IMG/VR virus record: IMGVR_UViG_3300034631_000070 | Span: 1 to 53,186 of that record | Source of the DNA: a virus | Reading direction: 5' to 3' (one strand) | DNA length: 53,186 nucleotides | Shown: piece after piece, positions 1 through 53,186 of the stretch | Layout of the letters: each line of letters opens with the position of its first letter | Position numbering within the stretch: position 1 is the first letter of the stretch | The notes under the pieces: generated by a model | Told to the model about the DNA's origin: nothing | The model's input: only the letters and a program-made list of their open reading frames with translations | Databases searched by the model: none | Position numbers and translations under genes: made by a program

Positions 1-678
1 TCAGATTCCTGCGACATATCCAGAATTCAAACCTGCGAAATTGAGGAGAAATTGCCCAGAGGCACCATCGGCGATTTGCTTAGGCGGATCGAACTTTGCC
101 CAAGCAATTAGCTTCCCGCTAGCGTAGCGCAGATAAATGTTGCCCGATCCGTTGTCGGTTAAATCGATTGCTGCACCCCCTGGCGTGGCAGCAATTTGGA
201 AAGTCGGTCCAGATGGGTTGGAGGCGTAATAGATTTGGTTTTCTATCACGCCTCCGGGGAGTGCAATATTTGAGGTGATTAGTATTAGCTCATTGGCGGC
301 CAGACCGTGAGCAACAGGGGTGGTGAAGGTGTTGCTGCCAGAATCGACGATGAGAGGCAGGTTTGCTTTGGCACTGGCGTTTTTCAGGATGGCGAGTCCA
401 TCCACTAAGAGTCCGCCTCCGATGGCAGATTGAGACTGAGAATCTAATCTTTCCTCGCGGCGATTGGTGCTACTCCAGGTGCCTGTGCCAGGGTTAAGAA
501 GTTTTCTAGAGTAACCAAATTGCTCGATAAATTCAGAATCTAGGACTTGTTGGAGTGTAGCGGTTTCCGGCGTCCACAACGCGGATTCGCACAATAAAAG
601 GCGGAAGGTTCCAGACCCCCAGAAAACTAACTCTTTTTCCTGGATTCCTGCTTGGAAATATCCTCCTGTATCTGGCAT
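1..678 (-). CDS. Phage tail/virion structural protein
   Basis: This is a 225-residue protein that ends exactly at the window edge with a TGA stop. Its middle part (about residues 105-175) reads as the short beta-rich module common in phage tail and host-contact proteins, with a T-T-P-V-A-H-G-L stretch followed by an I-Y-Y-A-S-N-P-S-G segment. I chose the ATG at 678 over the TTG at 681 because an AAGGAG ribosome site lies 7 bases upstream of it. It follows the tail fibre and the fibre-assembly-like gene in the same late operon, so a distal tail or fibre role is inferred. There is no enzymatic motif. Confidence 0.6.
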   Translation of the reverse strand: MPDTGGYFQAGIQEKELVFWGSGTFRLLLCESALWTPETATLQQVLDSEFIEQFGYSRKLLNPGTGTWSSTNRREERLDSQSQSAIGGGLLVDGLAILKNASAKANLPLIVDSGSNTFTTPVAHGLAANELILITSNIALPGGVIENQIYYASNPSGPTFQIAATPGGAAIDLTDNGSGNIYLRYASGKLIAWAKFDPPKQIADGASGQFLLNFAGLNSGYVAGI

Positions 679-682
679 CAAT

Positions 683-1198
683 CTACTCCTTTACCACAGT
701 GATTGAGGTATCTGGGTTAATTTTAATTGGAATATTATTTTCATCGGCGATCGCCTGCCACTTCTCTATTTCCGCACTTGTCAATTGGGCGATTGACGGA
801 ATGAATTTGTTCCAAAGAGCAACAGCTATAGCTAAAGACTCTCCATCCTCTGCCTTTCCCCACGCCTGAGAAACTGTGTTGTTCCGCGTTGGGGAAACAG
901 ATGCGAGTGAATCCATTACTCGCTCATAAGCAGAGTGGGTAACGATCATAAATCTAAAAGCTGCGTAATCAGCTATTGCGATTGGCTCCGGTGGCGGGAT
1001 AGTAGGTGCCAGTACCAAGTCTTTTAAATCTTCGCTACCCATCCATTTACCTTGATTACTTACGCAATCCTGCCATTGTTCCTCCGAAATCTCAATCGCC
1101 GTACTAGGAATTGAAAAATTGATTTCTGAGGAATAGAATCCTCTTATTTTTCTGGTATTTGGAGCAATATCTGCGTATTTCTTTATTTCGCTATCCAC
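683..1198 (-). CDS. Putative tail fibre assembly protein
   Basis: This 171-residue protein directly follows the long tail fibre gene, with no gap, which is where tail fibre assembly chaperones sit in many tailed phages. The N-terminal 70 residues have the look of that family: a G-F-Y-S-S-E segment, then an I-P-S-T-A stretch, then I-S-E-E-Q-W. The C-terminal half (about 75-171) is helical and not recognised. Its function as a fibre chaperone is inferred from position and this weak resemblance; it could instead be a fibre subunit. Confidence 0.5.
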   Translation of the reverse strand: MDSEIKKYADIAPNTRKIRGFYSSEINFSIPSTAIEISEEQWQDCVSNQGKWMGSEDLKDLVLAPTIPPPEPIAIADYAAFRFMIVTHSAYERVMDSLASVSPTRNNTVSQAWGKAEDGESLAIAVALWNKFIPSIAQLTSAEIEKWQAIADENNIPIKINPDTSITVVKE

Positions 1199-2884
1199 TT
1201 AAATTCCTACAGCAATTAAATTAAAACGAACGTTACCTGCGCCTGGATTAGGGCGCACTGTCACTTTACAATCATTTAGAGTACTGCCTGGCCCGATTGC
1301 AAAGACGCTGCTCCCTAGTACCCCCGTATCTCCGTTGGAGACTACAGGGACAACGAATCCAGTAAAGCTCACCGGATAAAGCAAGGTTCCATTCCCGTTG
1401 GCGTCAAGGCTGACGACATAGCTTCCGATTTGAACAAGCCATCCATCAGGTAACTTGTGATATCCAGATCCATTAGCTATAGAAGAAATACCTCCTAAAT
1501 AGCTGTAGACATTAGCTCCGCTAGTTCTTGCCAGTAAGTTTCTTCCGAAACTTGTCGTTGTTAAAGCAGAAAGGTCTGTTAAAGTCTGACTCTTCAATTG
1601 CTTTTTGGTGTCCAATTCTGCAACCGCCGCCTGCACGGTGGTTGCTTCAAGATTTCCAGCAGGGGTAAAAGCAATTTTATTGGCTCCGGGGACTTGCGCG
1701 TCGGCTAGTTTTTGGTCGGCACCAAGTACCGCAATGCCACTTGCCGCGCCTTTTTCAGAGGAAGCGATCGCCCCAATGTCAGTCGGTGTTAGCGCGTCCG
1801 TCCCTCCTGTTTTATGGCTGGATTTATGGGCATCAGGTGGACGAGAATTGTTCAGTCTCATATCATTTCCCGCACACGCCTGTGATGCCCCTGTCCCCAG
1901 TGTCCGCCGACTCGCCACGTTCGCCGCTGCATCACTTGCTAGAGTTAGTTTGCTTTCTGCGATCGCGGCAGTTGAGGAGATATTCGCATTTACAATTCCC
2001 TCGGTTGGGATGTGCGTGCCGTTCCCGCTAGATGAGCTGTGAGTACTCAAGTCGGTGCCAAAAGCGTACTGCCCATGCGGATGGCTCGCATTGGTGTGGG
2101 CATTCATGTATGCCGCTGCCGTTCCTACGGTGTCGGCTCCAGTTTGAGCTGCCGTTACAGCGTGCGGATTAGCTGTACTCGTGTGGTGAGTTGCCGCCTC
2201 AGCAAGCGTGGTGTCGGGGGTATCAAACCAGTTGGGTTTCCCGGTAATTGACCTGATTCGCCCTGCTAACCAACTCAGCAGTTGCATTAAATTCCCGGTA
2301 TTTCCAGGCGTGGCAAGGGTTGGATCGATGGTGCGCTGTTGAGTCTCAGTATCTGAGAGGGTAGGTAGTTGGGCGCTGGGCACTTTCCCTTGAGAGTCTA
2401 ATGAGGCAACCCCGTTGGCAATTCCTTTTTCAGCAGAGGGAATTGCGCCGACTTGAGCGGCGGTAGTACCATGCGGGTTCGCACCTACGGCATTTCGATG
2501 GTTGGCGTTTGCCGTTACCGTACTGTTGGCGCTAACTCTCGTATCGGTGTAGTAGAGCCTGCTACCTTCTCCTAAGTGGCTGGTACTTTTGGCGGACAAC
2601 CACTGATCGAGGCGTTGGGTATTGTAGTACTGGGAATGATCGTCGTCCCCCAATCCCGCTAGCATTCCATGATCGGTCACGCTGAGTCGATGCCAGCGAC
2701 CCGAACCTTGATCTGGGGCGATGATCAAAATGCCATCCGCATTGCTGACAGAATCGGCAACGAATTGAAACCACGATCGCTCGCTAGGAACCAGCAAGCA
2801 ATATTTATCTACCCGCTCTGAAGCGGGGATAGCTTTAAGCTGCGTTAAATCTGCGGCGATGTTGGCATAGCCAGTTTCGGGCAT
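1199..2884 (-). CDS. Tail fibre protein
   Basis: This 561-residue protein is low in cysteine and rich in A, T, S, G and N. It carries several copies of the repeat typical of phage tail fibres, for example N-P-H-G-T-T-A-A-Q-V-G-A near residue 135 and N-P-H-A-V-T-A-A-Q-T-G-A near residue 240, plus A-S-H-P-H-G-Q-Y. The first 75 residues probably attach the fibre to the tail. The last 120, after the V-A-E-L-D-T-K-K stretch, look like a glycine-rich receptor-binding tip. Together with the two genes after it, it forms the host-recognition end of the late operon. No clear Shine-Dalgarno sequence precedes the ATG at 2884. Confidence 0.8.
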   Translation of the reverse strand: MPETGYANIAADLTQLKAIPASERVDKYCLLVPSERSWFQFVADSVSNADGILIIAPDQGSGRWHRLSVTDHGMLAGLGDDDHSQYYNTQRLDQWLSAKSTSHLGEGSRLYYTDTRVSANSTVTANANHRNAVGANPHGTTAAQVGAIPSAEKGIANGVASLDSQGKVPSAQLPTLSDTETQQRTIDPTLATPGNTGNLMQLLSWLAGRIRSITGKPNWFDTPDTTLAEAATHHTSTANPHAVTAAQTGADTVGTAAAYMNAHTNASHPHGQYAFGTDLSTHSSSSGNGTHIPTEGIVNANISSTAAIAESKLTLASDAAANVASRRTLGTGASQACAGNDMRLNNSRPPDAHKSSHKTGGTDALTPTDIGAIASSEKGAASGIAVLGADQKLADAQVPGANKIAFTPAGNLEATTVQAAVAELDTKKQLKSQTLTDLSALTTTSFGRNLLARTSGANVYSYLGGISSIANGSGYHKLPDGWLVQIGSYVVSLDANGNGTLLYPVSFTGFVVPVVSNGDTGVLGSSVFAIGPGSTLNDCKVTVRPNPGAGNVRFNLIAVGI

Positions 2885-3010
2885 GGGTCAGGAGGGGGTG
2901 AGATCGCGCTTAGTGTCACCTCATCCTGCTTTAGTCGTTGGGTGAATAGTCAGGTCTATATTTTTCAGTTTTAGTGACGGCCTGGAATTTGCTTTTAAGG
3001 ACTTTTCTTC

Positions 3011-3673
3011 TTACCTTGTAAGGTTTTCAGGCTGTGAGGGTCGCTCGTAACCGCTTTGCTTTAAAGCACTTAACTCAAACCCTAGAATCAGGATTGCCGC
3101 GATCGCCCGTATTGCCCAACCCGCAATCAACCCAATGGAGCGCCAGCCATATCGCTGGACAATCAATACTCTGTATTCCCCAGAATGCAATGCCTCTTCA
3201 ATCGCCAAATTCAAGGCGGTTCGCGGCGCAATTGGAGCAATAACAAAATAGAACACACTGACAAGCACTTCAGCCACGACGATGACCGCCAGCAGATCAG
3301 CGTTGTCTAATTCGCACGCCGATCGCCCGTTGAAGAAGAATTGGCAAGCACGGTAGCGTCTGGAAAGTTCAGGGGCATCTGGGCGCTTGGGCGATCGCAT
3401 CTCCAAATTCTTGATTACCTCCGGACGATGAGCGCCAATGCCGTCATAAGCCTCCCTAAGAAATTCTTCTTTAGGGGGTGGGAACTTGCGGAGGTGTCGA
3501 AGTTGCTCGTACCACGCCCTGGCGTGGTCGTACTCGGAATCGGCAGTTTCATGAAGGATTGCTGCTAGCGATTCATCTCCGGCTTCAGACGCACGGATCG
3601 CCGCACGGCGGAAAAACAGAGAGCAGCCCACTTCGCAGCGAGCCAATTGGTAGATAAAGTTATCGCGGTTCAT
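3011..3673 (-). CDS. Ferritin-like di-iron protein with a C-terminal membrane helix
   Basis: This 220-residue protein has the four-helix ligand pattern of the ferritin-like superfamily: E14 in helix 1, E47-Y-D-H50 in helix 2, E135 in helix 3 and E160-A-L-H163 in helix 4. That is E, ExxH, E, ExxH. A hydrophobic stretch at 130-150 and a clear membrane helix at about 178-200 follow. It sits between the tail hub gene and the tail fibre, 3 bases from the hub gene's start side, so it belongs to the late operon. A di-iron oxidase or peroxide-protective role is inferred from the ligands only; nothing shows the substrate. It is not a usual virion gene and may be a phage-borne host-fitness gene. Confidence 0.6.
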   Translation of the reverse strand: MNRDNFIYQLARCEVGCSLFFRRAAIRASEAGDESLAAILHETADSEYDHARAWYEQLRHLRKFPPPKEEFLREAYDGIGAHRPEVIKNLEMRSPKRPDAPELSRRYRACQFFFNGRSACELDNADLLAVIVVAEVLVSVFYFVIAPIAPRTALNLAIEEALHSGEYRVLIVQRYGWRSIGLIAGWAIRAIAAILILGFELSALKQSGYERPSQPENLTR

Positions 3674-3676
3674 TGA

Positions 3677-6421
3677 TTAAAAGCTCATGGCGGTTAGGGT
3701 TTTGGTTGCTTGATTCCAGGTCAAGCAAGCGGCGTCGAAGCGATCGCTATTGTTGGGGTTACGGATGAAAATTGAGAGTCCGTAACAGTCGGCGGGGACG
3801 GCGAACTGGAAGCTGCCACCTCCCGCAGGTAGCGTCGTTACCCAATGGCGACCCGTCCAAGGTGGGTTGGTATTGTTGGATGGCGGCGGTGGGCAATAAG
3901 GCTCAACGCTCCAGCGCTGCACTTCTACTCCTGAGCCGACTGTTGCACCCAATCCAGGATCGAGTTCTACCGTGATGGTGTAAGCCTGCAATGGCTCCCA
4001 TTGCTCGAAAATCAGCACCTTACCTGTTCCTAGAGCGCAGGTGCCACAGGTGATGGTGCCCGTCGTTTCCTGAATTTTGCCGATTAAGTCTAGGGGTTTT
4101 GGTAGAAGGAATTCTGGCGTGGGATACATTACGCCCCACTCGTTTGCGGTTACGTTACCCCAATCCCTTGCTGCGAGGTAGCGCCAATCCTTCAACAAGC
4201 GGAAGAAGGAACCACTCCCCAGTTGTGTGGATGCCTGAATGATTTCGGCGGTATTGTAGGGCAGGAATCGGAGATCGAAGCCAGAGCCGCTGCCCAGATT
4301 GACGACCGTAGGCAAGGTATAGGGCGGGATGAGGACTTCAGTGGACGGGGGCAGAACGACATTGCCAGAGCTGCCGTAGAAGGGACTGGCACTAACCCGC
4401 CCAATCCAAATGCCGTCGAAGCTAGCCGCGAATCTGGTGGGTGTCAGGGCGATGCTGAGTCCATCCATCAGGAAGGCTTGGGCGCTGCCATCGGGTTCCG
4501 TCCAATCACAGCGAGCCAAGGGGGAGGCATTAAAGATCGCGTCGTCCAAATCAATCGTGCAGCTTTGCCCCTTGTGTCGGCCCCAGAGGATCGCCCCTTC
4601 AATTTTGGCGATATTTTGCAGTTGAGCCGCGCTCGTGACGAGGGCAGAATCAACGCTATATTCCCGCTCTCTGTCTCGGAAACCACTGCCAGCTACCGGA
4701 GGAAATTGCACGACCTCTATAATCGGTTCTTCTGTAATTGCCACCTCGGGCGAAAAGCGCTCCGGGGCGGGAGGCGTAGTCTGCCCGGAATTCGATACTA
4801 CTGGCTGTTTGTGGATGGTAATTAAGGAGTCCCGCAGGCTCTGGATCTGCGCCACTCCTTTCTCTTTGAGCAGCTCAATCGTATCGGGCTGGGCAATTCC
4901 ATAGAGCTGGGAAGTAGACTCTGTAAATTCCCACTCCGAAGGATTTCTCCTGAGCAGTCGCCATTCCTGGCGCTGACGTTCGCTATTTTGCATGGCGAGG
5001 GGATTCATTACCACCAAGCCGCCGTTAGCATCTGGATCGGCAAGATCGGGAAAGTTGAATCCCCTTGGGCGTTGAATGAGCGTGTCAATGACCAGGGCCG
5101 GAACTGATTCACCCCCTTCTGTCTGCATAAACCCCTGGTTGCTGCCCGTGCCGATGACACTCCAACCCCCCGCACCGGAAACAGCCACCGAGAGGTTAGG
5201 TTTTTTCTCGACAGCTTTTTTAAAGTTGTATTCGTACTTCGTTACCCGTTTCTCCGCCAGAACCAATCGCTCTAGCCCGGAAACGATGACCTTTTGATCC
5301 GTACGAGCTTCTTGAACCGCAAGCCACTCACGCAAAACCACCCCTTTGGGGCGGTAGATTTCTGTCTCAACTTTGATCAGCTTCCCTTCATCAATTTCGT
5401 TGCACTCATCAGCGCCAGGGGGCGGCAGTTCGTAGAAGCTCTTTTCAACTATTTGCTCAGAGTTAATGAAGCTGTACTTTCCGGGAAACTTTTCAGGAAG
5501 GACTATTCCTAGTGGCTGCTTTTTGGTGGCGGTGACGGTTTTTATCCGACCCTTCCGATTAATTTCTTCTTGGCGCTGGTGGGTTTCCACCAAAATGAGT
5601 TTGCCGCCATCGGAGGCTTGAGGATCGACTAGTGCGGCGGGGCCGTAGCGCTTGCTGTCGTTAAATTCATTGTCTTTGGATGCTTTAATTTTTTTGCGGA
5701 TGCCATGTACCACAATGCGCTCACAGGGGCTTTCGGCACCACTGAGGCGGTCGTAGGTAATGGCGTGGCTGATGACATTTTTCTGTAGTAGCGCCGGAGG
5801 AAAGAGACTCGCCTTTTTGACGTTAATCAACCCATCTTTGGACTGGTATCCGACGTGACCATTCGCCCAGCACAGTTTTCCAAACATGCTCACATAGCTC
5901 TCATTGGTGAGCTTAGGCAGGGGCATGTTGAGCGATTCTCCCGCCAAGCCGCCACTGTAGGGCAAGGGCATCCCCGCCTTGTTCAGAAGCTTGGAGGCGA
6001 TTAAATCTAATTGTGTGGCTTGCCCTAACTTGATGCAGGCTCCTTCCCCAGCAGGCGTGCGAAAGTTGAGCAGCGAGAGGGCGCATCCTGCTTCAATCCG
6101 AAGTTCTGAAATTCCGTCATACTCGGAGCTGAGAATATAGAGCCAACCTAATACAGGAGCGCGCGTTAGAGTGCTGGAGTTGTTTATGAATACGTCAATC
6201 CTGTTGCCCCGCGCCCAGCGATTGTTAATGCGGTCATTGAGGCTCTCGCCAAAGCCCAAGGCAGGCCCAAGGGTAAAGTTGGCGTTGAGGAGAATCAGCC
6301 CGGATTGGTCGTAATGCGAGTATCCCCCCGCCGCAGTTTTGAGAGCGATAGTGCAATCAGCGCCCCCAATACTGAGGGAATAGGAACGGGCGGATACATT
6401 GATTACGGCGGCGGCTGTCAT
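3677..6421 (-). CDS. Large tail hub / tip protein
   Basis: This 914-residue protein comes after the tape measure and a small distal-tail-like protein, the place of the tail hub and tip in siphoviruses. Residues 1-120 contain two beta-rich stretches with the pattern of hub proteins (Y-S-L-S-I-G-G-A-D-C, then G-W-L-Y-I-L-S-S-E-Y-D-G). The region of about 130-330 resembles the central ring domain of baseplate hubs. The C-terminal third is glycine- and proline-rich and may be a carbohydrate- or receptor-binding tip. No peptidase motif is evident. Assignment is from gene order and general composition. Confidence 0.6.
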   Translation of the reverse strand: MTAAAVINVSARSYSLSIGGADCTIALKTAAGGYSHYDQSGLILLNANFTLGPALGFGESLNDRINNRWARGNRIDVFINNSSTLTRAPVLGWLYILSSEYDGISELRIEAGCALSLLNFRTPAGEGACIKLGQATQLDLIASKLLNKAGMPLPYSGGLAGESLNMPLPKLTNESYVSMFGKLCWANGHVGYQSKDGLINVKKASLFPPALLQKNVISHAITYDRLSGAESPCERIVVHGIRKKIKASKDNEFNDSKRYGPAALVDPQASDGGKLILVETHQRQEEINRKGRIKTVTATKKQPLGIVLPEKFPGKYSFINSEQIVEKSFYELPPPGADECNEIDEGKLIKVETEIYRPKGVVLREWLAVQEARTDQKVIVSGLERLVLAEKRVTKYEYNFKKAVEKKPNLSVAVSGAGGWSVIGTGSNQGFMQTEGGESVPALVIDTLIQRPRGFNFPDLADPDANGGLVVMNPLAMQNSERQRQEWRLLRRNPSEWEFTESTSQLYGIAQPDTIELLKEKGVAQIQSLRDSLITIHKQPVVSNSGQTTPPAPERFSPEVAITEEPIIEVVQFPPVAGSGFRDREREYSVDSALVTSAAQLQNIAKIEGAILWGRHKGQSCTIDLDDAIFNASPLARCDWTEPDGSAQAFLMDGLSIALTPTRFAASFDGIWIGRVSASPFYGSSGNVVLPPSTEVLIPPYTLPTVVNLGSGSGFDLRFLPYNTAEIIQASTQLGSGSFFRLLKDWRYLAARDWGNVTANEWGVMYPTPEFLLPKPLDLIGKIQETTGTITCGTCALGTGKVLIFEQWEPLQAYTITVELDPGLGATVGSGVEVQRWSVEPYCPPPPSNNTNPPWTGRHWVTTLPAGGGSFQFAVPADCYGLSIFIRNPNNSDRFDAACLTWNQATKTLTAMSF

Positions 6422-6429
6422 TTGTTCAG

Positions 6430-6446
6430 CTTCGGATTATCCGAAG
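6430..6446. repeat. CTTCGG-N5-CCGAAG palindrome, copy 1
   Basis: This 17-base palindrome (loop ATTAT, so the stem extends to 7 bp) lies in the 31-base gap between the hub gene and the gene before it. It is one of four copies found in the phage; the others are at 14953, 30264 and 41495. Confidence 0.7.
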
Positions 6447-6452
6447 ATAGGT

Positions 6453-6932
6453 TTAAGCGGAAACTAAAACTGACTCCTGCAAAGTGAGGGTACAACTCCG
6501 GTAATATCCCAATGCTGAAAAAACCGGAGGCTCTACCATCCAGGCCTTAAATTGTGGGAAGTAGCCTACATGAGAGGAGCCAATCAGAGATTCAGTTGCA
6601 CCAGGGGCGATCGCCCTTGTTCTGGGCAGTCTTTCAATGTATTGCTGATAGGTATCAACCAGTAAAATATCGGCGGACGCATAGGGTGGCATCCTGCGCT
6701 GACGGTCAAATTCGGCGTATATAGCCTCTAATACCAGTGCTTCTTCAGGCAGTAAAACGGCAGTGATTGTCCAGATGAATTTAGGCTCAAACGATGATCC
6801 ATCGCCGATGGGTGTGCCATGAATGCTGTACTCTAATCCTCCATAGGGTTGGATTCTCGCCCTTGGGAACTTAGGGTCAGAACAGCGATTGATAGTCAGA
6901 GATAATCCGTTAATGCTCAACTTTAGACTCAT
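6453..6932 (-). CDS. Hypothetical distal tail protein
   Basis: This 159-residue protein overlaps the tape measure stop by 4 bases and precedes the large hub gene. Its size and position match small distal tail or hub-adjacent proteins of siphoviruses. It is rich in beta-prone residues and aromatic residues and has no recognised motif. The role is inferred from order only. Confidence 0.5.
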   Translation of the reverse strand: MSLKLSINGLSLTINRCSDPKFPRARIQPYGGLEYSIHGTPIGDGSSFEPKFIWTITAVLLPEEALVLEAIYAEFDRQRRMPPYASADILLVDTYQQYIERLPRTRAIAPGATESLIGSSHVGYFPQFKAWMVEPPVFSALGYYRSCTLTLQESVLVSA

Positions 6933-9900
6933 AAACCTGCCCCCCGTGCTGCGTTGCGGGATAAATTGGAATAAATACGACCTGCATCTTTAACCGGGTT
7001 AACTGCATTGACCTGAAGCGTTGAGGGTCTCGCCGCTAGAGACTGAATGCCCTCGTTGAGCTTCTTTAACTCTTCAATGGCGTCCTTGCCACTGATGGCC
7101 GAACGCATCTCAACGGATGCGGCTTTGATTGGGTTCATGTCTCGGAATTGATTAGCCAATTCATTTATGTTTCCCATACCGTTTTGCTGTAGCATCAACG
7201 AGAAGAATGGGTTTTCACGCATCGACGTGGCTGAATGCAGTAAGTTGAGTTGTTGGTCTCCCGGCTTCTGCAAGGTCTGCTCAAATTGGCTGCGAGCGCG
7301 TCGCTCTTGCTCCCATTGGGCACTGCCAACAACCAGGCTGTAGCTGCTTGTTGGTTTGCTTGTCGAACTTCCGCCAGCTCCTCCTGCCGTACTGGATGTA
7401 ACTTCTTTTGTTTTTTTCTCCTTGGCGCGGATGTCCGCCTCTAGACGCTCTTTCTCTCGCTGCTGATTGGCTTGTAGAGCTTGCCGCTCCATATCCCTCA
7501 ACTTGCCTTGCTGTTCGTAGGCTTGCTGCATTTGGGAACTAATCTGCTGCCTGAGAGACAGTGCCTTTTCAAGTGAATCTAGCTCTGCTTGAGAGGCTTT
7601 GGCAGCCTTAGCTTTTTCCAATGCTGCTTGTGCCTCCAGTTCGGCAATCTGAGCCATCAATACCGCTCGATTTGCCTCAATAGCATTTTGTGATTGGGAC
7701 AGCTCGAAAATTTGTCGTTGAATGGCTTGAGACTCGTTGAGATTGTTGAGCTTGATTGCGGACAACTGTTGCTCAATTTGGAACTTTTCAGCGTCAGAAG
7801 ACGCCTCCGCTAACTTGATTTCTAGACGCTGTTCCTCTAGGGAGCCAAGAGCGCCTGCTAGATTCAACTGGGCATTAAGAAGGTCAAGCTGACTTTTTCG
7901 GGCATTAGCAATAATGTCGTTTGCCTGTTGGTCAAGCTCAATCTGATTTCGACGCGCCTCGGTTTCTTGTTCAATATTCCGAAGCCGTTCTTCTTGAGAG
8001 CGTTTCTGTTCTTCCTCAAGTAGTTTTTGGGCTTGGAGCTGTCGATCGATCTGTTGCAGGTTTAACTGCCCCAGTTGCTCTTCTAGTTGAAGCTGCTGTT
8101 CAGTGGCTTCCTTTTGAGTCAGAAGCCCCGACATTTTGAGCTGATTGACTTGAGCAAGCTTTTGCTGAGTGGCAGCAATTTCTTTTTGGGTGGCATTGGC
8201 TTGAATCTGCTCAATATGTTTTTGCCCCTCTTCCTCTGAAATCTGCCGCGCTAGCTGGAGCCGTTTGACTGCAATGATCTGCTGGTCTGTAGACTGACGA
8301 ATGGCAGATTCAGCACGCTTATTGACTTCCTCAATCTGCTCAAGTTGTTGGCGCTTGGCTTCTTCCGCTCTACGGCGTGCCTCTTCAGCAAGTTGCTCCT
8401 GCTTGCGAGCATACTCCTCTGCCTTGCGCTTCTCTTCTTCGGCAAGTTGTTCGGCTTTCCGTTTAACTTCCTCGCGCTGCTTTAGCTCGCGGTCGAGGAA
8501 CTGCAAGTTGGCGTCTGAGAGTTTTTGGTTAAGTTCGAGTTCTTTGGCTTTGGCTTCCTCAACCGACAATGAGCCACTGGCGCGAAGCTTCGCAACTTCT
8601 GAGATTTGCTTTTTGATTTGAGCTAGTTCGGCATTAAGGCTATCTGTTTTGATCTGCTCAATTTTTTGGGTTGCCTGTTCTTCACCAATTTGACCTGCTA
8701 GTTGCTGGCGTTTGATAGCTGCAATTCGGTCTGTCTCGGTACGCTGGATAACTGCCTCAGCTTCAGAATTTGCCCGTCGCAAAGCTTCCAGCATCTCTTC
8801 CTCAGCCGCCTTCTTCTCCCGGACAACTTGCTGGGCTAGCTCAATGCGAGTCTGAGCAGTCTCCTGTTCCAGTTGCTTTACTTCTTCCGCTAGTTTCTTT
8901 TGCTGGTCTGTAGATAAGCCAGCAGTGGAATCGATTTTTTTGGTGACAACATCACGATTGAGTTCGGCGCGGATCTTTTCAAGATTTTCTTGATTGAGCC
9001 TGAGCTTTTCGGATAGATAGTTTTTCTCTGCCTCCAATGACTGCTGATTGGCTTGTTCTTCAGATAGCCGCCCCTCTGCCTGGGCTTGAATGATCGCCGC
9101 CCGCGCACTAACAAAGTTTTGCTCCAGGTCAGAAGTCGCTTTGGCAAAATCATTGCTGATTACCTGTGCAGTATTGGTGGCGGTATTTGCCAGTTCATCA
9201 AAAGCAGTCTTTTCCTTGGTAAGGACATTGAGTTGAATTTGCAGTTGACCGCTCAATTCCTGCGCTGCTTTCACCCCTACGTTGGCGGGGTCAATCGCTT
9301 TCAGGCGCTGTTCAGTTTGTGTGATTGCATTGTTTAGCGCTGCCTGTGTTGCCTGTACTTGTTTCTGAGCTTCCACTCGCTGCTGGAGAAGCTGCTTTTC
9401 ATCCTCTGCGAGTTTTTTAATTGCTCCTTCATTTTCTGGATTTATGGACAGTTTTTGAGCTTCCAAGCTTTTGAGCTGAGAATCGATTGCCTTCAATTCA
9501 GCCAGTGGCCCCTGCCCAAATTTAAATTGCTCGCGTAACTGGCGAGCTGCATCGGCTGTTTTCCCGCTGACTTCTCCCAAGTCGGCGATCGCAATCCGAA
9601 TATCATCCAGTCGTTTTTGGGCATTGGTGGGGATATCTAGAAGTTTATTGAGTCCGAATTTTTCATCTAAATTTTTTGACAAAAATGGCAAATCATTCCA
9701 CTTGCGAACCAGGGCATCTAACCAATCGGTGGGAGCTGGCTCTTGTGGAAGAACATCTTTAATCGTTTGTCCTGTTTTGCTTGCTGTGCTTGTGAGACTT
9801 TCTAATGAAAGTTCAATGGACTTGATAGAGGTATCAAAACCTTCAGCGCCATTTTTTACGCGATCCATAATGCGGTAGAAGGTTTCAATGGCGGCATATG

Positions 9901-11686
9901 CAACTGCTACTTGGATGGCATAGGACTTCAGTACTCCAGTATTTGCGAACACTTTGTCCTTGATGACATCGAAGCCTCCTGCAAAGTTGATTAAGGCTGG
10001 AATAGCTTTGAAAATTGAGGCAATGAGAAGAGCATCAAGAGTTGTAGAGAAAAGCTCTTCATTGGCTGTAGCAACGTCTAAAGCACCGGAGAACATATTG
10101 AGTGCTGGAGTTCCCACTTCCACCCAAGCTTTCCCCATTTCGACTTGCAGAGATTGAAGGGAATTATTGAAGCGGTTTACTGATGCTTCAGCACTCTGGC
10201 TAGCTCCTACAACCCCTGTCTGCGTATTAGCTGCTAGCTGAGCCGTGAACTTTGGAATGAAATCCTCTGAGGCGACTGCCCCAGTGGAAATCAGTCCACG
10301 CAGCTCGCCCGTAGTAACGCCCAAAGCCTGCGATGCTGCTTGGAATGCACCGGGAAGCCGTTCTGATAATTGATTAAGTTCTTCAAGCTGAATCGTTCCA
10401 CCGCTCAAACTTTGACGCAGAGCAAGAAATACGCCTTCAGTCTCGGCGGCTGAAAGTCTCATGACTGCTGATGCTTGAGCAACATCCTGAAATATTTGCT
10501 TGGTTTTTTCCCCTTTGAGATTGGTTAACTGAGCGGCAGCAGAAAGTTGAGCAAAGCCCTCAGCCGAAGCATTGAAGTCAGTTCCTAAATCGTTAGAGAC
10601 CTTGCGAAGAAACTCTAAATCTTCTGACACGCCCCTAGCTGAACTAGAAGTTACATCTAAGCGATTGGCTAGATTTTCGGCTGCTTTTGCAGCATTGAAA
10701 TTTTGCTCTAGATCGCCAAAAAACTGATCAAAGATATCGCTTGCTGTCTGCCAGGAACTAAAAAGTGTACCTGCATCTGCTATATCTTTAAGTCCGGCTC
10801 GGAATTTTTCTAGAGCAGACTTGCTTTTATCAGCGGTCTTGCCAAATTCATTGAGGGCGGACTGCCCTAGCCCCAAGCCACTACGGGCAGTTCCTGCCGC
10901 AGACTGGACATGCCCAAATGCTTGGGACATTCCGGTAGCCGCTTTTTCAACTTTTTCTGCTGATTCGACATATTCTCCAAGAACTGAGGTGCCTAATCGA
11001 AAATCGGCACCTAGGGACTGAAGAAGATCGCCAGCGGTCGCTAAAGCAGGATGTAGAGATTTAATACGGGCGATCGCCTTTTCAATTCCATCGTCGATCA
11101 GCTTTGCTAAGGAAGTTAGAACATCCTTGACGAGATCTGCATTATTTGCAATGCCAATGAAGAAAGTACTGGCAGCATTGGCTTTCCCTTGAATATTTGC
11201 CAAAGCATCATCGATCCCTTGGATGCCAAGCGTAATTCCCTGTAGTGCAGGCAGAGCCAATTTAACAGCATTGTCAGCCCCCGAAGCTAGCCCATATAGG
11301 CTATTGAGCTGTCCTAACCCCACTTGCTCCAGCATTCCCTGCTGAATTCCAGCAAGCGGCCCCTCGAACAAATCCTCTTTAAGAAAGGCAGCAATATTGC
11401 CTAACTCTAGAATTCCGATTTGTCCAACCGCTTGGAATCCTTTTTCTAGGTTGCCTAGTAGAAGTTCTGTGGTGCTTAATCCTGTGTTAAGGCGCTCAAT
11501 ATCGTTGGCAATACCAACGAAAAATGCTTGCGAAAAAGTGACAGCCGCAGTTGCAGGAAAAGCTCCCAAAAACATGCCGCTGATGGCGGACGCTGTATCT
11601 GCTGCCTCAGAACGAACTTGTCTGAGAGCATTTTGAATTGGTGCCCCATCAGCGGATAGAGTTAGCTGTAGCTGCCCTAGTTCCAT
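6929..11686 (-). CDS. Tail tape measure protein
   Basis: This 1585-residue protein is by far the longest of the tail genes. Residues about 330-500 match the N-terminal tape measure domain family (TIGR02675 type), with E-L-N-Q-L-S-E-R-L-P-G-A-F and V-T-T-G-E-L-R-G-L-I as its clearest stretches. From about 690 to 1440 it is almost continuous charged coiled coil, rich in E, Q, A, K and L and including internally repeated K-R-Q-Q-L-A-G-Q-I-G-E-E-Q type blocks. Hydrophobic segments in the first 200 residues may be the part inserted in the host membrane. Using the usual rule of about 0.15 nm per residue, the tail would be roughly 240 nm long. It is preceded by the chaperone pair that normally coats it. 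Confidence 0.93.
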   Translation of the reverse strand: MELGQLQLTLSADGAPIQNALRQVRSEAADTASAISGMFLGAFPATAAVTFSQAFFVGIANDIERLNTGLSTTELLLGNLEKGFQAVGQIGILELGNIAAFLKEDLFEGPLAGIQQGMLEQVGLGQLNSLYGLASGADNAVKLALPALQGITLGIQGIDDALANIQGKANAASTFFIGIANNADLVKDVLTSLAKLIDDGIEKAIARIKSLHPALATAGDLLQSLGADFRLGTSVLGEYVESAEKVEKAATGMSQAFGHVQSAAGTARSGLGLGQSALNEFGKTADKSKSALEKFRAGLKDIADAGTLFSSWQTASDIFDQFFGDLEQNFNAAKAAENLANRLDVTSSSARGVSEDLEFLRKVSNDLGTDFNASAEGFAQLSAAAQLTNLKGEKTKQIFQDVAQASAVMRLSAAETEGVFLALRQSLSGGTIQLEELNQLSERLPGAFQAASQALGVTTGELRGLISTGAVASEDFIPKFTAQLAANTQTGVVGASQSAEASVNRFNNSLQSLQVEMGKAWVEVGTPALNMFSGALDVATANEELFSTTLDALLIASIFKAIPALINFAGGFDVIKDKVFANTGVLKSYAIQVAVAYAAIETFYRIMDRVKNGAEGFDTSIKSIELSLESLTSTASKTGQTIKDVLPQEPAPTDWLDALVRKWNDLPFLSKNLDEKFGLNKLLDIPTNAQKRLDDIRIAIADLGEVSGKTADAARQLREQFKFGQGPLAELKAIDSQLKSLEAQKLSINPENEGAIKKLAEDEKQLLQQRVEAQKQVQATQAALNNAITQTEQRLKAIDPANVGVKAAQELSGQLQIQLNVLTKEKTAFDELANTATNTAQVISNDFAKATSDLEQNFVSARAAIIQAQAEGRLSEEQANQQSLEAEKNYLSEKLRLNQENLEKIRAELNRDVVTKKIDSTAGLSTDQQKKLAEEVKQLEQETAQTRIELAQQVVREKKAAEEEMLEALRRANSEAEAVIQRTETDRIAAIKRQQLAGQIGEEQATQKIEQIKTDSLNAELAQIKKQISEVAKLRASGSLSVEEAKAKELELNQKLSDANLQFLDRELKQREEVKRKAEQLAEEEKRKAEEYARKQEQLAEEARRRAEEAKRQQLEQIEEVNKRAESAIRQSTDQQIIAVKRLQLARQISEEEGQKHIEQIQANATQKEIAATQQKLAQVNQLKMSGLLTQKEATEQQLQLEEQLGQLNLQQIDRQLQAQKLLEEEQKRSQEERLRNIEQETEARRNQIELDQQANDIIANARKSQLDLLNAQLNLAGALGSLEEQRLEIKLAEASSDAEKFQIEQQLSAIKLNNLNESQAIQRQIFELSQSQNAIEANRAVLMAQIAELEAQAALEKAKAAKASQAELDSLEKALSLRQQISSQMQQAYEQQGKLRDMERQALQANQQREKERLEADIRAKEKKTKEVTSSTAGGAGGSSTSKPTSSYSLVVGSAQWEQERRARSQFEQTLQKPGDQQLNLLHSATSMRENPFFSLMLQQNGMGNINELANQFRDMNPIKAASVEMRSAISGKDAIEELKKLNEGIQSLAARPSTLQVNAVNPVKDAGRIYSNLSRNAARGAGL

Positions 11687-11687
11687 G

Positions 11688-12059
11688 TCACCTCAACTGC
11701 TGGCGATACAAAACAGCAAAGGTTTCTTGGACATTCATCTCTTGCTGAGCAATTTGCGTCCAGGGTCTACCTGGTATCTGAGTGCCGTTTTTTGTGACAT
11801 ACCCCTCGTGAACTGGAGCGGCGTATTCGAGGCTCCAAGCAAAAACGGCTTCTGTTGGGCTGGCAAATACCATCTGCTGGGAAGATCGCAGCCTGCCAGT
11901 ATCCACAATGTCGAGGGGGCCGCTCCAGCCAGCCCACGTTCTCGGCTCGGTAATGACTTCAGAAAACTTGCGCCCTAACAACAAAGCTGTTTCTGCAAAA
12001 GCTTTTTCAGTGGCAGCGTTGATCGCCCCGACGTTTATAGTGAGCTTGTAGTTTGTCAT
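11688..12059 (-). CDS. Tail completion / HK97 gp10-like protein
   Basis: This 123-residue protein shows the pattern of HK97 gp10-type tail completion proteins: V-D-T-G-R-L-R-S-S-Q-Q at residues 52-62 and W-S-L-E-Y-A-A-P-V-H-E-G-Y at about 75-87, then G-R-P-W-T. These proteins cap or join the tail tube. Here the gene sits between the tail chaperone and the tape measure instead of before the tail tube, an unusual place. Its start codon overlaps the stop of the chaperone gene. Confidence 0.6.
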   Translation of the reverse strand: MTNYKLTINVGAINAATEKAFAETALLLGRKFSEVITEPRTWAGWSGPLDIVDTGRLRSSQQMVFASPTEAVFAWSLEYAAPVHEGYVTKNGTQIPGRPWTQIAQQEMNVQETFAVLYRQQLR

Positions 12060-12846
12060 TACTTTGCGGCGGATTGGATTTGTTCGATGTCTAAGTAGCC
12101 TGTTACCCAGGTTGGGATTTTTGCTTCCTTAGCAAGTTTTAAAAATGTTCTGGCAGCAGCAGGAGAGATAAGCTCTTTGCACATCTGCTCATACAGTGCC
12201 TGCCCGTACGGGTTGAACATGCTCGATTTGACTTTCTTGGCTCCCTTGAGAGCGCAGATTGCCAATGCGGCTTGAGCAACGGGAGTTGCCTGCATATTGG
12301 CAACTTCTAACTGGTGCTGGTTAAATGCCGCTAGAGCCTGCTCTATGAGCAGGATGGGGCATCTGCCAAAGTTCTTGGCGTTGAAGCGTTCTTCGTTTGG
12401 AAATGCCAGTTTTAGCCGCCAGTAGATTTCGTTCCACTCGAAGGTTTTTTTGGGGCTGAATCCTTCTGTTCTACGCTGACCTTACCCCGGTTCATTTCGT
12501 GGGTTGCCCAAAAGTCAAACAGTTTTTCTAGCAAGAGCATTCCCCCAATTACTTTTCCTTGGGGTAAATCCCAGACTCTGGCAAGAGTCTTTTCCCGGTT
12601 CCAGTTAGGGTCTAACCGTGACTTGATAACTACGGTACAAACGTCGATTTTGAGGTCTAGATCAGCCTCAATATCCTGGTTTTTGATTTTCTCTCGATCT
12701 ATGGCGCTGTAAATGCGGCGAAATTCACGTTCTTCGCAAACAGTCGAGCAACCATACCTGGGAAGCACAAGCTTGCCACAGCCAGGGGCAGATATTTCTT
12801 CATGCTCTTCGCCAAATAGAGTCTCATAGGGTTCTGTTTCTGACAC
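12059..12846 (-). CDS. Tail assembly chaperone G-T fusion made by -1 frameshifting
   Basis: The 144-residue upstream frame (12846-12412) ends in a way that looks like a normal stop, but a run of seven A residues on the coding strand (12451-12445, context CCCCAAAAAAACC) allows a -1 slip. In the -1 frame translation runs on without a stop, starting T-F-E-W-N-E-I-Y-W-R, for 50 codons and then directly into the 78-residue frame that ends at 12059. The fusion would be about 262 residues. This is the classic arrangement of tail assembly chaperones (lambda G/GT, Mu gp41-type), placed just before the tape measure as expected. The downstream frame also has its own ATG at 12295, but no need for it as a start. 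Confidence 0.8.
12412..12846 (-). CDS. Tail assembly chaperone, short (unshifted) form
   Basis: This 144-residue acidic protein is what is made when the ribosome does not slip. It should be the abundant form that binds the tape measure while the tail tube is built around it. The last ten residues (P-S-S-G-T-K-S-T-G-G) follow the slip site and are absent from the fusion. Its start overlaps the preceding 72-residue gene by 23 bases. Confidence 0.75.
   Translation of the reverse strand: MSETEPYETLFGEEHEEISAPGCGKLVLPRYGCSTVCEEREFRRIYSAIDREKIKNQDIEADLDLKIDVCTVVIKSRLDPNWNREKTLARVWDLPQGKVIGGMLLLEKLFDFWATHEMNRGKVSVEQKDSAPKKPSSGTKSTGG
12445..12451 (-). other. Programmed -1 frameshift site (A AAA AAA)
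   Basis: Seven coding-strand A residues read in frame as cc-A AAA AAA-C. A -1 shift here joins two frames that are open on either side, with no stop between them. I did not establish a downstream stem-loop or an upstream stimulatory site. Confidence 0.75.
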
Positions 12847-13042
12847 GCTTTATCTCCACGTCGTATGCGGGTGTTTCAATATTTGGGAAAAAGACCTGAT
12901 ACTTTTCTTTGGTGTCAGGATCTGTCAGTTCGCACTCCTCAAGTGCCTCGTTAACCACGAGGATGCCGATCAAAATACTGTCACTTCCAATTTCGCAGTG
13001 ACAAGCAAAAACAGCTTTGCTTTTGAGGAGTGAAACGAACAT
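12824..13042 (-). CDS. Hypothetical small late protein
   Basis: This 72-residue protein lies between the tail tube and the tail chaperone, overlapping both neighbours by a few bases, so it is translationally coupled. It has a hydrophobic stretch at about 20-32 and an acidic middle. No family is recognised. The tight packing supports it as a real gene. Confidence 0.55.
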   Translation of the reverse strand: MFVSLLKSKAVFACHCEIGSDSILIGILVVNEALEECELTDPDTKEKYQVFFPNIETPAYDVEIKRVRNRTL

Positions 13043-13731
13043 TAAGCAACAGCTAGAGGCGAAACCTCCAGGACATCGCCAACGAAGGATGCATTCAAAT
13101 CCATCGTCACGAAGTTATCTGTTGGTGCGGAATCGGGCGCACCCGTAATAAGACCTGCTCCTTCAATTACGCGCCCCGTGCTGAAGGCATCGCTAGGAGG
13201 TGGAAGTTCGCGCCGAATCCAAATCGGGATTCCTTGATCTGCTGCGTGCAGGCAAGTAATCAATCCAGCATTCTTTTCGTAGTAAATACCAGGAAGGGAA
13301 ATGTTCTTCTCAGAACCTGTCGATACACCGTCTCTGGTGCCTCCATCATCATAATGATTGACAGAAGCCATGTTGTAGGAGCGATCAACACCGGAATCGG
13401 TGCGATCCCACATTTTGACGGGGAACTGGGCAGTTGCCCCAGGGGGAATAGCTTCGTCCAGTGCCCGAACGCTTAAAGCTGTCGATGTTGGTTTTGCGGA
13501 GACGACGGCAATAAACTCGTTACCGTCCTCGTCCACAAACAAAAGCCGTTGTCCTGACTGAATAACATTAGTCGGAGCGCCAGCTAGAGTAATTGTTGTT
13601 GCTCCTTTGGCGGGGCCAGCGGCTCCGATGGCGAGGGTTTCTGGAGTGGGCTTGATGCGATCGCCCGGTTTTTTGCCGAGCAGCGCGATTGTGATTTTTA
13701 CATCTTTGCCTCTGATAGGCGGATGTGCCAT
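13042..13731 (-). CDS. Major tail tube protein
   Basis: This 229-residue protein is beta-rich, with an N-terminal K-D-V-K-I-T-I start, many T, A and G residues and a C-terminal M-D-L-N-A-S-F-V-G-D-V-L strand, like major tail proteins of siphoviruses. It is placed after the tail terminator-like gene and before the chaperones and tape measure, which is where the tail tube gene belongs. No sheath gene is next to it. Residues 25-95 form an insertion with an I-T-L-A-G-A-P-T type beta motif. The assignment rests mainly on order and size. Confidence 0.65.
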   Translation of the reverse strand: MAHPPIRGKDVKITIALLGKKPGDRIKPTPETLAIGAAGPAKGATTITLAGAPTNVIQSGQRLLFVDEDGNEFIAVVSAKPTSTALSVRALDEAIPPGATAQFPVKMWDRTDSGVDRSYNMASVNHYDDGGTRDGVSTGSEKNISLPGIYYEKNAGLITCLHAADQGIPIWIRRELPPPSDAFSTGRVIEGAGLITGAPDSAPTDNFVTMDLNASFVGDVLEVSPLAVA

Positions 13732-14133
13732 TTATTTGCGTCTCCTGATCAAGGGGTGTTCAAGCTCGATAGTTCGGCTTTCGATGTTGTCTAGCTGGCT
13801 AATTGGAAGGATTCGAGGGCGGACAAGACTTATCTCTGGTAGCTGGTCAATTAAGCGATTTGTGGCTTCTACAGTGTCATCATCAGGATTCCATTGGCGC
13901 AGTTCTAAGCGCGATTGATAGATTACAAGGTTGGCTTCTACTAAGGGTTGTAACGGAGATTCATAGGCAAAAATCAGGGTCACTTCTAGTCCCGACGCTT
14001 CAGTTCCTTTCGGCGGATAGCTGGGATGCCAGATACTAATTGCCGGAACAGTTTGCCCATTTGGAAAGGTGTAGGTTCCTAGGAGGTCTGAAAGGATTGC
14101 CTGAATTTTGTCTCGTAGCGTGATCGCATCCAT
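13732..14133 (-). CDS. Putative tail terminator protein
   Basis: This 133-residue protein sits directly before the tail tube gene, the usual place of the tail terminator that stops tube growth and contacts the head. It begins with a helical D-A-I-T-L-R-D-K-I-Q-A-I-L stretch and then strands, as in that fold. No definite family match can be made by eye. Confidence 0.5.
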   Translation of the reverse strand: MDAITLRDKIQAILSDLLGTYTFPNGQTVPAISIWHPSYPPKGTEASGLEVTLIFAYESPLQPLVEANLVIYQSRLELRQWNPDDDTVEATNRLIDQLPEISLVRPRILPISQLDNIESRTIELEHPLIRRRK

Positions 14134-14135
14134 CC

Positions 14136-14528
14136 TCAGACCTGCCTTGTAAAAATGCCGTGAAACTTAGTCCCTGCTTCCCTTTCAAACTCAGGTATAG
14201 GTAAGGTTTGGCGCTTCAAGGTGAACTTCCCTTTTAGCTCTCCGACTTCTGCTTGTGCTATGGCTCCATCTTTAATTGAGGCTGGAAGCTGCATTGGCAG
14301 GACAGCATAGCCAATCATCGGCTCCTCTTTCTCACCAATGCCAGGGAAGAACAGCTCGCGAGGGCGATTATCAGGCTTAAAGTAGCAGTGAACTGTTAGG
14401 GACTCTGTTACTGGAACAGGATTTCCTCTGCTATCGCTCCCCATCTGTGCAGTGGGTACTTGAAAGGTTAAAGTGGCGTTGACCCGGTCTTTAAATGGGG
14501 AGCGGCTAGTCTTGAGTTCTTTGAGCAT
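14136..14528 (-). CDS. Hypothetical head-tail joining protein
   Basis: This 130-residue protein precedes the putative tail terminator by two bases. It is a beta-rich protein with T-L-T-F-Q-V-P, H-C-Y-F-K-P and G-Y-A-V-L-P stretches, compatible with a head closure (adaptor) fold. Its 5' end overlaps, head to head, the start of an oppositely oriented gene. Role is inferred from the order. Confidence 0.45.
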   Translation of the reverse strand: MLKELKTSRSPFKDRVNATLTFQVPTAQMGSDSRGNPVPVTESLTVHCYFKPDNRPRELFFPGIGEKEEPMIGYAVLPMQLPASIKDGAIAQAEVGELKGKFTLKRQTLPIPEFEREAGTKFHGIFTRQV

Positions 14529-14952
14529 TGCTCTAACGGTTCCTGGTATCAGTTCAGTTGCTAAAGTTCTTGAAATCGACAGTGAGGTTCATGTTTTGGG
14601 AAGCACCCTAGATAATGGCGAATTTGAGCGCAGCTACGACATTCCAATTAATTTCTCGCTCAAATCAAACGATGTGAATTTAGTAGGAGCGACTTTAGTT
14701 TTTGAAGTCAAACACTACACGAGTGGAATGGCTTCACTTCTTACCACTAAAACAACCTCAGACGATTCAATCAAAATTGTTTCTCAAACGCCTGGGGAAA
14801 TGTCCGCTTCGACAACCCTAGAAAAAACGTTGTTTGATTCATTGCCGTCGTCGAATCCAATTACTTTGAGTTATCGGATTCGAGCAACTGTTGACGGGCT
14901 TGTATTACCCGTTGGTAAGGGAAGTTTTGTTTCTAAACCGGAATCTCCCTAA
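14521..14952 (+). CDS. Opposite-strand BppU-like beta-domain protein
   Basis: This frame is on the plus strand, against the late operon, in a 444-base stretch with no minus-strand gene. It is open from a GTG at 14473; I prefer the TTG at 14521 because it limits overlap with the divergent neighbour, but the start is not certain. The protein reads as one beta-sandwich domain of the type seen in phage receptor or baseplate-accessory proteins: F-S-L-K-S-N-D-V-N-L-V-G-A-T-L-V-F-E-V-K near the start. Its C-terminus (D-G-L ... K-G-S-F ... P-E-S-P) resembles the end of the facing gene at 14973-15653 (D-G-L ... Q-G-S-F ... P-D-S-P), which suggests related domains. Confidence 0.55.
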   Translation: MSIALTVPGISSVAKVLEIDSEVHVLGSTLDNGEFERSYDIPINFSLKSNDVNLVGATLVFEVKHYTSGMASLLTTKTTSDDSIKIVSQTPGEMSASTTLEKTLFDSLPSSNPITLSYRIRATVDGLVLPVGKGSFVSKPESP

Positions 14953-14980
14953 CTTCGGACGAACCGAAGTAGTTAGGGAG
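14945..14980. terminator. Hairpin between convergent genes
   Basis: CTCCCTAACTTCGG, loop ACGAA, then CCGAAGTAGTTAGGGAG, forms a long stem with a 3-base bulge. It covers the stop of the plus-strand gene and lies just past the stop of the minus-strand one. No T-run follows on either strand, so it may be a weak bidirectional terminator or an RNA-protecting hairpin. Its core is copy 2 of the CTTCGG-N5-CCGAAG palindrome (14953-14969). Confidence 0.5.
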
Positions 14981-15653
14981 GGGAATCAGGGTAGATGCTA
15001 AAGCTGCCTTGATCTTTGAGGGTGTACCGAACTCCCAGCCCATCATCAACCTCTAGCTCAAACCGGAATTCTGTTTCTTTAAAGACTGCCGCTGTATCTG
15101 TTCCGTAAATGAAGACATTAGCGGTTACTAGCTCCTTTCCTGTTTCCGGATCTACTCCCTGAACTGGAACAGTAATCCCTTTCCCTTGGGATTTGGAGAT
15201 GAGCAGCGTTTTTCCTCCGATTTCCACCGTGCTAGCAGCCCGGAAGTAGATTTGGAAATTTGCTAATCTCTCCCCAATAACGCGGACTTGTAAGGTGTAC
15301 AAATCTCCCGCTCTGAGCCTTTGTCCAGCTAAGAAAGTCCCTCCAGCAGAAATTGTGCCTTCTGGCTTCTGCATGGGGTTTAAGTACAGCACCGCTGGCA
15401 CAGATAGGGCAAAAACTGTTTGGACTGGCTGAGGAGCCAACCGATGGTTTCGCTTCAAGGGAACAACTTTGCCATCGCTCTTGAAGCTCAGCGAGGTTGA
15501 CTCAATCTTTCGGATGCGGTTGACGGTTGAAACACTGGTCAGGAAGCTCGTTGCAATTAGTCGAGGTGCGAACTTACGCCGTCGCTTAACCAGTGTGACC
15601 GCAACGGCAAAACTTGAAGAGATAGGAGATGGAGTGATTGCGACGAGGGGCAT
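14973..15653 (-). CDS. Hypothetical virion beta-domain protein
   Basis: This 226-residue protein has a basic N-terminal part (about residues 20-80, rich in K and R) followed by a beta domain from about 95 to 226. The final part resembles the protein encoded on the opposite strand just downstream. It lies between the duplicated-domain fibre-like gene and the head-tail joining genes, so a neck or head accessory role is inferred. No enzymatic motif is seen. Confidence 0.45.
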   Translation of the reverse strand: MPLVAITPSPISSSFAVAVTLVKRRRKFAPRLIATSFLTSVSTVNRIRKIESTSLSFKSDGKVVPLKRNHRLAPQPVQTVFALSVPAVLYLNPMQKPEGTISAGGTFLAGQRLRAGDLYTLQVRVIGERLANFQIYFRAASTVEIGGKTLLISKSQGKGITVPVQGVDPETGKELVTANVFIYGTDTAAVFKETEFRFELEVDDGLGVRYTLKDQGSFSIYPDSPP

Positions 15654-16460
15654 TTAGTCCACCGAGATAGAGAGGGAATTAGCCGCTACAAAAGGGATGT
15701 CGTACTGGTCGATAGATGTGGCAGGGACTTGATTGCGTCCGCAGTAGTTACCCCCGGTCGCATCGTCAAAAAAGATCAGATGGCTAATCAATCCTTGGCT
15801 GCCCGTGCTTTCAGACCATACGATTGGCTGGGCATTAGTTTTTCCCTGACCAGGTAAAACGGCTGGAAAGTAGACGGTATTATTAGCGAAGGCTACTCGC
15901 CCATAGCTAGGCTCAATCGGTTCGGCTCCAGGTGCGGTATCGTTCGGCGTACCTGTGACGTAGCCGACATACCAAGTCGGCGGGATCTGGCGGGGAACGC
16001 CGCCGAATATGTGATCCAGCCATGCATTCTTCACCAGTAGTGAGAAGAAGCCTCCGGGCTGAGCTTGAATAGTAATGCTGCCACTTGGGATTAACAAGCC
16101 ATCATTCATCTGGACTAATTTGGCAGCCGGGAGCTGGGCATAGGCAACGGCGTTCCCTGCAACCGCGCTGTCCCAGATGACTAGATCGACCACTGACCCA
16201 ATGTTCGCAGTAGCTAGGTTGGTTTGGATATCTGCCGTAACGGTTTTGAGTCCGTTAACAGCGGCGGGAAAGTTAGCCAGATTGTTAGCAACTGCTACCC
16301 GCGTCATATTTCCCGAAACGGGTTCTGCTCCCGCCCCCGCTTCACCAGATGCAGTTAGGGTAAATCCGAAGTAGAGCGTGCTGTTGACCGCCCAGTTGAC
16401 TCCCCCTAATTCAGCATTGAGGATTTGAGCTTCTGCCCAATTTGTAAAACTTCCTGGCAT
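15654..16460 (-). CDS. Virion fibre or decoration protein with a duplicated domain
   Basis: This 268-residue protein contains two copies of one domain. The first has L-Y-F-G-F-T-L-T ... G-A-E-P-V-S-G ... R-V-A-V-A-N-N ... F-P-A; the second has W-Y-V-G-Y-V-T-G ... G-A-E-P-I-E-P ... R-V-A-F-A-N-N ... F-P-A. Single copies of such a domain occur in phage head or tail accessory proteins. The N-terminal N-W-A-E-A-Q-I-L-N stretch could be an anchoring helix. It sits next to the capsid block, so a capsid fibre or decoration is likely. A duplication within the gene is the simplest origin. Confidence 0.55.
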   Translation of the reverse strand: MPGSFTNWAEAQILNAELGGVNWAVNSTLYFGFTLTASGEAGAGAEPVSGNMTRVAVANNLANFPAAVNGLKTVTADIQTNLATANIGSVVDLVIWDSAVAGNAVAYAQLPAAKLVQMNDGLLIPSGSITIQAQPGGFFSLLVKNAWLDHIFGGVPRQIPPTWYVGYVTGTPNDTAPGAEPIEPSYGRVAFANNTVYFPAVLPGQGKTNAQPIVWSESTGSQGLISHLIFFDDATGGNYCGRNQVPATSIDQYDIPFVAANSLSISVD

Positions 16461-16468
16461 CTTCTTCC

Positions 16469-16518
16469 TTATCTATAGAGCTTGTTTGCTTATCTATAGA
16501 GCTGAACTCTATAGATAA
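16469..16518. repeat. TTATCTATAGAG repeat: two direct copies and one inverted copy
   Basis: TTATCTATAGAG occurs at 16469-16480 and 16490-16501, and its complement CTCTATAGATAA at 16507-16518. The last two form a perfect 12-bp stem with a 5-base loop. The block fills the 72-base gap between two late genes. It could be a processing hairpin, attenuator or protein-binding site. Confidence 0.75.
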
Positions 16519-16532
16519 CTATTTCCGACCAA

Positions 16533-16892
16533 TCAATAGGCTTGAAATTCCATTGAACTAGTGTGTATTGCTCGATGTCGTCCGATAGGGATGTCCATGT
16601 ATTGAGCAAGTTCATAGGCTTTCGCCAGCTTTAGCTGTTCCATCCCGCTTGTCCGTTGCCCTGGTGCCCACTCGACAACATCAGCTTTTGTAAGAGCGAA
16701 GCTGGTTGAGGATTGCTCTGTAGCGATCGCCTCTTCTAGCTCATCCAGTTTTTCGAGGACAGTTAGCACCATTTGGCACAATAGCTCGGAGCGATTCACT
16801 ATTTCGGCTTTCTCATGTACCTCCCCAATTTTGGAAGGCGCAAGTTTTAGATGCTTGATAACGCGATATTCATCGCTCAGAACTAGAGGCAC
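16533..16892 (-). CDS. Hypothetical late protein downstream of the capsid
   Basis: This 119-residue protein starts with GTG at 16892 and overlaps the 3' end of a 51-codon gene. It is helical and acidic in the middle (E-K-L-D-E-L-E-E-A-I-A). Position two genes after the capsid suggests a head-tail connector subunit, but no family is recognised. Confidence 0.45.
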   Translation of the reverse strand: MPLVLSDEYRVIKHLKLAPSKIGEVHEKAEIVNRSELLCQMVLTVLEKLDELEEAIATEQSSTSFALTKADVVEWAPGQRTSGMEQLKLAKAYELAQYMDIPIGRHRAIHTSSMEFQAY

Positions 16893-17025
16893 GGCTCTCC
16901 TTGGGCTTTGGTGTGGTCGTGACTAAACCTAACCGCTTTGCCATATCTTCAGGAATTTCGACCTCCTCACCCGCTGGATAAATCTTGCCGCCATGAATGT
17001 AGGATTGATCGAGATTAACTTTCAT
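16870..17025 (-). CDS. Small hypothetical protein (51 residues)
   Basis: A 51-codon frame begins at an ATG that overlaps the capsid stop codon (TAATG) and ends with TGA at 16870. The protein starts M-K-V-N-L-D-Q-S-Y-I-H-G-G-K and continues Y-P-A-G-E-E-V-E-I-P-E-D-M-A-K-R-L-G. Short proteins with this H-G-G-K ... G-E-E-V-E-V-P pattern are common just after capsid genes in tailed phages. Function is not known to me. The coupling to the capsid gene argues that it is translated. Confidence 0.6.
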   Translation of the reverse strand: MKVNLDQSYIHGGKIYPAGEEVEIPEDMAKRLGLVTTTPKPKESRASSSER

Positions 17026-18113
17026 TAGCTAATCCCTTTGATGACAGCGATCGCCTCTGGCTCAAGGACAACTGGGAAACTCGTTTGGTATGCTTCTCCT
17101 TCTAAACGAGGCGGCTTATCAGTTTTTGAGACGACATTGATGACTCGACCTGGCCCAGTTTGACCCACCGCCCGACCAATCGCGTAGTATCCCAAAGTGT
17201 CTTGGATTGGCAAAATTTGTCCGTCACCTAAATCAAGATTTTCATCTCTGCCTGTTGAGCAGATGAAAACCATACAGTCATCGGGCAAGAATCGTATTGA
17301 ACCGTTTTGTGTGCGGTATTGTAAATCGTACAGTTCAATGGGGGGAAGTCCGTCTGCTCCAAAAATGGCATCAATAGAGGCTTTCTCCGCGCGACCTGGA
17401 ACTCCCTGAATCTGACCTGTAGGTGAAACCTGAACTCGGCTAGTACGAGTCCGAACCTTGTCATTATTTCCCATGATGCTGGTGACTTTACGCCCCGATA
17501 CAATCCGGCTAACCATATAGCCTTTGGCATAAAGCAGATCAACCATGCTGAAGATATCGACAAAGGGGTCGTAGGTATCGTCTGACCAAGGTGTGACGGC
17601 TGTAACGCGGTGCCCTGCTGGATTGCTGAAGTTAACAATTTCCTGATAGCTGTTGTCGCCCTGACGGACAACTTGGGCGTTGACAATTGCTTCCCAGCGC
17701 TCTTTTTCCGACTTCTCGCCTAATGCTCTGTTGAGGACTACATCTGCCCAATTGGCGACTTGTGCCATTGCTTCCATTGAGCTGCCGCGCCCTAGAAGCT
17801 TGATGAGAGCATCGTATTGTCGCCCATTCAGGTCACGGGCGATGTCGGAGTTGCCCAAGTCAACATCAACGAATCCAATTAAGTCTCCGTCTTTTTTCTG
17901 GGTCGGGCTGTAGCGGGTGCCGTCATTCGCTACAACGGTACGGAATTTCACCTCATCCTCGCGAAACATATTCTCTTCAACTGGACGCTCAGGCAAAATC
18001 TCGGCACCGATATAACGACGGCGAGGAGCTTGAAATTGAGCAAGAGGATTTCGGGCAATTTGAGCAAATTTACCCTCCTCTTGCATCTGACTAACGAGAG
18101 TTAATAAATCCAT
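17025..18113 (-). CDS. Major capsid protein (lambda E-like family)
   Basis: This 362-residue protein reads as a phage major capsid protein of the lambda gpE type: an N-terminal helical arm, P-R-R-R-Y-I-G-A-E-I-L-P-E-R, then R-E-D-E-V-K-F-R-T-V-V-A and a G-V-P-G-R-A-E type loop, with a C-terminal P-P-R-L-E-G-E-A-Y-Q-T-S-F-P-V-V strand. Length fits the family. Gene order is scaffold, small head protein, capsid, as in lambda Nu3-D-E. Start is the ATG at 18113, 4 bases after the preceding gene. Confidence 0.85.
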   Translation of the reverse strand: MDLLTLVSQMQEEGKFAQIARNPLAQFQAPRRRYIGAEILPERPVEENMFREDEVKFRTVVANDGTRYSPTQKKDGDLIGFVDVDLGNSDIARDLNGRQYDALIKLLGRGSSMEAMAQVANWADVVLNRALGEKSEKERWEAIVNAQVVRQGDNSYQEIVNFSNPAGHRVTAVTPWSDDTYDPFVDIFSMVDLLYAKGYMVSRIVSGRKVTSIMGNNDKVRTRTSRVQVSPTGQIQGVPGRAEKASIDAIFGADGLPPIELYDLQYRTQNGSIRFLPDDCMVFICSTGRDENLDLGDGQILPIQDTLGYYAIGRAVGQTGPGRVINVVSKTDKPPRLEGEAYQTSFPVVLEPEAIAVIKGIS

Positions 18114-18117
18114 CTAA

Positions 18118-18516
18118 TTAGACAACTCCAGTGGTGGTTTGGTATAAAGCGCGAATTTTGTCTTTGAGGGCAGTAGCCATCGTTGCCCAGTCAGGCAAGA
18201 AATTTTCTTTGACTAAGCTGTTGTGGCGGTAAAGCTCGCAATCTGCACAGAAAACGGCATCCGTTACGTCGAACGCCAATAAATAGATTTCCTCATCGGT
18301 GGCAGCGGCTACTCCGAAGCCAGTTCCCGCTGTGCGTTCTGCGAAAGTCCGACCTAGTAATGTGCCGGATTTAATAGGCTTGCGCCCTTCTACATCAGCA
18401 GCAAAATCAGCCGGATTGATGCGTGCCCCGCCTGGAATTAGGGAGTGACGATCTAGAAAGTCCCCTGCCCAAGCTGGCGGAGTAAGTTGAGGGGAGGAAA
18501 AATTAACTCTTGCCAT
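18118..18516 (-). CDS. Putative head decoration protein
   Basis: This 132-residue protein lies between the scaffold and the capsid, where lambda-like phages encode the head decoration protein. The S-G-T-L-L-G-R-T segment at about 50-57 and the following strands are compatible with a small trimeric head protein, but it is not a close match to gpD by eye. Two cysteines (F-C-A-D-C) near residue 95 are unusual. The role is inferred from order. Confidence 0.55.
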   Translation of the reverse strand: MARVNFSSPQLTPPAWAGDFLDRHSLIPGGARINPADFAADVEGRKPIKSGTLLGRTFAERTAGTGFGVAAATDEEIYLLAFDVTDAVFCADCELYRHNSLVKENFLPDWATMATALKDKIRALYQTTTGVV

Positions 18517-18518
18517 GT

Positions 18519-19136
18519 TTAAGCCTTCAAATAGTCAGGAACTGTGTAGTTATTAGTCAGGTAATCACCAATTGGATCGGTAGAAGCCTTGCCGCTAGCA
18601 CTTCCGCTGGGTAGCTGCGTTTTGGTGGTATGAAAAAGTGCGGGAAGAAAAGGCTTCCAGGTTGCGGAAGCTTCGGCATACTCGCGCAGTGCTTTGCCAC
18701 CAACAGTGACGCTGTTGTTATCGGCGATCGCCAGTTCATCAGAGCAGCCCGTCAGGAGTTGTTCGAGAACTTCTGCAACAGCTCCAGACTTACTGGCCGC
18801 GCTCTGAATGAGAGAACGTTTTTCTGCTTGAGTTAATTTTGTTTCTGCTTCTTTCTTGGCGGCTTCTGCTTGCTCTACCTGAGTTCTGACTTGCTTCAAA
18901 TCGTCTGCCAGAACTTTCACTTTATTGGCAGAGGATTGCAGCTTTGCCTCAAAATCTTCCCCTTCAGCGCCAGAAGCTTCTAGGATGTGAGAAGTGAGTG
19001 TTTCAAGTTTCTGGTTTTGTTGCTCTAGCTTGCGTTGGTCAGCAAGCAACCCAGAAACTTTGCCCTGTATAGCTTTGATAATGTCGTCGGCATCGTCGAA
19101 GTCTGCTAATGCAGCGATCGCGTCTTTGTAGTCCAC
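18519..19136 (-). CDS. Capsid scaffolding protein
   Basis: This 205-residue protein is acidic and contains a long coiled coil (about residues 25-105, heptads rich in L, K, E and Q), the usual build of phage scaffolds. The C-terminal part (150-205) is less helical and may bind the capsid. It precedes the decoration-like and capsid genes. No prohead protease domain is fused to it, and none is recognised elsewhere in the window. Confidence 0.7.
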   Translation of the reverse strand: MDYKDAIAALADFDDADDIIKAIQGKVSGLLADQRKLEQQNQKLETLTSHILEASGAEGEDFEAKLQSSANKVKVLADDLKQVRTQVEQAEAAKKEAETKLTQAEKRSLIQSAASKSGAVAEVLEQLLTGCSDELAIADNNSVTVGGKALREYAEASATWKPFLPALFHTTKTQLPSGSASGKASTDPIGDYLTNNYTVPDYLKA

Positions 19137-19184
19137 AAAAGCCTGATGGTTATAGTTCTAGGCTCATTGTGGGGCGCTAACTTT

Positions 19185-19382
19185 TTAAGATTCAGTCTCA
19201 GATTTTTCAGGGGATAGAACTATGAAGGATACGGCGATTGGCTTATCTTTAGCTGAGAACTCGACTATCTCCCCTCTGACGGCTTGCTTCTTCTCTACCG
19301 GACTCCCATCAGCAGCTTGGTAGTACACCAGCGCATAAGCCCCATTGTTAGGCGTTGACCCTTCTACTCGTTCAATTTTCAT
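19185..19382 (-). CDS. Hypothetical small late protein
   Basis: This 65-residue protein overlaps the 3' end of the giant MuF gene by 11 bases. It looks like a small beta-barrel (V-E-G-S-T-P-N-N-G-A-Y-A-L-V-Y-Y near the start). Similar short proteins lie between portal and scaffold genes in other phages. Function is unknown. Confidence 0.5.
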   Translation of the reverse strand: MKIERVEGSTPNNGAYALVYYQAADGSPVEKKQAVRGEIVEFSAKDKPIAVSFIVLSPEKSETES

Positions 19383-22300
19383 CAGATAACTCCTCTAGGC
19401 GAATTTGGATATCAGACTGTAACTGCCGACGCTTCGCTTCAAGCCTGGCAGTTCTTTGCCCAAATCGCCGCTCTTTAGCGGTGGCTCCCCGCTCTGCTGC
19501 CTCGCGTCGGCGTTGCAGTTCCCGCGTATTTTCTGCAAGCTCTCGGCGGAGAGTTTGCAAGCGAGAATCGCTTTCAATTTGCTGACGACGGCGTTGTTCA
19601 CGCTCCGAAACTGTCTGTCTCTCTGCTGCTTCTGCTTGTCCTTCTTCTGTGAGGGCAAACTCTGGCTCTTGCGAGGGTTGAGCGAAAGTAAGGAAGTCTT
19701 GCTTGACTCTCGCTCTCAGTTCAGTAAGTTGGGCTTGCAGTTCTTCTGCCGTTCGAGCTTTGCCATCAATTTCATAAATTAACGGTTGTGACAAATCGCT
19801 TTCTGCTCGCTGCTTGATGGCGGCACTATCTGCCAAGCCCTCTTCAATCCACTGGGCAATTTCTGCCCTTGCGGCGGTCAATTCTTCCTGGAAGGCATTG
19901 CGAGCGCGGCTGTAGGTTTCAGATTGGCTAATTATGGTGGCGGGGTCAGCTTCTTCGTCATCCAGTAAGATCCTCACGTACTCCTGATTCCAGGTCTCCA
20001 AATCGTTGAGTATCTTCTGGCTGTATTGCAGCAGATCGGCTACAGAGGTGGTTTCTGGCTTCTCCAGAAGTCGTTTAAGTCGAGCATCTGATGTGCTGCC
20101 TTCAGTCGCTGCTGCATCGCGAATCTGCTGCCACTCAGTAGCAAATTGCTCTGCTCTTTGCAGTGTTTGGCGCGAGACTTCGTTTGGATAATCCAAATCC
20201 TTTTCTAGAGCGGTGATTGTGCCGTTGATCTGACCGATAAGTTTGCTGACCCTTTCGGCTTCTTTACGCAGGCGGTTTTTAGGAGAATCGGATTGACCCT
20301 CATACACGATCGCCAAATCGGAGGGAATCTCCCCTGCTTCCCATTGCTTGGAATCAATCAGCAGTGCCACTACTCGCGGCGGATAGGTACGCAGGGCAAT
20401 CAAATTTCTCTCGATAATTTGTAAATTTCGCTCTACCTTGCTAGCCATGTTGTTCGATGCTGATTGCCGTTGCAGCACATAGTCGTCTGCTAACTTTTGC
20501 TGCTCCTGGCGCTTGGTGTTGAGGCGATCGCTATAGTTTTGCCTCAGAAGTCGATAGTTGTTAACTTTCTTAGGTAGTTTGCCTTGCGTTTGTCTCAGCG
20601 CCAGGGATTGCTCATACTGCTGGCGTTTGCTGGAGTCGAGTTGGTCTACCCTTGTGGGCAGCTTTTGAACACGGCGCTGCAAATCAGCAAGCTGACTGCG
20701 AGAGTTGCTGGCGCGGCGCTGTACCTCTTCCAAACTGCTTGCCAGTTGCTCCAGCTCCTGAATACGGGGTGCTAAATCCCTCCGGTGGAGTTCCTGGGGA
20801 GATACCACTGATAAATCGCCGATCTGTTCTCGGATTCGCTGCAATCCTCTCAAAGCCTGAGAGCGCTCTGGGGAACGGTCTGCCTCAATGAGTGACTGTT
20901 GAGCCTCGTCGAATGATCGCGTTAATCCGTCAATTTCTTGCTGAACTTGCTTGCTCTTTCCGTCAGATTTGAGAGTATCTCGGCGAGTAGTGAGATCACT
21001 TAATAGCGCTTGTAACTTTTGAGCCTTACTGCGGACAGCCGCTGCATCAGCTCCTGATTTCTCTAAGGCTCGGATTTCCCGGTCAATAGATTTTGCCTGC
21101 TTTTGCAGCGCTTTGATTTGCTGGGGAGCATTGTCAAAGTAAGGAACGCCTAATGGGTCGGCGATACGGCGGTAGTTGGTCTCTAGAGCCTCTACCTCTC
21201 GATTAGCTTCCTCAATGCGCTGCGATTGAATTCGGGCTTGTTCGAGGGCAGATTCTTGCTTACCCTGAAACTTGGCAATGGCTTGCTGTCCATCTGCAAT
21301 AGCCTTTCTCGCCTTAGCTGTTGTGCGCTGTTTAGCAGCCAAGACTTCCGCCTGTTGGCTGGCTTTTTGGATAGATTTGCTGACTTGTTCCGTCTGAATC
21401 CGCACATCGCTAACAATCTGAGGGCTGCGAGTATCTGGTCTACTTTCCGGTGGTGGGGCTACTGGCTTGGGCTTTTCTGGATGCCGATACTTGAGCATCC
21501 GAGCGATCGCTTCATACCGTGCAGGAGAAAAGCGTTTGAGGTGGTCTGGAGAAACAAAAAATTCTTTGACTGAATCGGCAAAGTCCTGTGCTGCCCCTGT
21601 TAGTCCATAGCCAGTCGTGGCACGCTCCTTCTGCATGGCTTGCCAGTACTCGGAGTTTTTTGGCGGTGCCAGACTTCCCCACTCTTGATAAGCCTTGAGG
21701 TAAGCCATCTGTCGGAGTAGTTCATCTTTTTTGGCTTGCCCTGAGTAGAAACTGACAGAGCCATCCTCTAAATTGACTGTTGCGGGAACCTTTGCGGTAG
21801 GCAGCTTGAGCTTTTTGCGCCAAAAGCGTTCGTAAGCATTCTGCTGCCGCGTTAGATAAATATTTTTGAGATTCCTAGTCAGCTCTGGAGGTAGATCCAA
21901 TCCGGCAAACTGCCGCAGCAGATCCAAATCCCGTGATGATTCTTTTAAATCACCGCTGCCGTGCCAGTTGACGCCAGCAAAGCGGAATGAATGCATTTCC
22001 TCTTCATCAGAGGCACCAGGGGGCTTGATGTTCTTAGAGGCGTTGGCAATAGGCTGAATCTCTTCATAGACTGCTTTGCGAAGCGCTTGCAGCTTGGGTT
22101 GAGGCGGAAGAGCCTGCTGATTAATTTCAGCAATTCGCTGGCGGATGCGTCCTTCTGCTAGCCGAGCGTAAGCCCTTTCTTCCGATTGAGATTGTTGTAA
22201 AGCAAGTTTGTAAACATTGTCGGCAATTCGCTTTTCTAGCTCCCTATGCTCTGTTTCTGTCAGATCTAAAGGAATGAGAGCAGGAGGTAAGGCAAGCCTG

Positions 22301-24309
22301 GGTAATTCACCTCGTAACACCTTTCTAGCTTCTTGTCCTTCTGGAGATGCCAGTAAAGGCTCGATTCCTGGCAGTGGAGCTGGTGTCTCATCCCAGATAT
22401 CGATCAGAAATTCGTCTAGTAAGTTTTGTCTTTGTTGTTCGGCTCTCTTAAGTTTTTCCTGGCGCTGTTGTTCTGTTTCCTGTTCTTGACGAAACTGCTG
22501 TCTTTCTAAACGTTCTAGTAACCCAAAGTGTTTATAAACTTCTAAAATGGCTTGATCGCTAGAAAAATACTCGTTAAGATCGTGACTTTTAACATCAGAA
22601 ATTTCAATGGTGTTTATAGGTAAAAATGAGCGCAATATATCCCCTGCCCCCATTAAGTTGATGTACTGTCCTGGAGAAAGATTGGCTTCAATAAAACCAA
22701 AGCCAGGGCTACCAAACGATAACCCTTTAACAGGAATATCCATCTCATTACAGAGGAGAATAGCTTCCTCAATAATTTTTCCTCCAGAGGAATAACCAAT
22801 AAAATTGGCAGGAATCCCATATTTCTTGTAATAAGCCGCTGCTGTTGCTGCAAGTCTGACAGCCGCAGGATTGCGACCACTGACAATTGCAGTAGATATC
22901 ATTTTGGAGACTGCTCTAGATGCGTGAAAAATGCCAGTAGGATCGTTTTCGATGGGAACTTCTGTATCAAATTCTGGGTACTCAAAAGCAACTTGATAGT
23001 CATCTTTGGGAAAAATGGCTTTAAAAACACCGTTCAGAACTGTTGAACCCTTACCTTTACGACCAAAAAAACCACCAACAATGAAAGTGATACCTCCTTT
23101 GTCGCTCAGGTCTAAATCTTTCAGTTCTGCTTCTAGGTCGGGAACCATGTTCTTCGCTATACGAACAGATTCTTTAATTCCCTGCCGATAGCGTTCTTTA
23201 GCGAAGTAATAGGCAGTTAGTGAAACACCAACAATCGCTGAACCAATTACTAAGTTTTTTAAAGCTTGATTAGTTTTTTCTTCTGGAACTGGAAACGGTA
23301 AGGGTAGGGCGTCTGATTTTTGTGGCAGAAGAGATGCCACTAATCCAGCTAGCGCTGAACTGTAACCCTGTTGCTGTACCTCTGGGTCTTGATAGCCTTT
23401 ACCCGGTATCCAGACAGGCTTGAGCGGTGCTAATCCTCCTGCACGTTCAAAGGGAGCAGCGCCGTAGTTGATCTGGTCTGGAGTTTTTTTCTGGCAATCT
23501 TGGGCGTGGCGAATAATCCAAGCATTGTCGATCAGCCCATTTTGCTCCCACTCAGGTTTCCAGGGCAGGTTGTAACAGCGGTCGTAGGGGTGGATGACTG
23601 CTGGTGCTTGCTCAATCGGGTAAACCTGCCCAGCACGGGCAGCACAGAATCCACAAACCCGCTCATCTTGGGTTGCAATCCGCTGGACGTATTCAATGCC
23701 ATTTTGCTTATAGGTGAAGCGAGTCGCGTTATCTGTTGCGTTGAGCGTCTCCGTGCGGACAATGCGCTCTGCCTGCCCTTTGGTAATCCCAAGCTGATTA
23801 CGCATCTCCCGCGCCACGCGCTGCACACCCCAACCTTGAATTAATCCCAGTTGAATTAACCCGGTTGCTCGATTGCGAAATTCTTCTGTGTGTTTAGATA
23901 AACGGCTAACAGAATCGCGTGCAGCAAAAGCTACTGCCTCAATAGGGACTGTGGCAGTAGCCTTGACAAAAGATTCCCCTTCACTAAGAGCAAGCAGTTC
24001 CTCTGCTAAGGTTGTCCCATTCTGGCTAGAGGTTTGTAGTAGTTGCTGAAATTCCCGCTCGTATTCGGCTCGATTGTTGGGGTTAACGAACGAAAGTAAA
24101 TCCTTCAGTTCGCTTTGAATCAGTAGCGCTCTTTGAGTCGCCAGCAGCGAGTCATTTGCCCCGATTGCGGGGTAAGTAGTCAGCAGTTGCGTTTCCAGTT
24201 GGGAATACGAATTTTCTAGTGCTGCATCCAATCGTGTTACAGCACTACTTTCCAGGTCAGCAGTTACTCGGTCGTACCGAGCAACAAGCGTGGCAGATGC
24301 TTCGCTCAT
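19372..24309 (-). CDS. Giant MuF head protein with an alpha/beta-hydrolase and coiled-coil tail
   Basis: This 1645-residue protein begins with a phage head morphogenesis (Mu gp30/SPP1 gp7 type) domain at about 140-250, shown by E-R-I-V-R-T-E-T, the C-G-F-C pair and a terminal H-P-Y-D-R-C. A single membrane helix follows at 352-370. Residues 400-600 form an alpha/beta-hydrolase: nucleophile elbow G505-Y-S507-S-G509, an acid at D557 and a histidine at H576, in the right order. From 600 to the end it is mostly coiled coil. Ordinary MuF proteins are a few hundred residues. It overlaps the portal gene by 4 bases. In MuF polymorphic toxins of temperate phages the C-terminus carries a toxin delivered with the virion; a lipase-like effector is inferred here. 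A structural role of the coiled coil cannot be excluded. Confidence 0.75.
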   Translation of the reverse strand: MSEASATLVARYDRVTADLESSAVTRLDAALENSYSQLETQLLTTYPAIGANDSLLATQRALLIQSELKDLLSFVNPNNRAEYEREFQQLLQTSSQNGTTLAEELLALSEGESFVKATATVPIEAVAFAARDSVSRLSKHTEEFRNRATGLIQLGLIQGWGVQRVAREMRNQLGITKGQAERIVRTETLNATDNATRFTYKQNGIEYVQRIATQDERVCGFCAARAGQVYPIEQAPAVIHPYDRCYNLPWKPEWEQNGLIDNAWIIRHAQDCQKKTPDQINYGAAPFERAGGLAPLKPVWIPGKGYQDPEVQQQGYSSALAGLVASLLPQKSDALPLPFPVPEEKTNQALKNLVIGSAIVGVSLTAYYFAKERYRQGIKESVRIAKNMVPDLEAELKDLDLSDKGGITFIVGGFFGRKGKGSTVLNGVFKAIFPKDDYQVAFEYPEFDTEVPIENDPTGIFHASRAVSKMISTAIVSGRNPAAVRLAATAAAYYKKYGIPANFIGYSSGGKIIEEAILLCNEMDIPVKGLSFGSPGFGFIEANLSPGQYINLMGAGDILRSFLPINTIEISDVKSHDLNEYFSSDQAILEVYKHFGLLERLERQQFRQEQETEQQRQEKLKRAEQQRQNLLDEFLIDIWDETPAPLPGIEPLLASPEGQEARKVLRGELPRLALPPALIPLDLTETEHRELEKRIADNVYKLALQQSQSEERAYARLAEGRIRQRIAEINQQALPPQPKLQALRKAVYEEIQPIANASKNIKPPGASDEEEMHSFRFAGVNWHGSGDLKESSRDLDLLRQFAGLDLPPELTRNLKNIYLTRQQNAYERFWRKKLKLPTAKVPATVNLEDGSVSFYSGQAKKDELLRQMAYLKAYQEWGSLAPPKNSEYWQAMQKERATTGYGLTGAAQDFADSVKEFFVSPDHLKRFSPARYEAIARMLKYRHPEKPKPVAPPPESRPDTRSPQIVSDVRIQTEQVSKSIQKASQQAEVLAAKQRTTAKARKAIADGQQAIAKFQGKQESALEQARIQSQRIEEANREVEALETNYRRIADPLGVPYFDNAPQQIKALQKQAKSIDREIRALEKSGADAAAVRSKAQKLQALLSDLTTRRDTLKSDGKSKQVQQEIDGLTRSFDEAQQSLIEADRSPERSQALRGLQRIREQIGDLSVVSPQELHRRDLAPRIQELEQLASSLEEVQRRASNSRSQLADLQRRVQKLPTRVDQLDSSKRQQYEQSLALRQTQGKLPKKVNNYRLLRQNYSDRLNTKRQEQQKLADDYVLQRQSASNNMASKVERNLQIIERNLIALRTYPPRVVALLIDSKQWEAGEIPSDLAIVYEGQSDSPKNRLRKEAERVSKLIGQINGTITALEKDLDYPNEVSRQTLQRAEQFATEWQQIRDAAATEGSTSDARLKRLLEKPETTSVADLLQYSQKILNDLETWNQEYVRILLDDEEADPATIISQSETYSRARNAFQEELTAARAEIAQWIEEGLADSAAIKQRAESDLSQPLIYEIDGKARTAEELQAQLTELRARVKQDFLTFAQPSQEPEFALTEEGQAEAAERQTVSEREQRRRQQIESDSRLQTLRRELAENTRELQRRREAAERGATAKERRFGQRTARLEAKRRQLQSDIQIRLEELSDEN

Positions 24310-25763
24310 GTCGCATCATTTGCCTCTTGTTCTTGTTGCTGTTGTGGTTGTTTCTGATTAAATTCATCAGAGCTAAAAGGAGCTGAAGGCATCCGTTTCA
24401 TGTCTTCTTTCCTCTCCCGCTTGATTAATTCCCATTCAGCATCTGGATCGCTAATGCCTGCCTCGCTCATTGCAGTAGTACGTGATCGCAATCCGGCGTT
24501 GTAGTCGTCGCGGTTTACCTGCCTCTCTTCTGGAAGCGGCTTCCCGGTAGCTAGCTTTAGCTCAACAACTGGCGTGTAATTTGGCTCATCCAGCAATAAC
24601 AAGACGGTGGCAAAAACCTCGCTGAGAGCGGCTTCTACAACCTCCGAGTAACCCTCAAGGCGGGTTAAAAAGTCTTGTTTAACTGTTTCTCGGCTGATTC
24701 CTGACAGATTGCCATCATCGGATACCAGCAGGTGCCCTAAGCCAACTGAGCGATAGAAACAGGCGATATCAATATTTATAGAGTCGCCGAAAGTCTGAAC
24801 GCCGACAGGTTCCCGGTACTGAATAGAAGGGTTCGTATACCCTACAGGATTTCTTGGATCGCCCAAGGGTAATCCCTGAATGAAGGCAAGTTTGTTTGCT
24901 CCAAATTCTATTGCTCCAGGCTCAGTAACGAATCTTTCGCCACCAGGAGCGGAAGGGTCTTCTTCCCAGCGCCCCGGCATCTGGGCGTTTAGAATGACCC
25001 GCTCCAGAAAACCTGCCATGTTGTTATTGACGCTTTTCATTGTTAACGTCTTGTTGATGCTGTTCTGTGCTTGTTTGGCATCAATACCGAACAAGCAAGA
25101 ACTGCGTAGCTCAAATATTGGCAGTCGTCCGCCTAAATCAATTGTGTAGGGTTCTTTTTCAGCTTTGCCCTCCTGTACTTGAACTTCGCACTGCCCGTTA
25201 TCCAGGAGGGTGTATATTTCCTTTCCTTTGCTGTGACAGTAGGTAGCTTTGTAGAGGATGCCGTCGTCATCTCGTTCGGTGATTACTGATCCTGGTGATG
25301 GGCAGTGCAAAACGATCCGTTTCCAGGATTCTGATGCTTCTGCGTAGCGCTTAGGAGAATAGAGCCGCAAATATCCTGTTCCCGTTCCGTTACCATCTCC
25401 CCGGACAAGCATTTGGGTGACAGCTTCGGCAATCGGCTTTCCTTGATTTGTGTTTTGAGAGACGGCTAGATGCCTTTGCCAATCCCACCAAGATTGGATT
25501 AGAGCCTCAGTTTTTGATTCCTCTACCTTCTCTCCGTTAGTCCCTTTCAAATACCAATTAAACGGCTGTCCGATTAAGGCATCTCTATAATGATGAGCCG
25601 TCTCGCGGATCAAATTATAGGAGTGATAGACGCTCTGAAGTTGCGCTATGACATCGGAATACTTGGGGTGATTCTGAGGTGGGCGCGGCCCCGTCCAAAA
25701 CTTGAAAGTGTCTCCGGTGTAATAAGCCCAGTTTTCGTCCATGTCAGTTGAGAAGCTTCTCAT
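24306..25763 (-). CDS. Portal protein
   Basis: This 485-residue protein follows the large terminase and precedes the MuF gene, the fixed place of the portal. It has the SPP1/HK97-like portal pattern of a helical N-terminal wing (about 1-110), a beta-rich middle and a long C-terminal helix set (about 340-440, with S-G-I-S-R-E-T-V-K-Q-D-F). The C-terminus is Q-rich (about 465-480). The portal is the dodecameric ring through which DNA enters the head and to which the tail joins. Length is typical. Confidence 0.85.
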   Translation of the reverse strand: MRSFSTDMDENWAYYTGDTFKFWTGPRPPQNHPKYSDVIAQLQSVYHSYNLIRETAHHYRDALIGQPFNWYLKGTNGEKVEESKTEALIQSWWDWQRHLAVSQNTNQGKPIAEAVTQMLVRGDGNGTGTGYLRLYSPKRYAEASESWKRIVLHCPSPGSVITERDDDGILYKATYCHSKGKEIYTLLDNGQCEVQVQEGKAEKEPYTIDLGGRLPIFELRSSCLFGIDAKQAQNSINKTLTMKSVNNNMAGFLERVILNAQMPGRWEEDPSAPGGERFVTEPGAIEFGANKLAFIQGLPLGDPRNPVGYTNPSIQYREPVGVQTFGDSINIDIACFYRSVGLGHLLVSDDGNLSGISRETVKQDFLTRLEGYSEVVEAALSEVFATVLLLLDEPNYTPVVELKLATGKPLPEERQVNRDDYNAGLRSRTTAMSEAGISDPDAEWELIKRERKEDMKRMPSAPFSSDEFNQKQPQQQQEQEANDAT

Positions 25764-25822
25764 TAACTGTCATGGATGGCAATTAAAAAAATCAGGCTTA
25801 GTTCTCAGGCCCCGCAATCAAA

Positions 25823-27310
25823 CTACCAGGCATCAAACGACGTTGAGCCTTGGCTTTTATACCCTTCTTCTTGATCGTTATTACTAGCGTGCCAAGCCAA
25901 AGCGGCAGCGATCGCCCCATCTCCATGCCGCTGCTTTCCATCGGTGCCGCGTTTGCGTTTGCTATCGGGCACTTTAGGTACGCCACGCTCAACGACAACG
26001 CATCTATGGTCAAGCAGTAAGTCAGAATCTTCCGGCAATAGGATTGAACGATCTTCAAGTGCTGACTTGTATTTGGGCATGTTCTCCAAATACCAGTTGT
26101 TCGTCAGCATGATTTGGCTGATGCGACTGATACCGTAGCGCTGCATCGCTACCTCAGCCAGATACTGACCATTACCCCGCGCATCGTGAGAGCCGCCAAC
26201 AAATCTCGGCAGGCGGTCTGCGAGGTAAAACAAAATTTGCTCTTGCTGTTTAAAAGGAACGTTCCGTAGTTCTAGACCGAAAGGGGCTTTCCTCACTAAG
26301 TTCGGTTGCTCTTGCAACGGAATGATGTAGGACAAGTCCCCTGATCGCCCAAAGTCCATGCCGTAGGAGGAGCGGAGATGGGGATGAAGTGTGTCTAAAA
26401 GGGGCGCGAGGTGAAATTCCAGCCAGTCTTGCATCTCCGAGAAACGCTCTTCCTCGGACTTGAGCGCAAATTCATCCGGCAAGCTGAGACGCAAAACCGG
26501 AGTCTCGGCGGACATACATTGCTCGACTAAAACTCTGGGGAAATAAACTCCTCCGCTGCGGCTGGGGATGCAAAAGAGTTCCTCGTCAGCATCATCCCCA
26601 AATTCCTCAATGGTTTGTTCCTTCCACTCTGCCTCTGCTTCTGCACTCCACTTCTTCCCCATTACCAGGCAAATGCGCCCGTATAATCCCTCTTCTAGTG
26701 CCCGGTTGAAGTCGGTGAAATGTCGTGAGTAGGGAAACTTGCCTTTGATGACATCCTGCTCTAGTTCGTAGTAAGGCTCTTCAATGCCGTTGTAGGTCGT
26801 AATGATATGAATATGACTGCCCCATAGTCGGAGCGCTTTACCAGCTTTGAATAAACCTGGAAAATCATCGTGGAAGGATGCCTCATCAATGACTACTCGA
26901 CCTTGGCGCGATCGCAGATTTCGCGGACTGCTGGAGAGGGCTTCGATCTTGTAGCCGGAGTTAAAGTGAATCCGGAAGACAAGGATACTCTTATCTTCGT
27001 CCCCATCCCGGAAAATTTCCTCATCTTCGTCGATTTGCGAAACAGCTATGTTATAGGCTTTTGCCCAATCAGCAGCATCCTCTACAAAGCCCCTGGACAT
27101 CTCCTTCTCATAGCCAATGTAGTAGGTGTTTTCGCCGTTGGTCTGAGCCGCTGCTAGAGCGCAATCGCTAGCCTCTGTCCAAGAAATTCCTATCCGCCGT
27201 GACTTTGTATAGAGCTTAATACCGCTCGTATCTGCCAGCCAGCGCTGCTGGTAGGGCAGAAGGATTTTCGGCACTTCTTCCGGTGCCAGTCCTAGTTCCG
27301 AGATTCTCAT
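25823..27310 (-). CDS. Large terminase subunit (Mu gp28 type)
   Basis: This 495-residue protein starts in the Mu gp28 manner and carries a Walker A-like K36-S-R-R-I-G-I-S-W-T motif, the form used by this terminase family. Walker B is V-V-I-D-E-A-S-F-H-D-D at about 134-144. The nuclease half shows G-M-D-F-G-R-S-G-D and H-D-A-R-G-N-G-Q, with acidic residues for metal binding. It packages DNA into heads by headful cutting from the integrated phage ends. It overlaps the small terminase stop by 4 bases. Confidence 0.92.
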   Translation of the reverse strand: MRISELGLAPEEVPKILLPYQQRWLADTSGIKLYTKSRRIGISWTEASDCALAAAQTNGENTYYIGYEKEMSRGFVEDAADWAKAYNIAVSQIDEDEEIFRDGDEDKSILVFRIHFNSGYKIEALSSSPRNLRSRQGRVVIDEASFHDDFPGLFKAGKALRLWGSHIHIITTYNGIEEPYYELEQDVIKGKFPYSRHFTDFNRALEEGLYGRICLVMGKKWSAEAEAEWKEQTIEEFGDDADEELFCIPSRSGGVYFPRVLVEQCMSAETPVLRLSLPDEFALKSEEERFSEMQDWLEFHLAPLLDTLHPHLRSSYGMDFGRSGDLSYIIPLQEQPNLVRKAPFGLELRNVPFKQQEQILFYLADRLPRFVGGSHDARGNGQYLAEVAMQRYGISRISQIMLTNNWYLENMPKYKSALEDRSILLPEDSDLLLDHRCVVVERGVPKVPDSKRKRGTDGKQRHGDGAIAAALAWHASNNDQEEGYKSQGSTSFDAW

Positions 27311-27831
27311 TGAGCAATTCCTAGGATTTGAGCGCGAATATTAGCGGCGGTTTCGTCGCTCATTCCTTTTGTCTTGAGAGTCGCTGCCACTTTGTCAGCA
27401 GTGGCTTTAGCTTTCTCCAGCACTTCCGCCCGGAAGCGCTTCACTGTCACACTAGAGCGATTTAGGGTTGCAACCGTACGCCCCAGTTTATCTAAGGTAA
27501 GCTCTCCGTCATTCTCTAGTTCTAGGTCTAATAAGGCTTTAAAGATTTTCTGTTGAGTCAGTCGAGTGAGGGCATCAGCCAGGTCGTTCTCATCGTCGCC
27601 GACTGTTTCTGTAATTGCCTTCGCCTGCTCGGTGACTATCTTCAGGCTGTCAAGTTGCTCCTGGAACTCTTTCCCGTAGCGATGGATAGCTGATTTAGAG
27701 ATAGAAAAACCCCGCTCGTTCAGCCACTCCGCTAGTCCCTGGTAGTTGGAAAATCCGCCGCTTATGAGACGGCGATCCAAATCAAGTCTTATTTCTTCTG
27801 GAAGCTGGAGAATTGTTGAACGGCGGGGCAT
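27307..27831 (-). CDS. Small terminase subunit (Mu gp27-like, DUF3486)
   Basis: This 174-residue protein matches the Mu gp27 / DUF3486 pattern: P-R-R-S-T-I-L-Q-L-P near the start, then a helix-turn-helix with G-L-A-E-W-L-N-E-R-G-F and I-S-K-S-A-I-H-R-Y-G, then a long helical tail. It recognises phage DNA and loads the large terminase that follows. It is the first gene of the late operon, directly after the activator gene. Confidence 0.85.
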   Translation of the reverse strand: MPRRSTILQLPEEIRLDLDRRLISGGFSNYQGLAEWLNERGFSISKSAIHRYGKEFQEQLDSLKIVTEQAKAITETVGDDENDLADALTRLTQQKIFKALLDLELENDGELTLDKLGRTVATLNRSSVTVKRFRAEVLEKAKATADKVAATLKTKGMSDETAANIRAQILGIAQ

Positions 27832-27859
27832 ATCGTTGTTTCGCTCATCACCCCAATGA

Positions 27860-27881
27860 TGTTGCCGTTATACTAAGAAAA
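27860..27881 (-). promoter_or_regulatory. Candidate late promoter
   Basis: The 50-base gap between the activator and the first late gene holds TATAAC on the minus strand (27872-27867) with no recognisable -35 box. Mu late promoters, which need the C activator, likewise lack a good -35. A small CATCA ... TGATG dyad is just downstream. This is a candidate only. Confidence 0.3.
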
Positions 27882-28295
27882 TCAGTTCTTCTTCTGTGCG
27901 GCTTCGATGATTTTAGCGGCATATCTCGGATTGATTTTGTATTTCCGAGCCAGATTACCTGTAGTTTCTCCTTCCTTATGGTGCAACCGAATTACGGCAT
28001 GTCTCGCCGATGCACGAGCCGATCGCGCTGTTGGGAATCTCAGGTAGTCGCCGCCGTACTCGCCGCACAGCTTCGTCGTTGCTACTTCTCCTATAAGAGG
28101 GATTAGACGATGCTCGGCTTTAACTTTTTTCGATATATAAAGCTTTTTGCCTGCCCAAATCTTGAGAAGAATCATTGTCTTCTCGAAACCAATTAAGTCA
28201 AGCAATTCATCCATCGACGACGGTAGATCTTTCTGGTCAATGGCATTCCAAATTTCTTGTTGCGTCTCTTCTTCCACGACTGTCACTACGTTCAT
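27882..28295 (-). CDS. Mor/C-family transcription activator
   Basis: This 137-residue protein matches the Mor/C family of Mu-like phages. It has a dimerisation region (about 25-80, with L-Y-I-S-K) and the G-G-D-Y-L-R-F-P loop at about 80-87. A C-terminal helix-turn-helix follows at about 105-135 (E-G-E-T-T-G-N-L-A-R-K-Y-K-I). In Mu, Mor turns on middle and C turns on late transcription. It lies alone between the early terminator and the late operon, so it probably switches on the late genes; one protein may do both jobs. The short distance to the late operon fits. Confidence 0.85.
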   Translation of the reverse strand: MNVVTVVEEETQQEIWNAIDQKDLPSSMDELLDLIGFEKTMILLKIWAGKKLYISKKVKAEHRLIPLIGEVATTKLCGEYGGDYLRFPTARSARASARHAVIRLHHKEGETTGNLARKYKINPRYAAKIIEAAQKKN

Positions 28296-28441
28296 TGGGG
28301 GATCTCTTATAAGGTTGCTTTTCCTCCCCCGTTTTATCCAGGCTTAGTTTTTTCGTGGAGTCGGGAGGTAGATTAAATCTATCTTTTGGCTGATTGCGTG
28401 TCGTATGTATGAATACTGACTTCATAGACTCTTCATCTATA

Positions 28442-28474
28442 TAAAAAAATCCCTAACCTGCAAAGGCTAGGGGA
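28442..28474 (-). terminator. Rho-independent terminator of the early operon
   Basis: On the minus strand, CCCTAGCCTTTGCAGGTTAGGG folds into a stem with one mismatch and is followed by a run of seven T (28449-28443). It lies 27 bases after the stop of the last early gene. Confidence 0.85.
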
Positions 28475-28500
28475 ACATTCTTTATTGAATTTCGTAACAT

Positions 28501-28728
28501 CTAGCCTGCTAATGCTCGCCTAATTTGAACGACAGTTTGCCAGTTGAGGCCTAGAACTTTAGCTACTTCCCTAGGATCTTCTTCCTCATCAAAATCCATC
28601 ACCGATAGAGCTAGTTGATAAGGTTCATCTAGCAAGGGAATAACAACCTGATAGGATTTTATGTTTTGGTGGATAAATTGCAGGCGATCACTTGCAAGGC
28701 GAATTTTGGATGCTGTGGATTTGTTCAT
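28501..28728 (-). CDS. Small HTH-like early protein
   Basis: This 75-residue protein is the last of the early operon. Its C-terminus (D-P-R-E-V-A-K-V-L-G-L-N-W-Q-T-V-V-Q-I) reads as a helix-turn-helix. The middle is acidic. It could be a small regulator, but no family is recognised. Confidence 0.6.
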   Translation of the reverse strand: MNKSTASKIRLASDRLQFIHQNIKSYQVVIPLLDEPYQLALSVMDFDEEEDPREVAKVLGLNWQTVVQIRRALAG

Positions 28729-28730
28729 TG

Positions 28731-30725
28731 TTACTCTGCTACGTAGCTTTCAACTTCTTGCTGCAACTCTTCCAACTCAAAACGAAGGTTCGTCAGCTTT
28801 AAATCTAAGTCGCCGTTCTTGGCATGAAGCTCGTTGACTTCCTTGTCTAGGCGATCGCGCTCTTCCCTCAACTCTCGAATTTCCTCAAATGCTACTTCTA
28901 CCCCAATGGCTTCTAAATACTCAGCTAGTTCCTCCGGCGAGGAACATTCAATGAGAGTCGCCAAGGGTGTAACTTTCCCATCCTGACTAACTTGCTTCTG
29001 GTAGTTTGCCAGGGCAGCAAGAGAATTATCATCCTCTCGCCTAATTATCTCGACTAATACCGCCCCAACATGGGGTTCTATGACTTGATAGATACCAGGG
29101 TAAAACTTGCGAATTCGACATCTTTCTTCTGTGTTACTTTCAGCAAACTCTTTAGCCATCTCTAACCAGCCCACCAGGTCGATGTAGGCGTCCATTTCAC
29201 TAGCTGTAGTAACTTGGGTGATGTCTTTCTTGACTGCCGTTGATGGCTTCTGTCCGTCACTGTAGAGCTTGTAAGTGAGGATAGTCGCTCTGTCCTTTTG
29301 CCAATCATGCCAATTTTCGCCGCTGGCGGGGCTAGGGCAAGACCCCTCGCCTGTCCAATCTAGGCGAATTCCTTGCTCTTGCACTTCAGCGACAATAGCG
29401 ATAGACCCATGCTTATCAACGAGATAATCTCCTGATTCAATTGCCTTCGCCCAATATTCTTCCATCCAATAATCTTTGTCTGAGAAGAAATCGATTTTGT
29501 ACTGCCAGTGTGTCAATCCATGTTTTTTGACTGAGCGAACTTCCTTAATCTCAAAACACTGACCATTCAGGGGATACCAGACGATCTGACCTTCTTTGAA
29601 CTTAGGTTGGCTTTCTAGCTCAACTGCTTTAAGAAACACATAGGGGATAAATACCTTTTTCTCTCTGAGGTTTCGCTTTCCATAGAGGAGAACACATGCC
29701 TGGTCGTGGGGAGAGTTTCCTTTAAACTTCTCTACAACTCCCTTTCTGTGTATGTAGTCTAGAAAAGGGCCGCGAACCTGATCTCCGTAAACGACTTCTA
29801 CTTCTGTTCCGGGCCTAAAGCGCTTGGACAGTGTTTTTGCTAGTTCCTCATACCACTGGCACACAGAAGCTTCAGCAAACTTTTGAGGGGTATCGTACAG
29901 GTTTAAAATTTGGCTATTTTTTGTGTTCACATACTCAGAGCGGTAGCCAGTTTCACTGATGACTCCCGTAAAACTAAAATGATGGGCAATTCCTTTAAGA
30001 TCTGGAGTGAATGAAACGCCCACAGTGAGAGGAACCTGACTGTCAACTTGTACCTCAAAGTCTCCGGTTTCCAGCCACGCAGCAGGCATCTCCTGCTCTT
30101 TCTCGTCGGCTTTTGACTTGGAAGATTCTCCAATATTGGTAGTATTCATCTGGACAGTCTTGCCGTTGCGGGTGGCTTTGCGCTTCTGGGGCGCATTCTC
30201 CACCCGTTCTTTAGCAATTTGCAAATCCTCAATCTCAACGCCATTTTTTTGAGCTATTTCTTCCTTCGGTTTGTCCGAAGTTAATTTCATAAGCTCGATC
30301 TTGATGTTGCGAACTAATTTTTCGTCTACATTACAAAGCCGACCAATCTCTACATTTGACCATTGCGACCACTCTTCATCTTTGAGCGCTCGAATTACTG
30401 CTCTACGTTTGTCGGCAGCGGAGCGAGGCAAGCCGTGCCGAGAGTTGGCTTGAAGAGAATGTCGAACTGCATCTCTTTGAGTCCCTTGGTAAATATTGGC
30501 AGCAATGGTTTTTTCTTCTCTCTGTTCTTTACTGGTTAGGCGATGGTAGCCATCACCTAACCAGTAATTCAGACCATCAAAAAACAAATCGATAGGCGGC
30601 AAAGTTATGCCATTTTCCCAGGCTCTTTTGTACTCCTGCAAAGTTTCTTCGTGGAGTTTGGCGCGGGTTTGTGTTCCACCATCTCTCCTGATGAGCCTAG
30701 TGTCGATTTCTTGGTGTTCTACCAT
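28731..30725 (-). CDS. ParB-domain early phage protein
   Basis: The N-terminal 150 residues of this 664-residue protein are a ParB/Srx-type domain: I-D-T-R-L-I-R-R, L-P-P-I-D-L-F-F-D, W-L-G-D-G-Y-H-R-L and the following A-V-R-H-S-L-Q-A-N-S-R-H-G, then a helix-turn-helix. Such proteins occur in the early region of many Mu-like phages. The middle is long and unlike the classic family, with SH3/KOW-like G-Q-I-V-W-Y-P-L strands. The last 45 residues are coiled coil. I chose ATG at 30725, not 30731, because AGGAG is 8 bases before it. Function in phage replication or host takeover is inferred. Confidence 0.7.
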   Translation of the reverse strand: MVEHQEIDTRLIRRDGGTQTRAKLHEETLQEYKRAWENGITLPPIDLFFDGLNYWLGDGYHRLTSKEQREEKTIAANIYQGTQRDAVRHSLQANSRHGLPRSAADKRRAVIRALKDEEWSQWSNVEIGRLCNVDEKLVRNIKIELMKLTSDKPKEEIAQKNGVEIEDLQIAKERVENAPQKRKATRNGKTVQMNTTNIGESSKSKADEKEQEMPAAWLETGDFEVQVDSQVPLTVGVSFTPDLKGIAHHFSFTGVISETGYRSEYVNTKNSQILNLYDTPQKFAEASVCQWYEELAKTLSKRFRPGTEVEVVYGDQVRGPFLDYIHRKGVVEKFKGNSPHDQACVLLYGKRNLREKKVFIPYVFLKAVELESQPKFKEGQIVWYPLNGQCFEIKEVRSVKKHGLTHWQYKIDFFSDKDYWMEEYWAKAIESGDYLVDKHGSIAIVAEVQEQGIRLDWTGEGSCPSPASGENWHDWQKDRATILTYKLYSDGQKPSTAVKKDITQVTTASEMDAYIDLVGWLEMAKEFAESNTEERCRIRKFYPGIYQVIEPHVGAVLVEIIRREDDNSLAALANYQKQVSQDGKVTPLATLIECSSPEELAEYLEAIGVEVAFEEIRELREERDRLDKEVNELHAKNGDLDLKLTNLRFELEELQQEVESYVAE
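30264..30280. repeat. CTTCGG-N5-CCGAAG palindrome, copy 3
   Basis: CTTCGG TTTGT CCGAAG lies inside the ParB-domain gene. It has the same arms as the intergenic copies, with an unrelated loop. Confidence 0.6.
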
Positions 30726-30909
30726 CCCCATTTCTCCTAAATGTTAACTTGCAGCACCAGGCAGGCACTGCATTTTCAAGTCCCTCTAGTTGCACGTGGG
30801 CGTGACTGGATGCCACAACCGAATATCTCTGCCCCTCGTAGAAAACGCGATCGCCTATTTGAAAAGCAGGCGGTGGGGACTGGTACGGCTTCTTCAACGT
30901 TCGAGCCAT
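30697..30909 (-). CDS. Hypothetical SH3/KOW-like protein
   Basis: This 70-residue protein overlaps the start of the ParB-domain gene and the 3' end of the gp16 gene. The middle reads G-D-R-V-F-Y-E-G-Q-R-Y-S-V-V, a small beta-barrel pattern. The compact overlap on both sides supports it as a real gene. Function unknown. Confidence 0.5.
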   Translation of the reverse strand: MARTLKKPYQSPPPAFQIGDRVFYEGQRYSVVASSHAHVQLEGLENAVPAWCCKLTFRRNGDGRTPRNRH

Positions 30910-31316
30910 TTTTTCAAAGATTCAATCAATACAATTCGCTGTTTTTTATTTGTCCATTCCAGGCGCTCTATACCTGTCATCCGTTTTATCCAGACATTCA
31001 GCGCTGGTTCGCTCCCATCCTCGGTTTTTCCAGCGTTGTGGAGTTCTATCCATAGCGCTCGGATCTTATCTGTTTGATCCTTGCGCGGTTTATGGCTGGA
31101 TGCGGGGCTGAGGCGCGTTTTAAATCCTTTGGCTTTAAATGCGTTGAGAACCGCATTTAAGCCTGAAATATCCAAATCCTTACAAGAAGATGCCCCGACT
31201 ACACCCTGAAGAAATGCTCGATAAGCTTCCTCACTAAGTTTCAATTGCTTTTTAGCAACGTGAATCTTAGCTAAAAGCCGTTTTCTCTCTTCTGCGGGTA
31301 AGGATTCGCTTTCCAT
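30894..31316 (-). CDS. gemA: GemA / Mu gp16-family regulatory protein
   Basis: This 140-residue protein matches the Mu gp16 (GemA, DUF1018) family: an N-terminal I-H-V-A-K-K-Q-L-K-L helix, Y-R-A-F-L-Q-G-V-V-G, and a C-terminal I-R-A-L-W-I-E-L ... W-I-K-R-M-T-G-I pattern. In Mu it modulates host gene expression and DNA topology in the early phase. Its presence supports placing this phage in the Mu-like group. Confidence 0.8.
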   Translation of the reverse strand: MESESLPAEERKRLLAKIHVAKKQLKLSEEAYRAFLQGVVGASSCKDLDISGLNAVLNAFKAKGFKTRLSPASSHKPRKDQTDKIRALWIELHNAGKTEDGSEPALNVWIKRMTGIERLEWTNKKQRIVLIESLKKWLER

Positions 31317-31340
31317 AGAAGCCCCAATGATCGAAAGAGC

Positions 31341-31928
31341 TTAGTTGTGGTCTGTACTTCCATTTTCTAGGCTTTGGCTGTAAACTTCCGCAACATCTAA
31401 GACTCCCTGCTGGAATAGGAAGGCGGCGATCGCCTGGGTGTAAAGCTCATTAGTATCGAGGTTGTGAGCCTCGGCATACTGTTTAAGGATTTGGTGGAGT
31501 TCTTGGGGGATGTGCGCCACCAAACTGATTTGAACGGGGCGCGAGTAATTAACCCCAGACACCTGTGGAATCTGTGGATTAAGGGCGGCGATCGGTAGGG
31601 ATAGCTGCCCTTCCAAGGCAGGAACATTCCGCTTGAGCCTGCCAATAATTCGCAAAGAAGTTACCGCTCGACAATGAAGCCATTTGCAAACACCATTGAT
31701 TTCTTCGCTGCTACTTGCCCAGTAGTACCCTGTTTCTGGCGTTGAGCAAACTGCGAATCCTTGGTCTCTTAATTCGGAGACTACATGCCGTAGCCTCCGG
31801 ATTTTGGAAGGAGTAGCCAGGGTTTTTGTCATCGCTTCTATTAAATCTGCCCCTCGCATCCCTTTACTGGCACCCTGGCAGTAACTTTGCAGGAATGTAA
31901 TGACTAGCTGCGGGGATATTTCTTCCAT
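31341..31928 (-). CDS. Hypothetical early DNA-binding-like protein
   Basis: The first 80 residues of this 195-residue protein look like a winged helix (A-D-L-I-E-A-M ... L-R-H-V-V-S-E-L-R-D-Q-G-F). The last 60 contain H-I-P-Q-E-L-H-Q-I-L-K-Q-Y-A-E-A, like the second half of a ribbon-helix-helix. I start at ATG 31928, which overlaps the preceding stop, instead of the GTG at 31931. Regulatory role is inferred. Confidence 0.5.
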   Translation of the reverse strand: MEEISPQLVITFLQSYCQGASKGMRGADLIEAMTKTLATPSKIRRLRHVVSELRDQGFAVCSTPETGYYWASSSEEINGVCKWLHCRAVTSLRIIGRLKRNVPALEGQLSLPIAALNPQIPQVSGVNYSRPVQISLVAHIPQELHQILKQYAEAHNLDTNELYTQAIAAFLFQQGVLDVAEVYSQSLENGSTDHN

Positions 31929-32212
31929 CACAGCCCCCCAATCTTCCTGAGGAGGGAAATAATCTTGCTGGAGTCCAGGAATAATATCTCGTAGGTCGGA
32001 GTAATGCCGCCATTGTATTGCGGCTTATTCATCCAACCGTAGTCAAATATTTGGGCTTGCAATTCCTGCCCAATGGCATTGTCATCCAAAATGAAGGTTC
32101 CATCTAGGAGTGCCGCTCGATAGCGTCGGGGCATTCCGTCAAAAATAATTGAGCTTTGTTGTTTTGGGCGTGCCCACTCAGGCACTTGATTTAGTTCATT
32201 TAGTTCTGGCAT
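31928..32212 (-). CDS. Hypothetical early protein
   Basis: This 94-residue protein precedes the DNA-binding-like gene and couples to it by a 1-base overlap. It has an acidic and aromatic composition and no recognised motif. Confidence 0.45.
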   Translation of the reverse strand: MPELNELNQVPEWARPKQQSSIIFDGMPRRYRAALLDGTFILDDNAIGQELQAQIFDYGWMNKPQYNGGITPTYEILFLDSSKIISLLRKIGGL

Positions 32213-32220
32213 AGAGCCTC

Positions 32221-32430
32221 CTAGTAGTTAGAAATCTTTCTGATTTGCCCAAAGGAAAAAATGTGAAGCCGTTTTTTCCAGGTGTTCTCTGTGGCGTCGA
32301 AAAAATCTTGGCCCCAGAAAAATAGACAGACAGTATTATTTGATGCACTGATCTCGTGAACCGAACCAATGCGCCCGTTCCACTCGCTATTCGGTTTGGT
32401 AACAATCACACGGTCATAGAGTTGAAGCAT
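32221..32430 (-). CDS. Hypothetical KOW-like protein
   Basis: This 69-residue protein begins Y-D-R-V-I-V-T-K-P and has W-N-G-R-I-G-S-V-H-E-I, the strand pattern of small KOW/SH3 barrels. Its ATG lies just 4 bases after a strong terminator-like hairpin, so its expression may be attenuated. Function unknown. Confidence 0.45.
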   Translation of the reverse strand: MLQLYDRVIVTKPNSEWNGRIGSVHEISASNNTVCLFFWGQDFFDATENTWKKRLHIFSFGQIRKISNY

Positions 32431-32433
32431 CTT

Positions 32434-32461
32434 TAAAAAAGAGGGGAGGACAGCCTCCCCC
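32434..32461 (-). terminator. Terminator-like hairpin inside the early operon
   Basis: On the minus strand GGGGAGG, loop CTGT, CCTCCCC is followed by six T (32440-32435). It sits between two early genes and would stop most early transcripts before the downstream genes, unless read through. Confidence 0.7.
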
Positions 32462-32545
32462 GTTAATTGGGAGATTACACTGCGTATGGTTGCCCATCCG
32501 CTACACCCCAGGTGGGGCGTTTCGACTACTGGGCCAGCAGTCTCA

Positions 32546-32746
32546 TCAGGCGGTGATATTTTTCTGCTTCATTAACTGGTCGTACTTGCCTTGAAGTTCC
32601 AGGTAACTTACATAGATGGCTATAGCTGCATCCCCTGCTTTGTCAGGATTAGCAGCGATGAACTTCTGATACTCTTCAAATTGCTGCTGGGAGTCGTAAG
32701 ATAGTTTTGCCAAATCGGAAGGCATGAATTGACTGAGTTTAAGCAC
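32546..32746 (-). CDS. Hypothetical early protein
   Basis: This 66-residue protein is helical, with F-E-E-Y-Q-K-F-I-A-A-N near the middle. It overlaps the preceding gene by 8 bases. No family recognised. Confidence 0.45.
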   Translation of the reverse strand: MLKLSQFMPSDLAKLSYDSQQQFEEYQKFIAANPDKAGDAAIAIYVSYLELQGKYDQLMKQKNITA

Positions 32747-33311
32747 TGGCTATCTCCTTTTTGTTTTTGCGAACTGAACAGATTGTTGTATTAATGTTTG
32801 GGTCGTAAATCTGACCCTTTTGCAATTGCAATACTGGGGCTAGAGGCCCAGTATTTCTAACAAGGCGATATTCCGAGCCTTTCCGTCCGCCTCCGTTGCT
32901 AGTCAGGAAGCCAGCCCGAATCAAGGCAGCACAGTATTCGTAGGCAAAATCTTCATCAATTTCGGCGCACGTTTGTAGATCAGCTTGAGAAAAGACTTTC
33001 AAAACTCGCATCGCCTGCCAGCAACGAGTTTGCTTATCCGGGCTTTTCTGTTTGTTGGGATCTACTACCTCGCCACTGGCTACAATTGGTGCTTGTGCGC
33101 CAGTATTGTAGATGAGCTGATATCGGGTTATTTGTCTGCCTGCCCTATTGGGGTTTAATTTCTTCAAGTAGCTGGCTTTCTCCAGCTCTTGAACATACTG
33201 CTGAAGAAAACCACGAGAGGCACAATCAGCTAAATCTCGCAAAGTAAATTCGCCTAACTTCTGCATTCTTTGCCAAGTAAGTGTTCTGGGGATGGGATTA
33301 CCGGGTTTCAT
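32739..33311 (-). CDS. Tandem winged-helix protein
   Basis: This 190-residue protein carries two copies of one winged-helix-like unit. The first has F-T-L-R-D-L-A-D-C-A ... Y-Q-L-I-Y-N-T-G ... V-V-D-P-N; the second has F-S-Q-A-D-L-Q-T-C-A ... Y-R-L-V-R-N-T-G ... I-Y-D-P-N. I prefer the ATG at 33311 because a GGGAGG site lies 6 bases upstream; the frame also opens at 33335. A DNA-binding role in early control is inferred. Confidence 0.55.
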   Translation of the reverse strand: MKPGNPIPRTLTWQRMQKLGEFTLRDLADCASRGFLQQYVQELEKASYLKKLNPNRAGRQITRYQLIYNTGAQAPIVASGEVVDPNKQKSPDKQTRCWQAMRVLKVFSQADLQTCAEIDEDFAYEYCAALIRAGFLTSNGGGRKGSEYRLVRNTGPLAPVLQLQKGQIYDPNINTTICSVRKNKKEIASA

Positions 33312-33558
33312 CTTGCCCTCCCATCCGGTTGCCATACCGAAGATTTGATAGGCAACTCATCAGGCTGTATCCAGAAATCATTGATTGGGATGCTTCTTGG
33401 ATGATTTCAGCAGCGATGAGTTCGATTTCTTGATCCGTTAGAGCTGCCTTAGAGGCACTGAAAACCTCTGATTCGTATCCCCGAATCTCCTCCAAAAGAT
33501 CGTGGAGGACAGAACAAAAAGCTGCTGTGTAAATCCGCCCTACTACTTGTCCTCGCAT
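33298..33558 (-). CDS. Hypothetical early protein
   Basis: This 86-residue protein overlaps both neighbours by 14-16 bases. The middle is acidic (D-Q-E-I-E-L-I-A-A-E-I-I). No family recognised. Confidence 0.45.
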   Translation of the reverse strand: MRGQVVGRIYTAAFCSVLHDLLEEIRGYESEVFSASKAALTDQEIELIAAEIIQEASQSMISGYSLMSCLSNLRYGNRMGGQDETR

Positions 33559-33812
33559 CGCTCCACCTCTCGTCGATTGATAAATTCTGCAAGCTTCTCG
33601 ATATCTGATGTCCCATCTATCTGCTGGAGCTGCTGATGACCATTCAAAAGCGACTGATGAATATCTTTGATAATTGGTGAGACTGAATGATTTGCTAGAT
33701 AACGTTTGCCGACTGGACTATTCAAAGAGAACCAGCGATTGCAATCGCAACATCCCACCTGATTGCCGTGTCTAACTAAGCTGAAATGTCCGCAGAAGAA
33801 GTCGTTGATCAT
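33543..33812 (-). CDS. Small cysteine-rich early protein
   Basis: This 89-residue protein begins C-G-H-F-S-L-V-R-H-G-N-Q-V-G-C-C-D-C, a plausible zinc site. It overlaps the stop of the MuB gene by 1 base and so is coupled to it. Function unknown. Confidence 0.5.
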   Translation of the reverse strand: MINDFFCGHFSLVRHGNQVGCCDCNRWFSLNSPVGKRYLANHSVSPIIKDIHQSLLNGHQQLQQIDGTSDIEKLAEFINRREVERCEDK

Positions 33813-34519
33813 TACCGCTTACCTCCTTGGCGTTCTAAGTAGGCGTCCCACTGAACTTTGTTACAGGCTTCCCAGCGCTGGCTCTTGACAAAAGCCTCTA
33901 CTTTGGCAAGCTCAACAATGATGCGGCGGACTGACCCTTTACATCTGCTGTGAATTTCAGCAATTAAATCTTCCTCAATGCCTACTTCACAGCAGGTTTG
34001 CGCCAACGACTTGGCATCACTGATGTCGCAGGGTAGGAACTTCAGTTTCTTTGCTAGTCGGCTGGAGAGTTGTTCTCGCTTTGCAAGTTTTTGATCGAGG
34101 TTCTGCATTCCGATCAAAATGACTGGGATGCCTGCTTTGTCGTGGACACTGCGAAGGGTTTCCAGTAAGCGGACATTGTCCACAATCCGGTCTACCTCGT
34201 CGATGAAGAGAGGGGCTTCAGCCGCTCTCAAGCGATCAATAACAAGGTCTTCAGTTGCTTTGGCTGAGCGCATTGGTACTGCGCCCAACTCGTGAGCAAG
34301 GTCGCCCAACATTGAGTAGGGCGTCCAATTCGATGAAGCCTCTAGATAAATGCCGCTGACCTGGACGGCAAGCCAAGCGATCGCCGTCGTTTTTCCGAGT
34401 CCACTTTGACCGTAAATAATACCCATTCTTTCTTTGACACGAGAGGGAAGATTGATCAATTCCTTGTGGGTTTCTGAGAGGAGTCGGATGTTTCTTGTCT
34501 TGGCTAGTTCATTTCGCAT
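33812..34519 (-). CDS. MuB-type transposition ATPase
   Basis: This 235-residue AAA+ protein has Walker A G37-Q-S-G-L-G-K-T44 and Walker B A-P-L-F-I-D-E at 102-108, and follows the transposase gene. MuB-type ATPases bind target DNA as filaments, deliver it to the transposase and prevent insertion into the element itself. It is shorter than Mu B (312 residues), as in several other Mu-like phages. An N-terminal HTH of Mu B is not visible. Confidence 0.88.
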   Translation of the reverse strand: MRNELAKTRNIRLLSETHKELINLPSRVKERMGIIYGQSGLGKTTAIAWLAVQVSGIYLEASSNWTPYSMLGDLAHELGAVPMRSAKATEDLVIDRLRAAEAPLFIDEVDRIVDNVRLLETLRSVHDKAGIPVILIGMQNLDQKLAKREQLSSRLAKKLKFLPCDISDAKSLAQTCCEVGIEEDLIAEIHSRCKGSVRRIIVELAKVEAFVKSQRWEACNKVQWDAYLERQGGKR

Positions 34520-34549
34520 TTATAATGTCCTCAAAACGTGTGGTTTTTG

Positions 34550-34590
34550 CCCTCTGGTGTTGGTTGACTCCCGGTGCCAGAGGGATTTTT
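34550..34590 (+). terminator. Hairpin between the transposase and ATPase genes
   Basis: CCCTCTGG (34550-34557) pairs with CCAGAGGG (34577-34584), followed on the plus strand by ATTTTT. In this orientation it would stop antisense transcription into the transposase. On the minus strand no T-run follows, so its role there is unclear. Confidence 0.35.
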
Positions 34591-36818
34591 CATACTGCTA
34601 GCTGTTTGTCACCGTCAATGGCGACAACGGCTTCCTGCAAGCGTTCCAAGATCTGCTGAAGCCTGAGGGGCTTCAAATAGAGTTGGATGCCTTCGCCAGC
34701 GGCAGTTTCTGTCAGCCAGTACTTCATCCAAGTCACTTCAGACGCTGGAATAATTTGCCCCGCTTCGATTTCCGACCAAAGCGCGTACCAGTACTCGGAA
34801 TCCCGAATCTGAAACTTGGGCGTGGCTGTTTTTTCGATGGCTTCTAAAGCTGCGAGTTCGCGCTCTAGCTCTTCCTCAGAGGGAGGTTGAGGTAAAGTCG
34901 GTTCTCGCAAAGCTTCAACTGCCTCTTGGGCTGCTCGCAAGCCCTTGCTGCTGTGTTCTTCAGATGGCGCGGGGAACGCTGCCAACTGATTTGCAGCTTC
35001 TTCTCGGTGGGATAAAATCTGTTCGACGATTTCGCCAGTGTTTGCCCTTTTGGCGATCGCCTTGAGGGCTTTGCGCCCTGCTGAAATCCGCTGCTTCTGT
35101 AGAGTTCTAGCAGCGATGGCAACCTCTTTCCGACTGATGCCTGTTCTTTCTGGGCATTCAGCAACGCAGATGAAGCGAAGATCGGAGCCGCCAAATATAT
35201 AGAGGCGTCCCAAGTCGTGAGGATCAAAGCGCACCTGGACGGATTGCCCGATGAACGCCTCCAGTTCTGGAGAAATGAACCAAGCTCCCTCTAGCTGAAT
35301 GCCGCGTTTTTGGACTCTTCTCATACCGTTGCCGCCAGGGGCTTCGGCAAGCAGGATATCCAAAGCTCTTTCATCCACTATCGTTCGGATGGATGCGCGG
35401 CTGTTGGTCAGAACTTGGAAGGGCGTTTGCTCTTGCAGACCTTCATGAGAGCGGTGCTGGTAATCGTCATCGCACCAGCGATCGCAGAACTGCTGAAATT
35501 CAATGTTGCTGATTCGCAGCTCAAGCGTCTTGTCTTTCTGGAATAGGCGATCAGCAAAGGAATGCCGCGCTTCCAGTTCCCGACGTTCAGTAACGTTGTG
35601 TCCGACGTAGCCAGGTAAGAGCTTGAGAATGTCGTGAGAGAAAGTTTTGAAAAACCTTTCGATATGGGGTTTCTGCCAGGGATGGAAGGGTTGGCAGAGT
35701 TTTTGCTTGATGTCCAGACCAGCCAAAACCCTTAGTAGATGGCGACTGGTGTAGTCTTTACCGTTGTCGGTCTTTACAACTTCTGGGACTCCCCACTCGA
35801 GTAACGCACGGCGGAGAAGAGCGGCGATCGCGCTTGCCTTACTCGTCCTGCTTACCAGCAACATTGCTCGGCGCGTGTAGACATCGATCAAACCGACGAT
35901 GTTATATCGCCCATCTTCCAGAAGGATATCGGCAGGGGTGCTATCCAGCTCCCAGAGCTGATTTGGATACTTGATATTCTCCGAGTAGCGTCCAAAAGCT
36001 ACCATCCGCTTTGACTTCCAGGCGTCTGGATTGCTAGTTGCCAGAAGGAGATTCTCGTTCTCCTCCCTCCAGCTCGCTACCCACCGCTGGATAGTGCGAA
36101 GTGAAGGAAGAATCTCGCGCTCAAATCTGCCTTCTAGCGCCAAGAAGACATCCTGTGTCGAGGCATGGGGGAAGTCGATGAGCATCGCAGTAATTACGTC
36201 GCGCACCGCAAAGCGCTCATCAACCTTTGATCTTCCTTTGCGGTGCCCGTGCTTTCCCGCCAGTCGATTGACCCCTTCTTTTTCTAGCTGTTGGCGCTTC
36301 CGCTCCAACGTCATTCTTGAGAGATTCTTGGGAAGAATCTCGCGAACATCTGAAGGAATATCAAGTTTTCCAGCCTTGTAGCGGCGACAGAACTCGAACT
36401 GGCATTCAATTTTCTTCAACCCCTCGTTGTTACAAAAGTTTTCCCACTCCCGTAGCACGTAAACCCAAGCATCAATTCGCTTTTGGGCTTTTTCGCCTGC
36501 GGGAATCTGTGTATCAGAGTCCTCAATAAAGGTTTCGGTTTGAATTGGTTGGGGAGCTACAACTACTGGAGGATTTTCATAATGTTCGGAGCTTGCCGAG
36601 CAATGTTCGGACTCAATCGAGAAATGTTCGGAGTTTAAAGCCGCTTGTGTTTCTGTGGGCAAGCAGTCCAGGGAATATTCCCATCCTCCGCCCCGCCCTT
36701 GGCGCTTACGTCGGCTGTTAGCACACTCTCTTTCGAGTTTTTTTGTGACCCCTCGCCTGGTGTTTGGCATCCCAGGCAGTCCAACCAAATCTAAAGGAGC
36801 GATCCACTGTTGCACCAT
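34590..36818 (-). CDS. MuA-type DDE transposase
   Basis: This 742-residue protein (from ATG 36818, numbering here counts the GTG at 36821 as 1) has the Mu-type N-terminal DNA-binding module at 1-62 (L-V-G-L-P-G-M-P-N-T-R-R-G-V). The catalytic core runs from about 280 to 490 with D293 (W-E-L-D-S-T), D352 (K-T-D-N-G-K-D-Y) and E388 (P-H-I-E-R-F-F), the last two 35 residues apart as in DD35E enzymes. The C-terminus binds the ATPase. A GAGGTG ribosome site precedes ATG 36818. Residues 63-82 include three S-E-H repeats that come from a 24-base imperfect repeat. It inserts and replicates the phage. Confidence 0.94.
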   Translation of the reverse strand: MVQQWIAPLDLVGLPGMPNTRRGVTKKLERECANSRRKRQGRGGGWEYSLDCLPTETQAALNSEHFSIESEHCSASSEHYENPPVVVAPQPIQTETFIEDSDTQIPAGEKAQKRIDAWVYVLREWENFCNNEGLKKIECQFEFCRRYKAGKLDIPSDVREILPKNLSRMTLERKRQQLEKEGVNRLAGKHGHRKGRSKVDERFAVRDVITAMLIDFPHASTQDVFLALEGRFEREILPSLRTIQRWVASWREENENLLLATSNPDAWKSKRMVAFGRYSENIKYPNQLWELDSTPADILLEDGRYNIVGLIDVYTRRAMLLVSRTSKASAIAALLRRALLEWGVPEVVKTDNGKDYTSRHLLRVLAGLDIKQKLCQPFHPWQKPHIERFFKTFSHDILKLLPGYVGHNVTERRELEARHSFADRLFQKDKTLELRISNIEFQQFCDRWCDDDYQHRSHEGLQEQTPFQVLTNSRASIRTIVDERALDILLAEAPGGNGMRRVQKRGIQLEGAWFISPELEAFIGQSVQVRFDPHDLGRLYIFGGSDLRFICVAECPERTGISRKEVAIAARTLQKQRISAGRKALKAIAKRANTGEIVEQILSHREEAANQLAAFPAPSEEHSSKGLRAAQEAVEALREPTLPQPPSEEELERELAALEAIEKTATPKFQIRDSEYWYALWSEIEAGQIIPASEVTWMKYWLTETAAGEGIQLYLKPLRLQQILERLQEAVVAIDGDKQLAV
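36580..36645. repeat. Three imperfect repeats within the transposase gene
   Basis: A unit containing AATGTTCGGA occurs three times about 23-25 bases apart and gives S-E-H-Y, S-E-H-C and S-E-H-F in the protein linker after the DNA-binding module. It is a short local duplication in a flexible linker. Confidence 0.55.
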
Positions 36819-37009
36819 CACGCCACCTCACATGGTGACTTAAACTCACCCGCTTCTATCCCTTGGCGTGCAGCTTCCTTTTCTATGATTTGAGCAAGCC
36901 AATCTTGCTCAGAAACCCCTTGACGGGCGGCTCCTAGGCGAACAAGGTACCACAGCTTTTTATCTATTCTTGGTCGTACTTGTTGGCTTTTTTCGCTGTT
37001 TGCGTTCAC
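36818..37009 (-). CDS. Small DNA-binding-like first early protein
   Basis: This 63-residue protein starts with GTG at 37009 behind an AGGTGG site and overlaps the transposase start. P-R-I-D-K-K-L-W-Y-L-V-R-L-G-A-A-R and the following helix read as a ribbon-helix-helix-like fold. In Mu this position, next to the early promoter, is taken by Ner, a transcription down-regulator. A Ner-like role is inferred, although it is not a sequence match. Confidence 0.5.
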   Translation of the reverse strand: MNANSEKSQQVRPRIDKKLWYLVRLGAARQGVSEQDWLAQIIEKEAARQGIEAGEFKSPCEVA

Positions 37010-37082
37010 GGTTCCACCTAATTGTTCGTGCTGTTAGCGGTGTTAGTGGTGTTAGCACTATCATAATGGTGCCAGTGGAACC
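37010..37082. promoter_or_regulatory. Operator region of the lysogeny switch
   Basis: Between the repressor and the early operon are three tandem 9-base units of the GTGTTAGYG type (37031-37056, first one CTGTTAGCG). An 8-base inverted repeat is also present, GGTTCCAC at 37010-37017 and GTGGAACC at 37075-37082. The second arm lies in the spacer of the early promoter, so a bound repressor would block it. Which protein binds which site is not known. Confidence 0.6.
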
Positions 37083-37088
37083 AGTCAA
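37060..37088 (-). promoter_or_regulatory. Early promoter (sigma-70 type)
   Basis: On the minus strand TTGACT (37088-37083) and TATGAT (37065-37060) are separated by exactly 17 bases. This is a near-consensus promoter pointing at the transposase operon. The opposite-strand TATACT at 37091-37096 could serve the repressor. Confidence 0.8.
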
Positions 37089-37131
37089 GTTATACTGAAG
37101 CCAAGCAAGAAGAAATGCAGTAGGCAAGCCA

Positions 37132-37824
37132 GTGACAGCGATCGTCTTCAATTTTGAAAAATTGACCAGACCCCGACCAAACTACACAGCCGCAGGAATT
37201 GAGCGGTTGCAGGCGGTCATCCGCGCAACCCTGGCGATCAATTCCTGGTCAACTAGGCAACTGGCAAAAAGAGCGGGTATTTCCCATGTCACCGTTGCTA
37301 AGTATGCGAATGGCTCGTTGAGAGAGCCGCAAGAAGACATTCTCAAGGCTCTGGCTCCTTACATCTACAGAGCTACGTTCAGCCAGAACAACATTGAAAT
37401 AGCCTCAAAAACTTATCAGGATGATTGGGAGGCTCTTTGCACAATCGCAACAGATGAATTTTGTAGCGGTTCGCAAGGGTTTCCAGATCAGGAGGGTGCT
37501 ATGTCCGATATTGCCAGGATGATTCGGGAGTGTGTCAATTTCAGAAATCTCTCCCAGCAAGAAGTAGAGGCTCAACTGCATGAAATGCAAAAAGCCAAAA
37601 CAGCTAAGATGTCCGTTGAACGCCTTCGTCAGATTCAATCCGGCGAACATAGCGCTCTGTCTGACGATGAAGTCAGGATCATCCGAGTTTTAGTCGATCC
37701 CTTTGAAGATTCAGGCATCTACCGCGAAAGCGAATGGCTAGAAGCGGCAGGCTTGAGAGAAAAAAATCCCCCTGCTCAGCGAGAGCAGAGGGCAGACAAC
37801 GGAATGTCTAATGGGGTTAAGTGA
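37132..37824 (+). CDS. HTH repressor of the prophage
   Basis: This 230-residue protein, with a GTG start, is divergent from the early operon across a 122-base operator region. Residues 32-73 form an XRE-type helix-turn-helix (W-S-T-R-Q-L-A-K-R-A-G-I-S-H-V-T-V-A). The remaining 150 residues contain further helices and an A-M-S-D-I-A-R-M-I segment that may be a second DNA-binding or dimerisation unit. It is the best candidate for the repressor that keeps the phage silent. It lacks the S24 peptidase domain of self-cleaving repressors. Confidence 0.75.
   Translation: MTAIVFNFEKLTRPRPNYTAAGIERLQAVIRATLAINSWSTRQLAKRAGISHVTVAKYANGSLREPQEDILKALAPYIYRATFSQNNIEIASKTYQDDWEALCTIATDEFCSGSQGFPDQEGAMSDIARMIRECVNFRNLSQQEVEAQLHEMQKAKTAKMSVERLRQIQSGEHSALSDDEVRIIRVLVDPFEDSGIYRESEWLEAAGLREKNPPAQREQRADNGMSNGVK
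37761..37793 (-). terminator. Terminator for the gene at 37817-38569
   Basis: On the minus strand a CTGCTC ... GAGCAG stem (extended by CCC/GGG with a bulge) is followed by six T (37766-37761). It lies within the 3' end of the repressor coding region. Confidence 0.75.
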
Positions 37825-38569
37825 TAGGTTGCCGCTCTTTGCAGTAGCAAATGTAGACTAACAGGTTGAGATCCTCAACTTGAGTGATTTCTATATCGGC
37901 GTTGTAGAGCCTCTCTTCAGCCCTACATAGTAAATCCCGCGTAGGATCGACGGTATAGGAGCGGTATTCGTAATCACGAAGGATTGTTCGTTGTCCTTCC
38001 GGCGCTGTAGAAATCTCTTTCATCAAGGCTTCATGCCGCTTCTCAAATTCGGGACGATCGAAAAGCAGTGTCACGTCGTCACCGTGCCATCGGGGCGCGA
38101 TTCGTCCCGAAAAATCCGTAACTTGGGAACTGGTCAGGATGCAGCGCTGAGGCTGTCCCCAGTGCCAATTGTGCGGAATCTCGACAAAATAAGCTGGATA
38201 GTCCGAGTTCAGGGCTATGCGTAATAAGTCAGCATACTTGCAACTGTTTGCTGTTGTTGTTGGTAAGATCATATTGGGTTGCACCCCCTCATAGATTGAA
38301 GGAGAGGAAACCGAGCCAAAAAGGAATCCTCTCCTTTTAAATATTAATCTTCCAGTCAAGCCCAATAAAGTAGCGCTATCTAAGATGAAGTGGCGTTGTT
38401 CCCAAAGTTTGTCTAGGTTGCTAGTTTGAGAGCAATCTACGATGAGCGCCACTTCTCCATCTTCTTGTTGCTCTCTCCAGATATCACAAAACTCCAGAAG
38501 CTCCTGACATTCGCTCAGAGAAATCAAGTTTTTAATCGCTTGCAAAGTTAGGGCTGATTGGCTCATCAT
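37817..38569 (-). CDS. Hypothetical protein convergent with the repressor
   Basis: This protein of about 250 residues starts at the ATG at 38569. The frame stays open upstream only because a GTTCCAA heptamer repeat, in units totalling a multiple of 3, encodes E-L-G-T-W-N-L-E-L-G-T-K-K-Q type repeats; I treat those as non-coding. Residues 1-70 include V-A-L-I-V-D-C-S-Q-T. The body shows R-L-I-F-K-R-R-G-F-L-F-G and Y-F-V-E-I-P-H-N-W-H-W-G. I do not recognise a family. Its 3' end overlaps the repressor stop on the opposite strand by 8 bases. Confidence 0.6.
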   Translation of the reverse strand: MMSQSALTLQAIKNLISLSECQELLEFCDIWREQQEDGEVALIVDCSQTSNLDKLWEQRHFILDSATLLGLTGRLIFKRRGFLFGSVSSPSIYEGVQPNMILPTTTANSCKYADLLRIALNSDYPAYFVEIPHNWHWGQPQRCILTSSQVTDFSGRIAPRWHGDDVTLLFDRPEFEKRHEALMKEISTAPEGQRTILRDYEYRSYTVDPTRDLLCRAEERLYNADIEITQVEDLNLLVYICYCKERQPIT

Positions 38570-38761
38570 TTTTAGTTCCAAGTTCCAAGTTCCAAGTTCT
38601 TGTTTTTTAGTTCCAAGTTCCAAGTTCCAAGTTCCAAGTTCTTGTTTTTTAGTTCCAAGTTCCAAGTTCCAAGTTCCAAGTTCTTGTTTTTTAGTTCCAA
38701 GTTCCAAGTTCAGTTCCAGGTTCTTGTTTTTTAGTTCCAAGTTCAGTTCCAGGTTCTTGTT
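38570..38761. repeat. GTTCCAA heptamer tandem repeat array
   Basis: The heptamer GTTCCAA (minus strand TTGGAAC) is repeated in runs of two to four, separated by GTTCTTGTTTTTTA, in about 190 bases. Short tandemly repeated heptamers are a known feature of cyanobacterial genomes. It lies just upstream of the gene at 37817-38569 and ends before the promoter of the plus-strand genes. Confidence 0.85.
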
Positions 38762-38855
38762 GCAACTACTTTCTATTTATTGCTTTACTCTGCGAAAAAA
38801 TCCAGATCCACTGGTACCATTACTACACTAAACTCTAGAATAATTTTCTATCTAC

Positions 38856-39068
38856 ATGAATAATCCAAAATCAAAACCACCTCAAAACAATGCCCAAAAT
38901 CAAGTAGTTACAGAACTAGCGGCAATGCGTCAGGAGTTACAGGAGATTAGGAAAGAAGTCTCTATATTAAGAAAAAACCTGACCAGCTCTGTAGCTTCAG
39001 GAGTTGTCTTAGGCTTCTTAATTATTGCTGGTATTGGTTTAGTTCTCCAGCTTCTCCTAAATCGATAA
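38856..39068 (+). CDS. Small single-span membrane protein
   Basis: This 70-residue protein has a charged N-terminus, a short coiled coil at 20-42 (M-R-Q-E-L-Q-E-I-R-K-E-V) and a membrane helix at about 47-67. No family recognised. Its position beside the repeat block and next to a lysis-type cassette is noted. It could be a small regulator of lysis or exclusion, but this is speculation. Confidence 0.5.
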   Translation: MNNPKSKPPQNNAQNQVVTELAAMRQELQEIRKEVSILRKNLTSSVASGVVLGFLIIAGIGLVLQLLLNR

Positions 39069-39098
39069 AATTTAAAATAAGTTCACTAAGTTGTAGTG

Positions 39099-39614
39099 AT
39101 GAACTACGAAGACTTATTTCTGTGGCGCAGTATTTGTGAGCTTTTAGTTGAGAAAAAGGGTTTCGCCGATCCAGACGAAATTCTTTCTGCTGTGCCTGGT
39201 GCTGTCCATCTTATTAGTTTCGATCGCACTCACCGCCAAGCGCTCTGGGATGCTTACAAAATCCAGTTGATTATCTGGGATAATCACCCTCGCAGATACC
39301 AATACCAGGGCTGGAATCTCAAAGGTAACTGGGAATTTAAGATAGATTTTCTGGAGCAAATCTACATCTTTGGCAAAGACCCAGACTTCTTACCTAAGAT
39401 TTGGCTAGAGAAGTGGCAGCGCAAGCAAGAACAAAAGCGCCAGAAAGAAGCCGAAAGAGAAGAGAGGTGGCGACAGTACCACATCAAACGACAGGAAGAA
39501 CAAAACGAGCGTATGCGACAGAGGGTTAAGGAAAACCGCTGCCCTCATTGCGGCATTCCTCAAATCGCTCTGATGCTCGATTGTCTAAACTGCGGCAAAG
39601 CCTACCAAATCTAA
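39099..39614 (+). CDS. Hypothetical protein with a C-terminal zinc ribbon
   Basis: This 171-residue protein (ATG at 39099; the frame also opens with GTG at 39096) has an N-terminal domain of about 100 residues rich in W, a long basic helix (about 110-150, R-Q-K-E-A-E-R-E-E) and a final C-P-H-C ... C-L-N-C zinc ribbon. It lies convergent to the holin-like gene, with a 4-base overlap of the 3' ends. Nucleic-acid binding is plausible. Confidence 0.55.
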   Translation: MNYEDLFLWRSICELLVEKKGFADPDEILSAVPGAVHLISFDRTHRQALWDAYKIQLIIWDNHPRRYQYQGWNLKGNWEFKIDFLEQIYIFGKDPDFLPKIWLEKWQRKQEQKRQKEAEREERWRQYHIKRQEEQNERMRQRVKENRCPHCGIPQIALMLDCLNCGKAYQI

Positions 39615-39940
39615 TACTCCTCTTCCCAAAACTCCTCATCAACAGCTTTAGGAAAGTTCGATTGATTTAGAGGCGCTGATTGAATTCTCGCCTTCTGCTT
39701 TGCATTGCTGCGATTCAAACCCAGCACACCTGGCGGCGTATAAACCACCGTGTCATTAGCATTGAGTCGTCCAATCGCGTTCCCGATCGCCGACGACACC
39801 GCCACAATCAATCCCACTGTCATTGACGCTGACAGCTTCTCCCCCGCCTCAACTTCTTGAACGTAGGGATAGACCGCCGCTGAAACCAAAGACACTAGCG
39901 ACCAAAAGGAAGAGGTAGAAAAGTAATTTTTTACTTGCAT
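39611..39940 (-). CDS. Holin-like membrane protein
   Basis: This 109-residue protein has two hydrophobic stretches (about 11-27 and 41-60) joined by an acidic loop V-Q-E-V-E-A-G-E-K, then a soluble tail. It overlaps the endolysin stop by 1 base, the usual holin-endolysin pairing. A role in making the membrane pore for lysis is inferred. Confidence 0.55.
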   Translation of the reverse strand: MQVKNYFSTSSFWSLVSLVSAAVYPYVQEVEAGEKLSASMTVGLIVAVSSAIGNAIGRLNANDTVVYTPPGVLGLNRSNAKQKARIQSAPLNQSNFPKAVDEEFWEEEY

Positions 39941-41160
39941 CAGGAGTACTTAATTTCTAAAGGAATAGTGTCGATACCAGCCGACTTCGCCTTGTTCAGC
40001 AGCGGTACGACCAAGGAATCAAATGAGTGCCGATTCTGAACAACAATGCAGCCAGCACTGCCAGGAACGTTGCCATCAAAGTGCAAGCCAATGTCGCTAC
40101 GTCCGTACTCCCGCATTAGGAACGGCAAGATGGGGTAAAACATTCCCTCTACTCCCTTTTTTGGGATGTAGATGCCGTTGGTGCTGATCTGTAGATTCTT
40201 TGCTGGGGGGCAAGGGCCGCGACCGCGACTAGAGAAATTCGATGCACTCTGATAACCGGAAGCACCACTGGTAACAACGACCCTTAAAAGCTGCTGCCCC
40301 GACTCGTTATAGAAGGTGAGATTGCCTAGCAATAACTGAGGCGATCGCCCCAGCTTCATCTCAAACACCGCTAACTTCGGCAAATCCGATGGAGGCGTGA
40401 AGATACTCAAAGGGCGTATAGGGGCATCTCGCCAGCGCTTGGCAAACTCTTCTAAAATCTCACTGTTGGTTTGCGACTGGAGCCATTGCAATGCCGCAGT
40501 CTGGTGAGGTAGATCTTGAAAATATTGAGCTGCCTGGGTCAGTTGAATTGATGCGTTACTATCAAATTTCTGCGGTGAGGTTTCTTCGGGAGCCTCTTTT
40601 AATAGCCACCATATAACAGCCGCTGCGCCTACCTGTTCAGAGCAAGCGTGTTGGTCAAATCGACCATCAGCAACGAATTTGCCTTGCTGATACCAATTTG
40701 TACTACTCCACAAATAAGGAGTAAAAATCTTTTTAGTCCGATATCCAAACCCGTTGTAAAGCTCCAAACGCCAGAGCTGTGCAGCGATATCCCACTGTTG
40801 TGCCTTTTGATGATTCTGCATCATCAAGGCGTCTACGGCAGATTCCTCGAAGCTGTAGCTTATCCCGTTATTGGGAGGCGCGGTTGGTCTCCCCGCAGGC
40901 ACTCTCACAGTCCGACTCTTTAGGGAATCCCCATTGTGAAGATGTGCCTCAGCAAAGCTAGATTCTAGGCTATGTATGATTCCTGGAAAGTACCAGGGCA
41001 TGAGCGGGTTTACCGCCTTCGCAATCTGCTCGTAGCGCTCCCTTCCTTCCTGAATCCTGGTGCAAGTCGATTGGATTCGCCCGATCCAGTTAGAGCGGAT
41101 TTTGATCTCCGCAAACATCTGCTCATATTCCGGACGCAATTCACCCAGTCTGTAAGACAT
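39940..41160 (-). CDS. Lysozyme-like and L,D-transpeptidase-like fusion
   Basis: This 406-residue protein has an N-terminal phage lysozyme-type domain (about 1-200): E66 lies in I-I-H-S-L-E-S-S-F, with H-L-H-N-G-D-S-L, V-P-A-G-R-P and Y-N-G-F-G-Y. The C-terminal 150 residues match an L,D-transpeptidase fold of the Tlde1/DUF2778 type: H360 in L-H-F-D-G-N and C371 in G-S-A-G-C-I. The first domain cuts glycan; the second would edit or cut peptide cross-links. There is no N-terminal signal peptide. It pairs with the holin-like gene and is the most likely endolysin, while the second domain may toughen or modify the wall. Confidence 0.65.
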   Translation of the reverse strand: MSYRLGELRPEYEQMFAEIKIRSNWIGRIQSTCTRIQEGRERYEQIAKAVNPLMPWYFPGIIHSLESSFAEAHLHNGDSLKSRTVRVPAGRPTAPPNNGISYSFEESAVDALMMQNHQKAQQWDIAAQLWRLELYNGFGYRTKKIFTPYLWSSTNWYQQGKFVADGRFDQHACSEQVGAAAVIWWLLKEAPEETSPQKFDSNASIQLTQAAQYFQDLPHQTAALQWLQSQTNSEILEEFAKRWRDAPIRPLSIFTPPSDLPKLAVFEMKLGRSPQLLLGNLTFYNESGQQLLRVVVTSGASGYQSASNFSSRGRGPCPPAKNLQISTNGIYIPKKGVEGMFYPILPFLMREYGRSDIGLHFDGNVPGSAGCIVVQNRHSFDSLVVPLLNKAKSAGIDTIPLEIKYS

Positions 41161-41303
41161 TTATAGAATGAGAATGCAGTTCTTCCCCTCAATCAAACTC
41201 CACAAACCTAGAAATTTTCAGTCTGCGTTTTCTAAATAAGTCTGTCTAAAGGCATACGCCTAAAGAGGGAATAAAATAGAAGTTATCTATCTCCCATCTT
41301 CCT

Positions 41304-41522
41304 ATGCCACCAAAAGCGATCCAGCCAGGACTGCTGGTAGTCCCCAGTCTTCTCAATTTCACCCTGATTCCTGTGCCAGGAAGCCTAACGTCCTACAGAG
41401 TTGTAGAAGCTGACGAGAAGGTGCTATTGATCCAGCAAGTCCATGTATCTTATTTCAGGTCTTCCTCTGATCATTGGCGAGAAGAAAAAAGTATCTTCGG
41501 ACTATCCGAAGATACTGCCTGA
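41304..41522 (+). CDS. Hypothetical small protein
   Basis: This 72-residue protein lies in an otherwise minus-strand region. Its last residues are encoded by the CTTCGG palindrome at 41495. No Shine-Dalgarno site and no family are seen, so it may not be a real gene. Confidence 0.35.
   Translation: MPPKAIQPGLLVVPSLLNFTLIPVPGSLTSYRVVEADEKVLLIQQVHVSYFRSSSDHWREEKSIFGLSEDTA
41495..41511. repeat. CTTCGG-N5-CCGAAG palindrome, copy 4
   Basis: The palindrome is extended by GTAT and ATAC at its two sides, giving an 11-bp stem with a 3-base loop. It ends just before the stop of the small plus-strand gene. Confidence 0.75.
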
Positions 41523-41558
41523 ATACCAAGATCTGGAAGTAGACTAACCAACAGCTCA

Positions 41559-41744
41559 ATGACCAAACGAGTGCAATGGTATGGGTGCCCCTATTGCACC
41601 AGCAGAGATTACATCTCCAGGAAAACTGACGAAATAGATTGTATCCGAATCAGTTTTAAATGTAATGCTTGCCACAAGGAATTTTTCACAGAGCCGTTGC
41701 TGTTTTGGCTTGAAAAACCGCAGTATGACCAAACACAGAATTAA
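41559..41744 (+). CDS. Small zinc-ribbon protein
   Basis: This 61-residue protein has C-P-Y-C near residue 10 and C-N-A-C near residue 35, a two-pair zinc ribbon. Such proteins are common in phage and mobile DNA. It may bind nucleic acid. Confidence 0.55.
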   Translation: MTKRVQWYGCPYCTSRDYISRKTDEIDCIRISFKCNACHKEFFTEPLLFWLEKPQYDQTQN

Positions 41745-41814
41745 AAGACATTTGTATCTAGAAAGTCACTGGGGAACATAAACCGAACCTCCCTTTGATT
41801 TGATGTGTGGAAGG

Positions 41815-42228
41815 TTACTTCTTATCTAATAGCAAGTGACACCACGCACTTAACTCTAATCCCGCGCCTATAGCGGCAATTTGCGCTGCCTTAACTTCTG
41901 GTAAGGGGATAATTCCCAGTACCCAGAAGGGAAAAAGCACGATCATGAAGTATCCCACACGCCCAAGGGTGCCGAGAAGGACGCTGTGTGAAAGCCGGGA
42001 GCGGTGAGGGACAATTTTTTGATAGGGAATCCACAAAAATTTCAAATAGCCCCAACGAAGAAAGGGGCGGCTGTGGATATCTAAATCGGGAGAAAGCCAC
42101 AGTCCACCTATCAGGTAAGAGATGCCAACTACGATTCCTAATTGGAGTGTTGTCGTTGCCGCTACAGCCCCAGCAACAACCGGACAAGATAGCAAAATAG
42201 CGCGGTCGTGAATGACGCCAGAACTCAT
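41815..42228 (-). CDS. DUF2227 putative metal-binding membrane protein
   Basis: This 137-residue protein matches DUF2227, a cyanobacterial family: start S-S-G-V-I-H-D-R-A, middle S-P-D-L-D-I-H-S, then H-R-S-R-L-S-H-S. Conserved H and D residues likely bind metal. Several hydrophobic stretches suggest membrane association. It is a rare family for a phage and may have been picked up from a host. Confidence 0.7.
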   Translation of the reverse strand: MSSGVIHDRAILLSCPVVAGAVAATTTLQLGIVVGISYLIGGLWLSPDLDIHSRPFLRWGYLKFLWIPYQKIVPHRSRLSHSVLLGTLGRVGYFMIVLFPFWVLGIIPLPEVKAAQIAAIGAGLELSAWCHLLLDKK

Positions 42229-42246
42229 AGATGGTTTAAAAGTTGA

Positions 42247-42900
42247 CTAAGGTTTACGGTCTGTTGGTGGCAGAAAACGACTGACCTTTGCCGCCGCTTC
42301 TTTCGCAGTAACCACGCCATCTCGATCGCTGTCTAGCCCAGCGTTCTGCCGATAGGCAATCGTTCCCCTAGTGAAGAGGCGATAGTTCCCACCGTTGCCG
42401 ACAGCAGCAGGGTAGAGGACAGCCATATAAGTATCGATTAGGGTGTTAAGCTGCCCCTTAAACGGGCGTAGATATCGCTCTACATAATCAAGCTGCTCAA
42501 TTCGGCTCATTCGCGCAAGGGCAGCAGTTGAAGTTCCCAAGCCCCTTGCCGTAGCAGGCATGAACTGAATCAATCCGGTGGCATCAGAGCCTGCTAAGTT
42601 TTTTTTGCTAGGGCTAAAGGAGCCGCCACTCTCAAAATGCATGACTGCAAATAGATATTCAGGTTTGGTTCCCAGGCGATGAGCGATCGCTTGGGTCTTT
42701 TCAACAAATTCCGTATCCGAAGAGATCGCAGAAGGCAAGGTATAGGTTGCCTCTTGGTAAGACTGAGGAATTAAAGAGAATCGTTTCAATACGTTGTGCA
42801 ACGAGTTGAGGGCGATCGCTCCCACTAACCCCAGTAAGATCAAATCGCCCAAATAGTCAGGTGAGGAGTTAGAGCGCCTAGCCCATTGTTTTAGGCTCAT
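42247..42900 (-). CDS. Membrane-anchored lytic transglycosylase with EF-hand
   Basis: This 217-residue protein has a membrane helix at about 19-37, then an SLT-type lytic transglycosylase domain with catalytic E90 (M-H-F-E-S-G-G-S-F) and G-L-I-Q-F-M-P-A-T. A canonical EF-hand loop lies at 190-201 (D-S-D-R-D-G-V-V-T-A-K-E) near the C-terminus. It cuts cell-wall glycan from the periplasm side. It overlaps the preceding gene by 4 bases. The EF-hand suggests calcium control. Confidence 0.8.
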   Translation of the reverse strand: MSLKQWARRSNSSPDYLGDLILLGLVGAIALNSLHNVLKRFSLIPQSYQEATYTLPSAISSDTEFVEKTQAIAHRLGTKPEYLFAVMHFESGGSFSPSKKNLAGSDATGLIQFMPATARGLGTSTAALARMSRIEQLDYVERYLRPFKGQLNTLIDTYMAVLYPAAVGNGGNYRLFTRGTIAYRQNAGLDSDRDGVVTAKEAAAKVSRFLPPTDRKP

Positions 42901-43145
42901 TGCGTATCTTCCATGTATGAGACAAACTCTTCGTCAATGGCATCCCAATCCGGGACACTGTTTTCATCCTGACCCTGCCACTCTGGATGTGCGTGCCATA
43001 TCAGGCGCACAATTCTTAAATTTTCTGGGGAGTAACCCAAGTCCCCCACCATTTCAGGAAACTCGTAATGATGCACCCCTTCAGAGTCTGTATATACCTC
43101 ACAAAAGCCAGTAGACAAAACGGCTTCAACTTCTTTGCTTATCAT
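42897..43145 (-). CDS. Small acidic hypothetical protein
   Basis: This 82-residue acidic protein lies between the M23-type gene and the transglycosylase, overlapping both by 4 bases. No membrane helix or family is seen. Confidence 0.45.
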   Translation of the reverse strand: MISKEVEAVLSTGFCEVYTDSEGVHHYEFPEMVGDLGYSPENLRIVRLIWHAHPEWQGQDENSVPDWDAIDEEFVSYMEDTQ

Positions 43146-43861
43146 TGACCTTTCCTCACAAAAGCAAAGTAATTTTCAATCAGTGGCGCGGTGTGGGCAC
43201 GATCGGTAATCCTTGCCCCCCAGTTGTCGCCTTGGATTTTGTGAATCTGAGCGTGGACATGATCACCATTACTGCGTCCAGTTGATCCTTGAATCCCCAT
43301 CGCGTGACCCTTAAGCACCTGGTCGCCCTCTCTGACTAAAGGCTTCTCCATGTGAGCTATAAGCCAGCCGTAATCTTTGCCTTCGCAGGCAACCTGCACT
43401 ATTTGTCCTGCCCCTCTGCCCGTTGTTAAGTTGCCACTGACACCTTGAAACCAAACTCGGTTAACAACCCCTGTGCAGGGACTGGGAATCTCTACAGAAG
43501 TTGAACCATTGCGGCTTAGGGTAAAGTCCCAGCTACCAGGGGGAGAGTTATCGATTAGAAATGGGGTAGCCACTTTTAAAGCTTCAAAAGAGGTTGTTTT
43601 AGCCAGTGACGATCCAGTTTCGCTGGTCATTAGCTTGGGCAGTAACTGCGGCGGCGCAGGTACTGGTAAACGAAGTTTGAACGCCAAGACAATTAGCAAA
43701 ACAACTGCGATAAATCCCTTCAGACTACCGACTTCTTCTTGAGCATGGTGACGGGCGATCGCGCTAATCGCTTCCTCCAGCGTCTTCTCCGAAGGAAACC
43801 CATTGGGGTAGTCCCGCCGAAGCTGCTCAATTATCTCCTCACTCGTTATTCGGCGGGGCAT
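43142..43861 (-). CDS. Membrane-anchored M23-type peptidase-like protein
   Basis: From the ATG at 43861 (GGAGG site 7 bases before; the frame opens earlier at 43936) this protein of 239 residues has a cytoplasmic start, a membrane helix at about 50-70 and an M23 fold. It shows G-W-L-I-A-H, G-R-S-N-G-D-H-V-H-A-Q and other M23 residues. The first Zn ligand of typical M23 enzymes (H before D) is not obvious, so it may be inactive. It would act at the wall beside the transglycosylase. Confidence 0.6.
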   Translation of the reverse strand: MPRRITSEEIIEQLRRDYPNGFPSEKTLEEAISAIARHHAQEEVGSLKGFIAVVLLIVLAFKLRLPVPAPPQLLPKLMTSETGSSLAKTTSFEALKVATPFLIDNSPPGSWDFTLSRNGSTSVEIPSPCTGVVNRVWFQGVSGNLTTGRGAGQIVQVACEGKDYGWLIAHMEKPLVREGDQVLKGHAMGIQGSTGRSNGDHVHAQIHKIQGDNWGARITDRAHTAPLIENYFAFVRKGQ

Positions 43862-44217
43862 GGAACATCCTCCATCTTTAAAGTCCCGCCCAAATCCTTT
43901 GCGGTTTTGGCTAGCGAGGTCTGGTAAGTTTTGCAATCAATTTTTGTCTGCTCTGCTTCACTGGTGCCAGCAGACAACGGAATCACGCGACCGTGAGGAG
44001 TTTTAGGGGCGGGACGATCTAGCCCCTTATCGTTGCTGAGGTAGGGTGAATCAGGAATAGCCTCTATTGATTGATAAATCCTCTGCGCTGTGGCTTTGGC
44101 TTCATCAATTCCTTTGAGCATTCCTACCATCTTTGTCAAAGACGGGAGTATGTTTGTCCAGACCAAGAAGCAAAATACTCCAAAGCAAGCCGAAAGGTTC
44201 CAAATCGTCCGCCCCAT
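43846..44217 (-). CDS. Single-span membrane protein
   Basis: This 123-residue protein begins with ATG 44217, behind AGGAGG, and has a membrane helix at about 8-30. The C-terminal part has two cysteines (about residues 94 and 120) that could form a disulphide. It is coupled to the M23-type gene. No family recognised. Confidence 0.5.
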   Translation of the reverse strand: MGRTIWNLSACFGVFCFLVWTNILPSLTKMVGMLKGIDEAKATAQRIYQSIEAIPDSPYLSNDKGLDRPAPKTPHGRVIPLSAGTSEAEQTKIDCKTYQTSLAKTAKDLGGTLKMEDVPCPAE

Positions 44218-44226
44218 CAAATCCTC

Positions 44227-44673
44227 CTAGAGTTCGTCAAGGGTGACAATGCCATCGCCGTTACGGTCTTGGCTGACCACGCCGCCACCGTTAATCTGGG
44301 CAGAGCGCAAGGACGCACTGACCGGATTGACGCTACTCTCAAAAGAGCGCACAGGCTGTACGCTCCCCTGACCAATCGAGTTAACTGAGCTAGGTAGTGT
44401 AGGTAGAGGAACCTCAAATCGAAGCTTCCCACCTGTACCAGAATCAAGGCTGCTAGCATCTTTTCCATTGCGAAAAGCTGGAAAAGTTCCCATGATGAAC
44501 TCGTGCAATCCTCCGGAGATTGCCGCACCAGCATTCCGCCCCACATCCTGTGGGCGTGATACATCTCCGTCAGGCTTGAGGCTGCGAGTAATCAGTCCAC
44601 CCGCAAATTGGCCACCACCGTAAATAACTATTGCGGTTCCTAAAAGTAATCCAGCAATTCCTTTTCCGTCCAT
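44227..44673 (-). CDS. Membrane protein with C-terminal EF-hand
   Basis: This 148-residue protein has an N-terminal membrane helix (about 4-24), then a low-complexity middle, and ends with a canonical EF-hand loop, D-R-N-G-D-G-I-V-T-L-D-E, almost at its last residue. The EF-hand resembles that in the transglycosylase gene. It overlaps the ATPase stop by 1 base. Function is unknown; calcium-dependent assembly with the ATPase and transglycosylase is inferred. Confidence 0.55.
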   Translation of the reverse strand: MDGKGIAGLLLGTAIVIYGGGQFAGGLITRSLKPDGDVSRPQDVGRNAGAAISGGLHEFIMGTFPAFRNGKDASSLDSGTGGKLRFEVPLPTLPSSVNSIGQGSVQPVRSFESSVNPVSASLRSAQINGGGVVSQDRNGDGIVTLDEL

Positions 44674-46103
44674 TACTCTTCATCCTTTTCTAGTCGTTGT
44701 TTTGCGATCTCAACAGCATTCCTCCAGGCGTCCGCGACAAACCTTGCATACCTAGGCGATCGCGGGCCATAAGGAACACCGAAGCCCTGACAGACTTCCT
44801 CTTTCAGCGGCGATTTTATCTCCCCTGCCACGAAGCGGTAGGCAAGGGTTTCAAGCCACTGTTTCTTTTCAGAAGTCCAAATACTTTTCCACCAAGCTAG
44901 GTCTGCATCTTGGGGCTGCTTGGTTTTGATTTCCCAGGTAGGAGCCATTGAAAGATCTGGAATGACTTGAATGGTTGCTCCCCTGCCCGGAATTTGAACA
45001 CAGGCGACTCTTACTTTCTGCTTGAGTAAGGTTCCTGCTTCTTGGGCAAGTTCCTTGGCTTTGCTCTTAGAGAGCCTGAGCAACGCATCCGAGTCTGCTG
45101 CATCATCTCCACAGATCGCTAGAGCCATATTGCGCCGTGTATCCTCGCTGATGTCCGCTTCGCCAACTGCTAGGGCTTGTCCAGAGAGCAAGAACTTCCA
45201 TCCATAGCCAGCGGATTCGTAAAGGAATTTGGCTAACAATCGGCTAAACTCGCCGTCCTTTCCTTTCCCGCCATTACAAGCTTTGGCGGTGGAGTTGAGT
45301 TCGTCGATCAAAATAATGCGCTTGGGCTTGTTAATCCCCAGCTCTTTGCGTCTTTCTAGCTCCTCGTCTTCTGCTAAGAAGGCTGCCATGATATCTTCCG
45401 GCTTGCGCTGCACGTAGCTGCGAGGCAGGCGCATCCAGTCGTTCTTCCGGCCTGTTACTGGGTCAGGTTTGAGATAGTGAATATCCCAAATCCGAAGTTC
45501 CACGTTTGAATCTGCTTTGAGAATTTCTTTCAAAATCCAGAGCATCAAAAAGGTTTTTCCTGCTCTTGTACGCCCCGCGATCCAGGCGTGAGGCGCTTTG
45601 AGAAATTCCTTAAGCCAAGTTACAGCAAGGGTCTTTTTCTCCAGAGCCGTTTTTACCTGGGCTGGTGCAGTGTTAAGCCAGACAACCTCAGCGGTTTTCT
45701 TTCCTCTCAGAACAGCCCAAGACAGACCGCCAGCGATCGCCGTCCCCAGCGACTCGTTAAAGATTTGCCCCGTGATGATTGCTGTTTCTGCAAAGTCTTT
45801 TCTAAAGGCATCAGGGCGCAAATCAATTAGGGCATTGCCTGCACCATCGTCGGCGCTGAGGATTAACCCAGCCATAAGAATAGAGCTACCCATCATAATC
45901 AGGTAAAATTCCCGGTTCCGGATGGGGTTTTTACCATGATCAATCTGGTAGCCAGCCTGAGCCTGATTGAGGTACGGATGAAATCCGCCGATGTAGCTTT
46001 CACTTTTGAGCGAAACTCCCCAAAACGTCACAGCGCTAGCTATAGAAGCAACAAAGCCAAGAATGGCGAGGTGCTTTGCTTGGTATCTATTTGGGTAAGC
46101 CAT
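44673..46103 (-). CDS. FtsK/TraB-like membrane ATPase
   Basis: This 476-residue protein has two membrane helices (about 11-31 and 65-83) and a P-loop ATPase: Walker A G177-R-T-R-A-G-K-T184 and Walker B R-I-I-L-I-D-E at 262-268. It fits the FtsK/HerA group that pumps DNA through a membrane. The C-terminal 60 residues are helical and could be a small DNA-binding part. It overlaps its neighbours and lies in a run with the wall-cutting and membrane genes. A single ATPase of this kind without a relaxase recalls TraB-type dsDNA transfer of actinomycetes. That role is inferred. Confidence 0.65.
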   Translation of the reverse strand: MAYPNRYQAKHLAILGFVASIASAVTFWGVSLKSESYIGGFHPYLNQAQAGYQIDHGKNPIRNREFYLIMMGSSILMAGLILSADDGAGNALIDLRPDAFRKDFAETAIITGQIFNESLGTAIAGGLSWAVLRGKKTAEVVWLNTAPAQVKTALEKKTLAVTWLKEFLKAPHAWIAGRTRAGKTFLMLWILKEILKADSNVELRIWDIHYLKPDPVTGRKNDWMRLPRSYVQRKPEDIMAAFLAEDEELERRKELGINKPKRIILIDELNSTAKACNGGKGKDGEFSRLLAKFLYESAGYGWKFLLSGQALAVGEADISEDTRRNMALAICGDDAADSDALLRLSKSKAKELAQEAGTLLKQKVRVACVQIPGRGATIQVIPDLSMAPTWEIKTKQPQDADLAWWKSIWTSEKKQWLETLAYRFVAGEIKSPLKEEVCQGFGVPYGPRSPRYARFVADAWRNAVEIAKQRLEKDEE

Positions 46104-47112
46104 TGTCTTTTTCTTCCGGCTTAGGTGAGGCAGAAGGTTGTGGAGGTACAGCCTCAGAATCAGAAATGCCCAGCTCTCTCAACTTTTGCTCGTGAGTGCG
46201 GCGTCGGACAACTGCACCAAGCCGCCACATATCAGCCATGTGTCGATTCAACTCGGCTGGGCGGATAGTCTCCTGGACTACGTTATTAGCGGATGGGCGC
46301 GACGGCAACGGACGAAGAGCAACCCCAGAGCGCTCCATTGCTTTGATTAAGTCATAGGATGAGGGGCAGGCATACTCGCTGCTGGCGCATACAGCCTCAA
46401 TAGCCATTGCTGCCTGTTCCTCTATTTCAGGATTGTTATTAGGAATTTCAACATCCCAGATGATCCGCAGGGCATCTAGCACAGCGAAACTATCAGCGAG
46501 TAGCGGCAGAAGAGTTTTCTGATGAGCAGCAGTGCCGCTAAATTCACCAGAGTTGATCAGCAGTTTTTGCTGTTCTTGAACTTGCCGATACACTTCTCTC
46601 AGCAAAGTAATATCTCTGGGAATGCTATTTCCTTCCAGCTCTTTCTGAGACTTGCTCAACATAAAAGCCCTACGGGCATTCTTAGCATTGTCTACCAAGC
46701 TCTCTGTTTCTAGAAGTGCCAGTCCCAGCGCTTCGTCCCTAGCTTGAGTAGTAGCGTCGATTTGTAATGAGGGAATTTCAATTTCAGCAGGGGAAGTAGA
46801 AGGAGTAGGAGTCGGCTGCTGAGTTTGAGGCTCTTGAACTTGAACGTTTTGGAGCTGCTTAACTTCCCGCTGAGGGCGGTTAAGCAGAATGCTGCTGACA
46901 ATCCCCAATCCCGCAAGTCCTACTAGTACAGTGAAAATTCGACGGCGATTAACGTCTTTCGCCTTCAGTGCTGAATCTACAAGTTCTTTGTGTTGAGAAG
47001 TAACGTCAACGGGTTCTTGTTCTTCTGGTTGAGGTTTTCCATTACTTTGAGCAGAAACCTCTTCCTCTTCCTGCGGCTCCCAAATTTCAAATCCTTCAAA
47101 CCCTCCCATCAT
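46087..47112 (-). CDS. Bitopic membrane protein with proline-rich spacer
   Basis: This 341-residue protein has an acidic cytoplasmic N-terminus, one membrane helix at about 56-74, a proline/threonine-rich spacer (about 90-115) and a helical domain at 120-330 with two cysteines. The layout recalls VirB10 and similar scaffolds, but the beta-barrel of that family is absent. It overlaps the ATPase start by 17 bases. It may link an inner-membrane motor to the wall. Confidence 0.5.
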   Translation of the reverse strand: MMGGFEGFEIWEPQEEEEVSAQSNGKPQPEEQEPVDVTSQHKELVDSALKAKDVNRRRIFTVLVGLAGLGIVSSILLNRPQREVKQLQNVQVQEPQTQQPTPTPSTSPAEIEIPSLQIDATTQARDEALGLALLETESLVDNAKNARRAFMLSKSQKELEGNSIPRDITLLREVYRQVQEQQKLLINSGEFSGTAAHQKTLLPLLADSFAVLDALRIIWDVEIPNNNPEIEEQAAMAIEAVCASSEYACPSSYDLIKAMERSGVALRPLPSRPSANNVVQETIRPAELNRHMADMWRLGAVVRRRTHEQKLRELGISDSEAVPPQPSASPKPEEKDNGLPK

Positions 47113-47151
47113 GGCAAAAGCCTCGGTTGCAAATAGCGGTTGTTTGGTTGC

Positions 47152-47184
47152 AGGCTCAACATGGAAAAATCAGTGGTTGAGCCT
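47152..47184. repeat. Intercistronic hairpin AGGCTCAAC/GTTGAGCCT
   Basis: A 9-bp inverted repeat with a 15-base loop lies in the 91-base gap between two cargo genes. No T-run follows the hairpin. Confidence 0.6.
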
Positions 47185-47203
47185 GGTTGCTGGTTGTTAG
47201 ATG

Positions 47204-47539
47204 CTACGAACCCAGGCGATTCTGGCCCGATAGCGCTGCGTAGGCTTCCGAAAGCCTTGCTGCTTGCTCTGGCTCTATTTCAGAGCGCTGAAGTTGCATC
47301 AAGATAGCTTCCTCTGGGGTTGTTGGAATCTTCCGCTTTCCCAGAAACTCAGCCACCAGCAGGGTAGCGGCGGAAGCTAATCCAGCCCCCGTTCCTATTT
47401 GGTAGGCGATCGCCATCATTCGCTCTTCGGAAACAGACTTTTCCAATGCAGGCAAGACTAGGAGCTGCATCGCAACAGCACTGCCTACAACTCCCGTCGC
47501 TGCTACACCTAATGCTTTTACTAAGAGGTTCACGAACAT
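47204..47539 (-). CDS. Two-span small membrane protein
   Basis: This 111-residue protein has hydrophobic stretches at about 8-32 and 44-66 and then an acidic soluble tail. It is the second gene of the cargo operon. No family recognised. It may be a pore or scaffold subunit of the same complex. Confidence 0.5.
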   Translation of the reverse strand: MFVNLLVKALGVAATGVVGSAVAMQLLVLPALEKSVSEERMMAIAYQIGTGAGLASAATLLVAEFLGKRKIPTTPEEAILMQLQRSEIEPEQAARLSEAYAALSGQNRLGS

Positions 47540-47553
47540 TCTCCTTTGGAGTT

Positions 47554-48114
47554 CTAGGCAGTTGCAGAGGAGGGTGCCTTCTCTGAAGCCGCGCCCTCTA
47601 GCGTCCTCGCATCGGTCGAGAAACCATCTAGTAAGTTTCCCTCGTCATACCCAAGGATGTTTCCTAGCAGGCACGCTTCCACGAGTCGCTCTGATTGACG
47701 GACTTTTTCCTTGACTTCTGGGGAGTGAAAATTCCCCGTTGCCAGATATTGGGCAGTGCGGACGTTTTTGGTGATAACTAGTCCTGCCGCCTGTTTCTCA
47801 GCACTGCGATCGATTAGTGCAAGCTGATCTTGCCGCATTTCCTCGGCAGTCTTGGCACCTTCCTCATTGATTTTTTCCGTATAAGCCTGCGTCTTAGAAT
47901 TTGCCGTGACAGCCCGTTCTCCGGCACGGTAACGTTTAATTGCTTCACCTGGCTCTCTAATACTTTGGGCAGTCATTAAGGAATCGATCTCATCAATCTC
48001 TTTACACTGGTTTTTTGTGAACGGCTCAGAGGCTCCAATACCCTCTGCGATTGCCTTTCCACGAGCCTTAGAAACAACCTTTTTACCTTGAAACAGTTGA
48101 GCAATCGTCGTCAT
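47554..48114 (-). CDS. Hypothetical cargo-operon protein
   Basis: From the ATG at 48114, which has a GAGGA site 7 bases before it, this protein of 186 residues is helical and rich in A, E, K and R. No membrane helix or motif is seen. It probably leads the membrane-complex operon. The frame opens earlier at 48150, inside the preceding gene. Confidence 0.5.
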   Translation of the reverse strand: MTTIAQLFQGKKVVSKARGKAIAEGIGASEPFTKNQCKEIDEIDSLMTAQSIREPGEAIKRYRAGERAVTANSKTQAYTEKINEEGAKTAEEMRQDQLALIDRSAEKQAAGLVITKNVRTAQYLATGNFHSPEVKEKVRQSERLVEACLLGNILGYDEGNLLDGFSTDARTLEGAASEKAPSSATA

Positions 48115-48379
48115 AGCTTTCCTCGGTGAAATTATATTTATTGCCGCCACACCTAAGGTGCAGCGCGTACTTGAGCAGTTTTTTGTATTCAGAAAGGGAA
48201 AAGAAATCAGCGTTTGAAGAGATTTCTAAACAGTCGCACCATCGCCAAAAAGTGGATTGGTTGACTGTCCTTTGTGATACTCCCCACCGTTTGAGTGAAA
48301 TGTCGGCAATCACTTTCTTCTTGGGGACTTGTGTTTGGATACCATGCATCTTGCATTCAAATTTCCATGCACCTTGCAT
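48083..48379 (-). CDS. HTH-like regulator of the cargo operon
   Basis: This frame (98 residues from ATG 48379, or about 88 from ATG 48349) has a basic N-terminus and I-S-L-K-R-W-G-V-S-Q-R-T-V, a helix-turn-helix-like stretch. It overlaps the start of the next cargo gene by 32 bases. Two palindromic operator-like boxes lie at its start. A self-regulating role is inferred. Confidence 0.45.
   Translation of the reverse strand: MQGAWKFECKMHGIQTQVPKKKVIADISLKRWGVSQRTVNQSTFWRWCDCLEISSNADFFSLSEYKKLLKYALHLRCGGNKYNFTEESYDDDCSTVSR
48342..48379. promoter_or_regulatory. Two ATGCA-N3-TGCAT operator-like boxes
   Basis: On the minus strand ATGCAAGGTGCATGG (48379-48365) and ATGCAAGATGCATGG (48356-48342) are palindrome-like and 23 bases apart. 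They overlap the possible starts of the HTH-like gene. This looks like an operator pair two helical turns apart. Confidence 0.6.
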
Positions 48380-48395
48380 AGAGGCTTGTAAACAT

Positions 48396-48422
48396 TAAAA
48401 AGCCCCTCAAGTTGAGGGGCTA
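48396..48422 (-). terminator. Rho-independent terminator
   Basis: On the minus strand AGCCCCTCAACTTGAGGGGCT folds into a perfect stem and is followed by TTTTT. It ends transcription from the gene at 48457-48654. Confidence 0.88.
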
Positions 48423-48456
48423 GGTGCAAGAGCGGTAGTATTGTCCACTTCAGCCG

Positions 48457-48654
48457 TTAGTCTTCTTCATGATCGTTCACCAGAAATGTGTTGTCATTTT
48501 TGCTGAAAACTAATTCCTGTTTAAATTCGACAACATAGACCCTTGTTAGTTCGTACTTTTCAGCTCTGTCATCAAATAGGCAGTTAACTGTTTGAACTTC
48601 TTTTCTGCCTGAGTTGCAATAGTGGATAGTCCCAGTGATAGTTCTAATTTTCAT
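48457..48654 (-). CDS. Hypothetical small beta-rich protein
   Basis: From ATG 48654 (the frame also opens with TTG at 48678, overlapping the preceding gene) this 65-residue protein has alternating strands such as R-T-I-T-G-T-I-H-Y-C. No family recognised. It is co-transcribed with the HTH gene before it. Confidence 0.45.
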   Translation of the reverse strand: MKIRTITGTIHYCNSGRKEVQTVNCLFDDRAEKYELTRVYVVEFKQELVFSKNDNTFLVNDHEED

Positions 48655-48670
48655 AGGTGTTAGTTCCACT

Positions 48671-48886
48671 TCAAGCAACTTGGCTTTCTGTCTCTGCTTT
48701 TTTTTCGCGCTCCCACTTTTCGTCCAGGAGCTGGCAGGTACGCTGTACCAGATCGGATGGATGCCTAAATTTCTTAGCTGTAGAGCGGAAGCCCCAAGCT
48801 CTCACCGTTGCCTCAGTGAGATGCAGTTCATTTGCTAGCTGAGTATATGACAAGTTCCACTTTCTTAAGAGAGCGATCGGGTGCAT
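48671..48886 (-). CDS. Small HTH protein
   Basis: This 71-residue protein has L-S-Y-T-Q-L-A-N-E-L-H-L-T-E-A-T-V-R-A-W-G, a standard helix-turn-helix. I prefer ATG 48886 over the TTG at 48892; an AAAGGAGG site lies 10 bases before the ATG. It is divergent from a plus-strand ribbon-helix-helix gene across an operator region. A switch role is inferred. Confidence 0.65.
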   Translation of the reverse strand: MHPIALLRKWNLSYTQLANELHLTEATVRAWGFRSTAKKFRHPSDLVQRTCQLLDEKWEREKKAETESQVA

Positions 48887-48983
48887 AATCAAATTGCCTC
48901 CTTTGGGGGTAAGCGATCGCTTGCGATATCTGGTGGATGGAGCGGCGATCGCTTTTGCTTGTAGTTTACTCCCAAATGGGAAA

Positions 48984-49016
48984 ATGGGAAAATTACCACT
49001 AGAGGAATTTTCCCAT
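48984..49016. promoter_or_regulatory. ATGGGAAAATT inverted repeat in a divergent promoter region
   Basis: ATGGGAAAATT (48984-48994) and AATTTTCCCAT (49006-49016) form a perfect 11-base inverted repeat with an 11-base spacer. A further GGGAAAA copy lies just to the left. The block is in the 148-base gap between the HTH and ribbon-helix-helix genes and is a good operator candidate. Confidence 0.7.
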
Positions 49017-49034
49017 CAATGCCAAAATTAGGGC

Positions 49035-49340
49035 ATGGAAGATACTGAAGAAATCAAACTAAAGATAAACCCTGCTCTAAAACAACGTTTTCAAATTAAG
49101 TGTGCAGAACGGCGCACTAAGATGAGTCCAGTCTTGCGAGACTTCATTCAGTCTTGGTGCGAGGCTGATTCTAACGAAAGTACCTCATCCAATCTGGCGG
49201 CTGAATTCCTCAAAAAAGTAGCAGCGGGAGAAACTCCAGATAATCGCGAATTTGTAGCCTTAGCCGCTGAGTTGGGTATAAGTACAAGAGAGCTAATGAA
49301 AATAAAGAAATCCGAAAACGGAGTGAAAAATGGGATCTAA
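49035..49340 (+). CDS. Ribbon-helix-helix protein
   Basis: This 101-residue protein reads as an Arc/CopG-like DNA-binding unit in the first 40 residues (I-K-L-K-I-N-P-A-L-K-Q-R-F then a helix with S-P-V-L-R-D-F-I). A second helical half follows, with L-A-A-E-L-G-I-S-T-R-E-L. It likely binds the nearby inverted repeat. Its stop overlaps the next gene by 11 bases. Confidence 0.6.
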   Translation: MEDTEEIKLKINPALKQRFQIKCAERRTKMSPVLRDFIQSWCEADSNESTSSNLAAEFLKKVAAGETPDNREFVALAAELGISTRELMKIKKSENGVKNGI

Positions 49341-49995
49341 TCTTCTTTGGCAGACAATTCGCCATACAGACTGGAAAGTCTCCGTCGATTTTCAGTCCCG
49401 GACTCTCAAGATATCTAACCTCAAAAATCCTAAAGAGCATCAACAGCTTTTAGATAAGCACCTTGAGGAAATTGCCTTGTGGGCTTATCGAGTAGGTTGC
49501 CAGCAAGCGTTGATAGGGAATTATCTAGAGATTCCGGTAGAGATGGTTACTACGTCAACCAATGAGGCTGAAGGTGATCGCGTCATCGTTCAACCGGAAC
49601 GCACTTTGATATCTTCCCCCAGGTCTCGCACAGAAGAATTAGAGATTGAGGCAAAGTCCGCTCCCAATCCCGTAGGTTTTGCAAGCCTACGGAATGGCAA
49701 GATCCTCTACATGAATCCCAAAATGCCTTCCTTCACAGGTTTGCCCTTTGATGAGATCGCACCGCCCGATATTAGAGAGCAGTTCCAGTCACGCTCAGGC
49801 TTGCAGCCCGACGACCTGGACGCCTTCAACTCGCGACTAGAACAAGACGGCGTAATCAACGGCTTCCTAACCGCCTTCCGCACCAACGGCGACTTCGGGC
49901 GATTCTGGGGAAAGTTCAGCAAAGAAATTTACAACGGCGTCCCCATCAGAAGATCCGAGTATCACCACTTCGAGCTACTCCAAGCCTGCTGCTAA
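49330..49995 (+). CDS. Protein with a PAS-like domain
   Basis: The C-terminal half of this 221-residue protein (about 115-220) has a PAS-like pattern: N-P-V-G-F-A-S-L-R-N-G-K-I-L-Y-M-N-P-K, then F-G-R-F-W-G-K-F. The N-terminal part has a helical segment that could be a DNA-binding unit. It is coupled to the ribbon-helix-helix gene and ends before a terminator. A sensor for the cargo switch is inferred. Confidence 0.5.
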   Translation: MGSNLLWQTIRHTDWKVSVDFQSRTLKISNLKNPKEHQQLLDKHLEEIALWAYRVGCQQALIGNYLEIPVEMVTTSTNEAEGDRVIVQPERTLISSPRSRTEELEIEAKSAPNPVGFASLRNGKILYMNPKMPSFTGLPFDEIAPPDIREQFQSRSGLQPDDLDAFNSRLEQDGVINGFLTAFRTNGDFGRFWGKFSKEIYNGVPIRRSEYHHFELLQACC

Positions 49996-50023
49996 CGAAA
50001 CAAATAAGCCTGAATATCACTAG

Positions 50024-50060
50024 AAGGTCTAGGTAGCGTTAAACTACCCAGACCTTTTTA
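50024..50060 (+). terminator. Rho-independent terminator
   Basis: AAGGTCTAGGTAG, loop CGTTAAA, CTACCCAGACCT forms a stem with one mismatch and is followed by TTTTT. It ends the plus-strand pair at 49035-49995. Confidence 0.85.
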
Positions 50061-50063
50061 GCA

Positions 50064-50333
50064 ATGTTAAACCCAAGCAAATCGTCCATACTGACCGACC
50101 ACCTTGCAAATTGGATCGCAGCGATCGCGACAGCGGCAACCTTAACGACACTCGCGACAGTCAGCAACACAAACAATCAAGTAGCCCGGTTAGAAGAACA
50201 GAATAAAGCTATCAAAGAGCAGCTCAATAAAATCGAAGTCGCAGTGGAGCGACAATCTGCTACGCAAACTTCGAGCGCACAACTAATAAGTCAACTACAA
50301 ATAAAAGTCGAGTCACTAGAAAATAGAAGGTAG
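50064..50333 (+). CDS. Small membrane/coiled-coil protein
   Basis: This 89-residue protein has a hydrophobic helix at about 15-35 and a coiled coil at 38-87 (V-A-R-L-E-E-Q-N-K-A-I-K-E-Q-L). It is the last gene before the phage end. No ribosome site is obvious. Function unknown. Confidence 0.45.
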   Translation: MLNPSKSSILTDHLANWIAAIATAATLTTLATVSNTNNQVARLEEQNKAIKEQLNKIEVAVERQSATQTSSAQLISQLQIKVESLENRR

Positions 50334-50367
50334 CTTATTGCAAAATATACTCAGTAAGAATAGGCTG

Positions 50368-50518
50368 ATTAATCAATCTATTTGTCATAGTCGCGACAAC
50401 ATTAATCAATCTATTTGTCATAGTCCAAAAGCGGTAATCCCTTGAAAGGACGCTATACCAACACTTCCCGCTAAGTTCCAAGAAGTCTCGAATTAATCAA
50501 TGTAAGTGTCGCCCTACA
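50368..50518. mobile_element. Left end of the prophage with three transposase-site repeats
   Basis: A 25-base unit starting ATTAATCAATCTATTTGTC occurs perfectly at 50368-50392 and 50401-50425. A degenerate third copy, ATTAATCAATGTAAGTGTCG, begins at 50492 and runs to the end. On the minus strand the end reads TGTAGGGCGACACTTACATT. The start TGT and the repeated sites are typical of Mu/Tn7-type element ends. The host reading frame is interrupted at exactly this point, which fixes the end at 50518. Confidence 0.8.
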
Positions 50519-51734
50519 TATGATGCAGCAAATCTCCCTGAGGAAGTTGAGGAACACCAGCTGTAGCAATGGGGTTTTGCCAGGGACGGTTATTTGCCTC
50601 ATACTGGCACTGGTTTCTCAGCGCCACTCCCATCATGTCTAGTGCCTCACTGTAGTAGCGATAGGCAAAGCCCGGATCAAATACAGCGCGGATTTGTACA
50701 CCCTGTTGAGCGGACACTTCCAAAAGGTTCACGAGCGGCTGCTCAGAAAAGACAAACAACGCCAAGTCAACGCTTTGAGTAGCTGTACTCAACGTTTTGC
50801 CAATTAGACCGTTACTGCTCTGACTCCAGAGTAGGGTAGCAGAGGCAGGAGAAAATTGTGCGGTAACAGTGACATCACCGAGGGTAACTGGCTGTAGCGC
50901 TCGCATCGGCTTTTTGACACCAAATCGACTATCAGGCTGCCCTGCGAGTCCATCGCCCCACATAAGATTGAATTCTTCGGTAAACTGAACGGCGAGTTCT
51001 GGACTGCTAATTTTCAAAAGATTGTTGGCATTGCCTCGGCTTTCCGCCACACTGAGATCGCCGTGGATGTCGCTACTTGTAAAGTTTGCACTGGTAACAA
51101 TCAGCCGACTGTTATCAACAATGACAAACTTGTGATGCATTAATCCAGTGCCTTTAGAGCCGTCTGCCGTATCGTCAATAACAGGAATACCAGAATTACG
51201 GAGCACAACCAAAGCATCTTTGGTGTTGATTTCCTCCGGACTCAGTTGACCATCGTCATTGCTGTCTACTAACTTGCGAAACTCGTTGTAACGCGATCGC
51301 TCCCTTTCCGGCAATTTTTCTACTTCAGCAGCGGTGTATTCACTCCAGGGACGACTGTAGGTATTTTCGAGAATCACTCTCACCTGTATCCCAGCTTGAT
51401 GACGCTCTACTAACGCCTGAGCAATTTTGGGCAGACGTAACTCCTGCACCGCAACATCTACAGTGGACTCAGCCGAGGCGATCGCTTCTACAATGAGCGC
51501 CTCCAAATCATCCCCTGAACGCTTGAGTTGTCGATAAGAATCTGTATACTCCGCTGATTCTGCCTGATTAAAGTAAACCTGTACAAACGTATCTTGAGGC
51601 AGAGGAGCCGGACGCTGTAGTTGGGAGCGGGCTTGTTGACACCCTGAAAGCAGTAGTGTTAGCAGCAAGGCGCTGCAAACAGACAACCGAGTTGGAGAAC
51701 GTTGAGACACAAGCGTTGTTTGATAGTGAACCAA
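50514..51734 (-). pseudogene. Host phospholipase D-family lipoprotein, cut by the prophage
   Basis: This frame codes for 406 residues and begins with a signal peptide and lipobox L-L-S-G-C32, so it is a lipoprotein. The first HKD motif is intact (H200-H-K202-F-V-I-V-D207), with an EF-hand loop at 157-168 before it. The second HKD motif is truncated: the frame reads G-D-L-L-H404-H405 and then stops on phage-derived bases (ATG TAG) instead of continuing with K. An active enzyme needs two HKD motifs, so this form is most likely inactive. The start is unclear: TTG 51734 or GTG 51710. The rest of the gene should be on the far side of the prophage. Confidence 0.85.
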
Positions 51735-52016
51735 GGAATGAATAATGAAGATTATTCCTCAATCATTATTCCCATTTGCCTTAACATAAACACCAAGTCT
51801 ACGAGTCTGGTTTATCTGTTGCGGCAGACTCCTAGCACCACAAGCCGTCATCTCCCATGAGGTTTATAACATTAGTAAACCGGGTATTTAGATGAAGTAT
51901 GAAGGAGGTTATTGGTTCTCCCTATCCCCTGATCTCACGACTGAGAACTCACAACAACAGACAACGGACAAGCCAGCGCTATATCCTAAAAGAGATAGCC
52001 CGTTGCGAAATTTAAG

Positions 52017-53186
52017 ATGCAAATTTATCTGGATTATAGTGCCACAACACCAACGCGCCCAGAAGCGATCGCTGCGATGCAAAAAGTTCTCACACAACAG
52101 TGGGGTAATCCCTCTAGCCTGCATGAGTGGGGACAACAGTCAGCGACGTTAATTGAACAAGCGAGAATGCAGGTAGCAGGACTAATTAATGCCGCTACCT
52201 CCGAATCAGTGATCTTTACCTCCGGTGGCACTGAGGCGGATAATTTCGCCATCATGGGTGTGGCACGTTCCTACCAGAAACCCCAGCATTTAATTATTTC
52301 CAGCGTTGAACATTCTGCGATCGCCGAACCAGCTAACTTATTAGAGCAACAAGGGTGGGAAGTGACGCGGCTACCAGTAGATAGCCAGGGACGAGTCAAC
52401 CCAGAGGATTTAAAAAACGCCCTGCAAGCCAATACCGTTTTAGTCTCAGTCATTTACGGTCAAAGCGAAGTCGGCACCTTACAACCGATTGTAGAACTGG
52501 GAGAAATTGCCCGCGATCGCGGCGTTTTGTTTCATACCGATGCCGTCCAAGTTGCCGGACGTCTGCCGATTGACATGCAACAGCTCCCCATCGATTTGCT
52601 TTCGCTTTCCAGCCATAAAATTTACGGCCCTCAAGGAGCAGGAGCGCTTTATATCCGTCCCGGCGTGAAATTAGTTCCCCTCTTATTAGGTGGGGGACAA
52701 GAGATGAAACTGCGTTCCGGCACCCAAGCTGTGCCAATGATTGTCGGTTTCGGCGTGGCGGCGGAACTTGCCGCCGATGAACTAGCCAAAGAGACACCTC
52801 GACTAATCGAGTTACGCAACAAACTCTTCGAGGAATTGGCAGATACACCCAATCTAAAACCCACAGGTTCTCGGTTGCACCGCTTACCTCATCACGTTAG
52901 TTTCTGTATAACCAACACAGACAACACAAGCATCACAGGTAAAACCCTGGTGCGGCAACTTAACCTAGCTGGCATTGGGATCAGCGCGGGTTCCGCTTGT
53001 CATAGCGGGAAACTCAGCCCTAGCCCCATCATGCTTGCCATGGGCTACAGTGACGTAGAAGCCCTAGGAGGAATTCGCCTAACCCTAGGACGTGAGACTA
53101 CAGAAGCCGATGTAGAGTGGACAGCAATGGTTCTCAAGCAAATCCTCAAGCGACTGATACCCAAAGCCGCCTTATCGACTGTCTAA
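52017..53186 (+). CDS. Cysteine desulfurase (IscS/NifS family)
   Basis: This intact 389-residue PLP enzyme is full length. It has H99 and D175 for the cofactor, lysine K201 in S-S-H-K-I-Y-G-P for the PLP bond, and catalytic C328 in G-S-A-C-H-S-G. It takes sulfur from cysteine for iron-sulfur clusters and other sulfur compounds. It is host chromosome, divergent from the PLD gene with a 282-base gap in which I find no further feature. The gene ends at the last base of the window. Confidence 0.95.
   Translation: MQIYLDYSATTPTRPEAIAAMQKVLTQQWGNPSSLHEWGQQSATLIEQARMQVAGLINAATSESVIFTSGGTEADNFAIMGVARSYQKPQHLIISSVEHSAIAEPANLLEQQGWEVTRLPVDSQGRVNPEDLKNALQANTVLVSVIYGQSEVGTLQPIVELGEIARDRGVLFHTDAVQVAGRLPIDMQQLPIDLLSLSSHKIYGPQGAGALYIRPGVKLVPLLLGGGQEMKLRSGTQAVPMIVGFGVAAELAADELAKETPRLIELRNKLFEELADTPNLKPTGSRLHRLPHHVSFCITNTDNTSITGKTLVRQLNLAGIGISAGSACHSGKLSPSPIMLAMGYSDVEALGGIRLTLGRETTEADVEWTAMVLKQILKRLIPKAALSTV

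What the first reader, a model, noticed from the sequence alone, without database searches (positions are those of the whole stretch)
39611..48114. Candidate envelope-crossing module: FtsK/TraB-like ATPase, transglycosylase, M23-like and bitopic proteins
Genes in one orientation with tight overlaps include a membrane ATPase of FtsK/TraB type, a membrane-bound lytic transglycosylase, an M23-like protein, a bitopic proline-rich protein, two small membrane proteins and a lysozyme-transpeptidase fusion. No relaxase, VirB4, or tail gene is present. The simplest idea is a minimal double-strand DNA transfer or secretion system, similar in principle to TraB; alternatives are a lysis or superinfection-exclusion system.
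Basis: inference. Interest (0 to 1): 0.85.

Follow-up and report, generated by a model that had tools for sequence, protein, structure and literature searches.

The report
Envelope-crossing ATPase module in Mu-like prophage
A cyanobacterial transposing virus lying dormant in its host's chromosome carries a block of genes, shared with other cyanobacterial viruses and plasmids, that looks like a small ATP-driven machine for moving something, most likely DNA, through the cell wall; it lacks the signature part of the known DNA-transfer systems, so it may be an unrecognised way for mobile DNA to move.

Summary
The module (window 41815-48150) lies inside a 52.9-kb Mu-like transposable prophage that splits a host phospholipase-D gene. 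One end of the element is at window 50518; the other lies about 2.4 kb left of the window. Terminase, head and tail genes fill the rest. The endolysin-type fusion plus holin-like gene (39611-41160) is a separate lysis-type cassette.

The ATPase is an FtsK/HerA-superfamily motor with two N-terminal transmembrane helices, closest in fold to FtsK and the conjugation protein TcpA. Its neighbours are conserved with it: small membrane protein, bitopic protein, ATPase, small bitopic proteins, anchored peptidase, anchored glycan hydrolase. This order recurs on Oscillatoria/Laspinema plasmids and in phage PaV-LD. Very divergent versions occur in two other Mu-like prophages and on Calothrix and Leptolyngbya plasmids. 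Plasmid copies are under strong purifying selection. No VirB4 was found in 12 genomes carrying such modules, although some plasmid copies share their replicon with a relaxase.

Best explanation: a VirB4-less trans-envelope translocase of mobile elements, most likely moving DNA (TraB/TcpA-like). This is inferred, with no functional proof. Main rivals are lysis and protein secretion.

The parts
1..50518 (.). Part of the Mu-like transposable prophage inside the window; the whole element is contig C29:90607-143480, about 52.9 kb, its other end about 2.4 kb left of the window
   Evidence: Empty-site join restores an intact PLD ORF; 49-bp flanking direct repeat; matching terminal repeats TGTACGGTGACAC.. 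/ TGTAGGGCGACAC..
50363..50518 (-). Module-side transposon end with three transposase-type repeats (window 50369, 50402, 50493)
   Evidence: Motif scan: such sites only at the two element ends, none at 37-39 kb
34590..36821 (-). MuA-type transposase (context)
   Evidence: phrog_310 1e-112; Mu-transpos_C, rve, HTH_Tnp_Mu_1
33812..34519 (-). MuB/TniB-type transposition ATPase (context)
   Evidence: phrog_296 5.8e-44; TniB
37132..37824 (+). Putative prophage repressor (context)
   Evidence: phrog_4779 and other transcription-regulation families
47554..48150 (-). Cytosolic protein at the head of the array, 198 aa (ATG at 48114 gives 186 aa)
   Evidence: ORF; a cytosolic gene is at this position in PaV-LD, L020 and L082, but no sequence homology detected
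47204..47539 (-). Small membrane protein, 111 aa, conserved module member
   Evidence: Iterated HMM finds homologues in the plasmid modules and L020; PaV-LD, L034 and L017 by position and alignment
46087..47112 (-). Bitopic protein, cytosolic N-terminus, TM about 59-77, Pro-rich then helical periplasmic part; overlaps the ATPase gene
   Evidence: Homologues at the same position in plasmids, PaV-LD, L020, L026, L034; AF2 pLDDT 42, not usable
44673..46103 (-). FtsK/HerA-superfamily ATPase, 476 aa, two N-terminal TM helices; Walker A AGRTRAGKT, Walker B ILIDE
44227..44673 (-). Small bitopic protein, 148 aa, with an EF-hand-like DRNGDGIVTLDEL tail
   Evidence: TM 6-24; conserved by position only, no detectable sequence homology
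43846..44220 (-). Small bitopic protein, 124 aa; positional counterpart of the 83-aa plasmid protein and PaV-LD ORF124/125
   Evidence: TM 11-29; conserved by position only
43142..43861 (-). Membrane-anchored M23-like protein (TTG at 43936 possible); HxGxD replaced by STSVEIPSPC
   Evidence: PF01551 1.3e-10; alignment A5
42897..43145 (-). 82-aa acidic ORF between M23 and SLT, overlapping both by 4 bp
42247..42900 (-). Membrane-anchored SLT-family lytic transglycosylase
   Evidence: PF01464 above cut-off; phrog_4928 2.6e-50; same position in L017
41815..42228 (-). DUF2227 membrane protein, also next to the module in prophage L083
   Evidence: PF09988 7.1e-37; 52% over 52 aa to the L083 protein, PF09988 8.2e-36
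39940..41160 (-). Endolysin-type fusion (N-terminal lysozyme-like by inspection, C-terminal weak Tlde1/L,D-transpeptidase-like); prophage lysis-type cassette, not the ATPase module
   Evidence: 654 bp from DUF2227; weak Tlde1 match; weak C-terminal match to the L081 288-aa protein
39611..39940 (-). Holin-like small membrane protein, 109 aa, lysis-type cassette
   Evidence: Homologue of the 105-aa protein in module-less L081, E 1e-9

Best explanation
The module encodes a compact, VirB4-less trans-envelope translocation machine carried by cyanobacterial mobile elements (Mu-like prophages, the phage PaV-LD, plasmids). A membrane-anchored FtsK/TcpA-like hexameric ATPase at the inner membrane, coupled to the overlapping bitopic protein, pumps the substrate. 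The small membrane and bitopic proteins form or gate the conduit. A paired anchored peptidase-fold protein and an anchored glycan hydrolase open or license the peptidoglycan locally. The most likely substrate is the element's own DNA, moved cell to cell as in Streptomyces TraB/Spd or clostridial TcpA systems; the carriers identified by name are filamentous cyanobacteria. Shown here: gene content, synteny, motor fold, selection, absence of detectable VirB4, and location inside a Mu-like prophage. Inferred: hexamer and channel formation, DNA as substrate, cell-to-cell transfer.
For: ATPase motor domain matches FtsK (Z 18.1), then TcpA of conjugative plasmid pCW3 (Z 17.6), EccC/EssC (about 15), HerA (about 14), VirB4 (13.6). 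Gene order conserved on pOSCIL6304.01/.02, Laspinema contigs and PaV-LD. The same architecture with barely related ATPases occurs in Mu-like prophages L082 and L083, plasmids L094 and L095 and contig L062; subfamilies II and III each include both a prophage and a plasmid. The hydrolase slots are filled by different enzymes: M23, NlpC/P60, SLT, GH108, GH73, which argues for a needed wall-opening function rather than a linked gene. Purifying selection on plasmid ATPase and bitopic genes, omega about 0.03-0.1. No VirB4 in 12 genomes by PF19044 and 10 by PF03135, while PF19044 rings in 11 of 120 genomes of the order. A PF03432 relaxase shares the replicon with the module in G450:C2 (pOSCIL6304.02), G505:C78 and G484:C73.
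Against: No experiment shows transfer. No outer-membrane component or pilin was recognised. The host genome has no PF03432 relaxase, so transfer by the prophage would have to be relaxase-independent. The bitopic model is unusable and the ATPase tail gave no DNA-binding family. PaV-LD ORF123/124, in the same slots, are reported as a lysis pair, inhibitory when expressed (PMC9096620). The closest PDB match by sequence profile is a T7SS ATPase, not a DNA motor. The small bitopic genes are equated by position only. The three relaxase-bearing replicons come from one genus cluster.
Confidence: 0.48

Rival explanations
1. Lysis or virion-egress cassette: the anchored hydrolases and small membrane proteins act as endolysin, holin and spanin, with the ATPase energising or timing release.
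For: PaV-LD ORF123 (M23) and ORF124 (1 TM) are reported to inhibit growth and damage E. coli and Synechocystis cells (PMC9096620). They occupy module slots. The PaV-LD record names no other lysis gene.
Against: The same syntenic module is maintained by purifying selection on plasmids whose annotation shows no virion genes. In the window a separate lysis-type cassette exists, and a module-less Mu-like relative has only that. Lysis cassettes do not normally contain an FtsK-type motor. Over-expressing an anchored hydrolase or bitopic protein may be toxic whatever its native role.
Confidence: 0.2
2. Protein-secretion or effector-delivery system of T7SS-like kind, the ATPase being an EccC/EssC analogue.
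For: Best sequence-profile match in the PDB is EssC/EccC (1.7e-8). A bitopic protein plus a 2-TM FtsK ATPase plus small bitopic proteins resembles the EssB/EssC/EssA set (from general knowledge).
Against: A single motor domain rather than several in tandem. Fold comparison puts FtsK and TcpA above EccC/EssC. Paired wall hydrolases are not a T7SS hallmark. No effector or WXG100 gene was noticed near the module, but this was not searched with a model.
Confidence: 0.13
3. Superinfection exclusion, entry exclusion or defence at the envelope, expressed from the prophage or plasmid.
For: Location beyond the repressor, a typical place for lysogenic-conversion genes. Found only on elements that reside in cells. 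One weak PADLOC hit, mad8, 2.8e-6 over the P-loop.
Against: The PADLOC hit is P-loop only and no other module gene matches. Paired wall hydrolases fit opening the wall better than blocking entry.
Confidence: 0.1
4. Membrane-anchored segregation or DNA-clearing device (FtsK-like pump moving the element across the septum at division), not transfer between cells.
For: ParM/StbA genes lie just upstream in Oscillatoria/Laspinema plasmids; FtsK-like motor.
Against: Integrated prophages carrying the module would not need it. Wall hydrolases and small bitopic proteins are not expected. ParM is missing next to the prophage and PaV-LD copies.
Confidence: 0.06

Closest known systems
Streptomyces TraB/Spd dsDNA transfer system
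   Same: FtsK-type membrane motor with small membrane partners, no VirB4, carried by mobile elements of multicellular bacteria (PMC12857230)
   Different: [quoted passage not shown] Here there is a bitopic partner overlapping the ATPase gene, several small bitopic proteins and two wall hydrolases in a Gram-negative envelope. No clt repeats were sought and no C-terminal DNA-binding domain was detected.
TcpA-type coupling proteins and Gram-positive minimal T4SS (pCW3 tcp locus, ICEBs1)
   Same: Motor fold nearly as close as FtsK (Z 17.6); module of small membrane proteins plus wall hydrolases, including fused peptidase-glycosidase proteins (CwlT-like by analogy, from general knowledge)
   Different: Those systems have VirB4, VirB6 and VirB8 homologues and a relaxase (general knowledge). 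No VirB4 was found here, and the window genome lacks a PF03432 relaxase.
MPF_C cyanobacterial T4SS (pCC7120alpha)
   Same: Trans-envelope DNA transfer in cyanobacteria
   Different: MPF_C has a VirB4 (alr7206), VirD4 and relaxase (PMC8600333, PMC3158045); no VirB4 detected here. Not compared sequence by sequence because the plasmid record was not held.
Type VII secretion ATPases EccC/EssC
   Same: FtsK superfamily, TM-anchored, bitopic partners; best PDB profile hit
   Different: Single motor domain; paired wall hydrolases; no substrate gene noticed
PaV-LD 'endopeptidase/holin' lysis module (ORF123/124)
   Same: Same slots as the M23 and small bitopic genes here
   Different: The published lysis reading (PMC9096620) does not mention FtsK, ORF127 or ORF122 and predates the comparison with plasmid copies made here
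Mu-like transposable phages
   Same: The carrier: MuA, MuB, Mor, terminase, head and tail genes in Mu order
   Different: About 13 kb of extra region beyond the repressor, with ATPase module and lysis-type cassette; 49-bp flanking repeat in place of the usual 5 bp

Membership tests
Type IV secretion system / conjugation | VirB4 ATPase (signature subunit of all T4SSs, PMC12857230) | tested here: not met
   PF19044 0 of 12 genomes, PF03135 0 of 10; PF19044 does ring in 11 of 120 genomes of the order, mostly below its cut-off, so a very divergent VirB4 could be missed
Type IV secretion system / conjugation | Relaxase linked to the system | tested here: inconclusive
   PF03432 on the same replicon in G450:C2, G505:C78, G484:C73; absent in G000 and several others. 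PF01076 found nothing but its control also failed.
FtsK/SpoIIIE/HerA motor superfamily | Walker A/B and RecA-like motor fold | tested here: met
   Conserved motifs; Z 18.1 to FtsK over 208 residues, rmsd 2.5; Foldseek E about 1e-5
FtsK/SpoIIIE/HerA motor superfamily | Pfam FtsK_SpoIIIE above cut-off | tested here: not met
   Only sub-threshold hits in relatives; membership rests on fold and motifs
TraB-type dsDNA transfer | Membrane-anchored FtsK-like motor with membrane partner genes, no VirB4 | tested here: met
   Two N-terminal TM helices, overlapping bitopic gene; no VirB4
TraB-type dsDNA transfer | C-terminal DNA-binding domain recognising 8-bp clt repeats | tested here: inconclusive
   C-terminal 75 residues modelled as helices at high pLDDT but no convincing family or PDB match for the tails tested; clt repeats not searched
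TraB-type dsDNA transfer | Demonstrated dsDNA transfer between cells | not testable with these tools
   Needs a mating experiment
TcpA family coupling proteins | TcpA-like motor fold | tested here: met
   Z 17.6 over 210 residues, tied with FtsK
Type VII secretion | EccC/EssC family model above cut-off | tested here: not met
   TIGR03925 13.9 bits against cut-off 346.55
Phage lysis cassette | Present only in elements that make virions | tested here: not met
   Intact, selected modules on plasmids whose annotation shows no virion genes
Phage packaging ATPase | Sole packaging motor of the virus | tested here: not met
   Separate terminase in the prophage and PaV-LD
M23 metallopeptidase (window protein) | HxGxD plus HxH zinc motifs | tested here: not met
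   HxGxD replaced by STSVEIPSPC, HxH kept; the same in L004, L024, L025; canonical in L017, L003, PaV-LD
Mu-like transposable phage (the carrier) | MuA, MuB, Mor, terminase, head and tape-measure genes in Mu order with matching ends | tested here: met
Mu-like transposable phage (the carrier) | 5-bp target duplication | tested here: not met
   49-bp perfect direct repeat at the ends; none found in prophage L082

The most novel reading that the evidence does not exclude
A widespread, previously unnamed class of relaxase- and VirB4-independent transfer machine by which prophages and plasmids of filamentous cyanobacteria move as double-stranded DNA from cell to cell through the septal envelope: a Gram-negative counterpart of Streptomyces TraB that is also used by temperate phages.
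Probability: 0.25. Interest if true: 0.92.

Novelty: new variant of a known kind. Interest (0 to 1): 0.74.

Why it matters
Most cyanobacterial plasmids lack a recognisable T4SS: 374 of 424 (88%) were called likely immobile, and an unknown conjugation mechanism has been suggested (PMC8600333). A VirB4-less FtsK/TcpA-type module with paired wall hydrolases, shared by plasmids, a tailed phage and three lineages of Mu-like prophages, is a concrete candidate. It also joins phage and plasmid biology, since the same machine serves both kinds of element, and it questions the published lysis reading of the PaV-LD ORF123/124 pair. If it moves DNA it would extend FtsK-type transfer beyond actinobacteria and give new leads for transforming filamentous cyanobacteria.

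Tried and rejected
Tailless double-jelly-roll virus or corticovirus-like packaging module: rejected, since the element has its own terminase and head and tail genes. Filamentous-phage Zot/pI export: not supported (no Zot match; different topology). Separate integrative element next to a Mu prophage: rejected, since transposon end sites occur only at the outer ends and none lies between repressor and module, and in prophages L082 and L083 the module also lies inside the element's end repeats. Bitopic structure prediction: pLDDT 42, discarded. Sequence search of the bitopic family against the PDB: one chance-level hit. C-terminal DNA-binding domain of the ATPase: no convincing match. Scan of viral contigs with the window ATPase alone: nothing; with A1, three PaV-LD-like contigs; with subfamilies II and III, none. 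MOBV/Mob_Pre search uninformative because its control failed. pCC7120alpha was not in the collection. Nostocales CyRepA1/DUF3854 plasmids carry a longer ATPase (596-720 aa), often near ParM, but no adjacent wall hydrolases; related in kind, not counted as the same module. No TraB chain appeared among the listed structure matches; that is no evidence against it.
Full report
Setting. The window is G000:C29:92963-146148 of a 5.09-Mb cyanobacterial genome. Genes 1-36821 on the - strand are a Mu-like phage: MuA (34590-36821, phrog_310 1e-112, Mu-transpos_C), MuB/TniB (33812-34519), a Mor activator (27882-28295), terminase small and large subunits, a minor head protein, a major head protein (Phage_cap_E) and a tape-measure protein. 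A repressor-like gene (37132-37824) points the other way.

The module is inside that prophage. The host phospholipase-D gene is cut at window 50519 and at C29:90606, left of the window. Joining the flanks restores one intact ORF. The two copies of the target share a perfect 49-bp repeat. The inner ends are TGTACGGTGACACATAGATTGATTAA and TGTAGGGCGACACTTACATTGATTAA. Transposase-type repeats occur twice at one end and three times at the other and nowhere between, in particular not at 37-39 kb where an ordinary Mu left end would lie. The element is therefore about 52.9 kb. Pseudoalteromonas Mu-like phage HS6, which matches this MuA, is 35.3 kb.

Anatomy. In transcription order: 198-aa cytosolic protein, 111-aa membrane protein, 341-aa bitopic protein, 476-aa ATPase (its gene overlaps the bitopic gene by 17 bp), 148-aa and 124-aa small bitopic proteins, M23-like anchored protein, 82-aa protein, SLT lytic transglycosylase and DUF2227 protein, with gaps from -17 to 91 bp. 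After a 654-bp gap come the lysozyme/transpeptidase-like fusion and the 109-aa protein. The closest MuA relative inspected (L081, 47% identity) lacks the ATPase module. It has a 288-aa protein with a weakly similar C-terminus and homologues of the 109-aa and 89-aa proteins, so I read 39611-41160 as a separate lysis-type cassette.

The ATPase. Conserved motifs are GxxxxGKT/S, DINYGKPD, hhhhDEL and RGY..LLL.GQxLAVG. A profile of 10 relatives finds EssC/EccC (1.7e-8), FtsK, HerA and TcpA in the PDB. The AlphaFold model (mean pLDDT 73, most of the motor 75-90) aligns to FtsK at Z 18.1, TcpA 17.6, EccC/EssC about 15, HerA about 14 and VirB4 13.6. The motor class is secure. FtsK and TcpA are tied, and fold alone does not fix the substrate.

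Conservation. Relatives were found in 9 of 391 genomes of the order, in two Oscillatoria acuminata plasmids, in phage PaV-LD and in three IMG/VR contigs. In these the 111-aa, bitopic, ATPase, small bitopic and M23 genes keep their order. Exceptions: L019 is interrupted by transposases and L022 (chromosomal) has lost M23. M23 is followed by SLT in the window and L017. It is fused to GH108 in the Oscillatoria/Laspinema plasmids and to a different lysozyme-like domain in L020. PaV-LD has GH108 as the next gene. The small bitopic genes match only by position and topology.

Divergent versions. Searching for MuA rather than the ATPase exposed two other Mu-like prophages with the same architecture beyond the repressor: L083 (bitopic, 2-TM ATPase, two bitopics, anchored M23, anchored muramidase-like protein, DUF2227) and L082 (bitopic, ATPase, bitopic, M23, GH73). 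In both, repeat-bearing element ends lie outside the module. Their ATPases have relatives on a Leptolyngbya boryana plasmid (L095, 27%, 1e-19) and a Calothrix plasmid (L094, 38%, 1e-58) with the same order. An 11.5-kb contig (L062) carries a version with an NlpC/P60-GH108 fusion. Subfamilies I, II and III thus each occur in prophages or phages and on plasmids.

Function maintained. Among Oscillatoria/Laspinema copies, dN/dS is about 0.03-0.1 for ATPase and bitopic genes, and 0.08-0.36 for PaV-LD-like phages.

What it lacks. VirB4 was not detected in 12 genomes with PF19044 or in 10 with PF03135; PF19044 finds matches in 11 of 120 genomes of the order. PF03432 relaxases share the replicon with the module in G450:C2 (pOSCIL6304.02), G505:C78 and G484:C73 but are absent from the host of the window.

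Mechanism. An FtsK/TcpA-like motor, a bitopic partner, small membrane proteins and a peptidase-fold plus glycosidase pair are what an ATP-driven trans-envelope conduit needs. Elements as different as plasmids, a tailed phage and transposing prophages share mainly an interest in moving their DNA. VirB4 is the signature of all described T4SSs; TraB moves dsDNA without one, helped by Spd membrane proteins; and TcpA resembles FtsK enough that dsDNA transfer has been proposed (PMC12857230). I therefore favour DNA translocation (0.48). This remains inference: no outer-membrane part, no demonstrated DNA-binding domain and no experiment. The lysis reading has published support from over-expression of PaV-LD ORF123/124 (PMC9096620) but does not explain the ATPase or the plasmid copies.

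Novelty. In the papers searched I found no description of this module, but the library is partial. It is filed as a new variant of FtsK-type translocation rather than a new category because function is untested.

Noticed in passing
window 50519-50567 and L016:17596-17644: The prophage is flanked by a perfect 49-bp direct repeat, whereas Mu and Tn7-type transposases normally duplicate 5 bp; the ends (TGT..GACA with repeated sites) look Tn7/CAST-like. No such repeat was found at prophage L082.
   Followed up: partly
window 43142-43861; L004, L024, L025: A subfamily of module M23 proteins lacks HxGxD (STSVxIPSPC instead). L003 and L025 have ATPases 96% identical but M23-GH108 proteins only 62% identical, suggesting domain replacement.
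   Followed up: partly
L002:8407-10525 (PaV-LD ORF122-126): The pair published as PaV-LD holin and endopeptidase sits in a larger conserved module with an FtsK-like ATPase and a GH108 protein, so the lysis assignment deserves retesting.
   Followed up: partly
L092, L093, L096, L097, L098, L099: Many Nostocales/Oscillatoria plasmids with CyRepA1/DUF3854 replication proteins carry, often next to ParM, a longer membrane ATPase (596-720 aa) preceded by a roughly 180-aa protein with 2-3 predicted TM helices in those read, several with MOBP relaxase and MobC.
   Followed up: partly
L020:7744-9018: A gene that looks like an IscB-type nuclease (by eye only) lies between the small membrane gene and the bitopic gene of the Spirulina module.
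   Followed up: no
window 38570-38740: Run of heptamer-like TTCCAAG repeats between the repressor region and the module, read through by an ORF as NLELGTKKQE repeats; similar repeats sit near the repressor in L082.
   Followed up: no
L022:10022-12000 (G495 chromosome): A chromosomal copy of the module appears to be decaying: ATPase intact, M23 gene lost.
   Followed up: no
L083:11659-12354 and L095:12092-13465: A DUF2927 domain recurs with the module, free-standing in L083 and fused to M23 in L095 (43% identity).
   Followed up: partly
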